From positions 1 through 58,275 of the IMG/VR virus record IMGVR_UViG_3300042328_000969: DNA of 58,275 nt. The stretch is one strand, 5' to 3'. The DNA comes from a virus. Position 1 is the first letter of the stretch. Every line of letters begins with the position of its first letter. A program made the translations under genes and the position numbers. The notes beneath the pieces were generated by a model, which saw nothing but the letters and a program-made list of their open reading frames with translations, was not told the DNA's origin and did no database searches. Positions 1 to 58,275 of this stretch are shown here, one piece after another.

Positions 1-500
1 CCTATACCTAAATTACTAGCCAAATAATTATCAGCCGTTCCTGCCATGTAGAGATTATATCTGCCTGTGCCAGACGCTATACCACCATAGAAACCGTAGT
101 TGTTGGTTGCGCCTATTAGTGAGTCGTCTGCACGGAATCCAGTTTGATAGGTGACGCTAGTTGTAAAAGTATTTTGAAATGCTGCAAAATGATTTATTGA
201 ATCCAAAGTTCCCGATGAATTGTTTACGTTTGGGTATGAAAAATAGCAGTCCGCCCTAGCTGATACCCCAGTACCAAATGTTCCTGTATAGGTAACTCCT
301 TCTCTATACATACTCCCTACATTTGTTCCAGCAACAGATAGCAATGCGTTAGATGCAGAAGGTAAAATCCCAATCCCCAAACTCCCAGCCAAATAGTTAT
401 CAGCCGTTCCTCCCATGAAGAGATTATATCTGCCTGTGCCAGACGCTATACCACCATAAAAACCATAGTTATTTGTCGCGCCTGTTAGTGAAGCTTCTAC
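1..500 (-). repeat. Tandem imperfect repeat in tail-fibre tip gene
   Basis: Bases about 1-130 and 371-500 are clearly similar. Both encode a block containing NYGFYGGIASGTGRYNL followed by TADNYLA. A weaker third trace (TADNYLAG) lies near 760-790. These are protein-level fibre-shaft repeats spaced about 370 bases apart, and they may explain why the assembled sequence stops here. Confidence 0.7.
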
Positions 501-1346
501 AAAAAATCCATACTGATTAGTTATTGCGCTGCCTGCACCTATTGTCCCTTGTGTAGCTATAAACCCCAAGTAATTAGTTAGCGTAAATGATGCTGCTTGT
601 GTTCTAGCTTCATTTCTAAATCCTGCGGCATTAACTGTTACATCAGAGTTAACTGTCCCTGTGTGAAATACACCCCATTGAGCCGTTGACCCAGTTAGTG
701 TTCTACCCGCTTGAATAGTCGTATCGCTTCCGCATACTACTCCTACACCCAGTCTCCCAGCCAAATAGTTATCAGCCGTTCCCGAAGCATAAATATTATA
801 GCCAGAGTTTGCAGTAAGATTGATTTGCGCCGGAAAGGTTGGGTTTGATGCAAATACACTTGCCCCCGTGCCTGTTTCATCAGTTAATGCGGCAGCGAGG
901 TTTGCAGAGGTAGGTGTTTGAAGGAATGTGGCGACGTTTGTACCAAACTGATTTGATGTGATATTAGTTATCCATGCACTACCCGACCAGACTTTAAATA
1001 CGCCCGTTGCGCTGTTCCAATATAATGCGCCAGTTAGCAATGCGTTTCCGTCATTATCAACCGTCGGATCAGATGTTTTTGCGCCTAAATATCGATCATC
1101 AAATGAATCATAACTAGCCGCTGCCGCTGTTGCACTACTTGCAGCTGCTGTTGCGCTTGCGGCAGCCCCGCTATCGCTTACATATAAATCCCAACTAGCC
1201 GTTACTGTTGGAGCGTCAGTTGTCGTAGTCACTTTACAGATATAAAGTGAGTTATTATAAGACACTACGTCTAAATTTTTATATGTCCCTGCTGACCATG
1301 TGCCGCGAGAGACTAACCCTATTCGCCCTAGATTTGTCGTTGCCAT
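1..1346 (-). CDS. Tail-fibre tip protein, alternative allele (3' end outside window)
   Basis: The frame opens at the ATG at 1346 and stays open to base 1, so the C-terminus is missing. The start overlaps the stop of the fibre gene upstream (TAATG). The N-terminus (MATTNLGRIG, then a W-x-x-GT-Y and Y-x-x-x-LYICK pattern) looks like a small carbohydrate-binding module. It is followed by an Ala/Ser-rich linker, then YDSFDDRYLGAK and a LYWN motif that are also found in the fibre at the other end of the window. The rest is repeats with NYGFYGG and TADNYLAG, typical of trimeric phage fibre shafts. I infer a receptor-binding tail fibre. It is probably an alternative version of the 57233-58275 module rather than an additional gene. 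Confidence 0.7.
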   Translation of the reverse strand, partial: MATTNLGRIGLVSRGTWSAGTYKNLDVVSYNNSLYICKVTTTTDAPTVTASWDLYVSDSGAAASATAAASSATAAAASYDSFDDRYLGAKTSDPTVDNDGNALLTGALYWNSATGVFKVWSGSAWITNITSNQFGTNVATFLQTPTSANLAAALTDETGTGASVFASNPTFPAQINLTANSGYNIYASGTADNYLAGRLGVGVVCGSDTTIQAGRTLTGSTAQWGVFHTGTVNSDVTVNAAGFRNEARTQAASFTLTNYLGFIATQGTIGAGSAITNQYGFFVEASLTGATNNYGFYGGIASGTGRYNLFMGGTADNYLAGSLGIGILPSASNALLSVAGTNVGSMYREGVTYTGTFGTGVSARADCYFSYPNVNNSSGTLDSINHFAAFQNTFTTSVTYQTGFRADDSLIGATNNYGFYGGIASGTGRYNLYMAGTADNYLASNLGI

Positions 1347-2362
1347 TATAAAGTCTCGTAAGTTAAGATTAATTCACCGTTTGATAGCGACGGTGTGGAA
1401 GTTGATAGATGCGTCACAGTAAGTTCTCCACCCGAAATAGTAAATGCTCCAAAGTTTATTCCCAACATTGACCCCGCATTCGCAAGCAATGTTGCAGTTG
1501 AAGCTGCGCTGTTTGCAGAATTAGTTGCACTGTTTGAGGATTCGACGGCTTTAGTAGTTGCGATTGTCGCTTGATTTGTCGCAGTTGTAGCAGAGGTCGC
1601 AACCGAAGATACGCTGTTTAACGCAATAGTAGCGGACGATGCGGAAGCAGCCGCTTGTGTTGACGATATTCCAGCCTGTGTTGTTGCTGTATTTGCGCTT
1701 GATAAAGCATTATTTGCCTGTGTTGTTGCTAATTCTGCTTGTGTTGTTGCAATACCGGCTTGTGTTGTTGCAATACCGGCTTGAGTCGTTGCTGTTGATG
1801 CACTAGTCGATGCGTTTGATGCCGACGTACTTGCTGTTGATGCGCTACTTGCGGCATTACTAGCTGAGGTAGATGCGTTACTTGCTTGAGTAGATGCCGT
1901 CGATGCACTTGCCGCTGCGGCTGTTGCCGATACCCCTGCATCGTGAGCGTAAATAGCTGAGTTTGGCGTTAAATGGAAAAACCCTGTTGACGTACTATAG
2001 CGAACATCGATAACCGCTCCAGCGCTAATATCCCCTGCTTGAATCGGTTCACTATCAGTAAGTCTAATGGACTTTGCGCCAAGACTATTTAAATTGATAG
2101 TGGCACTGCCCGTATTACTATTAATAGGTCTGAATACGACTTGTAGACCATCGGTGTAACTTGTTATGGAACTGTCTAGTGCTACCACATAGGTATTCGC
2201 TGTACCGGTGTCTACAGCGAAATTGACTGTACCACGTTGAAGTTTGGTTTCACTTGGAAGTAATCCAAATGCAATTGCGGTAGCCGCCTTAACAGCGTTA
2301 ACGTCTGAGGATTTTGCTAGCGTAATCTGAGCAATATCAGCCGGTGGGTTAAAGGTACTCAT
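1346..2362 (-). CDS. Tail fibre, N-terminal anchor plus Ala/Ser/Thr shaft (allele A)
   Basis: This 338-residue protein starts MSTFNPPADI. Residues 1-145 form a compact N-terminal domain ending in HLTPNSAIYAHDAG, presumably the virion anchor. Residues about 146-290 are degenerate AST/ASN/TTQA repeats that should form a trimeric coiled shaft. The last 40 residues (FGAFTISGGELTVTHL) are a short beta cap. The start has a good Shine-Dalgarno (AAGGA) immediately after the late hairpin element. The N-terminal part is shared exactly with the partial fibre at the window end, and the sequences diverge from base 1901 downward. It is translationally coupled to the tip gene below. Confidence 0.8.
   Translation of the reverse strand: MSTFNPPADIAQITLAKSSDVNAVKAATAIAFGLLPSETKLQRGTVNFAVDTGTANTYVVALDSSITSYTDGLQVVFRPINSNTGSATINLNSLGAKSIRLTDSEPIQAGDISAGAVIDVRYSTSTGFFHLTPNSAIYAHDAGVSATAAAASASTASTQASNASTSASNAASSASTASTSASNASTSASTATTQAGIATTQAGIATTQAELATTQANNALSSANTATTQAGISSTQAAASASSATIALNSVSSVATSATTATNQATIATTKAVESSNSATNSANSAASTATLLANAGSMLGINFGAFTISGGELTVTHLSTSTPSLSNGELILTYETL
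1902..2028. repeat. 127-bp exact direct repeat, copy 1
   Basis: Bases 1902-2028 equal 58149-58275. Base 1901 (c) differs from 58148 (t), so the match starts there. It ends only because the window ends. The offset of 56,247 is a multiple of three, so the fibre reading frame is kept across the repeat. Confidence 0.95.
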
Positions 2363-2368
2363 CTTATG

Positions 2369-2390
2369 TCCTTACGTCATCTCGACGTTA
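2369..2390 (-). promoter_or_regulatory. Late leader hairpin element, copy at tail fibre
   Basis: Read on the minus strand, ACGTC-GAGAT-GACGT forms a 5-bp stem with a 5-nt loop, followed at once by the AAGGA Shine-Dalgarno of the fibre gene. The same 22 bases recur exactly at 11675-11696 in front of the capsid gene. It could be an mRNA stability or processing element, a translational operator or a promoter part. Confidence 0.6.
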
Positions 2391-2402
2391 TGTGTAGCGT
2401 AA

Positions 2403-3287
2403 TTATGCGTTATGGCGCATACAAATTATTAAACTAACCCGTGGTAAATCCGAATCATTTAACACCCAATGGTCAACGAGATTATTAAAACTAAATATGT
2501 TGCCCACAGGAGTAATAACAGATTGTCCTTCGTAGTTAAAAGATTGCTTATCATCGGATTCTAAAGGGATTAAATATTTATCTTTATAGTATTCTGCATG
2601 CCAGCTACCTTTATCGCTATGGCGATAAACTTGTTTGCCGGCAGGAATACGAGTAATTAAAATACCACCAAATTCTGTTTTATGAATATCATGTTTTTCA
2701 CAAATTGCACGGCTAATCTTAGCAATTTCATCTTTAAATTTCTGATCGTTAATATAGAAAACGCTATCGTGTTCATCATGAAATGCTAAAGGGTTCGATG
2801 GATTATAATTTTTAATATCATTATAGCGAACCCAGATATCGTCAACTTCTCTGTGGGGCGATTTAGACGATTCAGTACGTTGTTTAAATTTATTCCATAA
2901 ATAATCATTATCAGAAATAAATTTATTGATAGCCGATACATCAACATGAATACCGGTATTGACCATATTGGATTTGCCGATAAGCACGTCATCTATATTT
3001 TCTGCATCACAAGTATCTGTAGCATGGATACATAGCCAAACCACTCTACCGTTAACCGCTTGAACGCTATGCTCAATACCGGCTTTAATTTCAATCACAG
3101 CAGGAGCAAAATAGGTTTCTTGAGTATCACCTTGCCAGATAATAGCGCATCCTTCAACAAGAACGCTCATGTGGTCAAACGTATGAGCGTGTTGTTGAAC
3201 TTCAAAGCCATCGTCAATAATTACTTCTTTGGCATAGACTCCGCCAATAAAGTGATGTGCTTGTACGTTAAGTCCGGTGATACTCAT
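2403..3287 (-). CDS. Cupin + aspartyl/asparaginyl hydroxylase-like 2OG dioxygenase
   Basis: This 294-residue protein appears to fuse two beta-barrel metal-binding domains. Residues 1-110 carry a cupin pattern: QQHAHTFDHMSVLVEG, with a later His in IKAGIEHSV. Residues about 190-290 resemble the aspartyl/asparaginyl beta-hydroxylase family of Fe(II)/2-oxoglutarate oxygenases, with HSDKGSWH and a distal NNLVDHWVLN followed by an Arg that could bind 2-oxoglutarate. It lies between fibre and structural genes in the late operon, so it may modify a virion or host-surface protein. The substrate is unknown. The gene overlaps the upstream gene by 20 bases. Confidence 0.65.
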   Translation of the reverse strand: MSITGLNVQAHHFIGGVYAKEVIIDDGFEVQQHAHTFDHMSVLVEGCAIIWQGDTQETYFAPAVIEIKAGIEHSVQAVNGRVVWLCIHATDTCDAENIDDVLIGKSNMVNTGIHVDVSAINKFISDNDYLWNKFKQRTESSKSPHREVDDIWVRYNDIKNYNPSNPLAFHDEHDSVFYINDQKFKDEIAKISRAICEKHDIHKTEFGGILITRIPAGKQVYRHSDKGSWHAEYYKDKYLIPLESDDKQSFNYEGQSVITPVGNIFSFNNLVDHWVLNDSDLPRVSLIICMRHNA

Positions 3288-3846
3288 AGTTTCCTTGTGA
3301 TGAAATTACTGTTCCGATAAACCCACAAATTGGCTTACCTACATTCATCACTATTTTACCAACTAATCGTTTAAATGTACTGCGATTTTTTACAATGCCA
3401 AATTGCTCTGCCATTTCATATGCCCATGCTTGAACAATATAGGCAAATAACGGGATATAAATCGCATTATTACGCAAGAATTCAGTTAGCGGTTTTGCCC
3501 ACGCATGATAGCCGATGAGGATTTCTGGATGAGTAGTTGCGATCAAATGCCCAAATAAAGTATCAGCGTCAAATACATCATCTTCAAGATAGCCGTATTC
3601 GCGCATTAAAGTACACATTACGCTCATGCCACCGCTTTCGGGTTGTTGAGGTTGAGGTGTTTTGAAATATGAAAAATCTTTTTCAGAATAAATAGGCATT
3701 TCACGCTGAGGAATATTAAGCATTCCTTGTCCAATTGGAGGTCTAGTTTCCAATTGCTTTTGATATTGACCAAGTGAACTTGTTTGTTGCCGACTTGCGG
3801 CTTGAGCCTGTAATTGACGTAATTGCTCATCTGCTGATAATGCCAT
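3268..3846 (-). CDS. Conserved late phage protein of unknown function
   Basis: This 192-residue protein has a Gln-rich disordered N-terminus (residues 1-70). Its compact C-terminal domain contains CTLMREYGYLEDDVFDAD and GYHAWAKPLTEFLR. I recall this type of domain near tail genes of other podoviruses but cannot name a function. It is encoded between a long structural protein and the dioxygenase, in the same transcript, so a virion or assembly role is likely. Confidence 0.5.
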   Translation of the reverse strand: MALSADEQLRQLQAQAASRQQTSSLGQYQKQLETRPPIGQGMLNIPQREMPIYSEKDFSYFKTPQPQQPESGGMSVMCTLMREYGYLEDDVFDADTLFGHLIATTHPEILIGYHAWAKPLTEFLRNNAIYIPLFAYIVQAWAYEMAEQFGIVKNRSTFKRLVGKIVMNVGKPICGFIGTVISSQGNYEYHRT

Positions 3847-3855
3847 GATAAATAC

Positions 3856-5613
3856 CTATTTTGTTGGTGAAACTAAATTAGTAGCTGTTTTACCAGCACT
3901 TGTTTTAATAATAGCTGATGTTGCTGCGTAACGATTATAAACATCTTTAACATCTGATAAATATTTCATACTTGCTACATTAGCTAAAGATGCTTTTGTT
4001 GTAGCATTCATATCGGGTGTCAAATTATATTTTTGAATAGTATCATTATATTGAGCTGTTAATGTATCGACTGCCAAATTAGCTTGCTTTGTAGCGTCTA
4101 AATCACCAATTAATAAATCCCTAGTATGTTGAACTTGAGCAGCAATCTGGTCATTAACCATTTTCATACTATTATTAAATACGGCTAATTGCTTTTCATT
4201 TTCAAGCGTTTGCGTAGATTCTAATTGCTTAATAACTGCATCGGCTGCTTTTTGAGCAATAGTTATATTTCCACTAGTAATAAGTTGATAAAGTTGATCC
4301 GCATTTTTACGAGCATCACTTGCGCCATTAACTTTATCGTTAAGCATTGCGGTAGTAAACAAATTGGTCGCAGTATTGATAGCTTGAGTATTACTAGTAT
4401 CCACAGCAATTTTATTAGCGGCATTCCAATTCTGAACTTGAATATCGTTCTGAGCCTGTCTATCCATACTGGTAGCTTTAAGATTAAGACCAGTATTGAG
4501 CAATTGATTTTGAGCCTGTGCATTGGCTTCATTGGCTTTTTGTCTAGCTAATGCGTCTTGTTGTGCAATCGGCAATGCGGCTTTAATCGCTGCGTCTTGA
4601 GCAAATCCCGCAGCAGCGCCTGTATTAAGCATACCTCTACGCGATGCTTGCAGATTAGCCGCATTAACAGCTTGCTGGATATAAGGATTGTTCTTGGCAA
4701 GTAATCCCGATAACTGGTTAGATACCATTGAATCCGGTGTTACATTAACCTCAGCGGCTTTAGCAGCGTCTACCATCTTGGTAACATCAGCCGCTGAATT
4801 TGGATTGACAATAGTAGTTGGCGCACCTACTTTAGCAACATTGAGCATTCCCTTATCAATCATATCTTGATTGATACCTGCTCCTATAGTGCTATTTATA
4901 GGATTACCATTAACATCAAATCCACCGCCTAATTTTTTAGTATCAAGTGGCGCAGTGGCATTTTTTAATTTTAAAGCATTTGCAGTTTCTAGTGCTTGCT
5001 GATTTGCTAAATCTGTTGCTGTTGCTTCCTTAGTAGCCGTAGCATTTGCAGCAATTGCATCGGCATCAGCTTTTGCTTTAGCATCCGCTGCTATCTTAGC
5101 TTCTTCTTGAGTTTTAGCATCCGCCACTGCTTTATCCGCAATAGTTTGCGCTTGTGTTTTTTGAGCAGCCCATCTAGGGTTGTCTTGTGGATTAGATAAT
5201 AATTTATTAAGTTCAGTATCGTAAGTAGAGCCTTTTGCTGTACTTGTCCATTGAACAGGTTTATTTGTTATCGGATCAATATAATCATTAGCTAAAACAT
5301 CTTTTGCCCATGCTAATTTAGTATCATTTAATTTCTGATAAGCAGGATTATAAACTGCCTTATTACCAGTTTGAGTTAAATCTAAAAGTGTTTGTTGATC
5401 TAATAAAGGGTTTCCATACGCATCGGTCATTTTTCCATAACCGCTTAATGTATTGTATAACCCATAATCATTTGGATTATTAGTTTTTGCTTTATTAAGT
5501 AAATCTTCATACCCTGTTACATAAGCAGGATCAAAAGTTTGCGTTGCCGTAGTTGGTTTTTGTACAGGTGTTCCAGACCGCAACCCCGCTGCTATTTCTT
5601 CTATAGTTGCCAT
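3856..5613 (-). CDS. Predicted structural protein, Ala/Asn/Lys-rich
   Basis: This 585-residue late protein has low-complexity composition. Residues about 150-220 are an Ala/Lys/Asp-rich helix with AKADADAIAANATATKE, a likely coiled coil. Residues 300-470 are also strongly helical. There is no recognisable enzyme motif. Its place just after the tail-tube genes suggests a tail or neck accessory protein. The start is supported by a Shine-Dalgarno (GGAG) about 10 bases upstream. Function is inferred from position only. Confidence 0.5.
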   Translation of the reverse strand: MATIEEIAAGLRSGTPVQKPTTATQTFDPAYVTGYEDLLNKAKTNNPNDYGLYNTLSGYGKMTDAYGNPLLDQQTLLDLTQTGNKAVYNPAYQKLNDTKLAWAKDVLANDYIDPITNKPVQWTSTAKGSTYDTELNKLLSNPQDNPRWAAQKTQAQTIADKAVADAKTQEEAKIAADAKAKADADAIAANATATKEATATDLANQQALETANALKLKNATAPLDTKKLGGGFDVNGNPINSTIGAGINQDMIDKGMLNVAKVGAPTTIVNPNSAADVTKMVDAAKAAEVNVTPDSMVSNQLSGLLAKNNPYIQQAVNAANLQASRRGMLNTGAAAGFAQDAAIKAALPIAQQDALARQKANEANAQAQNQLLNTGLNLKATSMDRQAQNDIQVQNWNAANKIAVDTSNTQAINTATNLFTTAMLNDKVNGASDARKNADQLYQLITSGNITIAQKAADAVIKQLESTQTLENEKQLAVFNNSMKMVNDQIAAQVQHTRDLLIGDLDATKQANLAVDTLTAQYNDTIQKYNLTPDMNATTKASLANVASMKYLSDVKDVYNRYAATSAIIKTSAGKTATNLVSPTK

Positions 5614-5617
5614 TTAA

Positions 5618-6418
5618 TTATCTCCGTCCTGTAACATATTGTGACCACCATTGGTCAGCAGCGGCATTTCGATTATCATTATAATTACCTAAGTTAACAC
5701 CAGTTTGCTGGTTAGTGGGTATTTGGAAATTCTTAAAGGCATCCATAAACCCTTGTGTTGCCTGTGTACCAAACGCTTGGTTCTTGGTATCCACACCACT
5801 TAAAATATCTGATTTTAAAGTATCAGCACTAGTTTGCCAATTCTTTAAAAAATCTTCATTTTGCTTTGTTAACGCTGTTTGATTAGAGGCTAAGGCATCT
5901 GTATAGGCTTTTGTTGATGCAGATTGATTAGCATTCAATGCTGCTGTCAACTGATCTGAAGTTAATCCCGATACAGGAGGAGGTGTAACTACAGGAGGAG
6001 GTGTACCCACAGGAGGTGATGTGATATTTAAAATACCGCTTGTATTTATTTTATCACCTGTTGTATTACCCGTAATAGTAGTAGCTGATCCCGTAACAGG
6101 AGAACCTGTATTAGGTGTTGTATTACCAGAAGTAGTAGTAGCAGCTTGTTTAGTAGCTTCATTTGCAGCATTTTGAACAACTGTTAAATCTGGAAAAGTA
6201 GAGGCGATTGAAGTAGGAGCTGCTGCGGCTACTTTGGGAATTATTGAAATTGGTAAATCACCAAATGCAGTTGATAAACTGGTAATAGACATTGGATTAA
6301 CAGGTGTATTACCAAGCATCACTTGGGTAATTCCTTGTTGACCGGCTTGTTGTGCCCCCGCTATTAAATTCTGGGCATTTTGAAAATTGTCATTTGCATC
6401 TAAAACTAAAACTGCCAT
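5618..6418 (-). CDS. Predicted structural protein with Pro/Thr/Gly linker
   Basis: The protein has 266 residues. The N-terminus (MAVLVLDANDNFQNAQNL) may be a small folded region. Residues about 100-150 are a Thr/Pro/Gly-rich linker with PPVGTPPPVVTPPP. The C-terminal third is helical and ends DQWWSQYVTGRR. It sits between the nozzle-like protein and the 585-residue protein, only four bases from the latter. I cannot name a family. Confidence 0.45.
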   Translation of the reverse strand: MAVLVLDANDNFQNAQNLIAGAQQAGQQGITQVMLGNTPVNPMSITSLSTAFGDLPISIIPKVAAAAPTSIASTFPDLTVVQNAANEATKQAATTTSGNTTPNTGSPVTGSATTITGNTTGDKINTSGILNITSPPVGTPPPVVTPPPVSGLTSDQLTAALNANQSASTKAYTDALASNQTALTKQNEDFLKNWQTSADTLKSDILSGVDTKNQAFGTQATQGFMDAFKNFQIPTNQQTGVNLGNYNDNRNAAADQWWSQYVTGRR

Positions 6419-6432
6419 TTTCTTTCTTCCTA

Positions 6433-8775
6433 TTATCTATTTAGTTTTCTAGGCGTGTAATGAAGTACAACGCCCGATAAGTTATGTCCTAAATCAATAG
6501 CCGAATTAGAAAAAACGACTAAGCCAATATTTGTCCCACTTCCCTGTAATCTGAGTTCTGGTTGAGAAACGATTTTCCCATCATAATAAAATGTATTCCA
6601 TGTCGCTTCATCCCAATAACCCCCAGCGCCTTGCACTTCTTGGTAATTCATAACGTGCGTTGCGATAGTGGGGTCAGCATAAGAAAAGTCGGGATTGAAT
6701 CTAATTTCAGAATACCCTACTGCGGATAATTCAACTTCCAGTTTTCTAAATCGCTTGATTGCTGAGGGTGATTTTACATTATTAAATGCTGTTCTGATAT
6801 AGGCTTGAATAGGTTCACCATCAAAAGATGATCCGGTATTAGCAACATAAACATAACCATCTTCATCGCCAAGTAAAACGATATCTCGCCCACTTGCATC
6901 CTCACCACTCCATGCGTAACTAATATTGATGGGATAGGTGAATTGAGAAAAGTCATGACCAGTGGTCGCAGCGCCTGTTTGCGTTACGCCCGAAGTCATT
7001 GTCATAATAATACCCGTACCGTCATTTGCATAAAACCTAACTTGGTTTTTGCTTTTATAAACGGCAGTAGCGACAATCTTTTCTCGGAAACTATCAATAA
7101 CGGGTTGAATGGCTCGGCTAATGGTATCGTGTTCAAAGCCACCGAATACATAAGAAGGAACAATGCGGATAATCCCTTTATCATCAAATGAATAAAGTGC
7201 GCCAAGATTCATTAATCCATAATGAATAGCACCAATATCTGGAGAGATTAGTTCCGCTTTGTAATTGCCTGTTTGAGCATCAACGGATACTTGCCAAAAA
7301 CTATCTCGACACGCAACAGCAAGGATTCCACCAACAATCGGACTCATACCGGTAACTGTATCACCAAATTCATGTATGTCTGCAAACCCTAGACTAGTCG
7401 TTCTAAAGTCATGGGGATTACCTACTGCTGAAAATACAACTGCTCCAAAATAGGATAAGGCAAGTTGACCATTGACCGCTGCAATAGTGGTAGGAGCGTC
7501 AATAGTTATTTGAGTTCTAATCGGAATATACACGTCACCGTCAAACTCAAAAGCACGATTGAGAGCATCACATCCATATAACTTTTTAGAATCGGAATTA
7601 GCTAAAAAGTTATGTTGAACAAACTGATAATTACCACCTTGCAGAATACTAATTTGAGTAACAGGATTTCCACTGGGATTATCAACAACAGCGATATCAA
7701 TAATACCCACTCGTATCGTATCCGCTACATTACTTGTCCATGTGCCGGTGACACTTGTGACAATAAAGCGACCAGTGTCACTGCGAATATTAATTGGATC
7801 AGAATGAAGCGCCCATTGGCTATATGTGCCAGAGCCTGTTTTACCAGTAATATTAATAACAATTTGATTAGTGCTATAAGAAGTGATTGTACCGTTCAAG
7901 TAGTTAGTTGGCGAAGCAATTGCAGTAATTAAAATTGCTTGACCTGCAACGTAGGCTTTACCAGTTTGCGTAGTGAAGGTATGCGAACCCAATCCCATTG
8001 TATTTGTAGAATCACTAGTCGCATCTAAATCGTCTAAATTTTGAGATGTTTCAATTACTTGGCGTTTAACTGTGGCTGTTGCACCAGAGTTCTTTTGGTT
8101 AATAACCACACCATCAAGCACATCTACCGTACAGGTTTTAAAAGGTAGCGATTTAAATAAAGTAATTTGTTGCCATCCGGTAGAAGTAGACTTCCAAATA
8201 TCGACTGCCGTTCCTGCCGCGTTATCACGAAACGCATAAGCAATGCCTTTGTACATACAGACACCGCGAAGCACCCCACTACCAGTTACAGCAGTGATAT
8301 CAGCACGATAATCATCAGCTACTAATCCAAGAGCAGTGGCATGACCAATACCTGTAGGATGTCCGTCTTTGGAAGGCAGGATAGTTAAAGCGCCTTTTAC
8401 CGTTCCGCCTACCGTAAAGTTCTCAAGAACAAATGTTCCCGTCACTCTATCGATAATGAGATAAGTGGATTCAACCTGTAATACTTTGCCTGTAGCCGCG
8501 CTTGTAGCGCCTGTAATTGTTTGACCTACTGTGACTGCCGCTGAGAACGTGCAAGGGCAGTAGTAGTAACTCTGAGCGCTAGGAGAAGGTCTGCCGTCAA
8601 AACGCTCATACCCATCAATGCGACGATAACCACCCAGTGCATTGCACTCATAGTTATTAATTGAAATACATTTACCCGCATCAATAGTGAGAGGTGGCGA
8701 TACCAAATCAAGACCACCGGCAAAACGTGAGTATTGCGTTTGGGTTTTAACATTAGGTAGCGCGTTCATTCTCAT
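6433..8775 (-). CDS. Tail tubular protein B-like / tail nozzle protein
   Basis: This large beta-rich protein (780 residues) follows the adaptor-like gene. The motifs FAGGLDLVSPPLTIDAGKC and NNYECNALGGYRRIDGYERF near the N-terminus match the start of podovirus tail nozzle or stabilisation proteins, which bind viral genome-end ATP-independent stacks of connector proteins. I chose the ATG at 8775 because it overlaps the stop of the previous gene (ATGA), as usual for coupled genes, although the frame is open 11 codons further upstream. By analogy with T7 gp12 it would form the distal tube through which DNA leaves. Confidence 0.65.
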   Translation of the reverse strand: MRMNALPNVKTQTQYSRFAGGLDLVSPPLTIDAGKCISINNYECNALGGYRRIDGYERFDGRPSPSAQSYYYCPCTFSAAVTVGQTITGATSAATGKVLQVESTYLIIDRVTGTFVLENFTVGGTVKGALTILPSKDGHPTGIGHATALGLVADDYRADITAVTGSGVLRGVCMYKGIAYAFRDNAAGTAVDIWKSTSTGWQQITLFKSLPFKTCTVDVLDGVVINQKNSGATATVKRQVIETSQNLDDLDATSDSTNTMGLGSHTFTTQTGKAYVAGQAILITAIASPTNYLNGTITSYSTNQIVINITGKTGSGTYSQWALHSDPINIRSDTGRFIVTSVTGTWTSNVADTIRVGIIDIAVVDNPSGNPVTQISILQGGNYQFVQHNFLANSDSKKLYGCDALNRAFEFDGDVYIPIRTQITIDAPTTIAAVNGQLALSYFGAVVFSAVGNPHDFRTTSLGFADIHEFGDTVTGMSPIVGGILAVACRDSFWQVSVDAQTGNYKAELISPDIGAIHYGLMNLGALYSFDDKGIIRIVPSYVFGGFEHDTISRAIQPVIDSFREKIVATAVYKSKNQVRFYANDGTGIIMTMTSGVTQTGAATTGHDFSQFTYPINISYAWSGEDASGRDIVLLGDEDGYVYVANTGSSFDGEPIQAYIRTAFNNVKSPSAIKRFRKLEVELSAVGYSEIRFNPDFSYADPTIATHVMNYQEVQGAGGYWDEATWNTFYYDGKIVSQPELRLQGSGTNIGLVVFSNSAIDLGHNLSGVVLHYTPRKLNR

Positions 8776-9452
8776 GCGAGTTCTTCCGAAGCAGTGGGTA
8801 CAGGGCAATTAAACTGTTCAAGTTTAAAGAGTAATTTACGATATTCAATGTTACCGATGGCGTAAAGCTCTTGGGCATTGAGTTGTGTTGCAAAATACAT
8901 CAATGCTCGCCAAACAATAATCATGTGAAAGCGCGATTGGAAAATTGGTGTATCGGTATCGTTTACTAAGGTGAAAGGGTTTTTATAATACTCACCTTCT
9001 ACCGTGTAAACATTGTCTGGTATAGGATAAAACGTAAGTGAATTATCCGCAGGTTTTATAGTAAAGTGTGTTGGGAATCCGGTTTGAATACGCGCATTCC
9101 CAAACATAAATAAATCTCTAAACTCATCCCATTCAACAGGAATGAGATATTGTTCACTGACAATACCATTCGCTGTTAAATAGATGCGCATAGTTTCGGG
9201 CGACCATTCGCTTAAATCTAGCAAACTGATACCCGTTTCAGAATAATTATTTACACCGATAATGGTATTAAATGACATATCTCCTCGTAGGAAATCCCAA
9301 TTGGCGTGTTGTAGTTGAATATCTGCGTATGCAGTATTGATGTAATCAACAGCTTGTTTGTACTCACCCTGTTGATTTGCCGTTGTGATTAATCCTGCAC
9401 CAGAAATATCTGCTTCAGATAAAAGGCGATTAGCGAGTTCAAGAAATGTCAT
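8772..9452 (-). CDS. Tail tubular protein A-like head-tail adaptor
   Basis: This 226-residue protein contains VDYINTAYADIQLQHANWDFLRG and a later YPIPD-x-x-YTVEGEYYKNP. That pattern is typical of podovirus head-to-tail adaptors (T7 gp11 class and P22 gp4-like), which join the portal to the tail nozzle. Placement directly before the nozzle-like gene supports this. The family assignment rests on pattern and context, not on an alignment. Confidence 0.65.
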   Translation of the reverse strand: MTFLELANRLLSEADISGAGLITTANQQGEYKQAVDYINTAYADIQLQHANWDFLRGDMSFNTIIGVNNYSETGISLLDLSEWSPETMRIYLTANGIVSEQYLIPVEWDEFRDLFMFGNARIQTGFPTHFTIKPADNSLTFYPIPDNVYTVEGEYYKNPFTLVNDTDTPIFQSRFHMIIVWRALMYFATQLNAQELYAIGNIEYRKLLFKLEQFNCPVPTASEELA

Positions 9453-9478
9453 GGTTTAATTCCAGTACGGTTAATAAA

Positions 9479-9943
9479 TTATTGTGACAATACAGTCGTC
9501 AACCATTGGTATCCACGGGGATTAGGGTCTTTAATCACACTGAATGGATATTTTTGTGATGTGTTGCGAGAAATCAAATTCACAGGATTTTCATCATTAG
9601 TATTAGGCGCAATAGTAATGAAAGTATCTGATTTTGCTCTTGCTAAAACTTCGATATATTTACGAGCAACCTTAATAGGTTTACCCACTTCAAGCCATTC
9701 AACTCGACCATTAACAGCTACATCTACAAATTTAGGTGCGTATCTATCTGCTGAAGGTTCTAAACGAATAGTGATTTTTTCTTCCATGAATGCAAGTTCA
9801 TCAATATAAGCCATATCCATTGGATTAGTTTCAATAATGATTTCTTCATTGTCACGAATATCAACAAGAGTATCTCCTAAATTAATAGTAGGTTTTGCTC
9901 TACCGCGCACTTCTTCTGTATGTAATTCTTTTTGAATCGCCAT
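9479..9943 (-). CDS. Conserved podovirus structural protein
   Basis: The protein has 154 residues with an acidic N-terminal half (NEEIIIETNPMDMAYIDELAFMEEKITIRLEP) and a C-terminal KYPFSVIKDPNPRGYQWLT. It lies between the capsid accessory gene and the tail adaptor and follows an intrinsic terminator, so it may be the first gene of a less-expressed tail segment. It resembles small proteins found at this point in N4-capsid podoviruses. The function is unknown to me. Confidence 0.45.
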   Translation of the reverse strand: MAIQKELHTEEVRGRAKPTINLGDTLVDIRDNEEIIIETNPMDMAYIDELAFMEEKITIRLEPSADRYAPKFVDVAVNGRVEWLEVGKPIKVARKYIEVLARAKSDTFITIAPNTNDENPVNLISRNTSQKYPFSVIKDPNPRGYQWLTTVLSQ

Positions 9944-9960
9944 GTTATAAACTCCAATAT

Positions 9961-9997
9961 ATTAAAAAATGGCAGTGCGCCTAAAAGACACACTGCC
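9961..9997 (-). terminator. Intrinsic terminator after capsid accessory gene
   Basis: On the minus strand, GGCAGTG (9997-9991) pairs with CACTGCC (9977-9971) and is followed by ATTTTTTAAT. It probably lowers expression of the tail genes relative to the capsid genes. Confidence 0.75.
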
Positions 9998-10005
9998 GAT
10001 AACAC

Positions 10006-10524
10006 TTAACCCGATACGCGAATCGACAAGTTTTTACTTGCCAAAATCATCGCAGTAGTTGCATTTTGTGATAATTGAACTGTGCGACCACGAACTAAAA
10101 TTGAGTTAGCAGTGACTAAGGTACGAGTGCCCGCAGCAACGGTTTTGATACATACATTATCATTAGTTACCGCTGTGCCGCTACCTGCGCCCACACCTGT
10201 TGCCGTAAATGTTACACCAACAGTATTAGACGGTGCGCCAATTGCAACATAATCAGTTGAGCCAATAGTCGCAATTGTATAAACTGTATCTGCAACAAAT
10301 GAACCCGCAGATACAGTATCGGTTACACCTTCATACCATTCAAATTTAGAACGGTCAGTAAAGTTTTCTACACAAACGTAACGTGGCTTACAGCCAATAT
10401 CTAATTCAACATAATCCGTTGCAACAATAGTTGTTGCGTCAAATGATAAACGAATGAAAGTATCCAATTGGAAATCTTCATCGTTTGTTTTACTGGTCAC
10501 TACATAAGTTGTATTTTCAGCCAT
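10006..10524 (-). CDS. Probable capsid decoration / head-associated protein
   Basis: This 172-residue beta-rich protein directly follows the major capsid gene. It contains repeats rich in Thr/Val/Gly, including FVADTVYTIATIGSTDYVAIG and GVTFTATGVGAGSGTA. The latter motif is common in phage head and tail decoration proteins. It is flanked by a strong hairpin upstream and a terminator downstream, so it is likely produced at high level with the capsid. The decoration role is inferred. Confidence 0.45.
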   Translation of the reverse strand: MAENTTYVVTSKTNDEDFQLDTFIRLSFDATTIVATDYVELDIGCKPRYVCVENFTDRSKFEWYEGVTDTVSAGSFVADTVYTIATIGSTDYVAIGAPSNTVGVTFTATGVGAGSGTAVTNDNVCIKTVAAGTRTLVTANSILVRGRTVQLSQNATTAMILASKNLSIRVSG

Positions 10525-10543
10525 TTCAAAATCCTCTGAGAAT

Positions 10544-10565
10544 GCGCCAAGAATTAACTTGGCGC
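10544..10565 (-). promoter_or_regulatory. Intercistronic hairpin between capsid and decoration genes
   Basis: GCGCCAAG (10544-10551) and CTTGGCGC (10558-10565) form a perfect 8-bp stem with a 6-nt loop. There is no T-tract, so it is more likely an mRNA stabiliser or partial attenuator than a terminator. Confidence 0.6.
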
Positions 10566-10573
10566 TAAATTAA

Positions 10574-11665
10574 TTAAAGTGCTTTTACGCCAGCGTAGCC
10601 TAAAGCCATCCACTGATTGTTTTCAATCATGACACCTTTCCACCAGATTGAACCGGCATAACCACGCTGACCGTGTGGATCAGATTTAGTTTTTTCACCC
10701 GCTGGGATGAAAGTAGGTGACATTGATTCTTTACCGCGTAATGCAATTTGCGAAAACGCATCTTGAGCAAATACGAAGAAAGGATATACGTCAATGCTTG
10801 TACCTAAAGTAGATTGGCAGAAACCAGAAGTTGTTGCATAAGCAGTATTTTGCGCATTTGCATTAGCAACACCAGCGCTCAATTGAGCAGGTAAATCTGG
10901 CGAAGTAATGAAACGGAAACGCTCAACACGACCAATTTCATTTGGCATCGGAGAACCGCTTGCGTATTGTGATGTTGGAATAAAGCCAGCAATATCACGA
11001 ATATCGGGTTCTAAATCAGTATGACAAACAACTACATAACCGCTTTCAACAGGCTGAGTAGCGATGTTTGGTGATGCTTTTAATGTATTGGTCACAGGGC
11101 GAGCATGGTTAGCTTGCATTGCTTTAGTGATTTTACGAATTAAAGACAAAGTTAACGGTGCTGCGGTTGTTGCAATAGAAGTAGAACTTGCGCCAGAGTA
11201 GAACACGTTAGTACACGCTTTTAAAGCACCGAATAGAATCATTTCGTTAACAAGCGCAACACGCTCACCAACTTGTTCCACCATTGCTTTAGGAATATCA
11301 TCTTCGTACAAATCAGCCACTTTATCAGTGAAGCTGTATAAGCATGAGTATTGATTGATTACCGCAGTAATGTCTTGCGCTACGATAGTATCCGCTTGCG
11401 GTGTAACACCTTCTTGGGTTAAGTGTGCGTTAGCCATCGCTGTACCACGATCACCAGATACGTTTTGGAAGAAGACATTTGGATTACCAGCAGTCGCGTT
11501 ATAAGGAACATAACGACGTGCTACATAAGTTTCACTTTGGTTTTTAGGCAAAGCAATTTGACGACCTTGTTTTGCTAATACTTCTAGCGCAACAGCGTGT
11601 TTTAAAATCTCGCCTTTGAATTTGTTAATTCTGGCGGGAGAAGTGTTATAACCTTGAATAGCCAT
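10574..11665 (-). CDS. Major capsid protein, N4 gp56-like
   Basis: This 363-residue protein has the N-terminal arrangement of the N4 gp56 family of HK97-fold capsid proteins: NKFKGEILKHAVALEVLAKQG followed by QIALPKNQSETYVARRYVPY. Next come a central NEMILFGALKAC helix and a C-terminal GSIWWKGVMIENNQWMALG. It follows the acidic scaffold-like gene, as expected. The leader carries the repeated ACGTC-N5-GACGT hairpin immediately before the Shine-Dalgarno (AAGGATG). It assembles the icosahedral head shell. Confidence 0.85.
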   Translation of the reverse strand: MAIQGYNTSPARINKFKGEILKHAVALEVLAKQGRQIALPKNQSETYVARRYVPYNATAGNPNVFFQNVSGDRGTAMANAHLTQEGVTPQADTIVAQDITAVINQYSCLYSFTDKVADLYEDDIPKAMVEQVGERVALVNEMILFGALKACTNVFYSGASSTSIATTAAPLTLSLIRKITKAMQANHARPVTNTLKASPNIATQPVESGYVVVCHTDLEPDIRDIAGFIPTSQYASGSPMPNEIGRVERFRFITSPDLPAQLSAGVANANAQNTAYATTSGFCQSTLGTSIDVYPFFVFAQDAFSQIALRGKESMSPTFIPAGEKTKSDPHGQRGYAGSIWWKGVMIENNQWMALGYAGVKAL

Positions 11666-11674
11666 TTTAAAGCA

Positions 11675-11696
11675 TCCTTACGTCATCTCGACGTTA
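11675..11696 (-). promoter_or_regulatory. Late leader hairpin element, copy at capsid gene
   Basis: This copy is identical over 22 bases to 2369-2390. The hairpin ACGTC-GAGAT-GACGT overlaps the start of the capsid Shine-Dalgarno region. The position upstream of the most abundant virion protein suggests a role in expression level. Confidence 0.65.
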
Positions 11697-11711
11697 TTAA
11701 ATAAAAGTAAG

Positions 11712-12464
11712 TTAGTCTGTATTAAACCCTGCTTCAAAATCATCTTCGTAATTTTCATCAAACCCACCTGTGCTTTTTGGCATAACTGCCGATTCAAGTC
11801 GTTGATTTTTCTTACTTTTTTGTTCTTGATACAAAGCCTTGTCACGTTTATAAGCGCTAATTGCAGCGGAAATAAAACCAGAATCCCATGTAGTATCAAG
11901 TCTATCTTGAATATCCGCAGGTAATTGGTTCTTCCAACCGGTGAAATCTTGTGATTGTGCAATTGATTCCCAATCGGGATGCTCTCTTGCTACCATCTTC
12001 ATTTCAAAATTATTTTCTATTTGAGCGACCTTTTGCTGCAAAATGTAATCAATCTGATTTTGATCGATGCCACCATTTTGTTGCTGTAAAGGTATCTGCG
12101 ATAAATCCCTAGCTAAAGCATTTGCGAAATCTTCGCCAAATTCTTCTCGCATATTGGAAAACATCTCAGCAGTAACTTGGATAGGTTGAGCTTCTCTTGG
12201 TTGCGCGGACGATTGAGCCAGTGCTTCAAGACGCTTAACTTCTCGGTTAATCTCGCCAATTTTGCCAAATAATCTTTGGTTGTTTTGTTCAAACAATTCA
12301 CGAATCTGTTCTTCAGAAAACGATGGATTTTGTTCAATGATTTCTTGAATCGCTTCTTCTTTAATTTCGTTGGACGAATCTTCGCCAAACTCCTCAAAGC
12401 CATCAGCAAACGCATCATCAATTTCTAATTCAATGCTTTCTTCTTGTACTTGTGATTCTTCCAT
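11712..12464 (-). CDS. Probable scaffolding protein
   Basis: This 250-residue, very acidic, helix-rich protein is encoded just before the capsid gene. The N-terminal 50 residues are mostly Glu/Asp. Residues about 45-130 are a likely coiled coil (KEEAIQEIIEQNPSFSEEQIRELFEQ). The C-terminus has a Lys/Gln patch followed by an acidic tail. Composition, size and position match podovirus scaffolds, which direct procapsid assembly and leave before or during packaging. There is no direct homology I can name. Confidence 0.65.
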   Translation of the reverse strand: MEESQVQEESIELEIDDAFADGFEEFGEDSSNEIKEEAIQEIIEQNPSFSEEQIRELFEQNNQRLFGKIGEINREVKRLEALAQSSAQPREAQPIQVTAEMFSNMREEFGEDFANALARDLSQIPLQQQNGGIDQNQIDYILQQKVAQIENNFEMKMVAREHPDWESIAQSQDFTGWKNQLPADIQDRLDTTWDSGFISAAISAYKRDKALYQEQKSKKNQRLESAVMPKSTGGFDENYEDDFEAGFNTD

Positions 12465-12534
12465 TTTTACTTCCTATGCTTTCGCATTTTAGTCGCAGGG
12501 CATTTGCTGTGCGAGTTACAAATTGCAGGGGATA

Positions 12535-12726
12535 TTACTCGCCTACGGGTTTTTCTATAGACAGGAGATTCTTAATTTCAAGTATCTGCCCTCTAAGTCT
12601 ATCTGTTACATCCTGTGATTGAGGATTATCATTCTTTCTACGCAATTCATCCAGTCTTGCAATATGATATTCTCTAATTGCAATCCATGTGGGAGAATTT
12701 GTATCTACTTTAGGTTTTTCTATCAT
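12535..12726 (-). CDS. Small conserved late protein
   Basis: This 63-residue protein has a helical pattern W-x-x-IREYHIARLDELRRK followed by RLRGQILEIKNLL. Such short proteins are often found between portal and scaffold in podoviruses. It overlaps the upstream 197-residue gene by 4 bases (ATGA), so it is translationally coupled. The function is unknown. Confidence 0.5.
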   Translation of the reverse strand: MIEKPKVDTNSPTWIAIREYHIARLDELRRKNDNPQSQDVTDRLRGQILEIKNLLSIEKPVGE

Positions 12727-13316
12727 TTACTACCTTCAACAGTAGAGCCATCTGGCAATAGGATATAAGTGCCTTTCTTTTCATAATTTGCAAAATAGTC
12801 TGCTAATTTCTCTGGAGATGTATTTTTTAAATTATGTTCAGATGGAATAAAAAGATTTTGATCTTTTCCACCACTTACCCATTTACCACCTTTTTCAAAT
12901 TCATTTGAATACTGACTTTGATCTGAAAAAGTAATATGACTTGGCATTTTAAAAGTATCTGGATAGTGTGTTTCCCCATCTTCACGAGGTTTTATCTTCC
13001 CTTCTTTTAATGCCTGTTCATATCCAGTGTAATCGTAATCTTTATCTGATGGAGGCGCTTGTTTTTCCCCGAGTGCTTCAGATACTAATTTCCCAACTTC
13101 TTTATTAGAAATTTCATCTTTATTTAAAATAGTTTCTAACGCTGCTTTTATTTCTTTTTTATCGGGAGTTTCCTCACCGCTATAGGCGTTGCGTAAAAAC
13201 ATTACTGCACGATCTTCATCAGTAGGCGGAGATTGCTTTTCTGGAGGACGAAGTATATATTCTTCCTCTTTACCATAACCTTCTTTAAAATCTTTTTCAG
13301 TAGTATCTTCAGCCAT
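12723..13316 (-). CDS. Conserved phage protein with HYPDTFK/HITFSDQS domain
   Basis: The protein has 197 residues with an acidic N-terminal half. The C-terminal half carries a recurrent phage signature: YEQALKEGKIKP, DGETHYPDTFKMPSHITFSD, GGKWVSG and LFIPSEHNL. I recall this domain both as a free protein and as a module inside large phage proteins, but its activity is not known to me. It lies directly downstream of the portal gene (2-base gap), consistent with a virion or assembly role. Confidence 0.5.
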   Translation of the reverse strand: MAEDTTEKDFKEGYGKEEEYILRPPEKQSPPTDEDRAVMFLRNAYSGEETPDKKEIKAALETILNKDEISNKEVGKLVSEALGEKQAPPSDKDYDYTGYEQALKEGKIKPREDGETHYPDTFKMPSHITFSDQSQYSNEFEKGGKWVSGGKDQNLFIPSEHNLKNTSPEKLADYFANYEKKGTYILLPDGSTVEGSK

Positions 13317-13318
13317 AA

Positions 13319-15538
13319 CTATCTCTGATAAGCCTGCCCATTTGGCGCTCTACCTGCCGGTTCAGTGGGAGGAGTTAACACCTGTTTAGATAATTGCGTT
13401 TGTACGTTTAATTTTTGAGCTGTTTGCGCTAATTGAGATTTGATTTCAGCAACACTGATTTGAGTCGATTGCGATAGTTCCATAATCTTCATGTCGCGTT
13501 CCATCTGCTTCATTTGAATTTCGTGCTGACGATCAACCTCTGCCTGTTGCGCTTTAAATTTGAGTTCTTGCATAGCGAGCGTTTCTTTAACTTGCATCTC
13601 AGCCATATCAGTAGATTGCAAGAATTTTGCTTTATCCATCTCACCAGCAGCGCGAACTTTAGCCACTTCAATCTGACCTGCGACTTTAGGGTCTTGCGGT
13701 GGGTTTTGTTGTGCTTGCGCTTGCATCTGTTTAATTTCTTCTTCGCTAAATTTAAAGCGTTTACTGTCAAGGCGTTGCGCTTTAAATGCTTCATCAATCC
13801 ATTTAGCAGGATTGATTTGAAAAGCTGGGTTCATTACGAGAGCGCCTAATTGCATAATGGCTTGATGTTGCGCATCACGCTCAAACAGAACTGTTGATCC
13901 ACGAGCTTCAATATTAAAATCACCTTTCAATTGCTCATCACCGTAAAGCATAATCCATTCATAATAACGTGTAATATGTGGAACAGTAACGCGATCATCA
14001 AAGTTACGAGCAATGTTTCTGCGAATAGTTCCTGCGTTATTCTGAAGCATGGTCATGCCACCAACAGTATCTGGCGCATTGCCTTGTTGACCTTGTAGCA
14101 TCATCGGTAAGCCGGTAATGTCCTCAGCCATCTTTAGCGCGTACTGAATGATTGCCATCAAATCCTGTGTGATGATAGGAATAATGATTGAGCTTATTGC
14201 GCCACGCGCATCTTGTATTGGGGAATCGGGTGATAATCTAAGCAATGCACCACTACCGACTTCAACCAATCCACCATCAGCCGATTCAACTCCATCGGCA
14301 ATAATTGTGGTCGGTCTACCGCCTTTACCTGCATTATCAAGTAAATTACGAGTAGCCGCGTTGATGATGCGTTGAGGTTCTCTTACTTGTCGAGCAACAC
14401 CAATACCTGTCCAAGTATCGTTCATTGGTTGCCACACCATTACATCATAAGGGAACTCACCGCTTTCCAGTGGGTTCATGGTAGCTTTGATAACGCGATT
14501 ATTGACAATGACAACCACAACATCATAAGTATCGCTATCACCACAAGTACAATCAGCAGCTTCAAGGTCTTCTTTAGTAGCTTCGCCATAGTAGTACCAC
14601 ACTTCAAATCTATCGCCAAAGTTAGTCTTATCACGTTTCTTTTCTAAATCGTCGTCAGCACCTTCTTTAAGGACTAAATCAATTTGAGAAGAAATGTAAC
14701 CTTTTGCTTTGCGCAAATTACGCAATTCTTTTTTCGTAATATAATCACGTTCCCAAACAAAACTACCGCTGTGAATATCATCCCCACACGCAGGATCGGG
14801 ATAAAAGTTTCTTACGTCAATACGTTTTGATGCGGGACGAATTTCAATAACTTTAACATCCGCAACACCCTCTGCTTGCATTTCACCTTGAGGTGTCGGC
14901 ATTTGCTTTTGAAACATTTTATGTACAGAGTTTTGCTCATCAATAATTGGATAACAGCCTTTAACAACACCTGTACCCAGAATAGCTGAATCTCGAAGTA
15001 CCTTACGCACTTCACGATTCCAATGTGCTTCAACTAACCAGTCTTCAATTTGTTTTTGAGCTTCTTCTGCTTTTTTCTTTGCGTCTTGTTTAATCGTTTC
15101 TTCAAATTGCTCAACAGGCATTTGTTGATTCTTATACATCACGATACCGACATCAACGGGTTTTACTTGCAGTAACTCCATTGTGGCAGGTTTAGGCGTT
15201 GGGCGAACTTCAAAGTTTGCATCATCAACTGGAAGGAGCATATCAGCAAGTGACATGGCAGCAATATCTGTGTATTGCTTAGTGATATTCATAAACACGT
15301 TTGAGCCAATTCGCTTTCTATTTACACGCGAATAGCCGCCACGATCTACAAGATTTTTGGTAATGGAGGTACTGACTTCACCGCGATTGGCATCATCAAT
15401 ACCCTCATAATATTCACTGTCTTGATCCCAAATTTCTTCTATGCCCGATTTCTTACGAGCTTGGATAGCCTTCTGTCTTTTGGACAAAAGTGCTTTTCCG
15501 AATCGGTCTAGTCTGTCAATTTTAGAATCGTCTATCAT
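13319..15538 (-). CDS. Portal (head-tail connector) protein
   Basis: This 739-residue protein is of the size expected of podovirus portals. The N-terminal region (YSRVNRKRIGSNVFMNITKQYTD) and the motif MVWQPMNDTWTGIGVARQVREPQR in the middle are typical of portal wing and stem regions. Residues about 640-720 form a long Gln/Lys-rich coiled coil that would make the barrel crown inside the head. Gene order (terminase, portal, scaffold, capsid) supports the call. It forms the dodecameric DNA channel and packaging motor base. Confidence 0.8.
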   Translation of the reverse strand: MIDDSKIDRLDRFGKALLSKRQKAIQARKKSGIEEIWDQDSEYYEGIDDANRGEVSTSITKNLVDRGGYSRVNRKRIGSNVFMNITKQYTDIAAMSLADMLLPVDDANFEVRPTPKPATMELLQVKPVDVGIVMYKNQQMPVEQFEETIKQDAKKKAEEAQKQIEDWLVEAHWNREVRKVLRDSAILGTGVVKGCYPIIDEQNSVHKMFQKQMPTPQGEMQAEGVADVKVIEIRPASKRIDVRNFYPDPACGDDIHSGSFVWERDYITKKELRNLRKAKGYISSQIDLVLKEGADDDLEKKRDKTNFGDRFEVWYYYGEATKEDLEAADCTCGDSDTYDVVVVIVNNRVIKATMNPLESGEFPYDVMVWQPMNDTWTGIGVARQVREPQRIINAATRNLLDNAGKGGRPTTIIADGVESADGGLVEVGSGALLRLSPDSPIQDARGAISSIIIPIITQDLMAIIQYALKMAEDITGLPMMLQGQQGNAPDTVGGMTMLQNNAGTIRRNIARNFDDRVTVPHITRYYEWIMLYGDEQLKGDFNIEARGSTVLFERDAQHQAIMQLGALVMNPAFQINPAKWIDEAFKAQRLDSKRFKFSEEEIKQMQAQAQQNPPQDPKVAGQIEVAKVRAAGEMDKAKFLQSTDMAEMQVKETLAMQELKFKAQQAEVDRQHEIQMKQMERDMKIMELSQSTQISVAEIKSQLAQTAQKLNVQTQLSKQVLTPPTEPAGRAPNGQAYQR

Positions 15539-15567
15539 CTCTTAGTTCCAGTTAAAGGAGTTTGCTC

Positions 15568-15604
15568 TGTCATCACGACATGGCGTAACATCATCTCGAC
15601 GTTA
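15568..15604 (-). promoter_or_regulatory. Late leader hairpin element, diverged double copy at portal
   Basis: Bases 15586-15604 match the ACGTC-GAGAT-GACGT element except for one arm change (ACATC on the plus strand). Adjacent bases 15568-15585 carry a second, more degenerate copy with GTCGTGATGAC. Both lie in the leader of the portal gene. Confidence 0.5.
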
Positions 15605-15617
15605 ATTATAAAGCATT

Positions 15618-15812
15618 TTAGATAATTTCGTTAATAGTTGCTTTCGCAATATCAATGACAGTATCTTGAGGAATTTCACGAATATTTTCAACGTGTTGCG
15701 CTGCGCCTGCAATATCACCATGTGACACATCAGTAACTGCGCCAGCCGCTTCATCAACGGCTTTCTTTGCGCCATCTGAAACCTTGTGAACCATATTATC
15801 AAAAAATGACAT
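15618..15812 (-). CDS. Small helical late protein
   Basis: This 64-residue protein (MSFFDNMVHKVSDGAKKAVDEAAG) forms an amphipathic helix-rich chain. The ATG at 15812 was chosen because it has a strong GGAGATAG Shine-Dalgarno; an in-frame TTG exists four codons upstream. It sits between the large terminase and the portal. The function is unknown. The composition suggests a small structural or membrane-associated protein. Confidence 0.5.
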   Translation of the reverse strand: MSFFDNMVHKVSDGAKKAVDEAAGAVTDVSHGDIAGAAQHVENIREIPQDTVIDIAKATINEII

Positions 15813-15829
15813 GACTATCTCCAATTAAA

Positions 15830-17107
15830 TTAATATCCGACACCGCTATCATACGGTTGCCATCTTGGCGCAGCAACAGGAGCGCGTCTATCTTCATTGC
15901 TTAAACTCTCAGCATTGACTGCTAAATATCTAAAGGCATCTGCACTATGACTATAAGTGTCATGGAGCGGTGCGCCTGCTTCATTTGTTCTCGGGTTGAT
16001 ACTTCGACGGTAACGCTTTAAACATTCGAGCAATCGAATTGCGTGTACCTTATCAAAGTAACATTGCGAGAACATTAAACGAGCCGCCTTAATTCCCGAT
16101 TCAATTGGCATATTAGGCGTTATCTTTACTTTACGTCCAAATGCCTTTAAAAGTTCTTCTGTACTTTTACCGGTTTTAAAATCTTTAGTGCGCCCGTCAT
16201 GTGGCAGGTAATCATACCCCCAATTATACTTCTTACTATTCAATAGTCCAGCATAATAATCTAAGGTCTTGTGGTCATCCTCAATACTTTCAATAATCCG
16301 AATCTCACTTCGGACTTTTTGTACTAAGAGAATTGACATCGAGTCGTTCCAACCCAAATCCCAAATAGCATGAACTTTAAGTAATGGATCATAAGGAACA
16401 TTACAAATTCTGCCGTGCATCGTTGCAGCGTTAACTTCATTCGCATAAATAGCACCTGTTACAGCACTGCGGCATTTACCAAGCCAAATGTTATCATAAT
16501 CCTCTGGGTTTGTTGTCATGCAATGTAGACGCTCTGCTTCAAGCTCTTTAGGAAAATAAGGATTATCACCAAAGTTCATTTCAACAACAGTTGCACTCGG
16601 AGCAGGATTAAGTACAAATCGCGTGTAAGTATCATCCGTATCTAAGTCTGGATTGAAACTCACCCAAATCTCAGAATCATCTTTACGAATTGTCGGAATA
16701 AGAATATCCCAACTTTTCTTACTTACCGTTTGCGCTTCCTCTACCCATACAATATCACAGCCTTCAATAGACTTGATAGATTCAACTGTATGTTGCGCTA
16801 AACCGGCAAACATAAACAGCGATCCATTCATCCCACGAATCTCTGTTTCAAGGACAGTAAAGAATGCCCCAAGTCCAAGTCGTTGAATTTGATCGGATAA
16901 AAGCAAATGCACTGATTGCTTGATACTTTTTTGAATCTCCCGTGTGCATAATACGCGCATGGGTTTTTGAGCCGCTAAAAGAATCAGTGCTTGTGCAAAG
17001 TTATAACTTTTCCCGCTGCCCCTTCCTCCGTGTGCTACTTTATAGCGTTTCGGAGCAAACAAGAATTGGAGTTTCTCTGGGAAATGTACATCTAGGTTTT
17101 CAGCCAT
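15830..17107 (-). CDS. terL: Terminase large subunit, PBSX type
   Basis: This 425-residue packaging ATPase and nuclease has Walker A at GGRGSGKSYN (residues about 27-36) and Walker B with the catalytic carboxylate at CDIVWVEEAQ. The C-terminal RNase H-like nuclease acidic residues lie in IWDLGWND, in the LPHDGRTKD region and in DTYSHSADAFRYL. It overlaps the small subunit by 8 bases. PBSX-type terminases usually package headful or by site-initiated cutting. This fits the absence of recognisable terminal repeats here. Confidence 0.92.
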   Translation of the reverse strand: MAENLDVHFPEKLQFLFAPKRYKVAHGGRGSGKSYNFAQALILLAAQKPMRVLCTREIQKSIKQSVHLLLSDQIQRLGLGAFFTVLETEIRGMNGSLFMFAGLAQHTVESIKSIEGCDIVWVEEAQTVSKKSWDILIPTIRKDDSEIWVSFNPDLDTDDTYTRFVLNPAPSATVVEMNFGDNPYFPKELEAERLHCMTTNPEDYDNIWLGKCRSAVTGAIYANEVNAATMHGRICNVPYDPLLKVHAIWDLGWNDSMSILLVQKVRSEIRIIESIEDDHKTLDYYAGLLNSKKYNWGYDYLPHDGRTKDFKTGKSTEELLKAFGRKVKITPNMPIESGIKAARLMFSQCYFDKVHAIRLLECLKRYRRSINPRTNEAGAPLHDTYSHSADAFRYLAVNAESLSNEDRRAPVAAPRWQPYDSGVGY

Positions 17108-17576
17108 TGTTTATTGTCGTATCGGATTTAATGAAGTTTAAGGTAATACATGGTAAATCTGCACCATCCTTACCGCTGTGTTCAATCTTATCAACGAACA
17201 TACCCATATTCTTAGCAAGCAATTCACTGGCTCGAATACGCGCATCTAACTTAATATAATCACCATTTTCATCTTTGTTATTGCGAACGAGGTTAGTCCA
17301 AAATTCCTGTATCTCAAAAATAGATGCAATATTAGCCGCGTACTGTTCTCGAATCTCGGTCACAATCGCATGATGACTGGAAGTCACTTCTCCCATTTCT
17401 TTCCACGCTGCTTGCACATTAGGATTATTGAGAAGGGTATAGGCTTGTTTACTTGCCGCCTTATCTGAATATCCCGCTGCAATAGCCGCCTTAGTACCGT
17501 CCTGCCCATTACCTAAGTAATGGGTCAAGAAAGCACGTTGCTTGGAAGTGAGCTTGCTTAGAGCTTCAAAATCCAT
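17100..17576 (-). CDS. terS: Terminase small subunit
   Basis: This 158-residue protein has the usual N-terminal helix-turn-helix of this family (LTSKQRAFLTHYLGNGQDGTKAAIAAGYS-x-x-AASKQAYTLLNNPNV), which recognises packaging sites. The C-terminal half is for oligomerisation and binding the large subunit. It directly precedes the large terminase gene. Confidence 0.88.
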   Translation of the reverse strand: MDFEALSKLTSKQRAFLTHYLGNGQDGTKAAIAAGYSDKAASKQAYTLLNNPNVQAAWKEMGEVTSSHHAIVTEIREQYAANIASIFEIQEFWTNLVRNNKDENGDYIKLDARIRASELLAKNMGMFVDKIEHSGKDGADLPCITLNFIKSDTTINNG

Positions 17577-17577
17577 A

Positions 17578-17901
17578 TTACATCATCGCAGGTCTAGTTG
17601 GTTTACCCATAGGTGCGGCTTGTGCTGGCGCACCGCCCATACCCATACCGCCTTCTTCACCGCCAAAGCCTTTAGTAAATAATGACTCAGCACTTGCTGA
17701 TTCCCCACCTTCTAAAAGACCTTTGGCAATTTTCAAAGCATCGTTAAGGTCACGCGCTTTTTGAACACCAGCACCCATACCTTCTGCCATACCTTCCATT
17801 GCGCCTTCACCACCTTCAGCCATTTGCTCTTGTTGGTTTTCAGTTTCAACAGTGTATTGACCTTGGGCATCGCGTGTAATTGTAACTGCTAATTCTTCCA
17901 T
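17578..17901 (-). CDS. Gly/Met-rich small late protein
   Basis: The protein has 107 residues. The N-terminal beta segment (LAVTITRDAQGQYTVETE) is followed by Gly/Met/Glu-rich low-complexity sequence (GEGAMEGMAEGMGAGV) and a Met/Pro-rich tail. It lies immediately upstream of the small terminase gene in the late operon. Homologues at this position are common in podoviruses, but I know no role. Confidence 0.45.
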   Translation of the reverse strand: MEELAVTITRDAQGQYTVETENQQEQMAEGGEGAMEGMAEGMGAGVQKARDLNDALKIAKGLLEGGESASAESLFTKGFGGEEGGMGMGGAPAQAAPMGKPTRPAMM

Positions 17902-17919
17902 CTTCTTTCCTAGTTAAAG

Positions 17920-17940
17920 GGCGCTACGGTATGTAGCGCC
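17920..17940 (-). promoter_or_regulatory. Hairpin after the giant virion gene
   Basis: GGCGCTAC (17920-17927) and GTAGCGCC (17933-17940) make a perfect 8-bp stem with a 5-nt loop. There is no long T-tract, so it is a stabiliser or weak attenuator in front of the terminase cluster. Confidence 0.55.
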
Positions 17941-17960
17941 ATGGGTATTATAAAACGTAT

Positions 17961-20900
17961 TTACTTTAATACATCAGTTTCATCTTTAAACTTTTGCTTC
18001 TTTTCTTTTACTCTTTCAATTCGAGCATCGTACTTCTCTCTAACAATTCCACGTTCTTCTTCACCTAAATTAGGATTAGCGCGTAGCTCTTTAGTTCTTT
18101 GGGCTTTAATACCTGTAATCATATTATTAAACGCTTCAATCTTTTTATGTCTTTCAAAATCTACATCCACGCTTTTAATAGATAAGCCGGTAAATAGATG
18201 AATAAATGCCTGTTCCTCTGTTTTCTTAGGTGAACCGTCTTTATTCATTATTCCTTCATAACTCGATGGCGATTGAGATTTAATAATAGTTGCAATATCA
18301 CCTTTTGAACCAAGCATTGGTGGCATCATCATGCCGTAAGTATATTCAAGAATTGTTTGCAATTTCTGCGCTGATGTATCATTTTCATCAATAATTTGCT
18401 TACCAGTAAATGTATCTCTGTTTGTATCAATAGCCACAACTGCTTGTGTTATTGGACTACTAAATACACCTATTGCATCTGCTAAAGTACGCAATTCTGC
18501 AACATCTTGATTACCTACTAATTTTGATAAGGCTTCAACCCCTTCCGCAGTTTTACCCCAAGGGAATAAGTTTTTCATATCAATTAACTGAGTTCTACCT
18601 GCGTCATCTTTCATTGGTAGAATCCAGACACTTCCTCCACGTTGCATACGCTCTGGTAATAATTTGAGAATAGCTTTTAATTTATCCTCACCGTCATCAC
18701 CAAAATCAGCCGCTGCCGCAAGAGATAATGCGTAACCTAGCATATAGTAAGGTAACAATGCAGTCGGTCTATTAGCAAGTGTTCTAAGCGTTGATTCAAA
18801 TGATTTTATTGTCCAAGTAATAAATGGAATACCCATTGGAACAGTTCTCAACCATTTTGCCCATCTAGGAATAAAGCTATAATCAAATAATGCACGATGA
18901 GCCATAACCGCTGCTGTTCCATCCGTAGCGCCTTTGGCTTTCATATCAATGAATTTTGCTACCTTAAAAATCATTTCAATATTTTGATGCAAGTTATTTG
19001 CACTTCTTACTGTTTTACCTGTTAAGTATGAAAGTTCTCTAAACAAATGCGTCATTGAAAACCAATCCATATCTTTATCGCTAAATTCAGCTTCATTCTC
19101 AAGTAACCAGTCAGTAATACCTTTCAGTTCTTGATTACTAAATGTGGCTTTTCTACCGCCCATATCCACCATTTTTTGGTAATTTTCACCATTGTTCAAT
19201 ACTTCTTTAAATGCTTGAATAACTCGCACAGGTACTTTATCAAATCTAACACCACTGGTATGAAGAAGAATACCGTTTGATAATAAGTTAGTTACCTGTG
19301 TTGGAATATTTACCGCAACATGAGAAAACTTAAAGGCGCTTGTAATTCTAGCGAGAAGTCCATTATTACCAAAGAAGTTTTCAAGCGCTGTTTGTTCACC
19401 TGTTGCACCATAAGTATTGATAGTACCTACTAAATCATCATAAATAAGTTTATGGACAACAAGTCCTCTAAGCGATCCATACTTAGCAACATTAGGCATC
19501 TTGATAAAATCACTTGGAATAGCATCCATATTTTGTAACGCCTGTGACGCTGCGCGTTTCATCATTTGCGCCAAATCCTGCATATCTTTTCTATCTTCTT
19601 CTGGAGCAGAGTAAGATTGGTCAAGAATGCGATCTGCTTCTTTATCTAAGAAATAAGGTGTAACTTTACGAACAACAGTTTTCTTAGGCGCACCTTCTAA
19701 CGCACTATTAGTTGCCTTATAATTAATTACCCCATCCTCATCAAATATGGCTGTTGGGCGATTAGTAGTAGCATCTAACTCAATATTGATAAGTGATTGT
19801 TTCCAAACCCATTTTTCATTATCTGAAATTTGGTTAAAGAATTCCATCATAGCAATATCGCGTAGTGGAATACTGATTGTGCGAGATGCTAAATAAGCAG
19901 GATTTTTAACTTCTCCTTTTAATAATCGACGCACTTCTTCGGGTAAATTATTATCACGTTTTTTAGCGTAACCCATTGACGATAAGGTTTTACCGCTTCC
20001 AAGTGATTGATATCTATCGCTACTTTGAATAATATGTTCCAAATATACGCGAGGTAAATAACGACCTTCATACATTTGATATGATTCTATTGGAATAATA
20101 TTGAACTCAACTAATTTCTTACCGATGATTTGGATGGCTTCTTTTAAATCTTTAGCCACCTGTGCCATTTGACGATCCATAATAAAATCAGTGGTAGCTT
20201 TATTATCAGTCAAATAAGTATAGATTTCTTTGGAATCTTCTTTAGTCGCATTTTGCAAAGTATCAAATACATTGCGGACAATATCATCAACATTATCAAT
20301 CTTACCTAATGTTTTGTAACGCATACCTAGGTATTTACCAAGTTCGGGTAAATACCCCATTGTAGTTAAATACTTATCGATAAGCTCATTAGATTTATCA
20401 TTGAGTCTGCGGAAACTATCAAATCGACGAAGCTGTTGAGTTACCCAATCCTTTTCTTCTTCAAGAGAAACATCGTCTGGGTAATTATCTTTATTATCAA
20501 CTTCTTCTGGAATAGGTTTGGCATTTTCATAAGCCGTATAGCCTGTAGAGCGATTGACAATCTCGCCTTCTTTGGCCGTATCCTCGGTAGATTGTTTTTT
20601 AGATTTACTAAACTTAATAGAGGATGTTGCTTTCTCACCTTTATAAGTTTCAGCTCTAGCATCAAACTTAGATTGGTCTAAAATAGTTACATTATCACCA
20701 TCACGCGCTTTATTATAATTAACAAAGAAGCCTTTGGTACGTTCAGTTGCATCCTCAGTGCCACCAGTGTTGTCTTTATTGGTTAAACCAATAATCATAC
20801 CGATACCATCAGCACGTTTAGGGTCTAAGAAACGTGCATCGTAATTATCACCATTCCAGACTTGATACACTTTACCTGTCGCTTCATCAGTAACAGTTTT

Positions 20901-23900
20901 AGGCATATCATTTTTATCTGAAAACACCATTGCGACATTGAAGCCAGTATCAAGACGTTGTACTGATTGTCGCCAGTTACTGTGTTTGTTAAAGATAGGC
21001 ACACCATTAACAATTTGGGATACCCCTGTTGAACTGTACGTTATATGTAAATTAGGTAATTTTGAATCTGAGTTTAACTTAGTGTAATCATAAAATTCCA
21101 CATTAGGATACGCTTTCATTATCGGTTCAAATACCGTTGGAGGAATATCCGAAGTCACATTCAAACGCATAGCAGGTTGATATATTTCTTTATCAATTTT
21201 TACACGGTCATTTGTTACAGGGTCGCGCAAGAATTTTTTAGGATTTACAGGATCACGGACGTATTCAAAAGTTTGATTTGCCCATGATTCATATAATTTG
21301 ATTTCATGAGCAATAGCAATTGCAAATTCCTCTGGATGAAGAACCATTGCTTCAGTTTTTAAATATTGTGATAGCCTTGCGCCACTTCTATATTTACCTT
21401 TACCGCCATATAGCAAGTTTTGCCCAGAGGTTTCCCCTAAACATAACTCCTCACAAATTGCTGACACTGGACAAGTTGAAAGGTTTCTATTGTTTATTTT
21501 TTGAGCAGACGCTAAACCTAAACCTTGAGATGCAACACTATTTCCTTCATAAGTTAAACCGTAATCACCTACGCGAGTTTTCTCTAACTTTCTATTTTCT
21601 GTTAAGAAAGTAGTTATATTGTGGTGTCTTTTTAAAACTTTTTTTGCTCTAGTGTAACGAGTTGCTTTTTGACGGTCAGTTAAAGTTTTGTATTCTTCAA
21701 TTGCTTTTGCAATACGTTCGCCAACTTCAGCCAAGGTGGTTGTTTCAGCAATACCTTGTTCCCTAGGCTGGTTTAATGTAAATAGCTTTATCATTTTTGG
21801 TTTTTTCATAAACGCTTCTCCCTCACCAATCGGAATGAAAAAGTCACGTCTACCGTCTTTATGCTCAACACTATCTTCAATTTGAACTAGCGATGGGTCA
21901 ATTTGAATTAAGACTACCGCGCCATCCATCTCATTAGTAATTGCTCCACGGTTTTCCATTACAGAATAACCGGCTGATTCATTAGTCAAATAAATTCTAT
22001 TTGCATTTGGATTATCAGCAATTAATTTTCCTTCTTGCAACACTCTACGAGCAATAGCATTTGTTGTTGGATAATACAATGATACCGTTTCATTTTTATT
22101 CATAGGAATACCTAATACACTATGAATACCCCATTTAGCTTGAGCCGCTGTTTTGATTGCAAACTTAGGTAATTCAATTGGTATTTCTAATTGACCTTCA
22201 GATAAATATGGCATAAACCCAGTTCTATCAAAATACTCTTGTGCTTGCGCTACTTCATATTCTGATGATTTTTTAAGAAGGAGTTCTGGTGCTTTACGCA
22301 ATGTCGCATTAGCAATGTAAAGCAAATCTTGGTCGCTTAGATTATTTGCCCATTGGATAAATCCTAGTTTTTGTGAAGCAGGGAACATTTTACTCATATT
22401 GCGAAGTGCATTTTTGAGCCATGCTTTGAATCTTTGAACAATTTTGAGTTTAGGCGCATATTTAATTAAATAGGCAAGTGTTTCTTCGCGCAAATCTTCT
22501 TGAGGAGTATCTGCATCCAAGGCATCTTGTCTACCTTTAACAGCCGCTGGGTTTTTAACTTTCACTAAGTTATCAGTTTCTTTTAAGAAATTTTCAAATT
22601 CAGCTTCATTACCCCCCATTTTAAGCATATGCACACTAACTTCGTGCATCATTAAATAATGTAAATCTTTTTCTTTATCAATGTTTTCCGCAACAAAATA
22701 AGTTTTACCGTCAGCAGGATTATAGAACGCTTCAATGTCACCGTTTTTACTGTAACTAACTTCCACTGCATTTTCAATAATTGCTTGAGCTTGCTCGTCG
22801 GAGATAATCTCAAACATCCCTGTGCCAAGTAACCTATCAGTCCAGCCTTTACCGTAAGCATCGTCACCGGCTTTGGTCAAACCTTCTTTTAAAGATTGCT
22901 CGGTGTGAGTATTGGTAGCAGGTTGTTGAGTTTCACTAAAACGAAAATCGCTCTTTCTCCCATAAACAGGATTCTTAGCAAGTACCAATGAGCCGATTTG
23001 AATTATTTCATCTGCATAAATAACAGGTTGACTATTTTCTCTATCGTAAAAATAAGAATGCTTTAATGGGTTCATACCTACTTGCACCCACTCTTTGCTA
23101 TTCATTGCTTCTTCAGCTTTGGCTTTTGCTTCTTCAATTGTTGTACCTTGCCATTTACCCATCATGGTAGCAATTGTACCTTTTGGAGTACCGCCTGCTA
23201 TATCCAAAGCATTTGTTTCGCCCATTCCAAAGGTGACTTCTTTAGCAATAGCAACAGATTGATAACCTGCGCTATCTCCAGCTTTAAACGAACTATCTGA
23301 AGCAGGAATAATGTTTCCGTTTTTAATACCAAGTGTTTCTTTAATATAACCTGTTATTGATTTTGGAATATGAACTGACACTACCCATGTGTTATGGTCT
23401 CTATAGGATGGGATATCGAGTCGCAATTGAATAATTTCCCCATCCTTAAATGTAAGCATTGGCAAACCGTATTTAGCGGCTTTCTTTTCTGATTGCCCTT
23501 TACCGTTTTCTAAAGCATAACGAGCTTCTTGCTCAGTAGCGATAGGCGGAAGTTCTTCATAAGGAGTCATTGGTAAAAGTTCATTTGATAATAACTCATA
23601 TTCATACGGTGTTATCAAACCTTCTTTTAACTTTTTAGCCGCTGCTTCTAATTCTGGGATACGAGCTAATACGTCTTTATGAGATAAACGTAGACGATGG
23701 TTTTCTTCTCTATCTGCTACTGTTTTGACTTTATTCTCAAGTTCATCAATGCGAGCAACAAAATCTTCTTCGCCTATATTAATTAAATTTTGGCGCATCT
23801 CGTCAGACATAGGTTTAAAATCCCATGCTCTGGCTTTGCTGAATTTTAAACTTGATGGTTTAATTAAATTAGGAATAGCCTTTGACATTTCGTATTTGAA

Positions 23901-26900
23901 GATATCAGTTCTATCGTACCCAAATCGAGGATGATCATATGTAAATTCATTAATATTTTTAGGAGAGTATTTACTGTACAGCCGAACTATGTCGTTTAGT
24001 TTTGATAAATCTCCGTAAACTTCTTTTATTTTACCGGCTATTTGTTTTAAATCGTTTTCTGAAAACCCATTATGATTTTCCCCAAACACATTTATTGACA
24101 AGGCTTTGGCAAAATCATGAAAGCTTCCCTCAAGAAGGGTATTTCCTTTTTTATCAAAAGCCACCATATTAGGGTAATTTAAAAAATTATTTGGATTGTT
24201 AAATACAAGATATTCATCTTTACTATTTTTAAAAATAGTAAAGACACCTGTATTCTTAAATTTTTCAAATCCTAAATACTTTACCAAACTATCTATTTCT
24301 TTATAAAACCTATCTTTATATGTTTTGTCGTCAGATGGGTCATTAATCTCTTCCAAAAATTCATTACGTCTATTTTCAAGACTACTTTCTTTTAATTTTG
24401 ATGTGTACTTTGCTTTGGCTTCTTTTTCTTTATATTTCTTTCTAAGGCTATCTTTTTTTTCCCAAATATCTAGGTAGTCTTCAAAGTTTGCGCCATATAT
24501 GCCCCATCCTTCAGCTACTCTTAATTCAATAGCGGCTCTATGTTCACGTTCAGCTTGTTTGGTAATTTCTTCTACATCACCTTTAGGATTACTTGCAAGT
24601 TTTTGTTTTACATATTCTTTCTTGGTGTAATCATCAATTTCTTTAACGTAATCAGATGTTTTTCTATTTTGATCTTTGAGATTATCAGTTTCCTCCCCAT
24701 ACCCTTTCTCAATAGTCACATTCGCCTGTTTAAGCGCTGCTGTGAGTGCTTTATTGTCTTGGCTACCTAACTTAATGCTTACATCTTTTCTGCCCTCTAA
24801 AAGCTCTTTATAAAGCTCTGGTGCATAGGCTTTGGCTTTGACTGGAAAAACGTGCGCATAAAGATTAAATTCAGCCACAAGTTCTTTATCACTTGCTAAA
24901 TAAGGATGATTGGCTTCCGCATCACCTAGAATTAATTCTTTAAGTGTAGCGCGTTCATCCTCAGTCAATTTGCGATAATTCAGTAGTTGATGGTGAATAG
25001 CGTGACCGAGTTCGTGTATTGTCGTGCGATCAGATTGGCTTGTTTGATAAATAGCCTGCTCATCTTGATCGTAGAATCCACCGATATTGCTATCTGTATT
25101 GATTAATGAAACCGATTCGAGATTAGGGTATTGGGTTTCATAATCAATTTCAGTTTCATCAAATTTACTTTGAGCGCCTTTATCCCCATAGAACCAATGA
25201 TTGGGATAAAGTTTTTTAAGCTCAAGTGGAGAGTTAGCAAGTTGCTCACCTTCAATTGTCACTTCACGCCCAACGGTAGCTTTGCCCTTACGTTCTGGTG
25301 CAAACAAATCACCAGAAGTTGTCATGCCTGTGCCGTTCATTTCATCCCAAAGCGTATCTCGTTCTAAATCAGCTTTACGTTCCTTTTCCGCTTTAATATC
25401 TGCAATGATTTTATCTTTTTCAGCTTGCGTCTTTGCATCTAAAATTGCGTTAACTTCTTCATTTGTATAGGTATTTAGAAGCTCGTCTTGTGCCTGTTTA
25501 TCTTGGTCGGCTTGTTCAATAGCAATTTTGTCCATTGCTTTATCAATACCCTCATAGCCGTAATACGGTTTACCAGAACGCAAACTATCTTTGAGAATAG
25601 TATCTAAATCATCGCCAGTTTTAATTTCATCAAACCCATGATCTACACGAAGCACTGTCGCCATATCATCAAAAGTGCGTCCATTTTTATTAAATAAAGC
25701 GGTGTTTCTTTTATAATCATCCAACTGGCGTTGTGACATTTCAACACGAGATAAGCCTCCCAGTTTTCCTATCATACTTACAATATTTTCAAAACCGGTT
25801 ACTTTTTTTAGATTTTCAGCAGGTTTTGTTGGTTTTCTAACCACTTGGTCTTCAGTGACAATACCGTATTTCTCCTCGCCAAGTTTTACCCAAGTGTGAG
25901 TATCCTTAGATAATTCTGGATTGGTGCGAATATGCGTTTGCGCTCCTTGCGGACTAGTAAATGCCTTACCGTTCTTTCTAAGAATAGGGTTGTTGATTGT
26001 TCCTTTGGGTTCTGCTACTGGTGTTTCTGCTACTGGTGTTGCTTCAATCTTTCTTTTTTGTACTAAGTAGCTATCATTTTGCCAAGGTACAACCCTATAT
26101 TCATTTTTAGGCTCTATCTTTTCCATAGATTTTGCCATTTGATTTGCATCACTTAGTGAATTGGTTGGGAAATGAAAAACCCATTCACCCGCAGCATACG
26201 CTTCATCTTCTTTTTTATTAGCCGATTCTCTTTCTAAGTTATTTAACTTATCTTTTACAGCAATCTCAGCTTTACGAGTTCCTTCAAAATGACGCTCATT
26301 ATCTGATGTTTCTTCAGCATAAATTGATTGTATTTCTTCTGGTGTAGATGCTTGATTAATTCGTGCAATACGATCCGAATTTCTTGTTTCATAATCTGCT
26401 GTGGGGATTAATACCTTAGATAACTCTTTTACTGTGTCTGAAGTGAGTAGACCGGTAGACTTGGCGCTATTGTAAATAGACATAGCGTCGTCTTTGCTAA
26501 TAGTATTGTTTTCAATTTCCCCAAGTGCTTTTTTAATATCGTTATTAATTACATACTTAGCAAAAATACTTGGATTATTAACTGAAAATTCATTTCGTTT
26601 ATTTTGAGCTTCCTCATAATTAACTGGCGCATTTGAAACTGGATTAGGATTAACAAATGTATTTTTCTCGATGCTTCCCCATCCGCTTTTATTTTTGCGG
26701 CTTGATTCATAAATTGGAGCAGGATACATTACATCCATAAAATCATAATGCGATAAATTTTCCGCACCATAAGACCCTTCTTCTACATACGGTATCAAGT
26801 TAATCACGTTGCCATCTTCATCTTTTTCAACAGATTTAATTGGTATTCTGTAATTGTCATAAGTAACTAATACATCACCTGCTTCCAATGAATTAAACGC

Positions 26901-28697
26901 ATCTTTAGTATTATTTACATTTATATAATCGCCTTTTGTAATATCTTTTAAACTAATTACAGTCGGTGTTTCTGCTGTTGGCATTTCTGGCGCTTGCTCA
27001 ATCGGTGTAACCAGATTAGTGTAATGATCCCTTTGCGCCTTATTGAGCGAATATTTCTCACCTGTTGGAAGATACAGCATTCCGCCTTTAAGCTCTGCGC
27101 CACCTTGCGCTACTGCTTGACCAATAAAATCTAAACTTTCCTGTGTAGCAGGTAATTTATCAGCCTTTGCTTTTATAGGCTCTTGCATTAAGGGTTCTTG
27201 CATAGCGGTAATTTGGTCTTGACCGCGTTGCGCTTCAATGGCTTGTTGCTCTTGGGTTTTCAACTCATGGGTAATGGCATGGTCAGTTGAGATAGCTTCA
27301 CCAATATGATTGAATGCTTGTAGGGCATCATCTACATTGTTTGCACCTGCAATATCTTTAGCAATTACTTCATTGCTAACTAATTGATTTTTACCAACAA
27401 TGCCACGAATACCGCCCATTGTTCTTTCCCAATCGGTCATTGGTTGAGTGGTAGCGGTTTGCTCGGTAGCGGTTTGCTCGGTAGTATCTGCTGTGGGTTC
27501 TACTGGTTTTTGTTGAGCAGATGACATTACACCACCGATGCCGCTCATCGTCCCGCCACCAATAAAGCCTAATGCTGATGCGTCGATAGCCTGTCTGAAA
27601 GATTCACTGCTAAATGGGTCTTTACCTTTACCTACTTCTTCAATAAGCGTTTGGGCAAACTCAGTTCCACCTTCAATACCTGCGCCTTTAGCACCTGTTG
27701 CAGCGCCACGAAGTAAATTACCTTTTAATCCTTCAGTGTATTTACCGGCTTCAGATAAGCGTTTACCACCAAGTACATCCAATCCAAACTTATCTGCATA
27801 AAATTCACCTGCGGCTGCAAGCGCAGTTGCACCTAAGCCTCTGCTAACTTCCCATGGTGTTAATGCGCGATTTTGCTCAGTGGATTGTTTAGCTAAATCA
27901 CCTAAAATCTCACCACCTTCTAAACCTACTGCTTGAGCGCCTAAGGTATAATCACGACCTTTTGTGCCAATTGATTCTGCAACATTCTTAACGGCTTGTC
28001 TTTCAATTTCAGATTGAGTTATATCCCTACCTGCATTTTGCTCGGCAATTTTAAGCGCTTCTTGTTCAACTAATTTTGCTGTGTATTCTTTAGCAAACAT
28101 TTCACTGGCAAGTTTAGCACCCACTTCACCTATGCCCCCTGCAAGTATGGCTTGAGTTCCTTGACCAAGCCCATACCCTATACCGTATTGCACCGTATCA
28201 GCAAGCGCACCAAAGTCACCTTCTTTTGCTTTCTGATAAGCATAAGTAAACGAATCACTTTCTTTTGCATTGGCTTGAGTTTCTTTTTGCGCGGCAATCA
28301 TTTTACCAACAGCTTCCTGCTTATCTTGCGTAAGCATTCCACCTTCACCAAATGCAGTTTCACCAATGGCGTATGCGCCTGCTTCTAATCCATAGCCTAA
28401 TTCTGGCAATTGCTCATAAGATGTTTTAAAGCCTCGTGAGAAGTCGCTATTATCCTTTGGGTTAGCCTCCGCTTGCATTTGTGCAATCTGCTCTGACGTT
28501 GGTTGCTCAACTGGCTTATTGAATTGCGTTAAATCACCACTAGGCTCAGTAAGAGTTGGACGATTAACAGTATCTTCTTCCAATGAAGGCAAATAGCGAT
28601 TATTAAAATAATCCATTACCTCTGTTTCTGACATTGCATCTGGTAAATCTAGTTGATATGTCGCGCCTGCTTTTGTGGTGATTTCGTAATTAGCCAT
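17961..28697 (-). CDS. Giant polyvalent internal virion protein (3,578 aa)
   Basis: This one gene fills 18% of the window. The N-terminal region (about residues 100-400) is Gly/Ala-rich and may cross membranes. A zincin motif HELGHAIHH lies near residue 1227 and a second HEVSVHML near 2016. Around 1886-1912 is HSYFYD followed by VIYADEIIQIGSLVLAKNPVYG, a recurrent module of phage polyvalent proteins. About 2187-2265 is a possible ADP-ribosyltransferase-like segment. About 2400-2660 resembles the gp88 family (STCPVSAICEELCLGE). About 3140-3385 matches the LPD38-type C-terminal domain (MGIPFITWTIKSFESTLRTL). It is encoded with the transglycosylase, so it is probably ejected with DNA to deliver several activities. 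No RNA polymerase motif is seen. Confidence 0.8.
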   Translation of the reverse strand: MANYEITTKAGATYQLDLPDAMSETEVMDYFNNRYLPSLEEDTVNRPTLTEPSGDLTQFNKPVEQPTSEQIAQMQAEANPKDNSDFSRGFKTSYEQLPELGYGLEAGAYAIGETAFGEGGMLTQDKQEAVGKMIAAQKETQANAKESDSFTYAYQKAKEGDFGALADTVQYGIGYGLGQGTQAILAGGIGEVGAKLASEMFAKEYTAKLVEQEALKIAEQNAGRDITQSEIERQAVKNVAESIGTKGRDYTLGAQAVGLEGGEILGDLAKQSTEQNRALTPWEVSRGLGATALAAAGEFYADKFGLDVLGGKRLSEAGKYTEGLKGNLLRGAATGAKGAGIEGGTEFAQTLIEEVGKGKDPFSSESFRQAIDASALGFIGGGTMSGIGGVMSSAQQKPVEPTADTTEQTATEQTATTQPMTDWERTMGGIRGIVGKNQLVSNEVIAKDIAGANNVDDALQAFNHIGEAISTDHAITHELKTQEQQAIEAQRGQDQITAMQEPLMQEPIKAKADKLPATQESLDFIGQAVAQGGAELKGGMLYLPTGEKYSLNKAQRDHYTNLVTPIEQAPEMPTAETPTVISLKDITKGDYINVNNTKDAFNSLEAGDVLVTYDNYRIPIKSVEKDEDGNVINLIPYVEEGSYGAENLSHYDFMDVMYPAPIYESSRKNKSGWGSIEKNTFVNPNPVSNAPVNYEEAQNKRNEFSVNNPSIFAKYVINNDIKKALGEIENNTISKDDAMSIYNSAKSTGLLTSDTVKELSKVLIPTADYETRNSDRIARINQASTPEEIQSIYAEETSDNERHFEGTRKAEIAVKDKLNNLERESANKKEDEAYAAGEWVFHFPTNSLSDANQMAKSMEKIEPKNEYRVVPWQNDSYLVQKRKIEATPVAETPVAEPKGTINNPILRKNGKAFTSPQGAQTHIRTNPELSKDTHTWVKLGEEKYGIVTEDQVVRKPTKPAENLKKVTGFENIVSMIGKLGGLSRVEMSQRQLDDYKRNTALFNKNGRTFDDMATVLRVDHGFDEIKTGDDLDTILKDSLRSGKPYYGYEGIDKAMDKIAIEQADQDKQAQDELLNTYTNEEVNAILDAKTQAEKDKIIADIKAEKERKADLERDTLWDEMNGTGMTTSGDLFAPERKGKATVGREVTIEGEQLANSPLELKKLYPNHWFYGDKGAQSKFDETEIDYETQYPNLESVSLINTDSNIGGFYDQDEQAIYQTSQSDRTTIHELGHAIHHQLLNYRKLTEDERATLKELILGDAEANHPYLASDKELVAEFNLYAHVFPVKAKAYAPELYKELLEGRKDVSIKLGSQDNKALTAALKQANVTIEKGYGEETDNLKDQNRKTSDYVKEIDDYTKKEYVKQKLASNPKGDVEEITKQAEREHRAAIELRVAEGWGIYGANFEDYLDIWEKKDSLRKKYKEKEAKAKYTSKLKESSLENRRNEFLEEINDPSDDKTYKDRFYKEIDSLVKYLGFEKFKNTGVFTIFKNSKDEYLVFNNPNNFLNYPNMVAFDKKGNTLLEGSFHDFAKALSINVFGENHNGFSENDLKQIAGKIKEVYGDLSKLNDIVRLYSKYSPKNINEFTYDHPRFGYDRTDIFKYEMSKAIPNLIKPSSLKFSKARAWDFKPMSDEMRQNLINIGEEDFVARIDELENKVKTVADREENHRLRLSHKDVLARIPELEAAAKKLKEGLITPYEYELLSNELLPMTPYEELPPIATEQEARYALENGKGQSEKKAAKYGLPMLTFKDGEIIQLRLDIPSYRDHNTWVVSVHIPKSITGYIKETLGIKNGNIIPASDSSFKAGDSAGYQSVAIAKEVTFGMGETNALDIAGGTPKGTIATMMGKWQGTTIEEAKAKAEEAMNSKEWVQVGMNPLKHSYFYDRENSQPVIYADEIIQIGSLVLAKNPVYGRKSDFRFSETQQPATNTHTEQSLKEGLTKAGDDAYGKGWTDRLLGTGMFEIISDEQAQAIIENAVEVSYSKNGDIEAFYNPADGKTYFVAENIDKEKDLHYLMMHEVSVHMLKMGGNEAEFENFLKETDNLVKVKNPAAVKGRQDALDADTPQEDLREETLAYLIKYAPKLKIVQRFKAWLKNALRNMSKMFPASQKLGFIQWANNLSDQDLLYIANATLRKAPELLLKKSSEYEVAQAQEYFDRTGFMPYLSEGQLEIPIELPKFAIKTAAQAKWGIHSVLGIPMNKNETVSLYYPTTNAIARRVLQEGKLIADNPNANRIYLTNESAGYSVMENRGAITNEMDGAVVLIQIDPSLVQIEDSVEHKDGRRDFFIPIGEGEAFMKKPKMIKLFTLNQPREQGIAETTTLAEVGERIAKAIEEYKTLTDRQKATRYTRAKKVLKRHHNITTFLTENRKLEKTRVGDYGLTYEGNSVASQGLGLASAQKINNRNLSTCPVSAICEELCLGETSGQNLLYGGKGKYRSGARLSQYLKTEAMVLHPEEFAIAIAHEIKLYESWANQTFEYVRDPVNPKKFLRDPVTNDRVKIDKEIYQPAMRLNVTSDIPPTVFEPIMKAYPNVEFYDYTKLNSDSKLPNLHITYSSTGVSQIVNGVPIFNKHSNWRQSVQRLDTGFNVAMVFSDKNDMPKTVTDEATGKVYQVWNGDNYDARFLDPKRADGIGMIIGLTNKDNTGGTEDATERTKGFFVNYNKARDGDNVTILDQSKFDARAETYKGEKATSSIKFSKSKKQSTEDTAKEGEIVNRSTGYTAYENAKPIPEEVDNKDNYPDDVSLEEEKDWVTQQLRRFDSFRRLNDKSNELIDKYLTTMGYLPELGKYLGMRYKTLGKIDNVDDIVRNVFDTLQNATKEDSKEIYTYLTDNKATTDFIMDRQMAQVAKDLKEAIQIIGKKLVEFNIIPIESYQMYEGRYLPRVYLEHIIQSSDRYQSLGSGKTLSSMGYAKKRDNNLPEEVRRLLKGEVKNPAYLASRTISIPLRDIAMMEFFNQISDNEKWVWKQSLINIELDATTNRPTAIFDEDGVINYKATNSALEGAPKKTVVRKVTPYFLDKEADRILDQSYSAPEEDRKDMQDLAQMMKRAASQALQNMDAIPSDFIKMPNVAKYGSLRGLVVHKLIYDDLVGTINTYGATGEQTALENFFGNNGLLARITSAFKFSHVAVNIPTQVTNLLSNGILLHTSGVRFDKVPVRVIQAFKEVLNNGENYQKMVDMGGRKATFSNQELKGITDWLLENEAEFSDKDMDWFSMTHLFRELSYLTGKTVRSANNLHQNIEMIFKVAKFIDMKAKGATDGTAAVMAHRALFDYSFIPRWAKWLRTVPMGIPFITWTIKSFESTLRTLANRPTALLPYYMLGYALSLAAAADFGDDGEDKLKAILKLLPERMQRGGSVWILPMKDDAGRTQLIDMKNLFPWGKTAEGVEALSKLVGNQDVAELRTLADAIGVFSSPITQAVVAIDTNRDTFTGKQIIDENDTSAQKLQTILEYTYGMMMPPMLGSKGDIATIIKSQSPSSYEGIMNKDGSPKKTEEQAFIHLFTGLSIKSVDVDFERHKKIEAFNNMITGIKAQRTKELRANPNLGEEERGIVREKYDARIERVKEKKQKFKDETDVLK

Positions 28698-28699
28698 AG

Positions 28700-30202
28700 T
28701 TAAATTCTCTTAATTGTTTCAGCAGTGTCTTGGGTTTTAGCCGATTTTGTTGAAGTGTACTTATTAACAAAGTCCAATAGTCTAGGGTCTGGTTCAATAC
28801 CTGCCGCTTTAAGTTCTGCAATTGATTCTCTTGCTCTGACATAAACTTGAGGCATATTCTGTATTAATTTAGGATTTTTTAATTCATCCCACCATTTTGT
28901 TCCTTTGCTTTCAGCGCGACCAATAGAATTGCTAACTGCCTCTTGTCCAAAGTTAGCCGCTAACATTGCCGCTGGATCACCGTCGGTTATTTTATAAACA
29001 TACGCATAATATTTTGGAGCAACTCTGTCTTTTTCAGCATTGCTCACTTTACCATCAGCGCCTCTTTTAGCACCAAACTGAACAGCTGTATCATCAACTA
29101 ATTGCCAAGTGCCACCTGCCGTTGAGTCTGGATTTTGAGCATTAACGCCTTTATTGCCAGATTCATGTGGCTTCACTACTTTATTAAAGATAATGTCATA
29201 TTCTTTTTGCTTTGTCGGATCATCTGATTTAAATGGTGCTTCGTTTGATGTAGATGTTTTGTCTGTTGTACCGGTAGTTTTATCAATTCCTTTAGAATTA
29301 AGCATTCCATCTTTTGCTTTTTCTTGTGATACCCAAACGGAAGTACGCGCTTTAACAAAGTCATCGTAGGCTTGGCTGTTATCTTTGTCGCCTTCAGTAT
29401 CAAAGAAGGTGGTATTGCGTTTGCCAAACTTATCGTTAGCTTCAGCAATGGCAATCGCTTTAGCATCCTCAATACTATATCGTGCCGCTGAATCTTCACC
29501 TATCTTTTTGATTTCTTGGCTAATTGGATTAATAGAAATTAATTGCTTTCTGTATTTAGGAACGCCTGTATTTTCATCTTTAACCTGTTCACCTTTCTCA
29601 TTATAAATAGGTACATCAATCGTTTCAAAACTAGGCTTATTGCTTTTACCTTCAAGTATCAATAAGCGATTATAGATTTTATCCTGTTGGGTTTTATCCG
29701 GTTCAGTTTTCAATTGATTGCGTAGATTGTTGATTTCTTGTTTATTAGATAATTCCAGATTAGCTACTTGCCGTGCAATATTTTGATTTTCAACTGTTGA
29801 CTTAGAGGCTTCTACAGATTGCTCTGACGCATTTATCGCAGCTACTTTGGCTTTGTATTCTGGGTTATCTGGATTAACTGCCCATTTTTGCGCTCTCAGT
29901 TCATCGGCTATTTTTTCATCTTGGTGACGTTGAGCATCTTCGCCTTTTACAATGTAGTCTTGTGCGTATTGCGTTTCTTTATCAGCTAAAGTATCTGCAC
30001 GGAGTTTGTTGTATTTTAAATCTTCGCGTGTTGATGCTCTGCCTTCAGACCTTATAGCCGCTTCCTCAATTCGTGCTTCACGCTCTTGATCTGCCTTGGC
30101 TTTAATCTCAGCATCTTGATCTTTGCTGTATTTATTGACAATAGCATTTCCTAGACCTTCAGCAGCGCCTAAGGCAAAACTGGTTAACATTCCATAAGCC
30201 AT
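28700..30202 (-). CDS. Internal virion lytic transglycosylase
   Basis: The protein has 500 residues. Residues about 60-200 are charged coiled coil. Residues about 335-480 form a lysozyme-like lytic transglycosylase domain, with the likely catalytic Glu in KPHESGNKGVNAQNPDS near residue 344 and a following TAGGTWQLVDDTAVQFG that matches the family GxxQ region. It cleaves peptidoglycan during DNA ejection, as T7 gp16 does. It is adjacent to the giant internal protein (2-base gap) and two other predicted internal proteins. Confidence 0.8.
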   Translation of the reverse strand: MAYGMLTSFALGAAEGLGNAIVNKYSKDQDAEIKAKADQEREARIEEAAIRSEGRASTREDLKYNKLRADTLADKETQYAQDYIVKGEDAQRHQDEKIADELRAQKWAVNPDNPEYKAKVAAINASEQSVEASKSTVENQNIARQVANLELSNKQEINNLRNQLKTEPDKTQQDKIYNRLLILEGKSNKPSFETIDVPIYNEKGEQVKDENTGVPKYRKQLISINPISQEIKKIGEDSAARYSIEDAKAIAIAEANDKFGKRNTTFFDTEGDKDNSQAYDDFVKARTSVWVSQEKAKDGMLNSKGIDKTTGTTDKTSTSNEAPFKSDDPTKQKEYDIIFNKVVKPHESGNKGVNAQNPDSTAGGTWQLVDDTAVQFGAKRGADGKVSNAEKDRVAPKYYAYVYKITDGDPAAMLAANFGQEAVSNSIGRAESKGTKWWDELKNPKLIQNMPQVYVRARESIAELKAAGIEPDPRLLDFVNKYTSTKSAKTQDTAETIKRI

Positions 30203-30204
30203 GA

Positions 30205-30789
30205 TTATTTACCTCTCTTGACTGGTTTATTAGGCGCTTTGCCTTTAGCCTTTACTGCCTGCATCTTATTGCCGACATACTCTTGATGCGTTTGATAATC
30301 CTCAATTTCCTGCTTACCTTGAGCGATTGCCGCTTTGAGCTGTTCGGGCGTGATGCCCATTTGCTCAAACAGTTTATCTGTTGTGCGCTTGGTTGTCTGT
30401 GAGATGATTTCCGGAGTGACTGGTAGTTTTAAACCGCGTTCGGCAAAGTCTAGCACCTTGCAGATAGTGGTCGTTCCTGCGAATACTAGCACTTCTGCTG
30501 GCAGGCTTTTCTTTGATTGCTGATAGAGTAACCACATTAAGCCGCTAACGCCTTTACTGACCGTTTCAACTAGGTTCTGTTGGCTGTCTGGATTCTTGAC
30601 TAGTTCCATATTTTGATGGGTTTTCGGATCAAACATTAAAGTTTCAGCGGCTAACACCGTTTTGTTGTAGCGCTGTTTATTTTCTGGTGATACTTTTGAT
30701 TCGATATTATGCTGGATATCTATCAGCATTTGATTAGTCATACCGCCTGTTGAGCTTTTGCCTGCTGGAGTATCTGTTTTATTTTCCAT
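30205..30789 (-). CDS. Predicted internal virion protein
   Basis: This 194-residue protein ends in a Lys-rich tail (KAKGKAPNKPVKRGK). It has one hydrophobic stretch (GLMWLLYQQSKKSLPAEVLVFAGTTTICKVLDF). It is coupled to the 336-residue Ala/Gly-rich protein upstream and the transglycosylase downstream. This is the usual place for a third ejection protein in podoviruses. The function is inferred from context. Confidence 0.5.
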   Translation of the reverse strand: MENKTDTPAGKSSTGGMTNQMLIDIQHNIESKVSPENKQRYNKTVLAAETLMFDPKTHQNMELVKNPDSQQNLVETVSKGVSGLMWLLYQQSKKSLPAEVLVFAGTTTICKVLDFAERGLKLPVTPEIISQTTKRTTDKLFEQMGITPEQLKAAIAQGKQEIEDYQTHQEYVGNKMQAVKAKGKAPNKPVKRGK

Positions 30790-30792
30790 TGT

Positions 30793-31803
30793 CTATAGTC
30801 CCGCGTTAGCATTTAAGCCGGCATTAGCATCGAGTGTATTGCGTAGAGTCGGTACACTGTTTAGATTAGCAATACGCTGCTCGCGTTGCGCTTGTTGGTA
30901 TTCATACTGTTTTTGCTGATTAGCGCTTGCTTGATTGGCTTGCATCATCTTTGCCCCTCCTGTTAACGCGCTAAAGCCTGTGATAACATAATCTTTTTCA
31001 GTCATGCTACCTAGTAGCTTATCTATGAATCCGCCACTAGATGCCGCTGCCGTGCCTGCCAAATTGCTTGCCGAGCTTGCACCGATTGCATTTAAAGCAT
31101 TGCCGCCTGCTGCATTTAAGCCACTTCCTACTTGCCCCATCAATCCTGTACCACCTTGCCCTGCCATGGTTATCGATTGCGGAGTAACTGCCGATAGGCT
31201 ATTGGATGCCGCGCCACTTAGTCCCATTGTAGTTTGATTAGTTAAAGGCGCTGCGTTAACTAATCCTTGGGGAGTAACTGCCGCTAAGTTACTTGCCGCT
31301 GTGCCTGCTTGCCCTAATGCTACTGAAGTTTGAGCGGCTGCGCTTGCCGCATTAGCTGCATTAGCTGATTGGATACCTGCCGTGCCCATAGCAAACTCAC
31401 CACCGGCAGCAAGCGAAGCCACTGCACCGGAGGCAAGAGAAGCAACGCCACCTGCTAAACCTACAATTGCGCCTATTTTCATCAAACCTTTATCGCCTGT
31501 CACCATGCCGACTACCGACATTGCTGTACCAGCCACTGCTGCGATTGTGCCAATTGCCCCGACGGTAGCTAAAGCCGCTGTACCGATTGCACCCATTGAA
31601 GCCATCACGCCACCTGCTGCAATAGCTGTCCCTGCTGCTGCAAAGGCTGTGCCTGCTGCCGCGATAGCTGGAGCGATAAAGAAAGGCATTTCCTTTTGTT
31701 TAAAAGGTGGTTTGTGTGGATTGCCGATTGGCATACCCATTTGATCCATTTGCCGACGAGAAAATGATTCTCCCGCCACAAAGTTTATTTGTCTGATTGT
31801 CAT
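30793..31803 (-). CDS. Ala/Gly-rich internal (ejection) protein, first late gene
   Basis: The protein has 336 residues from the ATG at 31803. This start has GAGG as Shine-Dalgarno inside the leader hairpin; the frame is open 16 codons upstream, but without a clear ribosome site. Residues about 40-150 are long Ala/Gly-rich hydrophobic helices (AAGTAFAAAGTAIAAGG), able to insert in membranes. The C-terminus is a Gln/Tyr-rich helix. Composition and position match podovirus ejection proteins that form the trans-envelope channel. Confidence 0.6.
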   Translation of the reverse strand: MTIRQINFVAGESFSRRQMDQMGMPIGNPHKPPFKQKEMPFFIAPAIAAAGTAFAAAGTAIAAGGVMASMGAIGTAALATVGAIGTIAAVAGTAMSVVGMVTGDKGLMKIGAIVGLAGGVASLASGAVASLAAGGEFAMGTAGIQSANAANAASAAAQTSVALGQAGTAASNLAAVTPQGLVNAAPLTNQTTMGLSGAASNSLSAVTPQSITMAGQGGTGLMGQVGSGLNAAGGNALNAIGASSASNLAGTAAASSGGFIDKLLGSMTEKDYVITGFSALTGGAKMMQANQASANQQKQYEYQQAQREQRIANLNSVPTLRNTLDANAGLNANAGL

Positions 31804-31821
31804 AACGTCCTCACGACGATG
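31804..31821 (-). promoter_or_regulatory. Late leader hairpin element, first-gene copy
   Basis: On the minus strand, CGTC-GTGAG-GACG precedes the ATG at 31803. It shares stem sequence and loop length with the elements at 2369, 11675 and 15586. Here the Shine-Dalgarno GAGG lies inside the loop and 3' arm, so folding could hide it. Confidence 0.5.
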
Positions 31822-31834
31822 AAGTGATAAGATT

Positions 31835-31865
31835 TTGCGCGATTGTATCATATCAATACTATAAT
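31835..31865 (+). promoter_or_regulatory. Possible promoter for the micro-ORF
   Basis: A perfect TATAAT lies at 31860-31865, with TTGCGC at 31835-31840 as a poor -35 at 19-base spacing. It would start transcription about 25 bases before the micro-ORF. The -10 box is good and the -35 weak. Confidence 0.4.
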
Positions 31866-31897
31866 AGAACTAGTCACATAAAAAGGAGGTGATGAGC

Positions 31898-31948
31898 ATG
31901 GCTATGAAAAAGAAAGGCGGTAAAGGCGGAGGCGGTAAAAAATGCTAA
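31898..31948 (+). CDS. Micro-ORF: 16-residue Lys/Gly peptide ending in Cys
   Basis: The ORF reads MAMKKKGGKGGGGKKC and stops. Upstream, AAGGAGGTGAT (from about 31882) matches the 3' end of 16S rRNA over 11 bases, with an 8-base spacer to the ATG. This is the strongest ribosome site in the window. A perfect -10 box lies upstream and a strong intrinsic terminator 44 bases downstream, so it is a self-contained unit on the strand opposite to both neighbours. The peptide is highly cationic, with 7 Lys in 16 residues. A nucleic-acid-binding or regulatory role is possible but unproven. Confidence 0.6.
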   Translation: MAMKKKGGKGGGGKKC

Positions 31949-31991
31949 GTTAAATTAGCAGGTAAAATATTTTATTTGTTTTAAGTTAGAG

Positions 31992-32027
31992 AAGCCTCAC
32001 AGGTTTTAAATCCTGTGAGGCTTTTTT
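31992..32027 (+). terminator. Strong intrinsic terminator after the micro-ORF
   Basis: AAGCCTCACAGG (31992-32003) and CCTGTGAGGCTT (32012-32023) form a perfect 12-bp stem with an 8-nt loop and a T6 tract. On the minus strand the T-tract is weak (CTTCTC), but the stem may still affect rha transcripts. Confidence 0.9.
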
Positions 32028-32036
32028 GTGCCTGCT
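32018..32036. repeat. 19-bp direct repeat flanking rha, left copy
   Basis: AGGCTTTTTTGTGCCTGCT occurs here and exactly again at 32764-32782. A second shared word, TTAGCAGGTAA, lies at 31955-31965 and 32731-32741 in the same order. The two gaps on either side of rha are therefore related. Confidence 0.75.
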
Positions 32037-32685
32037 AGTTTAGTTTAAGGAGTGGTTGCAGTTCGCTGACTCTGTCTTTACATAGTAGGTAGATGTCATC
32101 ATAGGGGAGTTGTTCCCGCAAACCGTCACCGATAGCAATGCGTATGGATGTTTCGATCATTTGCAGTACACACAGTTGGCGTGTGTCTAGTGTGTCACGT
32201 TGACCTTTATCTATACCAATAACTTTATTTGTCATGATAGTGATATTGGGATAATAGAACTGAGCGTTTTTAGAGCCGTTAGCCGTCGCGTATTCTACCA
32301 GTTCCTTGATTGCGTCTGTTTCATCTCTGCGTACCTGCTTACCAGATAACCGTGCCATATCCCTATTGGCGATTTGCTTTCTAGCATCTCGGAAGGCTTT
32401 TACCAGTTTTAATTTCAGCGCTACCACGTGGGGATTGTTTCGCATTAAGGTTAAGACAAAATAGCATTGATCCTCTGTGAGTAGTGCAAAGCGAATAGTT
32501 TTAGAGAATCCACCTTGGGGGAGAGCTTTACCCTTTTCCGTTTGAAACGGAAGTTGGTTAAGAGTTTCCAGTTGCTCTTTATACTTATCGATGTTTTCTA
32601 AAATAGTTCGATGACGATGATCTAATTGACCGGCAAGAAGTCGAGAGTCGATGCGTAGTTCTTTTTTGATTTGGATGATATCCAT
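32035..32685 (-). CDS. rha: Rha-family phage regulatory protein
   Basis: This 216-residue protein has the N-terminal Rha domain: SRLLAGQLDHRHRTILENIDKY, LTEDQCYFVLTLMRNN and KLKLVKAFRDAR. This family occurs in lambdoid and other phages, where it is reported to hamper infection of hosts lacking integration host factor and acts as an antirepressor-like regulator. The C-terminal half (residues 110-216) is a separate domain. A good AGAGGA Shine-Dalgarno precedes the start. The gene stands alone between two related intergenic repeats, which suggests it was acquired or duplicated as a cassette. Confidence 0.8.
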   Translation of the reverse strand: MDIIQIKKELRIDSRLLAGQLDHRHRTILENIDKYKEQLETLNQLPFQTEKGKALPQGGFSKTIRFALLTEDQCYFVLTLMRNNPHVVALKLKLVKAFRDARKQIANRDMARLSGKQVRRDETDAIKELVEYATANGSKNAQFYYPNITIMTNKVIGIDKGQRDTLDTRQLCVLQMIETSIRIAIGDGLREQLPYDDIYLLCKDRVSELQPLLKLN

Positions 32686-32763
32686 TTTGAAAATCCTCTT
32701 ATTAGCTATGCCAAAATTGGCAATTGAATTTTAGCAGGTAATTATTAACAGGCAATACCTTTA

Positions 32764-32782
32764 AGGCTTTTTTGTGCCTGCT
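32764..32782. repeat. 19-bp direct repeat flanking rha, right copy
   Basis: This is an exact copy of 32018-32036. Unlike the left copy it is not preceded by a matching stem arm, so it looks like a terminator remnant. Confidence 0.75.
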
Positions 32783-32843
32783 GATTTGTGCCGCAATTGA
32801 TGCTAGGAATGAAGGCTGTCGGCAATGATTGCGGAGGAGCTGA

Positions 32844-32897
32844 ATGAGAATGATTATCATTTGCAATTGGTTTTCTTCAATTAAATCAACATTTTAG
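32844..32897 (+). CDS. Possible 17-residue leader ORF over the Fur box
   Basis: An ATG at 32844 follows GGAGGAGCTGA, a good Shine-Dalgarno, and reads MRMIICNWF-like sequence (with three Ile) to a TAG at 32895. It covers the Fur-like palindrome. It could be a leader peptide or chance. The rest of the 32686-33047 gap is AT-rich with no other supported gene. Confidence 0.25.
   Translation: MRMIIICNWFSSIKSTF
32845..32859. promoter_or_regulatory. Fur-box-like site
   Basis: TGAGAATGATTATCA matches the 7-1-7 Fur consensus TGATAATNATTATCA at 14 of 15 defined or free positions. It includes a perfect AATGAT-T-ATCATT palindrome. It lies between the rha start and the first early gene, where a repressor could act on divergent promoters. 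Confidence 0.55.
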
Positions 32898-33047
32898 CAA
32901 AATAGGCTATTAATTTTACGCTAAACAATATTAATAAAGTTAATTATCTAAAATAATAAAGTTGATTAATTAAATTAGATGAAATATTCTATAGTCCAGC
33001 CCAGAGCTGAGCGCCTTACACTTTTTAACCAAACCGGAGATAAGACC

Positions 33048-33365
33048 ATGAGCAACACATTTTTCATTAGCGACAAACAAACATTTAACCAATTAGCGCC
33101 CACCGACAAATGGGAAATTGTGCAAGAGCTTGCGCAAGCAATCATTGACGACCAACTTGTTTCAATTAGAGGTGAGATGATTGAAGAAATGGACGGGGAC
33201 TTTTACCCTGTTTTATATGGCGTTTACCGTCTTAAATTTGGCGAATTCTGTAATTACAGAGATGCAGGTGGTATCTGGGACTATGAAAAGCCTGTATCTT
33301 TTTTGAATACTTTTACTGCTAATTTAAAAGAGATAGAGGAACTATCTAACGCGGTAAACAAATAG
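33048..33365 (+). CDS. First early protein, unknown
   Basis: The protein has 105 residues from the ATG at 33048, chosen for its ACCGGAGATA ribosome site, which recurs before neighbouring early genes. The in-frame ATG at 32979 lacks one. It is acidic (IIDDQLVSIRGEMIEEMDGDFYPVLYGVYRLKFGEFCNY). I do not recognise the family. As the first gene after the control region it may act on host functions early in infection. Confidence 0.55.
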   Translation: MSNTFFISDKQTFNQLAPTDKWEIVQELAQAIIDDQLVSIRGEMIEEMDGDFYPVLYGVYRLKFGEFCNYRDAGGIWDYEKPVSFLNTFTANLKEIEELSNAVNK

Positions 33366-33420
33366 TTCAGCGTGTAACGCCTTATTTTTAAGGCGTTATG
33401 CAGTGCGCTATTACACTAAC
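33366..33420 (+). promoter_or_regulatory. Structured early leader element, copy 1
   Basis: AACGCCTTA-TTTT-TAAGGCGTT (33376-33397) is a perfect 9-bp hairpin. It is followed by a smaller AGTG/CACT hairpin and then the ACCGGAGA ribosome site of the gp88-like gene. The whole 55-base block recurs at 34703-34765 with a compensatory base pair. Confidence 0.65.
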
Positions 33421-33437
33421 CAAACCGGAGAATAAAA

Positions 33438-34043
33438 ATGAGCTTTAAATTACACATGACGATGGGAACTGCAAAAATGCAGGATATCCCTTCTTTCAAC
33501 ACTCCTGCCTCTAGCAATCCTTTCTGCATCAAAATGAATGGATCAGCAGACAAAACAGTGGTATGTACTAGATGTTATTCGATTACTACAGAAAAGCGTT
33601 ATCCGACGTTAGTAAAAGCATTAGAACGCAATGCCGATCTGTACAAAAGAATTTTGCTCGATACCGAGTTACCGCGTTTAAATTTTGCTATTGCTCGTTT
33701 TGACAGTTTTGGCGAAGTACATAATGAAATTCATGTACTTAACTATTTTAATCTTGCGCGTAAAAACCCCGAAACCGTTTTTGGGTTCTGGACTAAGCGC
33801 AAAGATTTAATAAAAGTAGTGCTATCAATGGTTAGCAAACCGGCTAACGTCGTTTTGATTCATAGCAGCACAAAGATGAACAAAATCGACAAACTACCTG
33901 CCGGTTACGACAAAGTATTCACGGCACATAAAAAATCAGAGTTAAGCGCTAACGTCGATATCAATTGCAGTCAAAAATGCAATGATTGCAGATTGTGCTA
34001 TAGCCACAACGACACAATTTTTATTAACGAAATTGCTAAATAA
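33438..34043 (+). CDS. gp88-like protein with Cys cluster
   Basis: The 201-residue protein resembles the mycobacteriophage gp88 family by its layout. There is a Cys pair early (TVVCTRCYS), then LARKNPETVFGFWTKRKDL in the middle, and a C-terminal Cys group CSQKCNDCRLC resembling an iron-sulfur or zinc site. A related domain is embedded in the giant virion protein near residues 2400-2660. The biochemical activity is unknown to me. It is translated from an ACCGGAGAA site after the leader hairpin element. Confidence 0.6.
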   Translation: MSFKLHMTMGTAKMQDIPSFNTPASSNPFCIKMNGSADKTVVCTRCYSITTEKRYPTLVKALERNADLYKRILLDTELPRLNFAIARFDSFGEVHNEIHVLNYFNLARKNPETVFGFWTKRKDLIKVVLSMVSKPANVVLIHSSTKMNKIDKLPAGYDKVFTAHKKSELSANVDINCSQKCNDCRLCYSHNDTIFINEIAK

Positions 34044-34056
34044 CTGGAGATATAAA

Positions 34057-34287
34057 ATGAAACTCAATAAAACTTATCAATCTACACTTGCGGCACGTCG
34101 TCAAACAACACTGATACATTCATCTTGGAGCGTATTTTACAAAGGAGAGTATATCTGTGGCGCTGTTTATAACGGAGAGTCTATCATGTCTGTTTGCTTG
34201 CCTTGCGGCTTAGTAGTATTAACCAAATCAAAAGACATTGCTAAAAAAGCAATCAGAGAATATCAAGCAGGGAGATTAGAAGCATGA
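34057..34287 (+). CDS. Small early protein, unknown
   Basis: The protein has 76 residues from the ATG at 34057 after an ACTGGAGATA ribosome site. It has a central beta pattern SWSVFYKGEYICGAVYNGESIMSVCLP and a C-terminal helix KDIAKKAIREYQAG. Its stop overlaps the next start (ATGA). No family is recognised. Confidence 0.5.
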   Translation: MKLNKTYQSTLAARRQTTLIHSSWSVFYKGEYICGAVYNGESIMSVCLPCGLVVLTKSKDIAKKAIREYQAGRLEA

Positions 34288-34526
34288 AAATGAAACAGGC
34301 ACATTATCAAATGATGAAGGATGCTATCGCAGCATTGCCGCGCGATCAAATGTTAGCATTCCGAGCGTGTGATCTTGGAAAGAATAAAGAAAAGTTTTTT
34401 ATATGGGGATTGTTCAAAGCGGCAAAACTACACTTTACCGCTACCGATTTTCTTTATCAGTACCTTGATGACAATCACATTGAAACAGCGCTTAAACGCA
34501 TTGCTAAAGAACTAGACTACATTTAA
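34284..34526 (+). CDS. Small early protein, unknown
   Basis: This 80-residue basic helical protein (KQAHYQMMKDAIAALPRDQMLAF) is coupled by a 4-base overlap to the gene before. It contains no Cys or metal-binding pattern beyond a single Cys. The function is unknown. Small early proteins of this kind often target host factors. Confidence 0.5.
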   Translation: MKMKQAHYQMMKDAIAALPRDQMLAFRACDLGKNKEKFFIWGLFKAAKLHFTATDFLYQYLDDNHIETALKRIAKELDYI

Positions 34527-34540
34527 CCGGAGATATAGAA

Positions 34541-34702
34541 ATGATTACTTATTTACTTGATAACGATACCGTCGTTCGTAGTGAAAACCGCAAAGATATA
34601 GGCGATATGATCCACGCGCAAATCTATGATTCTAACAGCGCATTAATCGACGTTAGCGGGCGTGTAGTTGACGTGCTGGAAGATTACAGCGACTGGGAAT
34701 AG
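34541..34702 (+). CDS. 53-residue early protein, unknown
   Basis: The ATG at 34541 follows the recurrent ACCGGAGATA site. The acidic product (MITYLLDNDTVVRSENRKDIGDM to VLEDYSDWE) reads like a small beta-alpha fold. Its stop abuts the second copy of the structured leader element. Confidence 0.45.
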   Translation: MITYLLDNDTVVRSENRKDIGDMIHAQIYDSNSALIDVSGRVVDVLEDYSDWE

Positions 34703-34765
34703 TTCAGCGTGTAGCGCCTTAATTTAGGGCGCTATGCAGTGCGCTATTGCACTAATTAACTTAAC
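34703..34765 (+). promoter_or_regulatory. Structured early leader element, copy 2
   Basis: AGCGCC (34713-34718) pairs with GGCGCT (34728-34733), extended by a T-A and a T-G pair. Compared with copy 1, one A-T pair is replaced by G-C on both sides, which supports a real RNA helix. An AGTGC/GCACT hairpin follows, then AACTTAAC and the ribosome site. Confidence 0.6.
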
Positions 34766-34777
34766 CGGAGATATAAC

Positions 34778-34873
34778 ATGAATACATTTTATGACGTAGT
34801 AGTTGGATCAATCCTTACAACAATTTTTACTGTTGTGTTTGTTGCAGAGCTGATTGTGTTGTGGGGAGAATAA
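34778..34873 (+). CDS. 31-residue membrane peptide
   Basis: The ATG at 34778 follows ACCGGAGATA. The product is one transmembrane helix (DVVVGSILTTIFTVVFVAELIVLW) with a one-residue acidic tail. A role at the inner membrane is likely. No family is recognised. Confidence 0.45.
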   Translation: MNTFYDVVVGSILTTIFTVVFVAELIVLWGE

Positions 34874-34875
34874 GC

Positions 34876-35118
34876 ATGTCATTATTCAAACTTGATATTA
34901 ATCATGAATTTTCAGCTAAATGCCGCACCTGTTTTCCTAACTTGCGCTACCGGATGACTTTATCGATTGGTCAATGGGGTAAGGTTTATGGTTCAAAAAC
35001 TGATTACTTTACGGTAGATGGTAAAAAGATAGGTTTTAAAATTGTGCGCCATTATGACCGCAAAGGGTTGCCAATTTATAACGACAAACAACGCATTTAT
35101 ATTTACACCGGAGAATAA
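34876..35118 (+). CDS. Small early protein, unknown
   Basis: The protein has 80 residues from the ATG at 34876, with GGGGAG as Shine-Dalgarno inside the end of the previous gene. It has a Cys pair (CRTCFPNLRY) and a beta-rich basic C-terminus (KIGFKIVRHYDRKGLPIYNDKQRIYIY). It is possibly a small nucleic-acid-binding fold. No family is recognised. Confidence 0.5.
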   Translation: MSLFKLDINHEFSAKCRTCFPNLRYRMTLSIGQWGKVYGSKTDYFTVDGKKIGFKIVRHYDRKGLPIYNDKQRIYIYTGE

Positions 35119-35121
35119 GCC

Positions 35122-35358
35122 ATGATTAGTCACGCTGATTTTATGAAACAAACATACCCTGCCACCATTCCGCAATATTTTGTAAATGGTATTTACCATC
35201 AGCAATTATCGCTTGATATTGCTCGTATGGAGTACCTTAAAATTTATTTGTGGGCAACTTACACGCCATCTACTGAAAAACCGACACGCAATCCCATGAC
35301 TTACACTGAAGTAGAAATTGCAGAAATGTTTAGAATCTTTGAAGAAACTGGAGAATAA
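35122..35358 (+). CDS. Small early protein, unknown
   Basis: The protein has 78 residues after an ACCGGAGAATA ribosome site. It is mostly helical with an aromatic-rich centre (QQLSLDIARMEYLKIYLWATYTP) and an acidic end. The function is unknown. Confidence 0.45.
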   Translation: MISHADFMKQTYPATIPQYFVNGIYHQQLSLDIARMEYLKIYLWATYTPSTEKPTRNPMTYTEVEIAEMFRIFEETGE

Positions 35359-35360
35359 AA

Positions 35361-35522
35361 ATGATGATGACATATAAAGAGTACATTCAATCACTACCGA
35401 GTGATTATCTTCAGATGCTTTACGATGAAGACGTTCACTTGTTCCAAGCATACAAAGAATATGTTACCGCATGGAAATCACTCGAAGCAGAGTACGGGGA
35501 GATTAAAAATGCTGTTCACTAA
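35361..35522 (+). CDS. 53-residue early protein, unknown
   Basis: The ATG at 35361 follows ACTGGAGAATA. The product (MMMTYKEYIQSLPSDYLQMLYDEDVHLF) is acidic and helical, and its end overlaps the next gene by 14 bases. No family is recognised. Confidence 0.45.
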   Translation: MMMTYKEYIQSLPSDYLQMLYDEDVHLFQAYKEYVTAWKSLEAEYGEIKNAVH

Positions 35523-35916
35523 AAAGGCAATGAAAGTAAAAGTACCCAAGGCGCTAAAAGTTTCACGCGGTAGACCTAAGATTGATCCGCGCAAAAAATC
35601 AAGACATTATCAATTATCAATACAGGGAGATTTGATTGATTTTCTTGAAAGCGCTGGACTCAAATCAAAATCGGCTTTTGTGAGTTTAGCAATTCGCACA
35701 ATGATGGAGTTCAAAAAATACCGTTCACTGCCTTATGATAAATGCCTTGATTGTGGGTGCGATATGACAGCGCCACTTAACCCCATGGATGGTGCAAAAA
35801 CATACGTTGATGAGGATGGTAAAGTTTTGGATGTTTTTGTTCAATGCGAAGGTTGCGGTGGTCGTGCTGGACATAGGCAATATGATCCACGAAACCATGG
35901 ACTAGAATCAGAATAA
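35509..35916 (+). CDS. Basic zinc-ribbon protein
   Basis: The protein has 135 residues from the ATG at 35509 (GGGGAG ribosome site). The N-terminus is Lys/Arg-rich, followed by QLSIQGDLIDFLESAGLKSKSAFVSLAI, which could be a ribbon-helix-helix-like unit. The C-terminus carries two Cys pairs (CLDCGCD and CEGCGG) expected to bind zinc. It may be a small DNA-binding regulator. It is the last gene before the terminator and origin-like region. Confidence 0.5.
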   Translation: MLFTKKAMKVKVPKALKVSRGRPKIDPRKKSRHYQLSIQGDLIDFLESAGLKSKSAFVSLAIRTMMEFKKYRSLPYDKCLDCGCDMTAPLNPMDGAKTYVDEDGKVLDVFVQCEGCGGRAGHRQYDPRNHGLESE

Positions 35917-35922
35917 AATATT

Positions 35923-35946
35923 AGCCGGTTAATTACCGGCTTTTTT
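35923..35946 (+). terminator. Intrinsic terminator
   Basis: GCCGGT (35924-35929) pairs with ACCGGC (35935-35940) over a 5-nt loop, followed by T6. It ends the first early transcription unit. Confidence 0.85.
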
Positions 35947-35947
35947 G

Positions 35948-36207
35948 TCTGCGACAAAGCGACACAGTGGACATAGTTTTTTCTATTTATATATTTTTTA
36001 TAAATCAATTCATTTTACCTATATTTTTATTAAATATTTCTCATAACCATTATTACTAAAACTATGTCTACTATGTCGCAGAGAGTATAGGAATATAGAG
36101 TTTATAAGGGTTTGAAGGTGCGACATAGTAATTTTTAAACTCTGTCGCAAATACATAGTTACTTTGTCGCAAAGAAAATTTAGCATTTTTTCTCTGCGAC
36201 ACAGTTT
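35948..36207. other. Iteron-like cluster with AT-rich core; candidate replication origin
   Basis: The word TGCGACA-N-AG(T) and close variants recur about nine times on both strands: 35948, 35959, 35969, 36059(-), 36070(-), 36118, 36137(-), 36161(-) and 36190. Between the clusters lies a very AT-rich tract (35977-36058). The region has no gene, is bordered by converging transcription, and lies directly downstream of the primase-helicase gene. Iterons plus an AT-rich stretch next to a replication gene are typical of origins. Confidence 0.6.
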
Positions 36208-36212
36208 AAATT

Positions 36213-38729
36213 TTAAATTCCGTAATGATCCTTAACTTTCTTGATAACTTCATTCTCGTCTAACGTGCTTCTACGCCAAATCGTGTGTTTTTTCCGCCCT
36301 CCATCGCTTGTCGGTACATCGATTCTCTTGTGAACTTTCTCGTAGCCAATTTGTAAAAGTATTCGAGTCAATGCCGACGTTTTCGGGAGCTTTAAAACTG
36401 AAGGTTCAAACTCCTCAAAATTAAGTTTACCGAGTAGCGTAATATCGACTATGTTTTCGTTAATAACCTCACAGTGGTAATGTGCGATCAAATCTTTCAC
36501 TTCTTCAAATTCATGTGACACAGAATAGCCTATCATCTTTTCACGCGACAAGGTTTTAGGCGCTCGACCTTTCGCTGAAAAGTCTGGACTTATCACCCGA
36601 TTCATAAAGTAATGGCAAAGTGCATCCATCCGTCGATCAGTTTCTAAAAACAGTTTCTCAAAATACCGGTTAGTTTCCTGCTCACCACCAAGCAGTGCAA
36701 ACAAATGTTCCTCCGACTGACAGCGACTATACATAACGCAGTAACGACGATCCCCATTGGTAATCGGCAGCGCATCTTGGTAATTAGTCAAAAGAAAATA
36801 CGACGTGAAATTCGGAACAGTCCGAGAGTTAGAAAACTTTTCTTCAATCTGTATCGTTTCGTTTGTAATATATGGCTTCATCGTATCGATAATCGACCAG
36901 CGGTTATCGCCCGATAGCCGAATCTCCTCGACAATATTCAACACCGACCCATACGCCCAACCGCTAAACGTTCCTTTCGTGAATTGCTTCGGATCGAGTT
37001 GCGTGGCATTACTCCCAAGTATCCCCTGCAATATCTTTGTAAAGTATGTTTTACCGCCACCTTGAGTCCCCTGCAAAAGGACTGCCCAGTTCACTTTACT
37101 GCCAATGTTTTGCACAACGTGACACATCCAGTCCAGCAATATCACCCGCTCTTTTGGCTCAACCAGCGTAAATTCCAAGTGCTTGAGCATCATATCCACA
37201 ACACGCAACCCATCGTCGTCCATCACTTCACATGGCAACACACCGCGTTTCTTATACGAGTTTACATATCGCAGTCCATCGTTATCATTAACGAAAATTC
37301 CATCGTTCTTACTCGCCCAATACATGGTATCGATGACTGTATCCATTTTCCAATCAACCAGCGCCATCGACGATGCTGATCTTTCCGCTGCGACGCACTC
37401 ATCCATGCGATCAAACTCCGCGTTGAACGCTTCGCGCTTGATAGAGTAGCCGTGCTTTAAGTTATGAAACTCCATTGGGCGCTGCACATAAACCCAGTTA
37501 CGCAACCAAGACGGCATCTCCTCAACAACCAAGCCACCTTTCTTTGGTGGGCAAAGCTCACGAACAATAGCCGACTTCGTCATCCCCTCACCTTTACCCC
37601 ACCGGTCATAAATGTCCTGTGCGATTTGCTGACGCTTGGTAAGTGTCACCGCGCTGAGTGGTAATTTACGCAACTTATTGCGCACATCCTCATATGCCCT
37701 GTCATTATCAACCGACAGACCTTCCGACCCAGTGACAAAGATTTCTTTCACCTGCTTCTCGACAATCTCCCCAACACTTACTCCGCTGTCCTTGACCATC
37801 TTAATCACTGTGGCAAACGTCAACGGGCGCACTTTCTTTTCCGTCTTGAATGATTGCCATTTCTTATCAATATCTGCCGCGTTGAACTTATCCGAGTTAG
37901 CAGACCAGTGAAGCCAAAGAAGTTTACCCTCATCCGATCCTCTATATTGATGATGCAATGCCTGCCCGACGGTAATCCACGTCGAGTAATCACCTGCCGA
38001 TTCAACCAGTGCATCGAGATTAGCTTCGACCAGCGCATCGCTGACATCAATTGGCTCATGCGCGAGTGCAAGCGATAGTCCCTGCATATCGTCTGCGTCA
38101 TCATCCGTATCATCTACATCGAATTCAACTGTCAAGTATTCCTTGACAGTTCCCTGCACCAGCTTTTCAACAGGAAAGGCAAGCGCTACCTCTACATCAA
38201 CCTCACTGCCTTCCATCACCATCACAAAAGACGACTCAATCGACTCAGCACTAACACTCGGCATATACATAAACTGAGCAGGCTTAAATGCACTGTCATC
38301 AATAATAAAACTGCTAAACTCCGACGCGAACCAGCGCATCACGGCAACGTATTCCTCCGCGCTGACCTCCCGTGACAATGGCAACACTATACGAAAGCGA
38401 TTAGCGTCATCTGTACTACGCCATGTTGAGTACGCAACCAGCGCAAAGCCTGTCATCTCCAGCTCAAACTCAATCTCTCCTTTAGTCATTGCGCATTCAT
38501 CAACGTCAATGGTCAAAAGCGAACGCCCAAGCAGGTTCTCCGTGTTGCGATGACCACCACTGAACCCACCGCCACAGAACCAGCCTTCCTGCTCTTTGGT
38601 CTTTGCAACTTTGTGCTTACCAAGTACCGTGCAAATTCGCTCCCAACTCACTTCTACATTGCGACAGACAGCACTGTTCTTATCCCCGCGACTTATGCGG
38701 TACGTTTTAGTAGACTCCACCATAAACAA
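36213..38729 (-). CDS. Primase-helicase (DUF5906/D5-like SF3 helicase)
   Basis: This 838-residue replication protein has an N-terminal primase-like region with acidic catalytic candidates (LLTIDVDECAMTKGE, then RFRIVLPLSR). Residues about 240-300 are a PriCT-type domain (YSTWITVGQALHHQYRG). Residues about 560-700 form the helicase with Walker A GTQGGGKTYF, Walker B-like VLNIVEEIRLS and a following FLLTNYQDALPI. The C-terminus is a winged-helix-like tail. It transcribes against the neighbouring early genes, and its base composition is visibly more GC-rich than theirs. It is expected to prime and unwind phage DNA at the adjacent origin-like region. Confidence 0.85.
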   Translation of the reverse strand: MFMVESTKTYRISRGDKNSAVCRNVEVSWERICTVLGKHKVAKTKEQEGWFCGGGFSGGHRNTENLLGRSLLTIDVDECAMTKGEIEFELEMTGFALVAYSTWRSTDDANRFRIVLPLSREVSAEEYVAVMRWFASEFSSFIIDDSAFKPAQFMYMPSVSAESIESSFVMVMEGSEVDVEVALAFPVEKLVQGTVKEYLTVEFDVDDTDDDADDMQGLSLALAHEPIDVSDALVEANLDALVESAGDYSTWITVGQALHHQYRGSDEGKLLWLHWSANSDKFNAADIDKKWQSFKTEKKVRPLTFATVIKMVKDSGVSVGEIVEKQVKEIFVTGSEGLSVDNDRAYEDVRNKLRKLPLSAVTLTKRQQIAQDIYDRWGKGEGMTKSAIVRELCPPKKGGLVVEEMPSWLRNWVYVQRPMEFHNLKHGYSIKREAFNAEFDRMDECVAAERSASSMALVDWKMDTVIDTMYWASKNDGIFVNDNDGLRYVNSYKKRGVLPCEVMDDDGLRVVDMMLKHLEFTLVEPKERVILLDWMCHVVQNIGSKVNWAVLLQGTQGGGKTYFTKILQGILGSNATQLDPKQFTKGTFSGWAYGSVLNIVEEIRLSGDNRWSIIDTMKPYITNETIQIEEKFSNSRTVPNFTSYFLLTNYQDALPITNGDRRYCVMYSRCQSEEHLFALLGGEQETNRYFEKLFLETDRRMDALCHYFMNRVISPDFSAKGRAPKTLSREKMIGYSVSHEFEEVKDLIAHYHCEVINENIVDITLLGKLNFEEFEPSVLKLPKTSALTRILLQIGYEKVHKRIDVPTSDGGRKKHTIWRRSTLDENEVIKKVKDHYGI

Positions 38730-38735
38730 TCCTCG

Positions 38736-38954
38736 TTATCTTTTAATTATTGGTAAATCAACCGCCTTAATTGCCCCATCGGTTAATTGCTCAACCTGTA
38801 TCGCCCTGTTTGCCGGTATCTTTCCTTCAGTTACCCAATACGACACCGCTGCTTTAGTCACACCCAACTTCTTTGCTAACACAACCTGCTCACCACCAAA
38901 CCACTGCACCACATCATCAACGGTCACACCGTCATAAAATTCTTCATTTTCCAT
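38736..38954 (-). CDS. YdaS/Cro-like helix-turn-helix repressor
   Basis: The protein has 72 residues from the ATG at 38954, supported by AAAGAG at suitable spacing; a longer frame upstream has poor composition. The helix-turn-helix reads VVQWFGGEQVVLAKKLGVTKAAVSYWVTEGKIPANRAIQVEQLTDG, which is the YdaS/Cro pattern. It is divergent from the early operon starting at 39019, so it likely represses one or both promoters in the 64-base gap. Confidence 0.75.
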   Translation of the reverse strand: MENEEFYDGVTVDDVVQWFGGEQVVLAKKLGVTKAAVSYWVTEGKIPANRAIQVEQLTDGAIKAVDLPIIKR

Positions 38955-38970
38955 TTGCATCTCTTTGTGA

Positions 38971-38988
38971 GTTAAGTTAAGATTGACT
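38971..38988 (+). promoter_or_regulatory. GTTAAGTT operator-like element, copy 1
   Basis: GTTAAGTTAAGATTGACT lies in the divergent gap beside the Cro-like gene. The same 18 bases with one change (AAGG for AAGA) recur at 47149-47166, and GTTAAGTT occurs on both strands at 41310-41341. I infer an operator or promoter element for the adjacent repressor. Confidence 0.5.
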
Positions 38989-39018
38989 CTCATTTTACAA
39001 CAACAGAGGAAAAACACA

Positions 39019-39693
39019 ATGAATGATTTAACAATACTCACAAACACTCAACTTGGTGAATTCATTTCACTCTCATTAATACATGGCACAAACACCCAGT
39101 TTAGCTATGAGTTATTGCATGAAGTGGCAGAGCGCTTAGTGCAAACGGATGAAATTATCAAATCTGGAATCAGTCACGGCATTCACGAAACGCTAACTAA
39201 GCAATCAACTGCATTCAAATTCAGACTTGAGGATGTTGTCAAAACGCTTGATGAAACGTTAGCGCCTGCAATTATTGAGGATAATAAAGAAACTGTTGAA
39301 AGCATCACTGATATTGAGCATCACGAAGCAATGAACAAAGCGATGAAAGTGGATAGGGATGAAGGCAGAGCAGGATCATCTAGCGCTAAGAAAACAGTTA
39401 TTGAACAATTAGCCGATCAAATAAAACCTAAAGCAGTAAAGAAAAAAGAAAAGCCTGTAGAAGTAGAAGTGGAAGAACTCGCTGAAGAACCTGTTGAAGA
39501 AGTAAAAGAACCCGAACTTCTCATAACATCTAAACTATTAAAAGAAATAGCGCTTGAACTGCGTCAACGTAAAGCCATTTCAAAAGAGCAAATTGTGGAT
39601 AAGTTAACTGAACTAGGTGCGTCTAGCACAATGACTCTTGCGCCTAAACACTATGTTGAATTTTATAACTTCTTGGAGAGCTTCAATGTCTAA
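39019..39693 (+). CDS. Early protein with acidic linker, unknown
   Basis: The protein has 224 residues from the ATG at 39019 (AGAGGA ribosome site). Residues 1-110 are helical. Residues about 125-175 are a Glu/Lys/Val-rich linker (KKEKPVEVEVEELAEEPVEEVKE). The C-terminal 50 residues (ISKEQIVDKLTELGASSTMTLAPKHYVEFYNFLESF) form a small conserved-looking domain. It is the first gene of the main replication operon, followed closely by the DUF1566-like and DUF2800 genes. The function is unknown. Confidence 0.5.
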   Translation: MNDLTILTNTQLGEFISLSLIHGTNTQFSYELLHEVAERLVQTDEIIKSGISHGIHETLTKQSTAFKFRLEDVVKTLDETLAPAIIEDNKETVESITDIEHHEAMNKAMKVDRDEGRAGSSSAKKTVIEQLADQIKPKAVKKKEKPVEVEVEELAEEPVEEVKEPELLITSKLLKEIALELRQRKAISKEQIVDKLTELGASSTMTLAPKHYVEFYNFLESFNV

Positions 39694-40150
39694 TTTAGTA
39701 TTGACTGTAACTGAAAGATATGAACTTTTGGATGTTATATGTGAGATTCGCCCTATTCTCGAATCAGTGACGCATGAGGAAACTAAACGTAAATTATATG
39801 AATTGCAAGGTATGTTGCGATCAAAGGTTGCGTGTTCAGTAGACACTGAAAAGTATGTAAAAGATTTAGATTTTTATATTGGCGAAGAATATTGTGGCGA
39901 TTGGCATGCCGCTATGATAAACGAAGAAGATGGATGGGAAATTCCGACTATTGATGATTTAATAAAAATAAGTGAATGTATTGATAATCCACTTATGTAC
40001 ACGGCTGATGAACTTTACTGGTCAAATGAATCTCATTGTAAAACAAAGGCAACCTGCTACTTTTTTTATAATGATGACATTGTAACTGTATCTAAAAAAC
40101 ACGCTCATTATTATTTTTATATTTCGCGCAAAGGTGAGAAAAATGACTAA
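39686..40150 (+). CDS. DUF1566-like small protein
   Basis: The protein has 154 residues from the ATG at 39686 with TTGGAGAG upstream. The C-terminal part (GWEIPTIDDLIKISECI, then YWSNESHCK and ISRKGEK) resembles the Lcl/DUF1566 fold, seen in diverse phage and bacterial proteins and related to the formylglycine-enzyme/C-type lectin fold. The N-terminus is helical. The role is unknown. It overlaps both neighbours and so is coupled in translation. Confidence 0.45.
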   Translation: MSNLVLTVTERYELLDVICEIRPILESVTHEETKRKLYELQGMLRSKVACSVDTEKYVKDLDFYIGEEYCGDWHAAMINEEDGWEIPTIDDLIKISECIDNPLMYTADELYWSNESHCKTKATCYFFYNDDIVTVSKKHAHYYFYISRKGEKND

Positions 40151-41288
40151 CGAAGAACAACCTAAACACTCTTTACTGAGCGCAAGTGGTAGTGCTACTT
40201 GGCTATATTGCTCCGGTAGCGTCGCAGCGCAAAAGCCTTACAAAGAATCCCGTAGCGCATTTGCGGACGAAGGCACGGCAGCGCATGAGCTTGCAGAGAT
40301 ATGCTTGAAAGGTGATCTCAATCCGTTTGATTTTGAAGGTAAGCAATTGCCCGAAACGAACTGGATAACAGTAGATAAAACCATGTGCCACCATGTAAAT
40401 GATTACATGGATTTCATTGCAGAACACAAAGGTCATAAAATCTATGAGCAGAAACTCGACTACAGCGAGTACGCGCAGGACGGGTTTGGTACAGCCGATT
40501 GCATCATTCTAAATGACGATAACGTAACGATTATCGACTTGAAGTACGGTAAAGGCGTAAAAGTCTATGCTGATACTACGCAAACTAAAATCTACGCGCT
40601 AGGAGTCTATAGCGAGTTCGGTATGCTCGAAGATATCAAGACCATCACAATGATTATCTACCAACCGCGACTAGACCATATCGATGAATTGACAATAAGC
40701 ATTGAGGAGTTACTAGCATTTGGTGAGTGGGTAAAAGAGCGAGCAGAATTGGCTATGCAGGAAAACCCCCCGCTGACTGCTGGTGAGAAGCAGTGTCAAT
40801 GGTGTAAACACAAAGCACGATGCCCAGAGCTTATGCGCTACACAGAAAATGCCATTCAAAACGAGTTTGGTTTTTTCGACGAACTACCCAGTGTAAACAG
40901 GTTATCCGACGCAGAGCTTAACCTTGCACTGAGTAGCGCAACACTGATTAAATCTTGGCTAAATGCCATTGAAGAACACGTCAGAGAGCGCTTAGAATCG
41001 GGCAATGGCTTTACCGGCTACAAACTTGTCGAAGGTCGTAGTTCACGCGATTGGGCAAATATTGATGAGGCAGAAAGTGCGTTACGAATTGACCATACAG
41101 ACGAGGAACTTTACGAAATGAATTTTATCTCTGTAGCTAAATTCGAGAAGTTGGTAGGCAAGAAAAACATAAAAGACTTTGAAAATCTGATAGTTAAAAA
41201 ATCGGGTAAACCAACCGTTGTGCCAGAAAGTGACCCCAGAAAATCGTTGTCAGTTTCTGCAAATGATTTTTCTGAATTTGACGATTGA
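40143..41288 (+). CDS. DUF2800 PD-(D/E)XK exonuclease with Fe-S-type cysteines
   Basis: The protein has 381 residues. Residues about 10-50 (LLSASGSATWLYCSGSV, DEGTAAHELAEICL) are typical of DUF2800. The catalytic core is GTADCIIL and VTIIDLKYGKG (Asp and D-L-K). CQWCKHKARC near residue 220, with an early Cys, is the four-cysteine Fe-S arrangement of Cas4/RecB-like nucleases. I chose the ATG at 40143; a GTG three codons earlier is also possible. It sits before the DUF2815 gene as in many phages and probably supports recombination or end processing. Confidence 0.85.
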   Translation: MTNEEQPKHSLLSASGSATWLYCSGSVAAQKPYKESRSAFADEGTAAHELAEICLKGDLNPFDFEGKQLPETNWITVDKTMCHHVNDYMDFIAEHKGHKIYEQKLDYSEYAQDGFGTADCIILNDDNVTIIDLKYGKGVKVYADTTQTKIYALGVYSEFGMLEDIKTITMIIYQPRLDHIDELTISIEELLAFGEWVKERAELAMQENPPLTAGEKQCQWCKHKARCPELMRYTENAIQNEFGFFDELPSVNRLSDAELNLALSSATLIKSWLNAIEEHVRERLESGNGFTGYKLVEGRSSRDWANIDEAESALRIDHTDEELYEMNFISVAKFEKLVGKKNIKDFENLIVKKSGKPTVVPESDPRKSLSVSANDFSEFDD

Positions 41289-41309
41289 CAGATGCACTAA
41301 ATCAATCTA

Positions 41310-41393
41310 AACTTAACTCAACTTATCTCTCCGGTTAAGTTAAAACGAGGATGGGAAATCACTTAATAGGCGATTTATCAATACCCCATCCTC
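41310..41393 (+). promoter_or_regulatory. Operator-like inverted repeat and nested leader hairpin
   Basis: AACTTAAC (41310-41317) and GTTAAGTT (41334-41341) form an inverted repeat of the operator word. Directly after, GAGGATGGG (41347-41355) pairs with CCCATCCTC (41385-41393), and inside it AAATC (41356-41360) pairs with GATTT (41372-41376). This nested hairpin is in the leader of the DUF2815 gene and may set its expression. Confidence 0.55.
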
Positions 41394-41447
41394 ACCTAAA
41401 TCCCATATACCCATAATCCCATATAGCCATAAGGCAGGAAGGTCAAA

Positions 41448-41972
41448 ATGTCAGATACACAAATTAAATTAGGTGATGTTCGTTTAAGTTTTCCATCTTT
41501 GTTTCGCAAAGCGGTTTTCGATAATGTTGAAACCAAATTCGAAGCAAATTTTTTGATGGAAAAAAACAGCAAAAACCATAAAATTACCCAAGCCGCAATT
41601 GATAAATTTATTGCGCAAACATTTCCCAACGGTGCGCCCAAAAACCTAGTTATCACTTGTTTTCAAGATGGGGATAAAAAAGGCATTGAAGGGTATGATG
41701 ACATGATGTCGCTTAAAGGCACATCAAATAAACGCATTCCAGTATTCGATAAAGACCGCTCACCTATTACAGAAGAAGATAACAAGGTGTATGCTGGGTG
41801 CTATGTAAACGCCATTTTTGACTTCTGGTATTCAAGTCATAAAAGAGGCGGTAACCAAATTCTATGTAATCTCCTTGGTGTTCAATTCAAGAGAGATGGC
41901 GATCCATTCTCTGATGCTAAAGTCGCAAGCGCTGATTTCTTTGACGACGAATCAGAAGAAGATGATTTCTAA
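41448..41972 (+). CDS. DUF2815 single-strand-binding-like protein
   Basis: The protein has 174 residues with the DUF2815 pattern: KLGDVRLSFPSLFRKAVFDN near the N-terminus, then NKVYAGCYVNAIFDFWYSSHKRGGN, and an acidic tail DDESEEDDF ending in Phe. The tail is like that of bacterial SSB, which recruits partner enzymes. The protein is predicted to coat single-stranded DNA during phage replication. It has a clear AGGAAGG ribosome site and follows the nested hairpin. Confidence 0.85.
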   Translation: MSDTQIKLGDVRLSFPSLFRKAVFDNVETKFEANFLMEKNSKNHKITQAAIDKFIAQTFPNGAPKNLVITCFQDGDKKGIEGYDDMMSLKGTSNKRIPVFDKDRSPITEEDNKVYAGCYVNAIFDFWYSSHKRGGNQILCNLLGVQFKRDGDPFSDAKVASADFFDDESEEDDF

Positions 41973-41984
41973 ATACTCTGTGTC

Positions 41985-42817
41985 CTCAGTGTGGTGAAAA
42001 GACGATTGGATTAACATCGTAAAAGTTAATTGACAGCTTGGAAAGACAAGCACTATCAATAATCAACTTTACGAAGAATTGACAACCTTGGCTGGCAAGA
42101 ATCCAAACGTGAACCAGATATAAAGGATTGGCGATGTTGGAATCGACCAATCGGGTTGGCTCAAGACGCAGGTAGAATACGGTGTACAACGTATCGAAAT
42201 GTATAAGTAAGAGAGTTGATTATTGATAGTACGCGCACAGCGCACCTGTAATGGCCAGACGCTCAGAAATAGGAGACTTGGGATCGCTTGAAAGTACAGC
42301 GACGAATACTGAGATTACTATTGTGACAGCTTGGAAAGACAAGCACTATCACTAAAAGCATTGCTTGTAGCGTACCGCAATTCGCAACCTTGCAGCCTTT
42401 AATATCGGTAAAGCGCACTAGCTACGCGCTCGATTCGGGTTGAGATTACCGGTGACGGTAATTCACTAACTACATAGGGAAGATTAGAACTGATTGTAGT
42501 GGGGTAGTAAACAGTGCTTTTAGTGATAGTTAAACTGATTATTTAGCTATTGGCTTTTGTTGAATGTTTTAAGCACACTATATTTCGAGTGTATAGTGTG
42601 TTGCATTAAATCCTAGACACGCATATTGGCGTATGCGTGTCGCCTAATTGAGTTTTTAAAAGTAAGTTTGCGGGTGTCCTCATAGACCCAAAAAAGGTAT
42701 GAGTCAGTAGCTTTATATGTTCACTCTTATAAAATCAAGCAAACTTACTTTTAAAACCTCAAGCTCCACCTAAAGACCTCACCGACAATTTGTTACTCCA
42801 GATTGTCGGTTTTTTTA
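41985..42817 (+). ncRNA. Large ornate structured noncoding RNA (candidate GOLLD/ROOL-like or new class)
   Basis: The 867-base gap between DUF2815 and polymerase has no supported gene but is dense in helices. GCTTG-GAAAGA-CAAGC occurs at 42034-42050 and 42327-42344. Each copy is followed by a long-range helix: ACTATCAATAATCAACT (42052-42068) with 42214-42230, 17 perfect pairs; ACTATCACTAAAAGCA (42345-42360) with 42515-42530, 16 pairs. Others are: 42126-42135 with 42142-42152; 42445-42451 with 42456-42462 (GNRA loop GTGA); 42574-42582 with 42592-42600; 42616-42625 with 42632-42641; 42654-42671 with 42739-42756 (18 pairs). It ends in an intrinsic terminator. Size and phage setting recall GOLLD and ROOL RNAs, but I cannot assign it. 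The exact 5' end is unknown. Confidence 0.8.
42781..42817 (+). terminator. Intrinsic terminator at the 3' end of the ncRNA
   Basis: ACCGACAAT (42781-42789) pairs perfectly with ATTGTCGGT (42802-42810), followed by T7. It separates the RNA from the polymerase gene, so the RNA probably accumulates as its own transcript. Confidence 0.92.
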
Positions 42818-42839
42818 TATTCACAAATAGGACACCCCT

Positions 42840-44636
42840 ATGAATACTTACATTATTGACACTGAGTGTTATAAAAACTATTGGTTATTTTTAGCCGTTA
42901 ACCACAAAACAGGTACATCGCTTGAAATAGAATTATTTGGCGAAGATGCAAAGTTAAATGAGCAGCAAGCCAAAAAGATACAGCGCCTATTTCTTAATCA
43001 TGAAACCGTTTCATTCAATGGGTTAAACTACGATATACCTGTTATACATGGCGCATTGGACGCATGGGATTGCTCAAAATTACACAAACTTTCCACAAAA
43101 ATAATCACAGATCAGCGCGTTACTTGGCAGATACTCAAAGAGCATAACCTCCAAGTCCCCACTTACGATAAACATATCGACATTATCGAAATCCCCATTG
43201 GACAGGCATCGCTTAAAATTTACGGTGGACGTATTCACACGCAGAAAATGCAAGACTTGCCAATTGATCCTAATGCGTTAATAAAAGATACTGAGCGTAG
43301 TTTGATGCGCAAGTATTGCAGAAACGATACGCAAGTTACAGGTGAACTGTTTGACAAGCTCAAAGGGCAGATAGACTTGCGCAAAGAGATGACACAGCAA
43401 TACGGTATCAACCTTAATTCAAAATCCGATGCGCAAATTGCTGAAACTATTATAAAATCAGAACTTTACGAGAAAACTGGCGAGCATTATCGTGCCACAA
43501 AGTTTGATGATAAATACACGTTTACTTATCGAAATCCAGATATTATTCAGTTTAAAACACAGGAACTCTGCGACATTTTTGACCAGCTAATTTATGAAAC
43601 CTTCACGCTAAAAGATAACGGTAGTGTTGAATTGCCTAAATGGTTAAGCGAACCTATTAAAATCGGCAATGCGTCATATCAAATGGGCATTGGTGGATTA
43701 CATTCACGCGAAGTTGAGCAACACATTAAATCCAGCAGTGGTTACTTTTTATCTGATTTTGATGTTGCCAGTTACTACCCATCAATTATCCTGCATCAAA
43801 GGTTATTTCCAGAATCAATGGGAGAGAATTTCCTTAACCTATATCGAGAGATTGTAAAAAAACGTATTACAGCGAAACACACAGGCGATAAAGTTACTGC
43901 CGATACACTTAAAATCGTACTCAACGGGAGTTTTGGTAAATTCGGTAGTAAATACAGTAGCTTATACTCACCACAATTACTCCTGCAAACAACAATCACT
44001 GGTCAGCTATCACTTCTCATGCTGATTGAAGAACTTGAATTAAACGGTATTCGCGTAGTTAGTGCAAACACCGATGGGATTGTGACGTATTACCACGAAA
44101 GTCAAATACCTACGCTACAAGATATTCTATTTAATTGGGAAATTCAAACCAGCTATACGCTAGAGCAAACCGATTACCGTGAACTGGCATCGCGTGATGT
44201 AAATAACTATATTGCCGTGAAGCTCGACGGTAAAACTAAATGTAAAGGGTGCTTTGGTGAAGCGTCAATGAGTAAAAACCCAGATGGTTTAATCATCTAT
44301 GAGGCGGTTGCTAAATTTATCGCTGACGGTACACCAATTGAAAAAACCGTTACCGAGTGTGAGGATATTAGAAAGTTTGTCACAGTTCGCAGAGTTACCG
44401 GTGGCGCATTGTTTAGAGGGGAGTATCTTGGTAAAGCAGTTCGCTTTTATCACAGTTGCGATTTAGGTCTTGTTGATATGTCACTTGTTTATGCAAAGAA
44501 TGGAAACAAAGTCCCGATGTCACAAGGCTGTCGTCCATTGATGAATTTGCCAAATGCTTTTCCAGAGGATGTTAATTTTTATTATTACTACACTAAGGCA
44601 AATGAAGTGTTAAAAGGTGTTGGCTACAAAGAATAG
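42840..44636 (+). CDS. Family B DNA polymerase with 3'-5' exonuclease
   Basis: The protein has 598 residues. Exonuclease motifs are IIDTECYKN (Exo I), NGLNYDIPVI (Exo II) and YCRNDTQVT (Exo III). Polymerase motif A is DFDVASYYPSIIL (near residue 310), motif B KIVLNGSFGKFG and motif C SANTDGIV. Only about 50 residues separate motifs A and B, so the TPR-1 insertion of protein-primed (phi29-type) polymerases is absent. It replicates the phage genome with the primase-helicase and DUF2815 protein. Its start follows an AGGACACC ribosome site just after the ncRNA terminator. Confidence 0.9.
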   Translation: MNTYIIDTECYKNYWLFLAVNHKTGTSLEIELFGEDAKLNEQQAKKIQRLFLNHETVSFNGLNYDIPVIHGALDAWDCSKLHKLSTKIITDQRVTWQILKEHNLQVPTYDKHIDIIEIPIGQASLKIYGGRIHTQKMQDLPIDPNALIKDTERSLMRKYCRNDTQVTGELFDKLKGQIDLRKEMTQQYGINLNSKSDAQIAETIIKSELYEKTGEHYRATKFDDKYTFTYRNPDIIQFKTQELCDIFDQLIYETFTLKDNGSVELPKWLSEPIKIGNASYQMGIGGLHSREVEQHIKSSSGYFLSDFDVASYYPSIILHQRLFPESMGENFLNLYREIVKKRITAKHTGDKVTADTLKIVLNGSFGKFGSKYSSLYSPQLLLQTTITGQLSLLMLIEELELNGIRVVSANTDGIVTYYHESQIPTLQDILFNWEIQTSYTLEQTDYRELASRDVNNYIAVKLDGKTKCKGCFGEASMSKNPDGLIIYEAVAKFIADGTPIEKTVTECEDIRKFVTVRRVTGGALFRGEYLGKAVRFYHSCDLGLVDMSLVYAKNGNKVPMSQGCRPLMNLPNAFPEDVNFYYYYTKANEVLKGVGYKE

Positions 44637-44666
44637 AAACTCACGATAATTTTTTCGTTTGAGTTT
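44637..44666 (+). promoter_or_regulatory. Intercistronic hairpin after polymerase
   Basis: AAACTCA (44637-44643) pairs with TGAGTTT (44660-44666), with an inner CGA/TCG pair set. The T-run is short and inside the loop, so it is probably an mRNA stabiliser or weak attenuator before the nuclease and helicase genes. Confidence 0.5.
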
Positions 44667-44687
44667 ATTTTACATTGAGGAATAAAA

Positions 44688-44987
44688 ATGCTTGAAAAAG
44701 AAATTGAAAAATACCTGTGCGATCAAATTAAAAAAGTAGGTGGAACGTGTGAAAAATTTACATCGCCCAATCGTCGCTCAGTCCCAGATCGTTTAATTAC
44801 TTTACCATTTCAGCCGATATTTTTTGTTGAATGCAAAGCGCCTAAAAAGAAACCCACTGAAGCACAAGAACGCGATCATCAAAGACGACGCGAGATGGGC
44901 GTCCATGTCTATGTCATTGACTCAAAAGAAAGCGTTGATACTTTATTGCTTTATCGATTACCAGTGGAAGGCGATTATGCGCACTAG
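44688..44987 (+). CDS. VRR-NUC nuclease
   Basis: This 99-residue PD-(D/E)XK nuclease is of the VRR-NUC type: KEIEKYLCDQIKKVGG, then VPDRLITLP with the catalytic Asp, FFVECKAPKKKPTEAQERDH with E-x-K, and a C-terminal VYVIDS. Phage members are stand-alone and usually precede an SNF2-type helicase, as here; the two genes overlap by 11 bases. It likely acts on branched or replication DNA together with that helicase. Confidence 0.9.
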   Translation: MLEKEIEKYLCDQIKKVGGTCEKFTSPNRRSVPDRLITLPFQPIFFVECKAPKKKPTEAQERDHQRRREMGVHVYVIDSKESVDTLLLYRLPVEGDYAH

Positions 44988-47148
44988 AGCAGAACTCCGT
45001 CATTACCAAGTCAGAACCTCCTCGTTTCAAATTGAACAAGAGCGAACACTTTGTGCGCTTAAAATGGGGATGGGGAAAACAGCTTCTACGCTCACTACAA
45101 TCCACGATTTAATTGATGCTTGTGTGATTACCAAAGCACTTGTTATCGCGCCACTGAGAGTAGCTAATAGCGTCTGGGCGCAAGAAGCAAAGGAATGGGA
45201 ACATCTCAAAGATTTAAAATTCAAAATATGTACAGGCACAGAGCAAAAGCGCCTAGCCGCCTTGCACCATGATGCGGATGTTTATGTTATTAATCGAGAA
45301 AACGTGGTCTGGTTAGTGAATCACTATAGGGATAAGTTCCCCTTTCAAATGGTGGTGGTAGATGAGTGTTTTCCAGAGGGTACAATGATATTGACCCCTA
45401 CAGGACTTCGTGATATAAAAACTCTTGAAATTGGAGAATCTGTAATAACTTCAATTGGAGAAAAACCTATTACTAATATCTTTAAAAAAGAATCTTATGA
45501 CCTTATCAAATTATATTTATCAGACGGAACAAGTATTGAATGTACAGGAAATCATCCTTTTGCAACAGAAAAGGGGTGGATTCAAGCACGGGGATGTCGG
45601 GGTTTGCATTTTGTGCGGAACAATCTATATGAAACGCAAATTAACTCATCAGTTATGCAGCCGGTCTTGTTCAAAAAAACATATGCACAATATCAGAACA
45701 GAAGAACACAAAAAAGAAGTCATAGAAAAAACTTCAAAAACAGCAAAAAAGAATTACGCATCTGGACAAAGAACCACTTGGAACAAAGGGTTAGAATGGT
45801 CAGACGAAGTAAAACAAAAATTAAGTTTAGCTCACAAACTTTCTGGGCATCAACCAATTGTGCGCGGAGGGAATGGGAAAATTTCAGAATGCGAGAAGAT
45901 GATGAGGGAAATCTTACCGTCAGAATGGATAATGCAGTGTGCAATACCCACAAAAATGGGAAGAACCAGTGGCTATCCAACTTGCTACAAAGTAGATTTC
46001 GGAATTCCGCAAAAGAAAATTGCGTTAGAAGTAGATGGAAACTCTCACAGATCGCGAAAGCGGTTGGACGAAAAGAAAGATACCTTTCTTCAATCGTTAG
46101 GGTGGACAGTATTGAGAATATCCAACAATCGCGCTCAAGAAATGTATTCAATTTACAAATTAACGGGATCAATGATTATTTTGCCAACGGAATTTTAGTA
46201 CACAATTGCTCCAGCTTTAAAAGTGATAAAAGTAAACGTGTCAAAGCACTGCGCAAAGCATTACCTTATGTTCACTACATCACTCTACTGACAGGTACAC
46301 CCTCACCCAATGGCTTACTCGACCTGTGGTCACAATGCTATTTAGTAGATAACGGAAAAGCGCTTGGGCGAACCATGACTATGTATAAAAGCCGATTCTT
46401 TGAACAGGATTATAGCGGTTACAAATACACCCCTCGCAAAGATTCACAAAAGAAAATTGAAGCATTGATAGCGCCATTTACCATATCAATGGAAACAAGT
46501 GATTACCTTGATATGCCAGACTACATTGAATTATATGAAGAAATTCAATTAGAACCTGCGGTAATATCTAAATACAAGCAGTTTGAAAAAACACTATATC
46601 TTGATTTTGAAAATAGCGAAGTTGAAGCATTAAGCGCAGCGACACTTGCCAATAAGTTATTGCAGTATTGCGCTGGTGCTGTGTACGTCGATGAGTTTAA
46701 AAACTATGAAATAGTCCATGATGCAAAACTTGATGCGCTTGCAGACATTATTGAGCAGAACGATGGGGAGAATATCCTTGTTGCCTATAACTTCAAAAGC
46801 GATCTTGAGCGACTACTTAAACGCTTTCCAGACGGGCGAGTTCTCGATAAGCATCAAAGCACTATTGATGAATGGAACAATGGCGAAATACCCCTTCTAT
46901 TTGCGCATCCTCAATCAGCCGGTCACGGTCTTAATATCCAACACGGTGGTAGCATGATTGTGTGGTTTTCACTGAGCTGGAGTTTGGAGTATTACCAGCA
47001 GTTTAATGCTCGATTGTACCGGCAAGGACAGACTATGGCGGTAAGGATTATCCACTTAATCTGCAAAGGCTGCATTGACGAGCGAATCATTAACGTATTG
47101 AAAGATAAAGATATTGTGCAATCTGACTTACTTCGTGCATTAAAATAA
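44977..47148 (+). CDS. SNF2-family helicase interrupted by an intein in motif II
   Basis: The full reading frame from the ATG at 44977 (GGAAGG ribosome site) has 723 residues, and the spliced protein would have 443. Walker A is MGMGKT (residues about 29-34). Motif II reads VVVDE, is interrupted by the intein, and continues CSSFKS. Motif III is TLLTGTPSPNGLLDLW. The C-terminal RecA lobe has LVAYNFKSDLERLL and FSLSWSLEYYQQFNARLYRQGQ (motifs V-VI). It is a phage double-strand DNA translocase or helicase, usually paired with VRR-NUC. Activity should require splicing because the intein splits the ATPase site. Confidence 0.9.
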   Translation: MRTRAELRHYQVRTSSFQIEQERTLCALKMGMGKTASTLTTIHDLIDACVITKALVIAPLRVANSVWAQEAKEWEHLKDLKFKICTGTEQKRLAALHHDADVYVINRENVVWLVNHYRDKFPFQMVVVDECFPEGTMILTPTGLRDIKTLEIGESVITSIGEKPITNIFKKESYDLIKLYLSDGTSIECTGNHPFATEKGWIQARGCRGLHFVRNNLYETQINSSVMQPVLFKKTYAQYQNRRTQKRSHRKNFKNSKKELRIWTKNHLEQRVRMVRRSKTKIKFSSQTFWASTNCARREWENFRMREDDEGNLTVRMDNAVCNTHKNGKNQWLSNLLQSRFRNSAKENCVRSRWKLSQIAKAVGRKERYLSSIVRVDSIENIQQSRSRNVFNLQINGINDYFANGILVHNCSSFKSDKSKRVKALRKALPYVHYITLLTGTPSPNGLLDLWSQCYLVDNGKALGRTMTMYKSRFFEQDYSGYKYTPRKDSQKKIEALIAPFTISMETSDYLDMPDYIELYEEIQLEPAVISKYKQFEKTLYLDFENSEVEALSAATLANKLLQYCAGAVYVDEFKNYEIVHDAKLDALADIIEQNDGENILVAYNFKSDLERLLKRFPDGRVLDKHQSTIDEWNNGEIPLLFAHPQSAGHGLNIQHGGSMIVWFSLSWSLEYYQQFNARLYRQGQTMAVRIIHLICKGCIDERIINVLKDKDIVQSDLLRALK
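45367..46206 (+). other. Intein (280 residues) in helicase motif II
   Basis: It starts at Cys in CFPEGTMILTPTG (block A). Block B is GTSIECTGNHPFAT with the T-x-x-H motif. The C-terminal blocks are RNVFNLQINGINDYFANGILVHN, ending His-Asn before the extein Cys at 46207. All splicing residues (Cys1, block B His, His-Asn, Cys+1) are present. The middle, from about 45590 to 46100, is a Lys/Arg/Asn/Ser-rich stretch with no intein or endonuclease motif in this frame, although it is free of stops. The endonuclease is in another frame. Confidence 0.88.
45455..46198 (+). CDS. Homing endonuclease nested in the intein, alternative (+1) frame
   Basis: In the frame one base ahead of the helicase, a continuous frame of up to 247 codons holds recognisable endonuclease parts. 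These are a zinc-finger-like CILCGTIYMKRKLTHQLCSRSC (45605-45670), a NUMOD3-like TTWNKGLEWSDEVKQKLSLAH, and a Vsr/DUF559-like PD-(D/E)XK core ALEVDGNSHRSRKRLDEKKD followed by FLQSLGWTVLRISN. The initiation codon is unclear: TTG at 45455 opens the frame, and no strong ribosome site precedes the Cys finger, so frameshifting or an internal non-ATG start is possible. The C-terminus overlaps the Hint block VDSIEN in the other frame. It would spread the intein by cutting intein-free alleles. Confidence 0.75.
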   Translation: MEKNLLLISLKKNLMTLSNYIYQTEQVLNVQEIILLQQKRGGFKHGDVGVCILCGTIYMKRKLTHQLCSRSCSKKHMHNIRTEEHKKEVIEKTSKTAKKNYASGQRTTWNKGLEWSDEVKQKLSLAHKLSGHQPIVRGGNGKISECEKMMREILPSEWIMQCAIPTKMGRTSGYPTCYKVDFGIPQKKIALEVDGNSHRSRKRLDEKKDTFLQSLGWTVLRISNNRAQEMYSIYKLTGSMIILPTEF

Positions 47149-47188
47149 GTTAAGTTAAGGTTGACTGAGGGGATAAAATCAATAAAAT
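47149..47188 (+). promoter_or_regulatory. Operator-like element plus sigma70-type promoter
   Basis: GTTAAGTTAAGGTTGACT (47149-47166) nearly repeats 38971-38988. Its TTGACT (47161-47166) is a good -35, and TAAAAT (47183-47188) is a -10 at 16-base spacing. It would drive the block of small genes that follows. Confidence 0.55.
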
Positions 47189-47216
47189 AGCTTCACGGTT
47201 TCTCGAAACAAAAAAA

Positions 47217-47251
47217 TCCTACTGCCCCAAAGGAATAAACAGGCAGTAGGA
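47217..47251 (+). promoter_or_regulatory. Leader hairpin
   Basis: TCCTACTGCC (47217-47226) pairs perfectly with GGCAGTAGGA (47242-47251). No T-tract follows, so it is a leader hairpin of the small-gene operon, not a terminator. Confidence 0.65.
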
Positions 47252-47273
47252 ATAGAGTCGAGGAGTCTAACAC

Positions 47274-47354
47274 ATGAACGCATTTCAAACAGTTGGAGTG
47301 GAATGCAAAGTGAGTATAACACAAACAAGAGGTTATATAAATGCAAGTATTTGA
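47274..47354 (+). CDS. 26-residue ORF, unknown
   Basis: MNAFQTVGVECKVSITQTRGYINASI follows a GAGGAG-type ribosome site at 47259-47264. It overlaps the next start by 14 bases and may be a leader that couples translation. It is small, so support is moderate. Confidence 0.35.
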   Translation: MNAFQTVGVECKVSITQTRGYINASI

Positions 47355-47520
47355 AGATTTTACTTCTGACGCATATTGGTATGCTGAGGAAGAAGAAGAT
47401 GAGCGCAAGTATTGGACACACTCCCAATGGGATGCTTTCAATAAACAAAGAGCGATTGATACTGAAAAACAACTTAAAAAAATGTTAGGAGCAAGATATG
47501 TCGAACCAAAGAAAGTTTAA
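47341..47520 (+). CDS. 59-residue acidic protein, unknown
   Basis: MQVFEDFTSDAYWYAEEEEDERKYWTHSQW leads into a basic helix. The ribosome site is AGAGGTT. It overlaps the next gene by 23 bases, as is common in this packed operon. No family is recognised. Confidence 0.45.
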   Translation: MQVFEDFTSDAYWYAEEEEDERKYWTHSQWDAFNKQRAIDTEKQLKKMLGARYVEPKKV

Positions 47521-47764
47521 TAATCATGAGGTTATTTTAAAATTACTAACAACTGCGTTGGAACATGATAACCAACAAGAAGCCCTTAGTGATTTAACCT
47601 TTGAGCTTGTAGAGGCAGTAGGGTATTTAGTCGGTAGCACTGACAAACTAGAAGATAGGGAAATATTTATTAGAAAAATTAACAGTCAAATTAATGATTG
47701 CGTTGAAATGCTTGAAGGTGTTCGTGAAGAACTTAATACTAATTCAGCAACACTAGAAGCGTAA
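47498..47764 (+). CDS. 88-residue helical protein, unknown
   Basis: The start at 47498 has TAGGAG upstream. The product is acidic and helical (HEVILKLLTTALEHDNQQEALSDLTFELVEAVGYLV), possibly a helical bundle or coiled coil. There is no recognised family or enzyme motif. Confidence 0.5.
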   Translation: MSNQRKFNNHEVILKLLTTALEHDNQQEALSDLTFELVEAVGYLVGSTDKLEDREIFIRKINSQINDCVEMLEGVREELNTNSATLEA

Positions 47765-47782
47765 TAGCTGAGGACACAGGTA

Positions 47783-47959
47783 ATGGACGCAATAATTGAA
47801 AGTTTAGATTTTTTAGATAAAAGCAGTATTGCTTATGTCTTAATGATAATTTTGTTTATGGCTATGGCGTACTTGCACTTCAGCGCATTAGATGAAATTA
47901 CCCGTCTGCGTAGAGCGCTTAAAACCGCAGTCTTGGAGAATAAAAATGGAAAGCGATGA
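47783..47959 (+). CDS. 58-residue single-pass membrane protein
   Basis: MDAIIESLDFLDKSSIA is followed by a transmembrane helix YVLMIILFMAMAYLHFSAL and a basic cytoplasmic-like tail RLRRALKTAVLENKNGKR. The ribosome site is GAGGACA. It may be an early membrane protein such as an exclusion or host-modifying factor. The role is unknown. Confidence 0.45.
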   Translation: MDAIIESLDFLDKSSIAYVLMIILFMAMAYLHFSALDEITRLRRALKTAVLENKNGKR

Positions 47960-48158
47960 AAAAAAGGAACTTAGAAAACGAACACATAGAAGTATCGTAA
48001 CTAAAGTTAAGAACAATAAAAAGCGTAGGTTTCAACCTTACCAAGATGACTACATTAACTTTTTTGTAAAAATAAATAACGAGGAAACAGTTTATGGGAA
48101 CTATATTAGCTACTCTGACATTGACACTATCGTTTCTGACCTCAGAAACCACTATTGA
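47946..48158 (+). CDS. 70-residue basic protein, unknown
   Basis: The ATG at 47946 follows TTGGAGAATAAAA. The N-terminus is very basic (KKELRKRTHRSIVTKVKNNKKRRF) and the C-terminus is acidic and aromatic (QDDYINFFVKINNEE). It could bind nucleic acid. It overlaps both neighbours. Confidence 0.45.
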   Translation: MESDEKKELRKRTHRSIVTKVKNNKKRRFQPYQDDYINFFVKINNEETVYGNYISYSDIDTIVSDLRNHY

Positions 48159-48351
48159 TAAACACGGTAAAGTAACTACTCATGAAGTGATTGCTTACAC
48201 AACAAGTGTAATCCCTTACGACAGCATGACGGCTTGCACAAACGCTCGTGAAGAGTGGAATCTTGCAGTTGGCGCATACCAAATGTCAAAGCGCCCAACA
48301 AGAGTAATTACAGCAATATGTAATGATGTTAAAACGGGGACGGTACAATGA
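48094..48351 (+). CDS. Small exported protein with paired cysteines
   Basis: This 85-residue protein has a hydrophobic N-terminal segment (MGTILATLTLTLSFLTSE), likely a signal peptide or anchor. It has two Cys (MTACTNAREEW and TAICNDVK) that could form a disulfide. The product at 51668-51880 has a similar plan. The ribosome site is GAGGAAAC. A periplasmic role, such as superinfection exclusion, is possible but not shown. Confidence 0.45.
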   Translation: MGTILATLTLTLSFLTSETTIDKHGKVTTHEVIAYTTSVIPYDSMTACTNAREEWNLAVGAYQMSKRPTRVITAICNDVKTGTVQ

Positions 48352-48536
48352 GTGATATTAAAAATAATGGCGGTACTGCGCTTTCAACTTTTCATGGTAT
48401 GACATTGCGCGATTATTTTGCGGCAAAGGCAATGCAAGCCTATATGTCTGATCCGAATATGACTTGGTCTGACAGTGAAATAGCAAGAGAAGCCTATGTA
48501 ATGGCAGATGCAATGCTTGAAGCTAGAGGTGAATAA
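48348..48536 (+). CDS. Conserved small phage protein (YFAAKAMQ type)
   Basis: The 62 residues contain GMTLRDYFAAKAMQAYMSD and SEIAREAYVMADAMLEARGE. This pattern is common in small early proteins of many phages of Proteobacteria. Its function is not known to me. It is coupled to the upstream gene by a 4-base overlap. Confidence 0.55.
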   Translation: MSDIKNNGGTALSTFHGMTLRDYFAAKAMQAYMSDPNMTWSDSEIAREAYVMADAMLEARGE

Positions 48537-48748
48537 TGAGTTCCATGACCATTAGACAATTCCGAGAAAAAACAGGAATGTCGCAAGCAACATTAAGACG
48601 TAAATTAATAGCGCTTAATGTATTGCCCGTAGGTGTTAGTAAACAAGGTAAAACAGCATGGCTGTGGGCAACATCTGATTTAGAAAAAGCGTTCTCATTA
48701 GTAAATACTTATTTATCCCCCCGTGGGCGACATAAAAAACTGTGGTGA
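48536..48748 (+). CDS. MerR/excisionase-type helix-turn-helix protein
   Basis: The 70 residues begin MSSMTIRQFREKTGMSQATLRRKLIALNVLPV, a compact winged-helix DNA-binding pattern as in MerR-like or excisionase-like proteins. The rest (GKTAWLWATSDLEKAF) fits the wing and last helix. It may regulate phage transcription. No integrase is seen to support an excisionase role. Confidence 0.55.
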   Translation: MSSMTIRQFREKTGMSQATLRRKLIALNVLPVGVSKQGKTAWLWATSDLEKAFSLVNTYLSPRGRHKKLW

Positions 48749-48753
48749 TTAAT

Positions 48754-48960
48754 ATGAAATACGACATGATATATGTAGCTATTGCCTCATTTTGTTTAGG
48801 TGTAATTTTAACTTGGAGTATTGACTCAGCATTTCATCGTCATTACTACGAAGTGATTAAAGTAACAACAGGCGAATTTATCATCCATGATGGCAAAATG
48901 TATGCAGTCTATGAGATGGAGCGCAATGTAAAAGGCGAATTGCAAGTAGGTATAAGATGA
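48754..48960 (+). CDS. 68-residue membrane-anchored protein
   Basis: The ATG at 48754 was chosen over a GTG four codons upstream. An N-terminal transmembrane helix (MIYVAIASFCLGVILTWSI) is followed by a His/Tyr-rich beta segment (HRHYYEVIKVTTGEFIIHDGKMYAVYEM). The function is unknown. Confidence 0.45.
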   Translation: MKYDMIYVAIASFCLGVILTWSIDSAFHRHYYEVIKVTTGEFIIHDGKMYAVYEMERNVKGELQVGIR

Positions 48961-49106
48961 CCAAAGACGAATGTATAAGTCGCCTTAAAACGGCTCAAAA
49001 AAACAAAAAAGAACTAAGAAAAATTAAACTTCAACTCCTCAAAGAAATAGAGCAGTTGAAGTTGATGCTCAGAGCGCTTGAGGAGGAAGAACAATGGGCG
49101 AGTTAA
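48957..49106 (+). CDS. 49-residue coiled-coil protein
   Basis: The start overlaps the preceding stop (ATGA). The product is almost all Lys/Leu/Glu helix (KNKKELRKIKLQLLKEIEQLKLML), a clear coiled coil. The gene's end overlaps the next by 13 bases. The function is unknown. Confidence 0.45.
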   Translation: MTKDECISRLKTAQKNKKELRKIKLQLLKEIEQLKLMLRALEEEEQWAS

Positions 49107-49186
49107 TTTACTGGGCAGTTATTGGGTTTACCGTTATTTGTTTTATGGTTGAGTATAGTAAAGGGGATGACAATGACATTACATGA
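49094..49186 (+). CDS. 30-residue membrane peptide
   Basis: There is a strong GAGGAGGAAG ribosome site before the ATG at 49094. One transmembrane helix (LIYWAVIGFTVICFMV) is followed by a short acidic tail. No family is recognised. Confidence 0.4.
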   Translation: MGELIYWAVIGFTVICFMVEYSKGDDNDIT

Positions 49187-49262
49187 CTGGGTGGCACTTG
49201 TTGCTTATGTAGGATTGATTGGTTTATGTATGAGGATTATATGGACAAAGTTAAAAAGGTAG
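49173..49262 (+). CDS. 29-residue membrane peptide
   Basis: MTLHDWVALVAYVGLIGLCMRIIW ends in a Lys-rich tail. It has one transmembrane segment. An ATG two codons upstream (49167) is an equal option. The spacing from AAAGGGG fits either start. Confidence 0.35.
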   Translation: MTLHDWVALVAYVGLIGLCMRIIWTKLKR

Positions 49263-49399
49263 AAGCAGTACGAGCGTTACCAGACGCTACCAATTGCAAA
49301 CATGATCACTGGCGAGTTTATCAATCACTTGGTTATCGGGAGTGCGATAGATGCAAAGCAAGACGCGCTATATTTAATGACATAAGGCATCAGAGATGA
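49241..49399 (+). CDS. 52-residue putative zinc-binding protein
   Basis: The product has Cys and His ligand candidates (TNCKHDHW and YRECDRCKARR) consistent with a small zinc knuckle. It overlaps the gene before by 22 bases and the one after by 4. The function is unknown. Confidence 0.4.
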   Translation: MDKVKKVEAVRALPDATNCKHDHWRVYQSLGYRECDRCKARRAIFNDIRHQR

Positions 49400-49536
49400 A
49401 CACACTAATAAACATACTGAAGTTTCCTGTATTCCTTATTTGCTGTTTGTTGTACTTAGCAAGTGAGTTGTTACTAGGACTTAGCGTACTGCTAGATTGT
49501 ATTGGGGAAGTGCTTGAGGATTTAATAGATGAATAA
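49396..49536 (+). CDS. 46-residue membrane protein
   Basis: MNTLINILKFPVFLICCLLYLASELLLGL is a hydrophobic helix pair, followed by an acidic tail (EVLEDLIDE). It is coupled to the gene before (ATGA) and overlaps the next gene. The role is unknown. Confidence 0.4.
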   Translation: MNTLINILKFPVFLICCLLYLASELLLGLSVLLDCIGEVLEDLIDE

Positions 49537-50131
49537 AATTGAACATAAAATTGTAGGCTACAAAGTAGTTGATAAGACAGAAGAAAAAGTAGTGTTTGAG
49601 ATGATACACGAGAATTTTCCTCGACCACCGCATTTGACAGGCACAACGTATAAGATTAAGACACCTCAGTCTGAACACGCTTTGTATATCACAATTAACG
49701 ATATGGTGCTGAATGGTGACGAGCGTCATCCCTACGAGATGTTTATTAACAGTAAGAACATGGAGCACTTTCAGTGGGTACTTGCATTAACTCGCTTAGT
49801 GTCGGCTGTTTGGCGCAAAGGTGGTGACAGTACGTTTTTAGTTGAAGAACTCAAGAATGTCTTTGACCCGAAAGGTGGTTACTATAAAAAAGGTGGTGTG
49901 TATATGCCATCGCTCGTAGCAGAAATAGGAACAGTTATCGAGCAACATTTAATAGCAACTGGCGTGATTAAAGTTGAAGTGGATGAACACCAACAGGCGT
50001 ACTTGGAAGCAAAGAAAGAAGAAGCTAAAGGTGTTGAGATGCAACTCTGCACTAAATGTAATGTCAAAGCTCTGATACTAATGGATGGCTGTATGACGTG
50101 TACTAACTGTGGCGATAGTAAATGTGGGTGA
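49529..50131 (+). CDS. TSCPD / NrdJb-like protein
   Basis: The protein has 200 residues. PHLTGTTYKIKTPQSEHALYITINDM, HFQWVLALTRLVSAVWRKGGD and VEELKNVFDPKGGYY match the TSCPD domain found at the C-terminus of B12-dependent (class II) ribonucleotide reductases and as free NrdJb. The last 35 residues are a zinc-ribbon-like Cys cluster (CTKCN to CTNCGDSKCG). No catalytic NrdJ subunit is in the window, so it may work with the host enzyme. It belongs to the nucleotide-metabolism block with dUTPase and ThyX. Confidence 0.7.
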   Translation: MNKIEHKIVGYKVVDKTEEKVVFEMIHENFPRPPHLTGTTYKIKTPQSEHALYITINDMVLNGDERHPYEMFINSKNMEHFQWVLALTRLVSAVWRKGGDSTFLVEELKNVFDPKGGYYKKGGVYMPSLVAEIGTVIEQHLIATGVIKVEVDEHQQAYLEAKKEEAKGVEMQLCTKCNVKALILMDGCMTCTNCGDSKCG

Positions 50132-50134
50132 TTT

Positions 50135-50545
50135 ATGAGTAAAGAAAGAGAGTTGTTAAAAAGAGTGCTAGATACACTGCGCGAATTAAAAGAAACTCAT
50201 TATGATTTGTACTGGGATATACAAGCTGAACTAGACCTAGATGAGCAAGTGCCTGTGGCGTGGATGTCAACAAAAGGAGAAGGCGGTCTTACTGACGATA
50301 GTTATTATGCTAACCACAAAGATTATGTGCCACTCTACCTAGCACCACAAAAACAAGAACCTTTGAGTGATGATGAAATTTTTAACATTGGATACAATGC
50401 AGGATTCACTCTTGACCATGTTAAAGATGATGATGGTTCTGTCTACGGCTTTTTAAACGAGTATGGTTACATTGATAATAGCCCCTATTTTAAGTTTGTC
50501 AGAGCAATAGAAAAAGAACACGGTATTGGAGTAGAAAATGAATAA
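50135..50545 (+). CDS. Phage protein with VPLYLAP motif, unknown
   Basis: The protein has 136 residues. An N-terminal helix (ERELLKRVLDTLRELKE) precedes VPVAWMSTKGEGG and DYVPLYLAPQKQEPLSDDEI, a layout shared by many short phage proteins of unknown role. The C-terminal part may be a separate helical domain. It overlaps the next gene by 8 bases. Confidence 0.5.
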   Translation: MSKERELLKRVLDTLRELKETHYDLYWDIQAELDLDEQVPVAWMSTKGEGGLTDDSYYANHKDYVPLYLAPQKQEPLSDDEIFNIGYNAGFTLDHVKDDDGSVYGFLNEYGYIDNSPYFKFVRAIEKEHGIGVENE

Positions 50546-50798
50546 AGAATTAGCCCTCCGCACCATAAAACTGCTGTCAGCATTAGAGGCTTATGCCTTT
50601 ATGATTGAAAAGTTTATGCCAGATTATCTGCACGACGAGCTTATAACAATTGTGAGTGATTTGGAAAGCATCGTGCTTGATAAGCCAATTGAAACCGATT
50701 TTTTAACAGCGAGTAAATACAGCGGAGCTGAATACACAAATCCGCACAAACACAATAATAGCTTATTGCAAAGCGTTGCACTAAAGGAAACAAAATGA
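50538..50798 (+). CDS. 86-residue early protein, unknown
   Basis: It is a helical acidic protein ([39 protein letters not shown]) with a flexible His/Asn-rich end. It overlaps the dUTPase gene by 4 bases, so its translation is coupled to it. No family is recognised. Confidence 0.45.
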
Positions 50799-51235
50799 AA
50801 ATTGAAATTAAGAAGCTAGACCAAAAAGTGATACTACCGGCTTACGAAACATCTGGCGCAGCGGCTGTGGATTTACGCGCTAACATCAATAAGGCAATCA
50901 AACTTGATCTTGGCGAAACAGCGTTGATTCCTACAGGTATTGCCATCAACATCAATGACGATAATGTCGCAGCGGTAATCTTACCTCGCAGTGGTCTTGG
51001 GCATAATCACGGTATCAAACTCGGCAATAGTGTTGGCTTAATTGATAGCGACTACACGGGAGAACTTAAAGTGTCAGTAAAGAATACAGGTACTGGTGTG
51101 TACAAGATTAATCCGCAAGACCGCATTGCTCAAATGAAGTTTATTCCAATAGTGCGAGCAGAGTTTATAGAGGTAGAGGAGTTCAGTAGTAGCACTGAAC
51201 GTGGTGCGGGTGGATTTGGTAGTACGGGGGTATAA
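50795..51235 (+). CDS. dut: dUTPase
   Basis: The protein has 146 residues with all five trimeric dUTPase motifs: GAAAVDLRA (1), PRSGLG (2), [10 protein letters not shown] (3), RIAQMKF (4) and [11 protein letters not shown] (5). It hydrolyses dUTP to dUMP, limits uracil in DNA and supplies ThyX with substrate. The length is normal. Confidence 0.95.
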
Positions 51236-51236
51236 C

Positions 51237-51671
51237 ATGAGCTTATTAACAGAAGAACAGATTGCCGAACTTGCTTGTATTGCTAGTAACCAATCGACAA
51301 GTAAAGATTTGTACCAAGAATTTTGTGAATGGAACGAAAAGCAGGATGACTTATGTGGTTTTTTACAATGCTATGAACCAAAATGGCTTTATTTATATAA
51401 AAATGTAAAAAAAATGGACATTAAAGTTAATTTTTATAGTGATAATGAAAATATATTAGAAGCGCTTATTGTTACACACCACCGACCAGAACCAGTCATC
51501 ACACCACACCCACACGCTGAAATGATTATGAAATATGCTGAGGTAGCGCAAAGACGAGTTGACCCTTGGGTGGAGTTTGAATATGAGGATTGTGGTCAAT
51601 GGGAGAGTTTAGATGACCACCCAATGTGGACACACAATACAGAATACCGCCACATTGGAGAAGCAAAATGA
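51237..51671 (+). CDS. Phage protein with C-terminal W/P/YR motif, unknown
   Basis: The protein has 144 residues from the ATG at 51237. The C-terminal half (HAEMIMKYAEVAQRRVDPWVEFEY, then QWESLDDHPMWTHNTEYRHI) resembles a domain seen in many phage hypothetical proteins, often called by its DHPxW and YR motifs. The function is unknown. It lies between dUTPase and ThyX. Confidence 0.5.
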   Translation: MSLLTEEQIAELACIASNQSTSKDLYQEFCEWNEKQDDLCGFLQCYEPKWLYLYKNVKKMDIKVNFYSDNENILEALIVTHHRPEPVITPHPHAEMIMKYAEVAQRRVDPWVEFEYEDCGQWESLDDHPMWTHNTEYRHIGEAK

Positions 51672-51880
51672 TTACAACAACAGCTTATATTTTAATTAGT
51701 ACGATTACATCGTGGTCATCAAGCATCCATACTACACAGTCAACAGCCACATTTGCAGACAAGGTATCATGTGAATCAGCGGCAACAAGACAAGACTTTG
51801 TTTTGAAATCTATGCAGTTGACTAGCTCAAAATGGAATTTAACCTGCCATCCTTATCAACTTACTGGAGAGAAGAAATGA
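51668..51880 (+). CDS. Small exported protein, similar plan to 48094-48351
   Basis: This 70-residue protein begins with a hydrophobic segment (MITTTAYILISTITSW). It has two Cys (KVSCESAATRQDF and NLTCHPYQL) placed as in the product at 48094. The start overlaps the previous stop by 4 bases. It is likely periplasmic. The role is unknown. Confidence 0.45.
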   Translation: MITTTAYILISTITSWSSSIHTTQSTATFADKVSCESAATRQDFVLKSMQLTSSKWNLTCHPYQLTGEKK

Positions 51881-52449
51881 AAGTAACCCTAGTGCAAAGC
51901 ACACCCAATCCCGAAGAACACATCGGATTACTGGCAGGAATATGCTACGGTAAGACAGGTGAACAATCACCAGAGCAATGTATTAAGAGAGCTTACCACT
52001 GCGTAACCAAAGGGCATTTATCTACACTGCGGTTTGCCCATGCTACGTTTTTGATTGAGGGTATTAGCCGTATCTGTAGTCACCAGTTTGTTCGCAGTAA
52101 GCATTTGGATTTCTTGCAACGTAGCCAACGGTATTGTAATGAAGAAGAAACTAATGTGATTATCCCAGAAAGTATTAGCAAATATGATTTGGTGTTAGAA
52201 CATATGTCTGATTCAATTAAAATATATGAAAATCTAATTCTTAATGGCGTTAAAAAAGAAGACGCACGGTTCATCCTGCCACAAGGCACGACAACAGAAT
52301 TACTGGTAGTAGGTAACTTCCAAGCGTGGTATGACTTTATTAAACTGCGCAGTGGTAAAGAAGCACAGTGGGAGATACGCGCAGTGGCACATGAGATTAA
52401 CCGTCAACTGCATGGGATTGCACCAAACGTATTTGTGGAGCTTGATTAA
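51877..52449 (+). CDS. thyX: Flavin-dependent thymidylate synthase
   Basis: The protein has 190 residues from the ATG at 51877. The ThyX signature appears as RSKHLDFLQRSQRY (family pattern R-H-R-x7-S, here with Ser-Lys substitutions). Other family parts are FLIEGISRICSHQFVR and DARFILPQGTTTELLV. It makes dTMP from dUMP using FAD, NADPH and methylene-folate, and with dUTPase and the TSCPD protein it supports dTTP supply. Confidence 0.9.
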   Translation: MKVTLVQSTPNPEEHIGLLAGICYGKTGEQSPEQCIKRAYHCVTKGHLSTLRFAHATFLIEGISRICSHQFVRSKHLDFLQRSQRYCNEEETNVIIPESISKYDLVLEHMSDSIKIYENLILNGVKKEDARFILPQGTTTELLVVGNFQAWYDFIKLRSGKEAQWEIRAVAHEINRQLHGIAPNVFVELD

Positions 52450-52697
52450 TGACTGAGCAACTAAAAGAGTGTTGTTATTGCCGAAAGAAATTACCACTAG
52501 ATGCGTATTACATAAAAAGCACAAGGCGATTATCATCAGACTGTAAAGCCTGTCATCGATCAAAAGCCGCACTTAGACAGCGATTAACACAAAAAGTAAA
52601 ACTTGAATCACGGCAACTTGATTTTGCGCTTTACCGTGAGTTTATAACAAGGCACTTAATTGTTCCAAAGCAATGGGAATTAACACTATGTCATTAG
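52449..52697 (+). CDS. Small zinc-finger (HNH-like N-terminus) protein
   Basis: The protein has 82 residues. CCYCRKKLPLDAYY and SDCKACHRSKAALRQRL form two Cys pairs, as in the recombination-endonuclease-like or HNH zinc fingers of phages. The rest is a basic helix. No catalytic HNH residues can be assigned. The start overlaps the thyX stop (TAATG). Confidence 0.5.
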   Translation: MTEQLKECCYCRKKLPLDAYYIKSTRRLSSDCKACHRSKAALRQRLTQKVKLESRQLDFALYREFITRHLIVPKQWELTLCH

Positions 52698-53236
52698 AAA
52701 AAGTTATTTTTGAAATTATGCGCTATAACGAATTTTGGACAGTGACTGAAATTCATGATCGTGCAATGGTGACTCAGCCGTTTATTAAACGACCCGATGT
52801 GTTCGCAGCTATGCACGAAATGGTTAACAACAATATCCTAACTAAAGAACCTAACGGTAAAGACAGTTTCTATCGTTTGAAAAATTACGATCCGGCAGAT
52901 AAGCATCAAAAAGAAACTGAAGCGCAAGTAAAAATAGAAACGGATATTCCTGCCGAGTTTAACCGACACGATGAAGCACTGCGCCAAATTGAACTCAGAA
53001 AGGAAGATAAACAAAAAGCCGATTCTCACTATCAATTCAGCTATAAAGGTCATAAAATAGACCCTTATCGCATCTTTAGAATTTATAATATCGTAGCACC
53101 AGAGCAACAACACGCTATCAAGAAATTACTTCGAGCCGGTAAGTCAGTTAAGACGCTTGACCAAGATATTGATGAGGTTATTCTTACGCTACAGCGCTGG
53201 AAAGAGATTTTAAAAGAAGATGTTAAACTGAACTGA
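52688..53236 (+). CDS. Winged-helix early protein, unknown
   Basis: The protein has 182 residues from the ATG at 52688, with GGGAATT as a plausible ribosome site; an ATG five codons earlier is less likely. Residues 1-70 look like a winged helix (FWTVTEIHDRAMVTQPFIKRPDVFAAMHEMVNNNILTKE). The C-terminal half is charged and helical. It resembles phage proteins that accompany replication genes. The function is unknown. Confidence 0.5.
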   Translation: MSLEKVIFEIMRYNEFWTVTEIHDRAMVTQPFIKRPDVFAAMHEMVNNNILTKEPNGKDSFYRLKNYDPADKHQKETEAQVKIETDIPAEFNRHDEALRQIELRKEDKQKADSHYQFSYKGHKIDPYRIFRIYNIVAPEQQHAIKKLLRAGKSVKTLDQDIDEVILTLQRWKEILKEDVKLN

Positions 53237-53238
53237 CC

Positions 53239-53508
53239 ATGATTACATGGTCTGATTTGACACTACCGCCCATAAACTTATGGAATTTACCAAGACAAAT
53301 TAAGATGGCTACAGAAGAAGGAAATACCGACCTTGCAACGCAACATGAAGAAATGATGCGTGACAAGGCGATAACTATTATAAGGTCAAAAGCATCGGCT
53401 ATTGATACCAGCAACCCCACAGGCTTATGCTGGACGTGTGGTGACTATATTGGTCATGGGCGTAGATGGTGTGATGCAGATTGTCGAGATAACGTAAATG
53501 AAACCTAA
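53239..53508 (+). CDS. Small C4 zinc-finger protein
   Basis: The protein has 89 residues. The C-terminal CWTCGDYIGHGRRWCDADCRD is a four-Cys zinc site reminiscent of TraR/DksA fingers, but the coiled-coil part of that family is not evident. It may be a small regulator. It overlaps the last gene by 11 bases. Confidence 0.5.
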   Translation: MITWSDLTLPPINLWNLPRQIKMATEEGNTDLATQHEEMMRDKAITIIRSKASAIDTSNPTGLCWTCGDYIGHGRRWCDADCRDNVNET

Positions 53509-53644
53509 ACTAAAAAAAGTAGGGCGACTTTGGGTATGTTACACAGAGTGGGAAGATACGGTAACTTGTACGGGTAAGTCACCAGAACAAGCGTATTATA
53601 GGTGGTTAACCAAAAACCAATTGAAATTAGAAGAAAGCCGCTGA
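53498..53644 (+). CDS. Last early gene, 48 residues, unknown
   Basis: MKPKLKKVGRLWVCYTEWEDTVTCTG is followed by the helix SPEQAYYRWLTKN. Its stop codon is inside the terminator stem. The pattern resembles short phage proteins of the type with W and Y-x-x-W. The role is unknown. Confidence 0.45.
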   Translation: MKPKLKKVGRLWVCYTEWEDTVTCTGKSPEQAYYRWLTKNQLKLEESR

Positions 53645-53658
53645 GTAAGCGGCTTTTT
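53636..53658 (+). terminator. Intrinsic terminator at early/late convergence
   Basis: AGCCGCT (53636-53642) pairs with AGCGGCT (53648-53654) over a 5-nt loop, followed by a T-run. It overlaps the end of the last early gene and faces the lysozyme gene. Confidence 0.85.
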
Positions 53659-53660
53659 AA

Positions 53661-54107
53661 TTATTTGCTTAAAAACAATTCTGCTTCAGCGTTGCGTCGT
53701 CGTGTAAGACCAGCAAGCGGTTTACCCCCTGCTTTATCCCATCGTAAAAATTGCTTTGCAATCTCAGATTTAGGATTACCGGCTTTGAGCATTTTAACAA
53801 GCGTTGAACTGGCTAAATTACCTGCTCCGATATTGTAAGTAAGCGATACCAGCGCATCAAATTCATTTTGAGTTAAATCAACCTTAATGGCGTTTACTGC
53901 GTGTTCATATGACGTTAATGTTTTAGATAATAGTAGTAACGCAGCTTCTTCATTTGCTAAAGTCTGACCTTGTTTAACTGCGCTCCCATCAGCATATCGC
54001 GTTGAGCCAATACCAATAGTCCATACACCCGCAGGGCATTTATAAGCAGTCAGTTTACACCCTTCAAATTCTTTAATTAAACGTAAACCTTTATTGCCAA
54101 TATTCAT
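53661..54107 (-). CDS. Endolysin, T4-type lysozyme (GH24)
   Basis: The protein has 148 residues with the GH24 pattern near the N-terminus (LIKEFEGCKLTAYKCPAGVWTIGIGST), including the catalytic Glu in FEG and the conserved Thr in the GIGST region. The centre holds NEFDALVSLTYNIGAG and the C-terminus FLRWDKAGGKPLAGLTRRRNAEAELFL. It cleaves peptidoglycan at the end of infection. There is no signal peptide, so it needs the adjacent holin-like proteins. Confidence 0.92.
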   Translation of the reverse strand: MNIGNKGLRLIKEFEGCKLTAYKCPAGVWTIGIGSTRYADGSAVKQGQTLANEEAALLLLSKTLTSYEHAVNAIKVDLTQNEFDALVSLTYNIGAGNLASSTLVKMLKAGNPKSEIAKQFLRWDKAGGKPLAGLTRRRNAEAELFLSK

Positions 54108-54346
54108 TTTCTCGATCTCATAGAAAGTACCGTAATTAATTTTTGTGTTAAGCGAATCATATCATTATCAAGCAGGCGTATTTGGTCGATTAATTCAATC
54201 AGCGCGTCTGTTGTTTCAGTAAGGATTGGCTTAACAATTGTCGTTACCCATATCCACACGAAATAGACGATATACCCCATGCTACTCGATGCAATAATGG
54301 GGAATCCATATTGGTTGATATATTTAGCTAATGCGTCAACATCCAT
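54104..54346 (-). CDS. Holin-like membrane protein 1
   Basis: The protein has 80 residues. An N-terminal amphipathic stretch is followed by a transmembrane helix (GFPIIASSSMGYIVYFVWIWVTTIV) and a soluble helix. It is similar in layout to the next protein upstream. The lysis-cassette context and 4-base overlap with the endolysin support a holin or antiholin role. Confidence 0.6.
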   Translation of the reverse strand: MDVDALAKYINQYGFPIIASSSMGYIVYFVWIWVTTIVKPILTETTDALIELIDQIRLLDNDMIRLTQKLITVLSMRSRK

Positions 54347-54624
54347 TAATCAATTCTCTTTTCTTGCGGGTTATTAAAACGCGCCACCTTCTCTTTTTCA
54401 ATTGGCATATCAAGTGTTTCTGTCATGAGTACATCTATTTTTACAATATCCTCTGACATAGCAGTGACACGCTTATCAAGTTGCTTGATGATACCGATAA
54501 GGCTTTTAATCTTTTCAAGTACACTATCAAGCAGGAATTTGATGGTCAAAAATACAAAGTACATTCCTACACACGCAGCGGCAATGGGGAAACCTACGTC
54601 CGTTGCAAACTGTAAAAATTCCAT
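54346..54624 (-). CDS. Holin-like membrane protein 2
   Basis: The protein has 92 residues. The transmembrane segment GFPIAAACVGMYFVFLTIKFLL lies near the N-terminus and starts with the same GFPI-A motif as the 54104-54346 product. A coiled region follows (KIKSLIGIIKQLDKRVTAMSEDIVKI). It is probably paralogous to that neighbour. The pair may be holin and antiholin. Confidence 0.6.
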   Translation of the reverse strand: MEFLQFATDVGFPIAAACVGMYFVFLTIKFLLDSVLEKIKSLIGIIKQLDKRVTAMSEDIVKIDVLMTETLDMPIEKEKVARFNNPQEKRID

Positions 54625-54836
54625 TATTTACTTGTCCACCAAGCAATAAACGAAAACAATGCGCCCACTGTGAAAACAATTCCACCGAGAAACCCCTTGT
54701 AACGAGTCTGGTCGTTCTTCATTTCTTCAAGAGTAGCAATTATGGAGTCAAGTTTTTTACCCCGATCTTCAAATATTTCTTCGAGGTTTTCAATTCGTTG
54801 CTCTACTTTAGCTAATCTGCAAGCATCATCAGGCAT
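54624..54836 (-). CDS. XhlA-like lysis protein
   Basis: The protein has 70 residues. An N-terminal coiled coil (AKVEQRIENLEEIFEDRGKKLDSIIATLEEMKNDQ) is followed by a C-terminal transmembrane helix (GFLGGIVFTVGALFSFIAWW). This is the layout of the XhlA/hemolysin-associated family that works with holins in cell lysis. It is the first of three membrane proteins before the endolysin. Confidence 0.65.
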   Translation of the reverse strand: MPDDACRLAKVEQRIENLEEIFEDRGKKLDSIIATLEEMKNDQTRYKGFLGGIVFTVGALFSFIAWWTSK

Positions 54837-55263
54837 TATCGTACTCCGCTAATTGCTGTCTAAGTTGACCAATCTGAAGCTCAACGTCTGCAAGCCATGT
54901 GGTGTCGATAGCTAAAATAGCTTCGCGCTGTCTGCGTGGTGTGACTGAATCTTCTAGTTTTGCAATTTCTGCTTTGATTTTTGCTTTCTCATCTTCACTC
55001 TTTTGCGCTTGTGCTAACACTAACTGCTCGTCATTGAGGTCTAAGACTATCCATGTTTGCTCCCAGTGACCTTTTATTGTTTCAACTGGAACACTTTGAG
55101 CTACAGTCTGTGTGTACTTGTCGTAAGTAGGTTGAGGTGCATCAAATACTACTGCATAACCTTCTATTGTAAAAGGTGATGGGAAAGATGTATTAGGGTG
55201 TGCGCTACGGATTTCATGCTCCGTGCTGACTTGTTTTGTTTCTAAATTGATGTAATTAGCCAT
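54829..55263 (-). CDS. Tail-fibre assembly chaperone-like protein
   Basis: The protein has 144 residues from the ATG at 55263 (TTGAGA ribosome site). MANYINLETKQVSTEHEIRSAHPNTSFPSPF at the N-terminus and AILAIDTTWLADVELQIGQLRQQLAEY at the C-terminus match the common small phage protein encoded after tail-fibre genes, thought to assist fibre folding or to be a fibre accessory. It follows the fibre genes here. Confidence 0.6.
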   Translation of the reverse strand: MANYINLETKQVSTEHEIRSAHPNTSFPSPFTIEGYAVVFDAPQPTYDKYTQTVAQSVPVETIKGHWEQTWIVLDLNDEQLVLAQAQKSEDEKAKIKAEIAKLEDSVTPRRQREAILAIDTTWLADVELQIGQLRQQLAEYDNA

Positions 55264-55271
55264 TGTTGTTC

Positions 55272-57233
55272 TCAAGAAATTGCAAGATAAATGTAAGATA
55301 CGCCAGATGCGTTAATTGAACAAGTTGCTTCTTGGTTTACTGTAATCCCCGCAGCGTAAGGGTCAACAGCATCAGCCGTGGTTATTTCAGCAGCAGTTGA
55401 GTTTAATTGCAAAGCAGGGTCATTTCCAGCCGTAATACCTCTAGCACTATCCCAAACCCACCATGAACCTGTTGTGCTTGTCGCTTTTACTAAGAAAAAT
55501 CTTGCACCAGCCGCAAATCCGCATTCGATGTTTTGACTAGAACCATTACCTGTATAAGAACCTACTTTAGAGATTCCAGCGAGTGTGGCGAATAGATAGG
55601 CGACATAGTTGTATCCAGTTTCATTTGAATCGTTAACAGCACCTACAGCAAAAGAAGAAGAAGTAGGGGCTGAAAATAAAGTGTTTCCTGTCCCGTAGGT
55701 TGATGTGCTACCAGCCCAATTAAAGTTTAAATATGTTTTTATGTAAGTTGTAGCACCAAAATTTGTATGTACATTCCATTCGTTTGGGGCATTTCTTGCC
55801 TTCATAATTATTAGCTCAGGAGTAACAGCTAAATTATGGTAAATCGCAGTATTTGACGTGGAATTTCCACTCCAGCAAACCTCATCAAAGAATCCGGGTG
55901 CGCGTTTGAACATCTCATAAATTTCATTATCTCCCCCACTAGACCACGCATCATAGTAAGTGGTATTTGATTGAAATGTATTAGATACTGAATATGTAGA
56001 ACTTTCAGCGTTTGTTGAGCTGGTTTGTAAAGCTGGAGTATTGCGAAGTCTATCTAATATTAAAAAATTATATGTCCATGACCCGTTTCTTTTTCCTTGT
56101 ATAACCATGTCAACAGGGAAACCCGCGGTCGCTTGGTATGGAGGAACAACATGAGAGTCTGGCATAAACACCTGCGTCCCCGTTGTAGGCGGCTTGTTGG
56201 GCATACGGATTGCCATGTAGATAAAAGATGTTCCAGAACTGCTACCTAATCCACCGTAATGAAACCCAGTTGCAGTTGGGTATCTAGTTGTATCTGGATA
56301 GTTAACAGACTCGGCACTTGATAAATTTGCAAATAAGTAGCACTGACCAGACATATCAAACCCACGCATGGTATCAAATATCTGCCAATTACCTGCATCA
56401 TCACTCCTTTTAATCATCACATATTGCGGTTGCCATCCTAGTGAAATATCATACCCTGCAACAGTCCCATTTGTTGTAAACGACCCACACTGAATAATCC
56501 CAGTTGATGACGTGTCGTGGGCGTATAGGTAGGCGACGTAGGTTGCTCCGTTGATGTTTGCATTGTTGTTACCAACATCTAAATACAATGGATTAAATGT
56601 TGTTGCTGTCGCGTAATTTTGGTCGCTATATAAAAATCCACCAGCACTTGTATTAAGACCAAAATCATTTGTTCCCGATGCTGATGTGTAATAGTTAGTG
56701 TCACTTGCTCGCGCTAAACAAAACCAGTTCTGACTAGCATCTGTTCTTTTAACTATAATAAACGCTGGTTTTGACGTAAGCGAATGTGAGATATTTTGAC
56801 CTCCACCGTTACCATTCCCCGTATAAGTCACCACATCAAAAAACTTCGGTGCTTTGCGGAATGTCCATGAGGCGTAGTTGTTTGGAGGCGTTCCGTCTGA
56901 CGTAGTAGAATTTAGCTCTGTTCCAGTTACAGTAAAGCCAGAAGACAATCTGGTTATATTTTGCCCTGCATTTAAAGCTGCCGTTGTGTTTGAACGCAGT
57001 CTCCCGTTGGTAACGCTATCCATAAGCACATGGTTTGTAACATTACCACTAGTATCAAAAGGCATGCGGGATTTACACCACACCAACCCACCCTGCCCAG
57101 CCAAGTCAATGCCGTTAGTAATAGTTTGCGTTGAGCCGTTGCCGGTGTAGAGATAGGTTGAGAATACATCATCGACATAGAGCGTAGCGTCTGCGCTGTT
57201 ACCTGCTGCTTCTTTTAATTTAGTAGATAGCAT
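55272..57233 (-). CDS. Tail protein with four repeated beta domains (DUF7483-like)
   Basis: The protein has 653 residues from the ATG at 57233, which overlaps the fibre stop (TAATG). Four related units recur: VVTYTGNGNGGGQNISHSL with IIVKRTDASQNW; GSFTTNGTVAGYDISLGW with VMIKRSDDAGNWQIFDTMRG; VCWSGNSTSNTAIYHNL with LIIMKARNAPNEW; and VGSYTGNGSSQNIECGF with FLVKATSTTGSWWVWDSARG. They resemble the DUF7483 repeats of phage tail proteins. I infer a receptor-binding or tailspike-like protein that works with the fibre of allele B. Confidence 0.65.
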   Translation of the reverse strand: MLSTKLKEAAGNSADATLYVDDVFSTYLYTGNGSTQTITNGIDLAGQGGLVWCKSRMPFDTSGNVTNHVLMDSVTNGRLRSNTTAALNAGQNITRLSSGFTVTGTELNSTTSDGTPPNNYASWTFRKAPKFFDVVTYTGNGNGGGQNISHSLTSKPAFIIVKRTDASQNWFCLARASDTNYYTSASGTNDFGLNTSAGGFLYSDQNYATATTFNPLYLDVGNNNANINGATYVAYLYAHDTSSTGIIQCGSFTTNGTVAGYDISLGWQPQYVMIKRSDDAGNWQIFDTMRGFDMSGQCYLFANLSSAESVNYPDTTRYPTATGFHYGGLGSSSGTSFIYMAIRMPNKPPTTGTQVFMPDSHVVPPYQATAGFPVDMVIQGKRNGSWTYNFLILDRLRNTPALQTSSTNAESSTYSVSNTFQSNTTYYDAWSSGGDNEIYEMFKRAPGFFDEVCWSGNSTSNTAIYHNLAVTPELIIMKARNAPNEWNVHTNFGATTYIKTYLNFNWAGSTSTYGTGNTLFSAPTSSSFAVGAVNDSNETGYNYVAYLFATLAGISKVGSYTGNGSSQNIECGFAAGARFFLVKATSTTGSWWVWDSARGITAGNDPALQLNSTAAEITTADAVDPYAAGITVNQEATCSINASGVSYIYLAIS

Positions 57234-58275
57234 TATGCTGACTTCCCAACCAGCGCACCATATAAGGTTGAGCTGATTTTCCAAAAGACGAGAGTGTTAC
57301 TTGCACTGAGTGTAGGCGCAGTATTTCCAGCCGCTGTTACCCATGTGGTTGTAGGCCAGTTGATTGTGTATGAGCTACCGTTAGTAAGCAAAAGTGAAAT
57401 GCTTTGACCAGACGATAAACTGTCAGTAAAGGTGACTGTACCCGCAGCAGCACATGACAGGGTTGTACCAGTAGATGGGTTTAATGCAATTGAGCCAGAC
57501 GTAGCAAGCGTAGCCACCTTCTCTGTATAAGCATCTAGGGTTAAGTTACCCGTCATCGTGCCACCAGCTAATGACAAAGTACCAGCAAAAGATTGCCCAG
57601 CCGCAAACGTAATTGCACCTGTCATCGTACCGCCAGACAGCGCTAAATATCCCGATGCAGGCAAGTAAGAAGTTATCCATGCGCTACCACTATAAACGCG
57701 CATTTCACTACTTGTTGTATTCCAATACAGCGCACCAGTAAGCAGTGCATTACCATCGTTATCAACTGATGGGTCAGAGGATTTAGCGCCAAGATAACGA
57801 TCATCAAATGAATCATAACTAGCCGCTGCTGCGGTAGCACTACTTGCAGCATTGGTAGCTGAAGTTGATGCGTTAGATGCCTGTGTTGTTGCAGTTGAAG
57901 CCGAAGCCGATGCGTTAGTAGCCGAAGTGCTTGCATTAGATGCCTGTGTACTTGCTGTTGATGCACTTGTCGATGCCGCTGATGCGCTACTTGCGGCATT
58001 AGTAGCCGAGGTTGAAGCGTTGCTTGCCTGTGTACTTGCTGTTGATGCGCTACTTGCAGCATTGGAAGCTGACGTACTTGCCGCTGATGCGCTACTTGCG
58101 GCATTGGTAGCTGAGGTGCTTGCATTAGATGCTGAGGTACTTGCCGCTGATGCACTTGCCGCTGCGGCTGTTGCCGATACCCCTGCATCGTGAGCGTAAA
58201 TAGCTGAGTTTGGCGTTAAATGGAAAAACCCTGTTGACGTACTATAGCGAACATCGATAACCGCTCCAGCGCTAA
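57233..58275 (-). CDS. Tail fibre, allele B (5' end outside window)
   Basis: The frame is open from the last base to the stop at 57233, giving 347 visible residues. It enters at SAGAVIDVRYSTSTGFFHLT, identical to the N-terminal domain of the 1346-2362 fibre, so the missing first 111 residues are probably those at 2029-2362. A 120-residue AST/ASN shaft follows, then YDSFDDRYLGAK, a LYWN motif and repeats with LSGGTMTG. The C-terminal domain is beta-rich. It is coupled to the DUF7483-like protein. Confidence 0.8.
   Translation of the reverse strand, partial: SAGAVIDVRYSTSTGFFHLTPNSAIYAHDAGVSATAAAASASAASTSASNASTSATNAASSASAASTSASNAASSASTASTQASNASTSATNAASSASAASTSASTASTQASNASTSATNASASASTATTQASNASTSATNAASSATAAAASYDSFDDRYLGAKSSDPSVDNDGNALLTGALYWNTTSSEMRVYSGSAWITSYLPASGYLALSGGTMTGAITFAAGQSFAGTLSLAGGTMTGNLTLDAYTEKVATLATSGSIALNPSTGTTLSCAAAGTVTFTDSLSSGQSISLLLTNGSSYTINWPTTTWVTAAGNTAPTLSASNTLVFWKISSTLYGALVGKSA
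57800..58160 (-). repeat. Ala/Ser/Thr shaft-coding repeats in fibre B
   Basis: Degenerate 21- to 24-base units encoding ASTSASNAS and ASSATNA repeat along this stretch. A matching set lies at 1660-1930 in allele A. The repeats code for a trimeric coiled fibre shaft and give long homology for recombination. Confidence 0.8.
58149..58275. repeat. 127-bp exact direct repeat, copy 2
   Basis: It is identical to 1902-2028 and runs to the very last base of the window. Confidence 0.95.

Follow-up and report, generated by a model that had tools for sequence, protein, structure and literature searches.

Repeats beside a phage primase-helicase gene, a probable replication origin exchanged together with the C-terminal end of the enzyme

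Introduction

The replication origin of Streptococcus phage Sfi21 reportedly lies in noncoding DNA downstream of the primase. In the SaPI/PICI satellites, the rep gene is followed directly on its 3′ side by an AT-rich stretch with one set of iterons on each flank, the initiator is a helicase that is sometimes fused to a primase (rep or pri-rep), and the rep-ori segment drives plasmid replication (PMC6092414). The isolated C-terminal domain of Cch2 from SCCmec binds direct repeats that lie shortly downstream of the Cch2 gene; there are only three 5-nt repeats, priming is left to a separate complex, and the element is a chromosomal cassette and not a phage (PMC7581432). A third type is found in pRN1 and phage BIP-1, where primase, SF3 helicase, and winged helix form one protein and inverted, sequence-variable arms surround a loop 3′ of the gene; this origin is described as a stem-loop without iterons (in pRN1 about 100 bp, on the 3′ side of a gene whose primase-helicase product ends in a winged helix) (PMC4234260). 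Finally, in the satellite PLE the iteron-binding domain of RepA and the origin are exchanged jointly. The nuclease Odn may select for this exchange, a change of iterons being an escape route (PMC8263062).

Here we describe an array of repeats in the virus record IMGVR_UViG_3300042328_000969, all 58,275 bases of which were analysed (hereafter, the window). The array resembles the SaPI/PICI origins in that two repeat sets flank an AT-rich stretch directly 3′ of the gene for a helicase that is the putative initiator, and this position is kept in relatives. It differs from them by a third set of mixed orientation and by its genetic background: SaPI/PICI are satellites that use a helper's capsid, whereas the window carries terminase, portal, and major head protein genes of a full-size phage. 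As in pRN1 and BIP-1, primase, SF3 helicase, and winged helix are joined in one protein and inverted arms surround a loop 3′ of its gene; unlike there, nine copies of one word are present, several of them outside the main arms. The joint exchange of a putative repeat-binding domain and a probable origin recalls PLE, in which, however, the RepA binding domain is N-terminal and the iterons are longer and semi-palindromic.

The repeats very probably mark the place where copying of the phage DNA starts. We found no earlier description of an origin of this kind in full-size Casjensviridae-like phages in the literature searched, nor a relevant paper on the origin of BcepNazgul or the Casjensviridae. 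The concerted change of the repeat word, the protein segment that varies along with this word, the exchange of both as a cassette, and their spread through the family are new here. The finding would place an origin in a widespread phage group for which no mapped origin was found, and would extend to full-size phages an origin layout said to be confined to phage satellites.

Results

Anatomy of the repeat array

The first-pass annotation had reported at least nine repeats on both strands around an AT-rich tract of about 80 bases, and both statements hold: we mapped nine copies of an 11-bp word, consensus TGCGACATAGT, at 35950-36205 on both strands, and the tract between them measures 83 bp. The genes on either side converge and stop there, also as described, with the + strand reading frame ending at 35916 and the primase-helicase stop codon at 36213-36215, seven bases beyond the end of the last word at 36205. 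The features of the region are as follows.

35509..35916, + strand: small gene for a zinc-ribbon protein, converging; constant across the change of word
35923..35946, + strand: intrinsic terminator that closes the small converging gene; the exchanged cassette has its distal border here
35950..36440: exchanged cassette, about 490 bp, holding the last ~75 codons of the primase-helicase gene, the repeats, and the AT-rich tract; proximal border approximate
35950..35977, + strand: distal tandem set of three words in 8-9 bp steps, pointing into the AT-rich tract
35950-35960, + strand: distal set word TGCGACAAAGC
35958-35968, + strand: distal set word AGCGACACAGT
35967-35977, + strand: distal set word GTGGACATAGT
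35978..36060: AT-rich tract, 83 bp, 12% GC; putative melting site
36061..36080, - strand: proximal tandem pair TGCGACATAGT and AGACATAGT in a 9 bp step (36070, 36061), pointing into the AT-rich tract
36119..36129, + strand: mixed-orientation set word TGCGACATAGT
36139..36149, - strand: mixed-orientation set word TGCGACAGAGT
36161..36171, - strand: mixed-orientation set word TGCGACAAAGT
36195..36205, + strand: mixed-orientation set word TGCGACACAGT
36213..38729, - strand: primase-helicase, 838 aa, putative initiator, with PriCT-2, an SF3/D5-type helicase core (DUF5906), and a C-terminal winged helix
36216..36515, - strand: predicted winged-helix domain, residues 739-838, of which 778-838 vary with the repeat word
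38736..39047, - strand: Cro-like HTH gene upstream of the primase-helicase; constant across the change of word, a companion also in Casjensviridae

Seven of the nine words contain GCGACANAG, which starts at 35951, 35959, 36120, and 36196 on the + strand and at 36071, 36140, and 36162 (low coordinate) on the - strand; the other two are shortened to GACATAGT, with GACATAG starting at 35970 (+) and 36062 (-). The proximal pair is inverted relative to the distal set, forming 22-nt arms that are 91% complementary and separated by 77 nt. Within the AT-rich tract, ATATATAAATAG is kept in relatives. The third set, four words of mixed orientation at 36119-36205, lies between the proximal pair and the primase-helicase gene.

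The first-pass annotation had also stated that nothing similar occurs elsewhere and had proposed a count of the motif over the genome. This count bears the statement out for the full word, as TGCGACANAG has no copy outside the array in the 58,275-base record, and qualifies it for shorter forms: GCGACANAG occurs twice more, singly, at 29383 and 55600, and two other places in the record, at about 1.6 and 57.9 kb, score as high as the region by the crude measure of exact 8-mers. The top 8-mer of the 260-bp region has 4 copies, against a maximum of 3 in first-order Markov shuffles (n=2000). Because of this tie, it is the degenerate 11-bp word, together with its conservation, that carries the argument. 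The exact word TGCGACANAGT occurs in the related records G001, G002, G003, and G005 (up to 57.8 kb) only as a single cluster or a single copy, beside the same gene.

A DNA similarity search against known phages gave no match at the repeats, no DnaA box was found with up to 1 mismatch, and no RNA families or tRNAs were found; there is one weak IHF-like match. GC skew, another of the proposed checks, and third-position skew are dominated by the genes and speak neither for nor against an origin at this position. Of the coding bases, 82% point away from the array, which suits departing forks but also ordinary phage gene order.

The primase-helicase and its C-terminal domain

The adjoining gene encodes primase and helicase motifs in one chain, as in AEP-SF3/D5 proteins. 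Invariant residues include D75/D77, the putative primase active site, and G554-G559-K560, E601, and N649. The helicase core matches the NrS-1 PrimPol, and among solved structures the nearest is that of the polymerase C-terminal region of the deep-sea phage NrS-1. In an AlphaFold2 model, residues 739-836 have the order of elements H-E-H-H-E-E-E-H, which is that of a winged helix. Structural matches of this domain were weak (best Z 5.7), the better ones being mostly winged-helix proteins, and Foldseek alone returned no match at E ≤ 0.001.

The repeat word changes in concert among close relatives

Our close set comprised 42 loci in viral contigs and 2 in genome bins, with primase-helicases 67-99% identical; widening it with an alignment query gave no new loci. 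The species genome collection yielded no relatives beyond the two binned loci, L097 and L098, whose bins carry the labels Methylomonas and Methylococcaceae. This hints at methanotroph hosts, with the reservation that binning of phage contigs is unreliable.

Across about 40 related contigs, wherever the downstream DNA is present, the positions of the repeats are conserved and the word is altered in nearly all copies at once. The word classes are as follows.

TGCGACATAGT: class of the window
TGAGACACCT / TGAGACAGGT: L030/L031/L034
TGAGACATAGT: L037, L098
TGAGACAGGT: L038, L097, L040
GTAGACATAGT: L039

This pattern bears on whether the DNA structure or the word itself is what matters. If the origin were structural, as in pRN1, its function would depend on one large cruciform or stem-loop, with the repeats serving only as the arms; the region would still be an origin. 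The tandem sets do form inverted arms around the AT-rich tract, the fold of the strand is much more stable than that of shuffled sequences (z -6.0), and the pRN1 stem-loop occupies the same place beside a comparable enzyme. However, the word is repeated outside the arms as well, and separate stems share one word and all switch to the same new word in relatives. Pairing needs matching partners and not agreement among all stems, which a common reader does need. We therefore regard a purely structural origin as improbable and favour a protein that reads the word.

As to the identity of the reader, the primase-helicases of the TGCGACATAGT class and of L030/L031/L034 are 97-98% identical at residues 1-770 and 66% identical at 771-838. 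All 20 fixed differences between the TGCGACATAGT and TGAGACACCT classes fall within residues 778-838, inside the predicted winged-helix domain (binomial P ~1e-22 under uniform placement, a descriptive figure only, as the sites are linked). The zinc-ribbon and Cro proteins were also considered as readers and were rejected, since both stay constant (99% and 97-100% identical, respectively) while the word changes; a role of the zinc-ribbon protein at 35509 as reader, raised in the first-pass annotation, is thus unlikely. Taken together, the confinement of the differences to 778-838 and the constancy of the other two proteins point to the winged helix as the probable reader of the word, and away from those two.

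The same constancy weighs on the idea that a phage transcription regulator, either the Cro-like or the zinc-ribbon protein, uses the repeats as its operators and that they are not an origin. A Cro-like gene does lie upstream of the primase-helicase, repeats on both strands would suit a regulator, and a weak promoter-like match (10 of 12) overlaps the AT-rich tract. Nevertheless, the repeats sit between two converging gene ends and behind a terminator, no copy was found near the cro promoter, the region has fewer promoter-like matches than shuffled sequence, and neither candidate regulator follows the word. Operators are therefore a very unlikely explanation.

A sub-class within the close set (L010, at 8514-8800, L020, L042, and L033) has two facing words that now read TGCTACATAGT, most others keeping TGCGACA; residue 837 is the only residue fixed against the main class. 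This sub-class is possibly an intermediate of word change.

Gene end and repeats are exchanged as a cassette

Between the class of the window and L030/L031/L034, DNA identity is 86-98% in the flanks and falls to ~55-85%, mostly below 70%, over ~35950-36440. A second clade shows the same division. L037/L039 and L037/L038 have cores 94-96% alike, C-termini 83% alike, and different words, and for L037 vs L039 dS is 1.4 at residues 778-838 vs 0.43 in the core. Conversely, L037/L098 and L038/L097 share a word within each pair and have nearly identical cassettes (dS 0.14-0.29), and the dS of their cores (0.5 and 0.7) exceeds that of the cassettes. In two diverged clades, and in both directions, the exchanged stretch thus has similar borders, one near the winged helix and one where the repeats end. 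Judging from these alignments, the gene end and the repeats recombine as a unit.

It could be argued that this is neutral mosaicism, in which a divergent tract replaced the gene end and the intergenic region with no functional link between them. Such a reading concerns the reader and not the origin. The tract is continuous and the neighbourhood is mosaic elsewhere too, as neutral exchange would have it; on the other side stand the recurrence of similar borders and the fact that every word copy changes while copy number and place persist. We consider neutral exchange unlikely. The evidence for contact between the winged helix and the word is strong but indirect, since the two are adjacent and one recombination tract, by linkage alone, can carry both without mutual contact.

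Because the putative reader domain and the iterons are adjacent and co-exchanged, a phage could switch the address of its origin in one recombination step, and natural pairs show how such a swap could occur in a single event. Two pairs, the window vs L034 and L037 vs L039, differ almost only in winged helix and word, which makes the protein-DNA recognition code directly testable. In exchanging a repeat "address" jointly with the enzyme end that seems to read it, close relatives have in effect run a natural experiment on the marks by which a virus singles out its own DNA for replication.

The layout is shared by a wider family and by Casjensviridae

In a wide survey of 77 loci, drawn from the best 80 loci and not a census, the 450 nt that follow the stop codon contained significant 8-mer repeats in 47, mostly of a word of the lineage's own, in 39 the repeat window 3′ of the primase-helicase was the top window of the locus, and about one third of the distant relatives had no array at this place. 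Five further loci, including Chi-like Utah, carry an array a few hundred bases further on, which in Utah sits behind an inserted HTH gene. Over the whole family, partial correlations of word similarity with core and winged helix are 0.21 and 0.12, so that the word tracks the core as well as the winged helix; it is the close comparisons only that single out the winged helix.

In the window, a cro-primase replication block diverges from ssb and a DUF2800 exonuclease, as in Casjensviridae. BcepNazgul, AH2, phiAxp-2, SS2019XI, and Chi-like Utah have the same cro-primase block with lineage-specific repeats on both strands 3′ of the primase, although their primases are only 26-31% identical to that of the window and the words differ: AGGTCCGAAT in Nazgul and AH2, AACCTGCAA in phiAxp-2, and TGTCCCGGA in SS2019XI. 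Vibrio phage 1.017 has GTATCCGAA in this place. By its replication block, the one part compared, the virus of the window appears to be a Casjensviridae-like tailed phage of ~58 kb.

One further reading takes the repeats for packaging sites (cosB-like) read by terminase, and the DNA that follows the primase on its 3′ side does extend to the annotated cohesive end in both BcepNazgul and Utah. The words, however, change with the C-terminus of the primase-helicase, the large terminase gene of the window is 19 kb off, and the repeats stay with the primase family-wide, which leaves a packaging role hardly credible.

Within the surveyed family, L145 and L146 have cores that are 97% identical; 3′ of the primase, L146 has eight intact GGTCGCAA words and L145 mostly decayed ones. 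This suggests either an origin that is losing its repeats or an origin in transition.

Discussion

Proposed function of the array

We propose, with a rough probability of 0.85, that 35950-36205 is the replication origin and is bound by the C-terminal winged helix of the phage's own self-loading primase-helicase. The first-pass annotation had suggested a phage origin used with the primase-helicase, and this suggestion gains support from the family-wide layout and from the covariation of the word with the C-terminus of the enzyme. By analogy with the SaPI/PICI and Cch2 systems (PMC6092414, PMC7581432), primase-helicase monomers would use the winged helix to bind the 11-bp iterons, and the facing tandem sets would position two helicase rings across the AT-rich tract. 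The tract may then melt and the SF3-type rings load and unwind outward, giving a bidirectional start, with the fused primase domain priming both strands for the phage's own DNA polymerase. The mixed-orientation set may be auxiliary or regulatory.

Why origin types stay diverse is a more tentative matter. Conflict could maintain them, if phages that exchange reader domain and iterons for a rare address evade rival initiators, nucleases that cut origins, satellites, or decoy origins; we regard this as possible but doubtful. If it were true, origin types would act like incompatibility groups.

Other features of the window

Next to the primase block, the small genes at 38983-40150 form a strong mosaic even between relatives that are nearly identical elsewhere. 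A SNF2-type helicase at 44824-47148 (+) contains an intein at about residues 182-461 (CFPEGT...VHN/C), which sits directly after the DE of the DExx (Walker B) motif. On the - strand, 17961-28697 is one open reading frame of 3578 aa whose sole Pfam match is GP88, at residues 2368-2631, and a second, free-standing protein of the GP88 family is encoded at 33438-34043.
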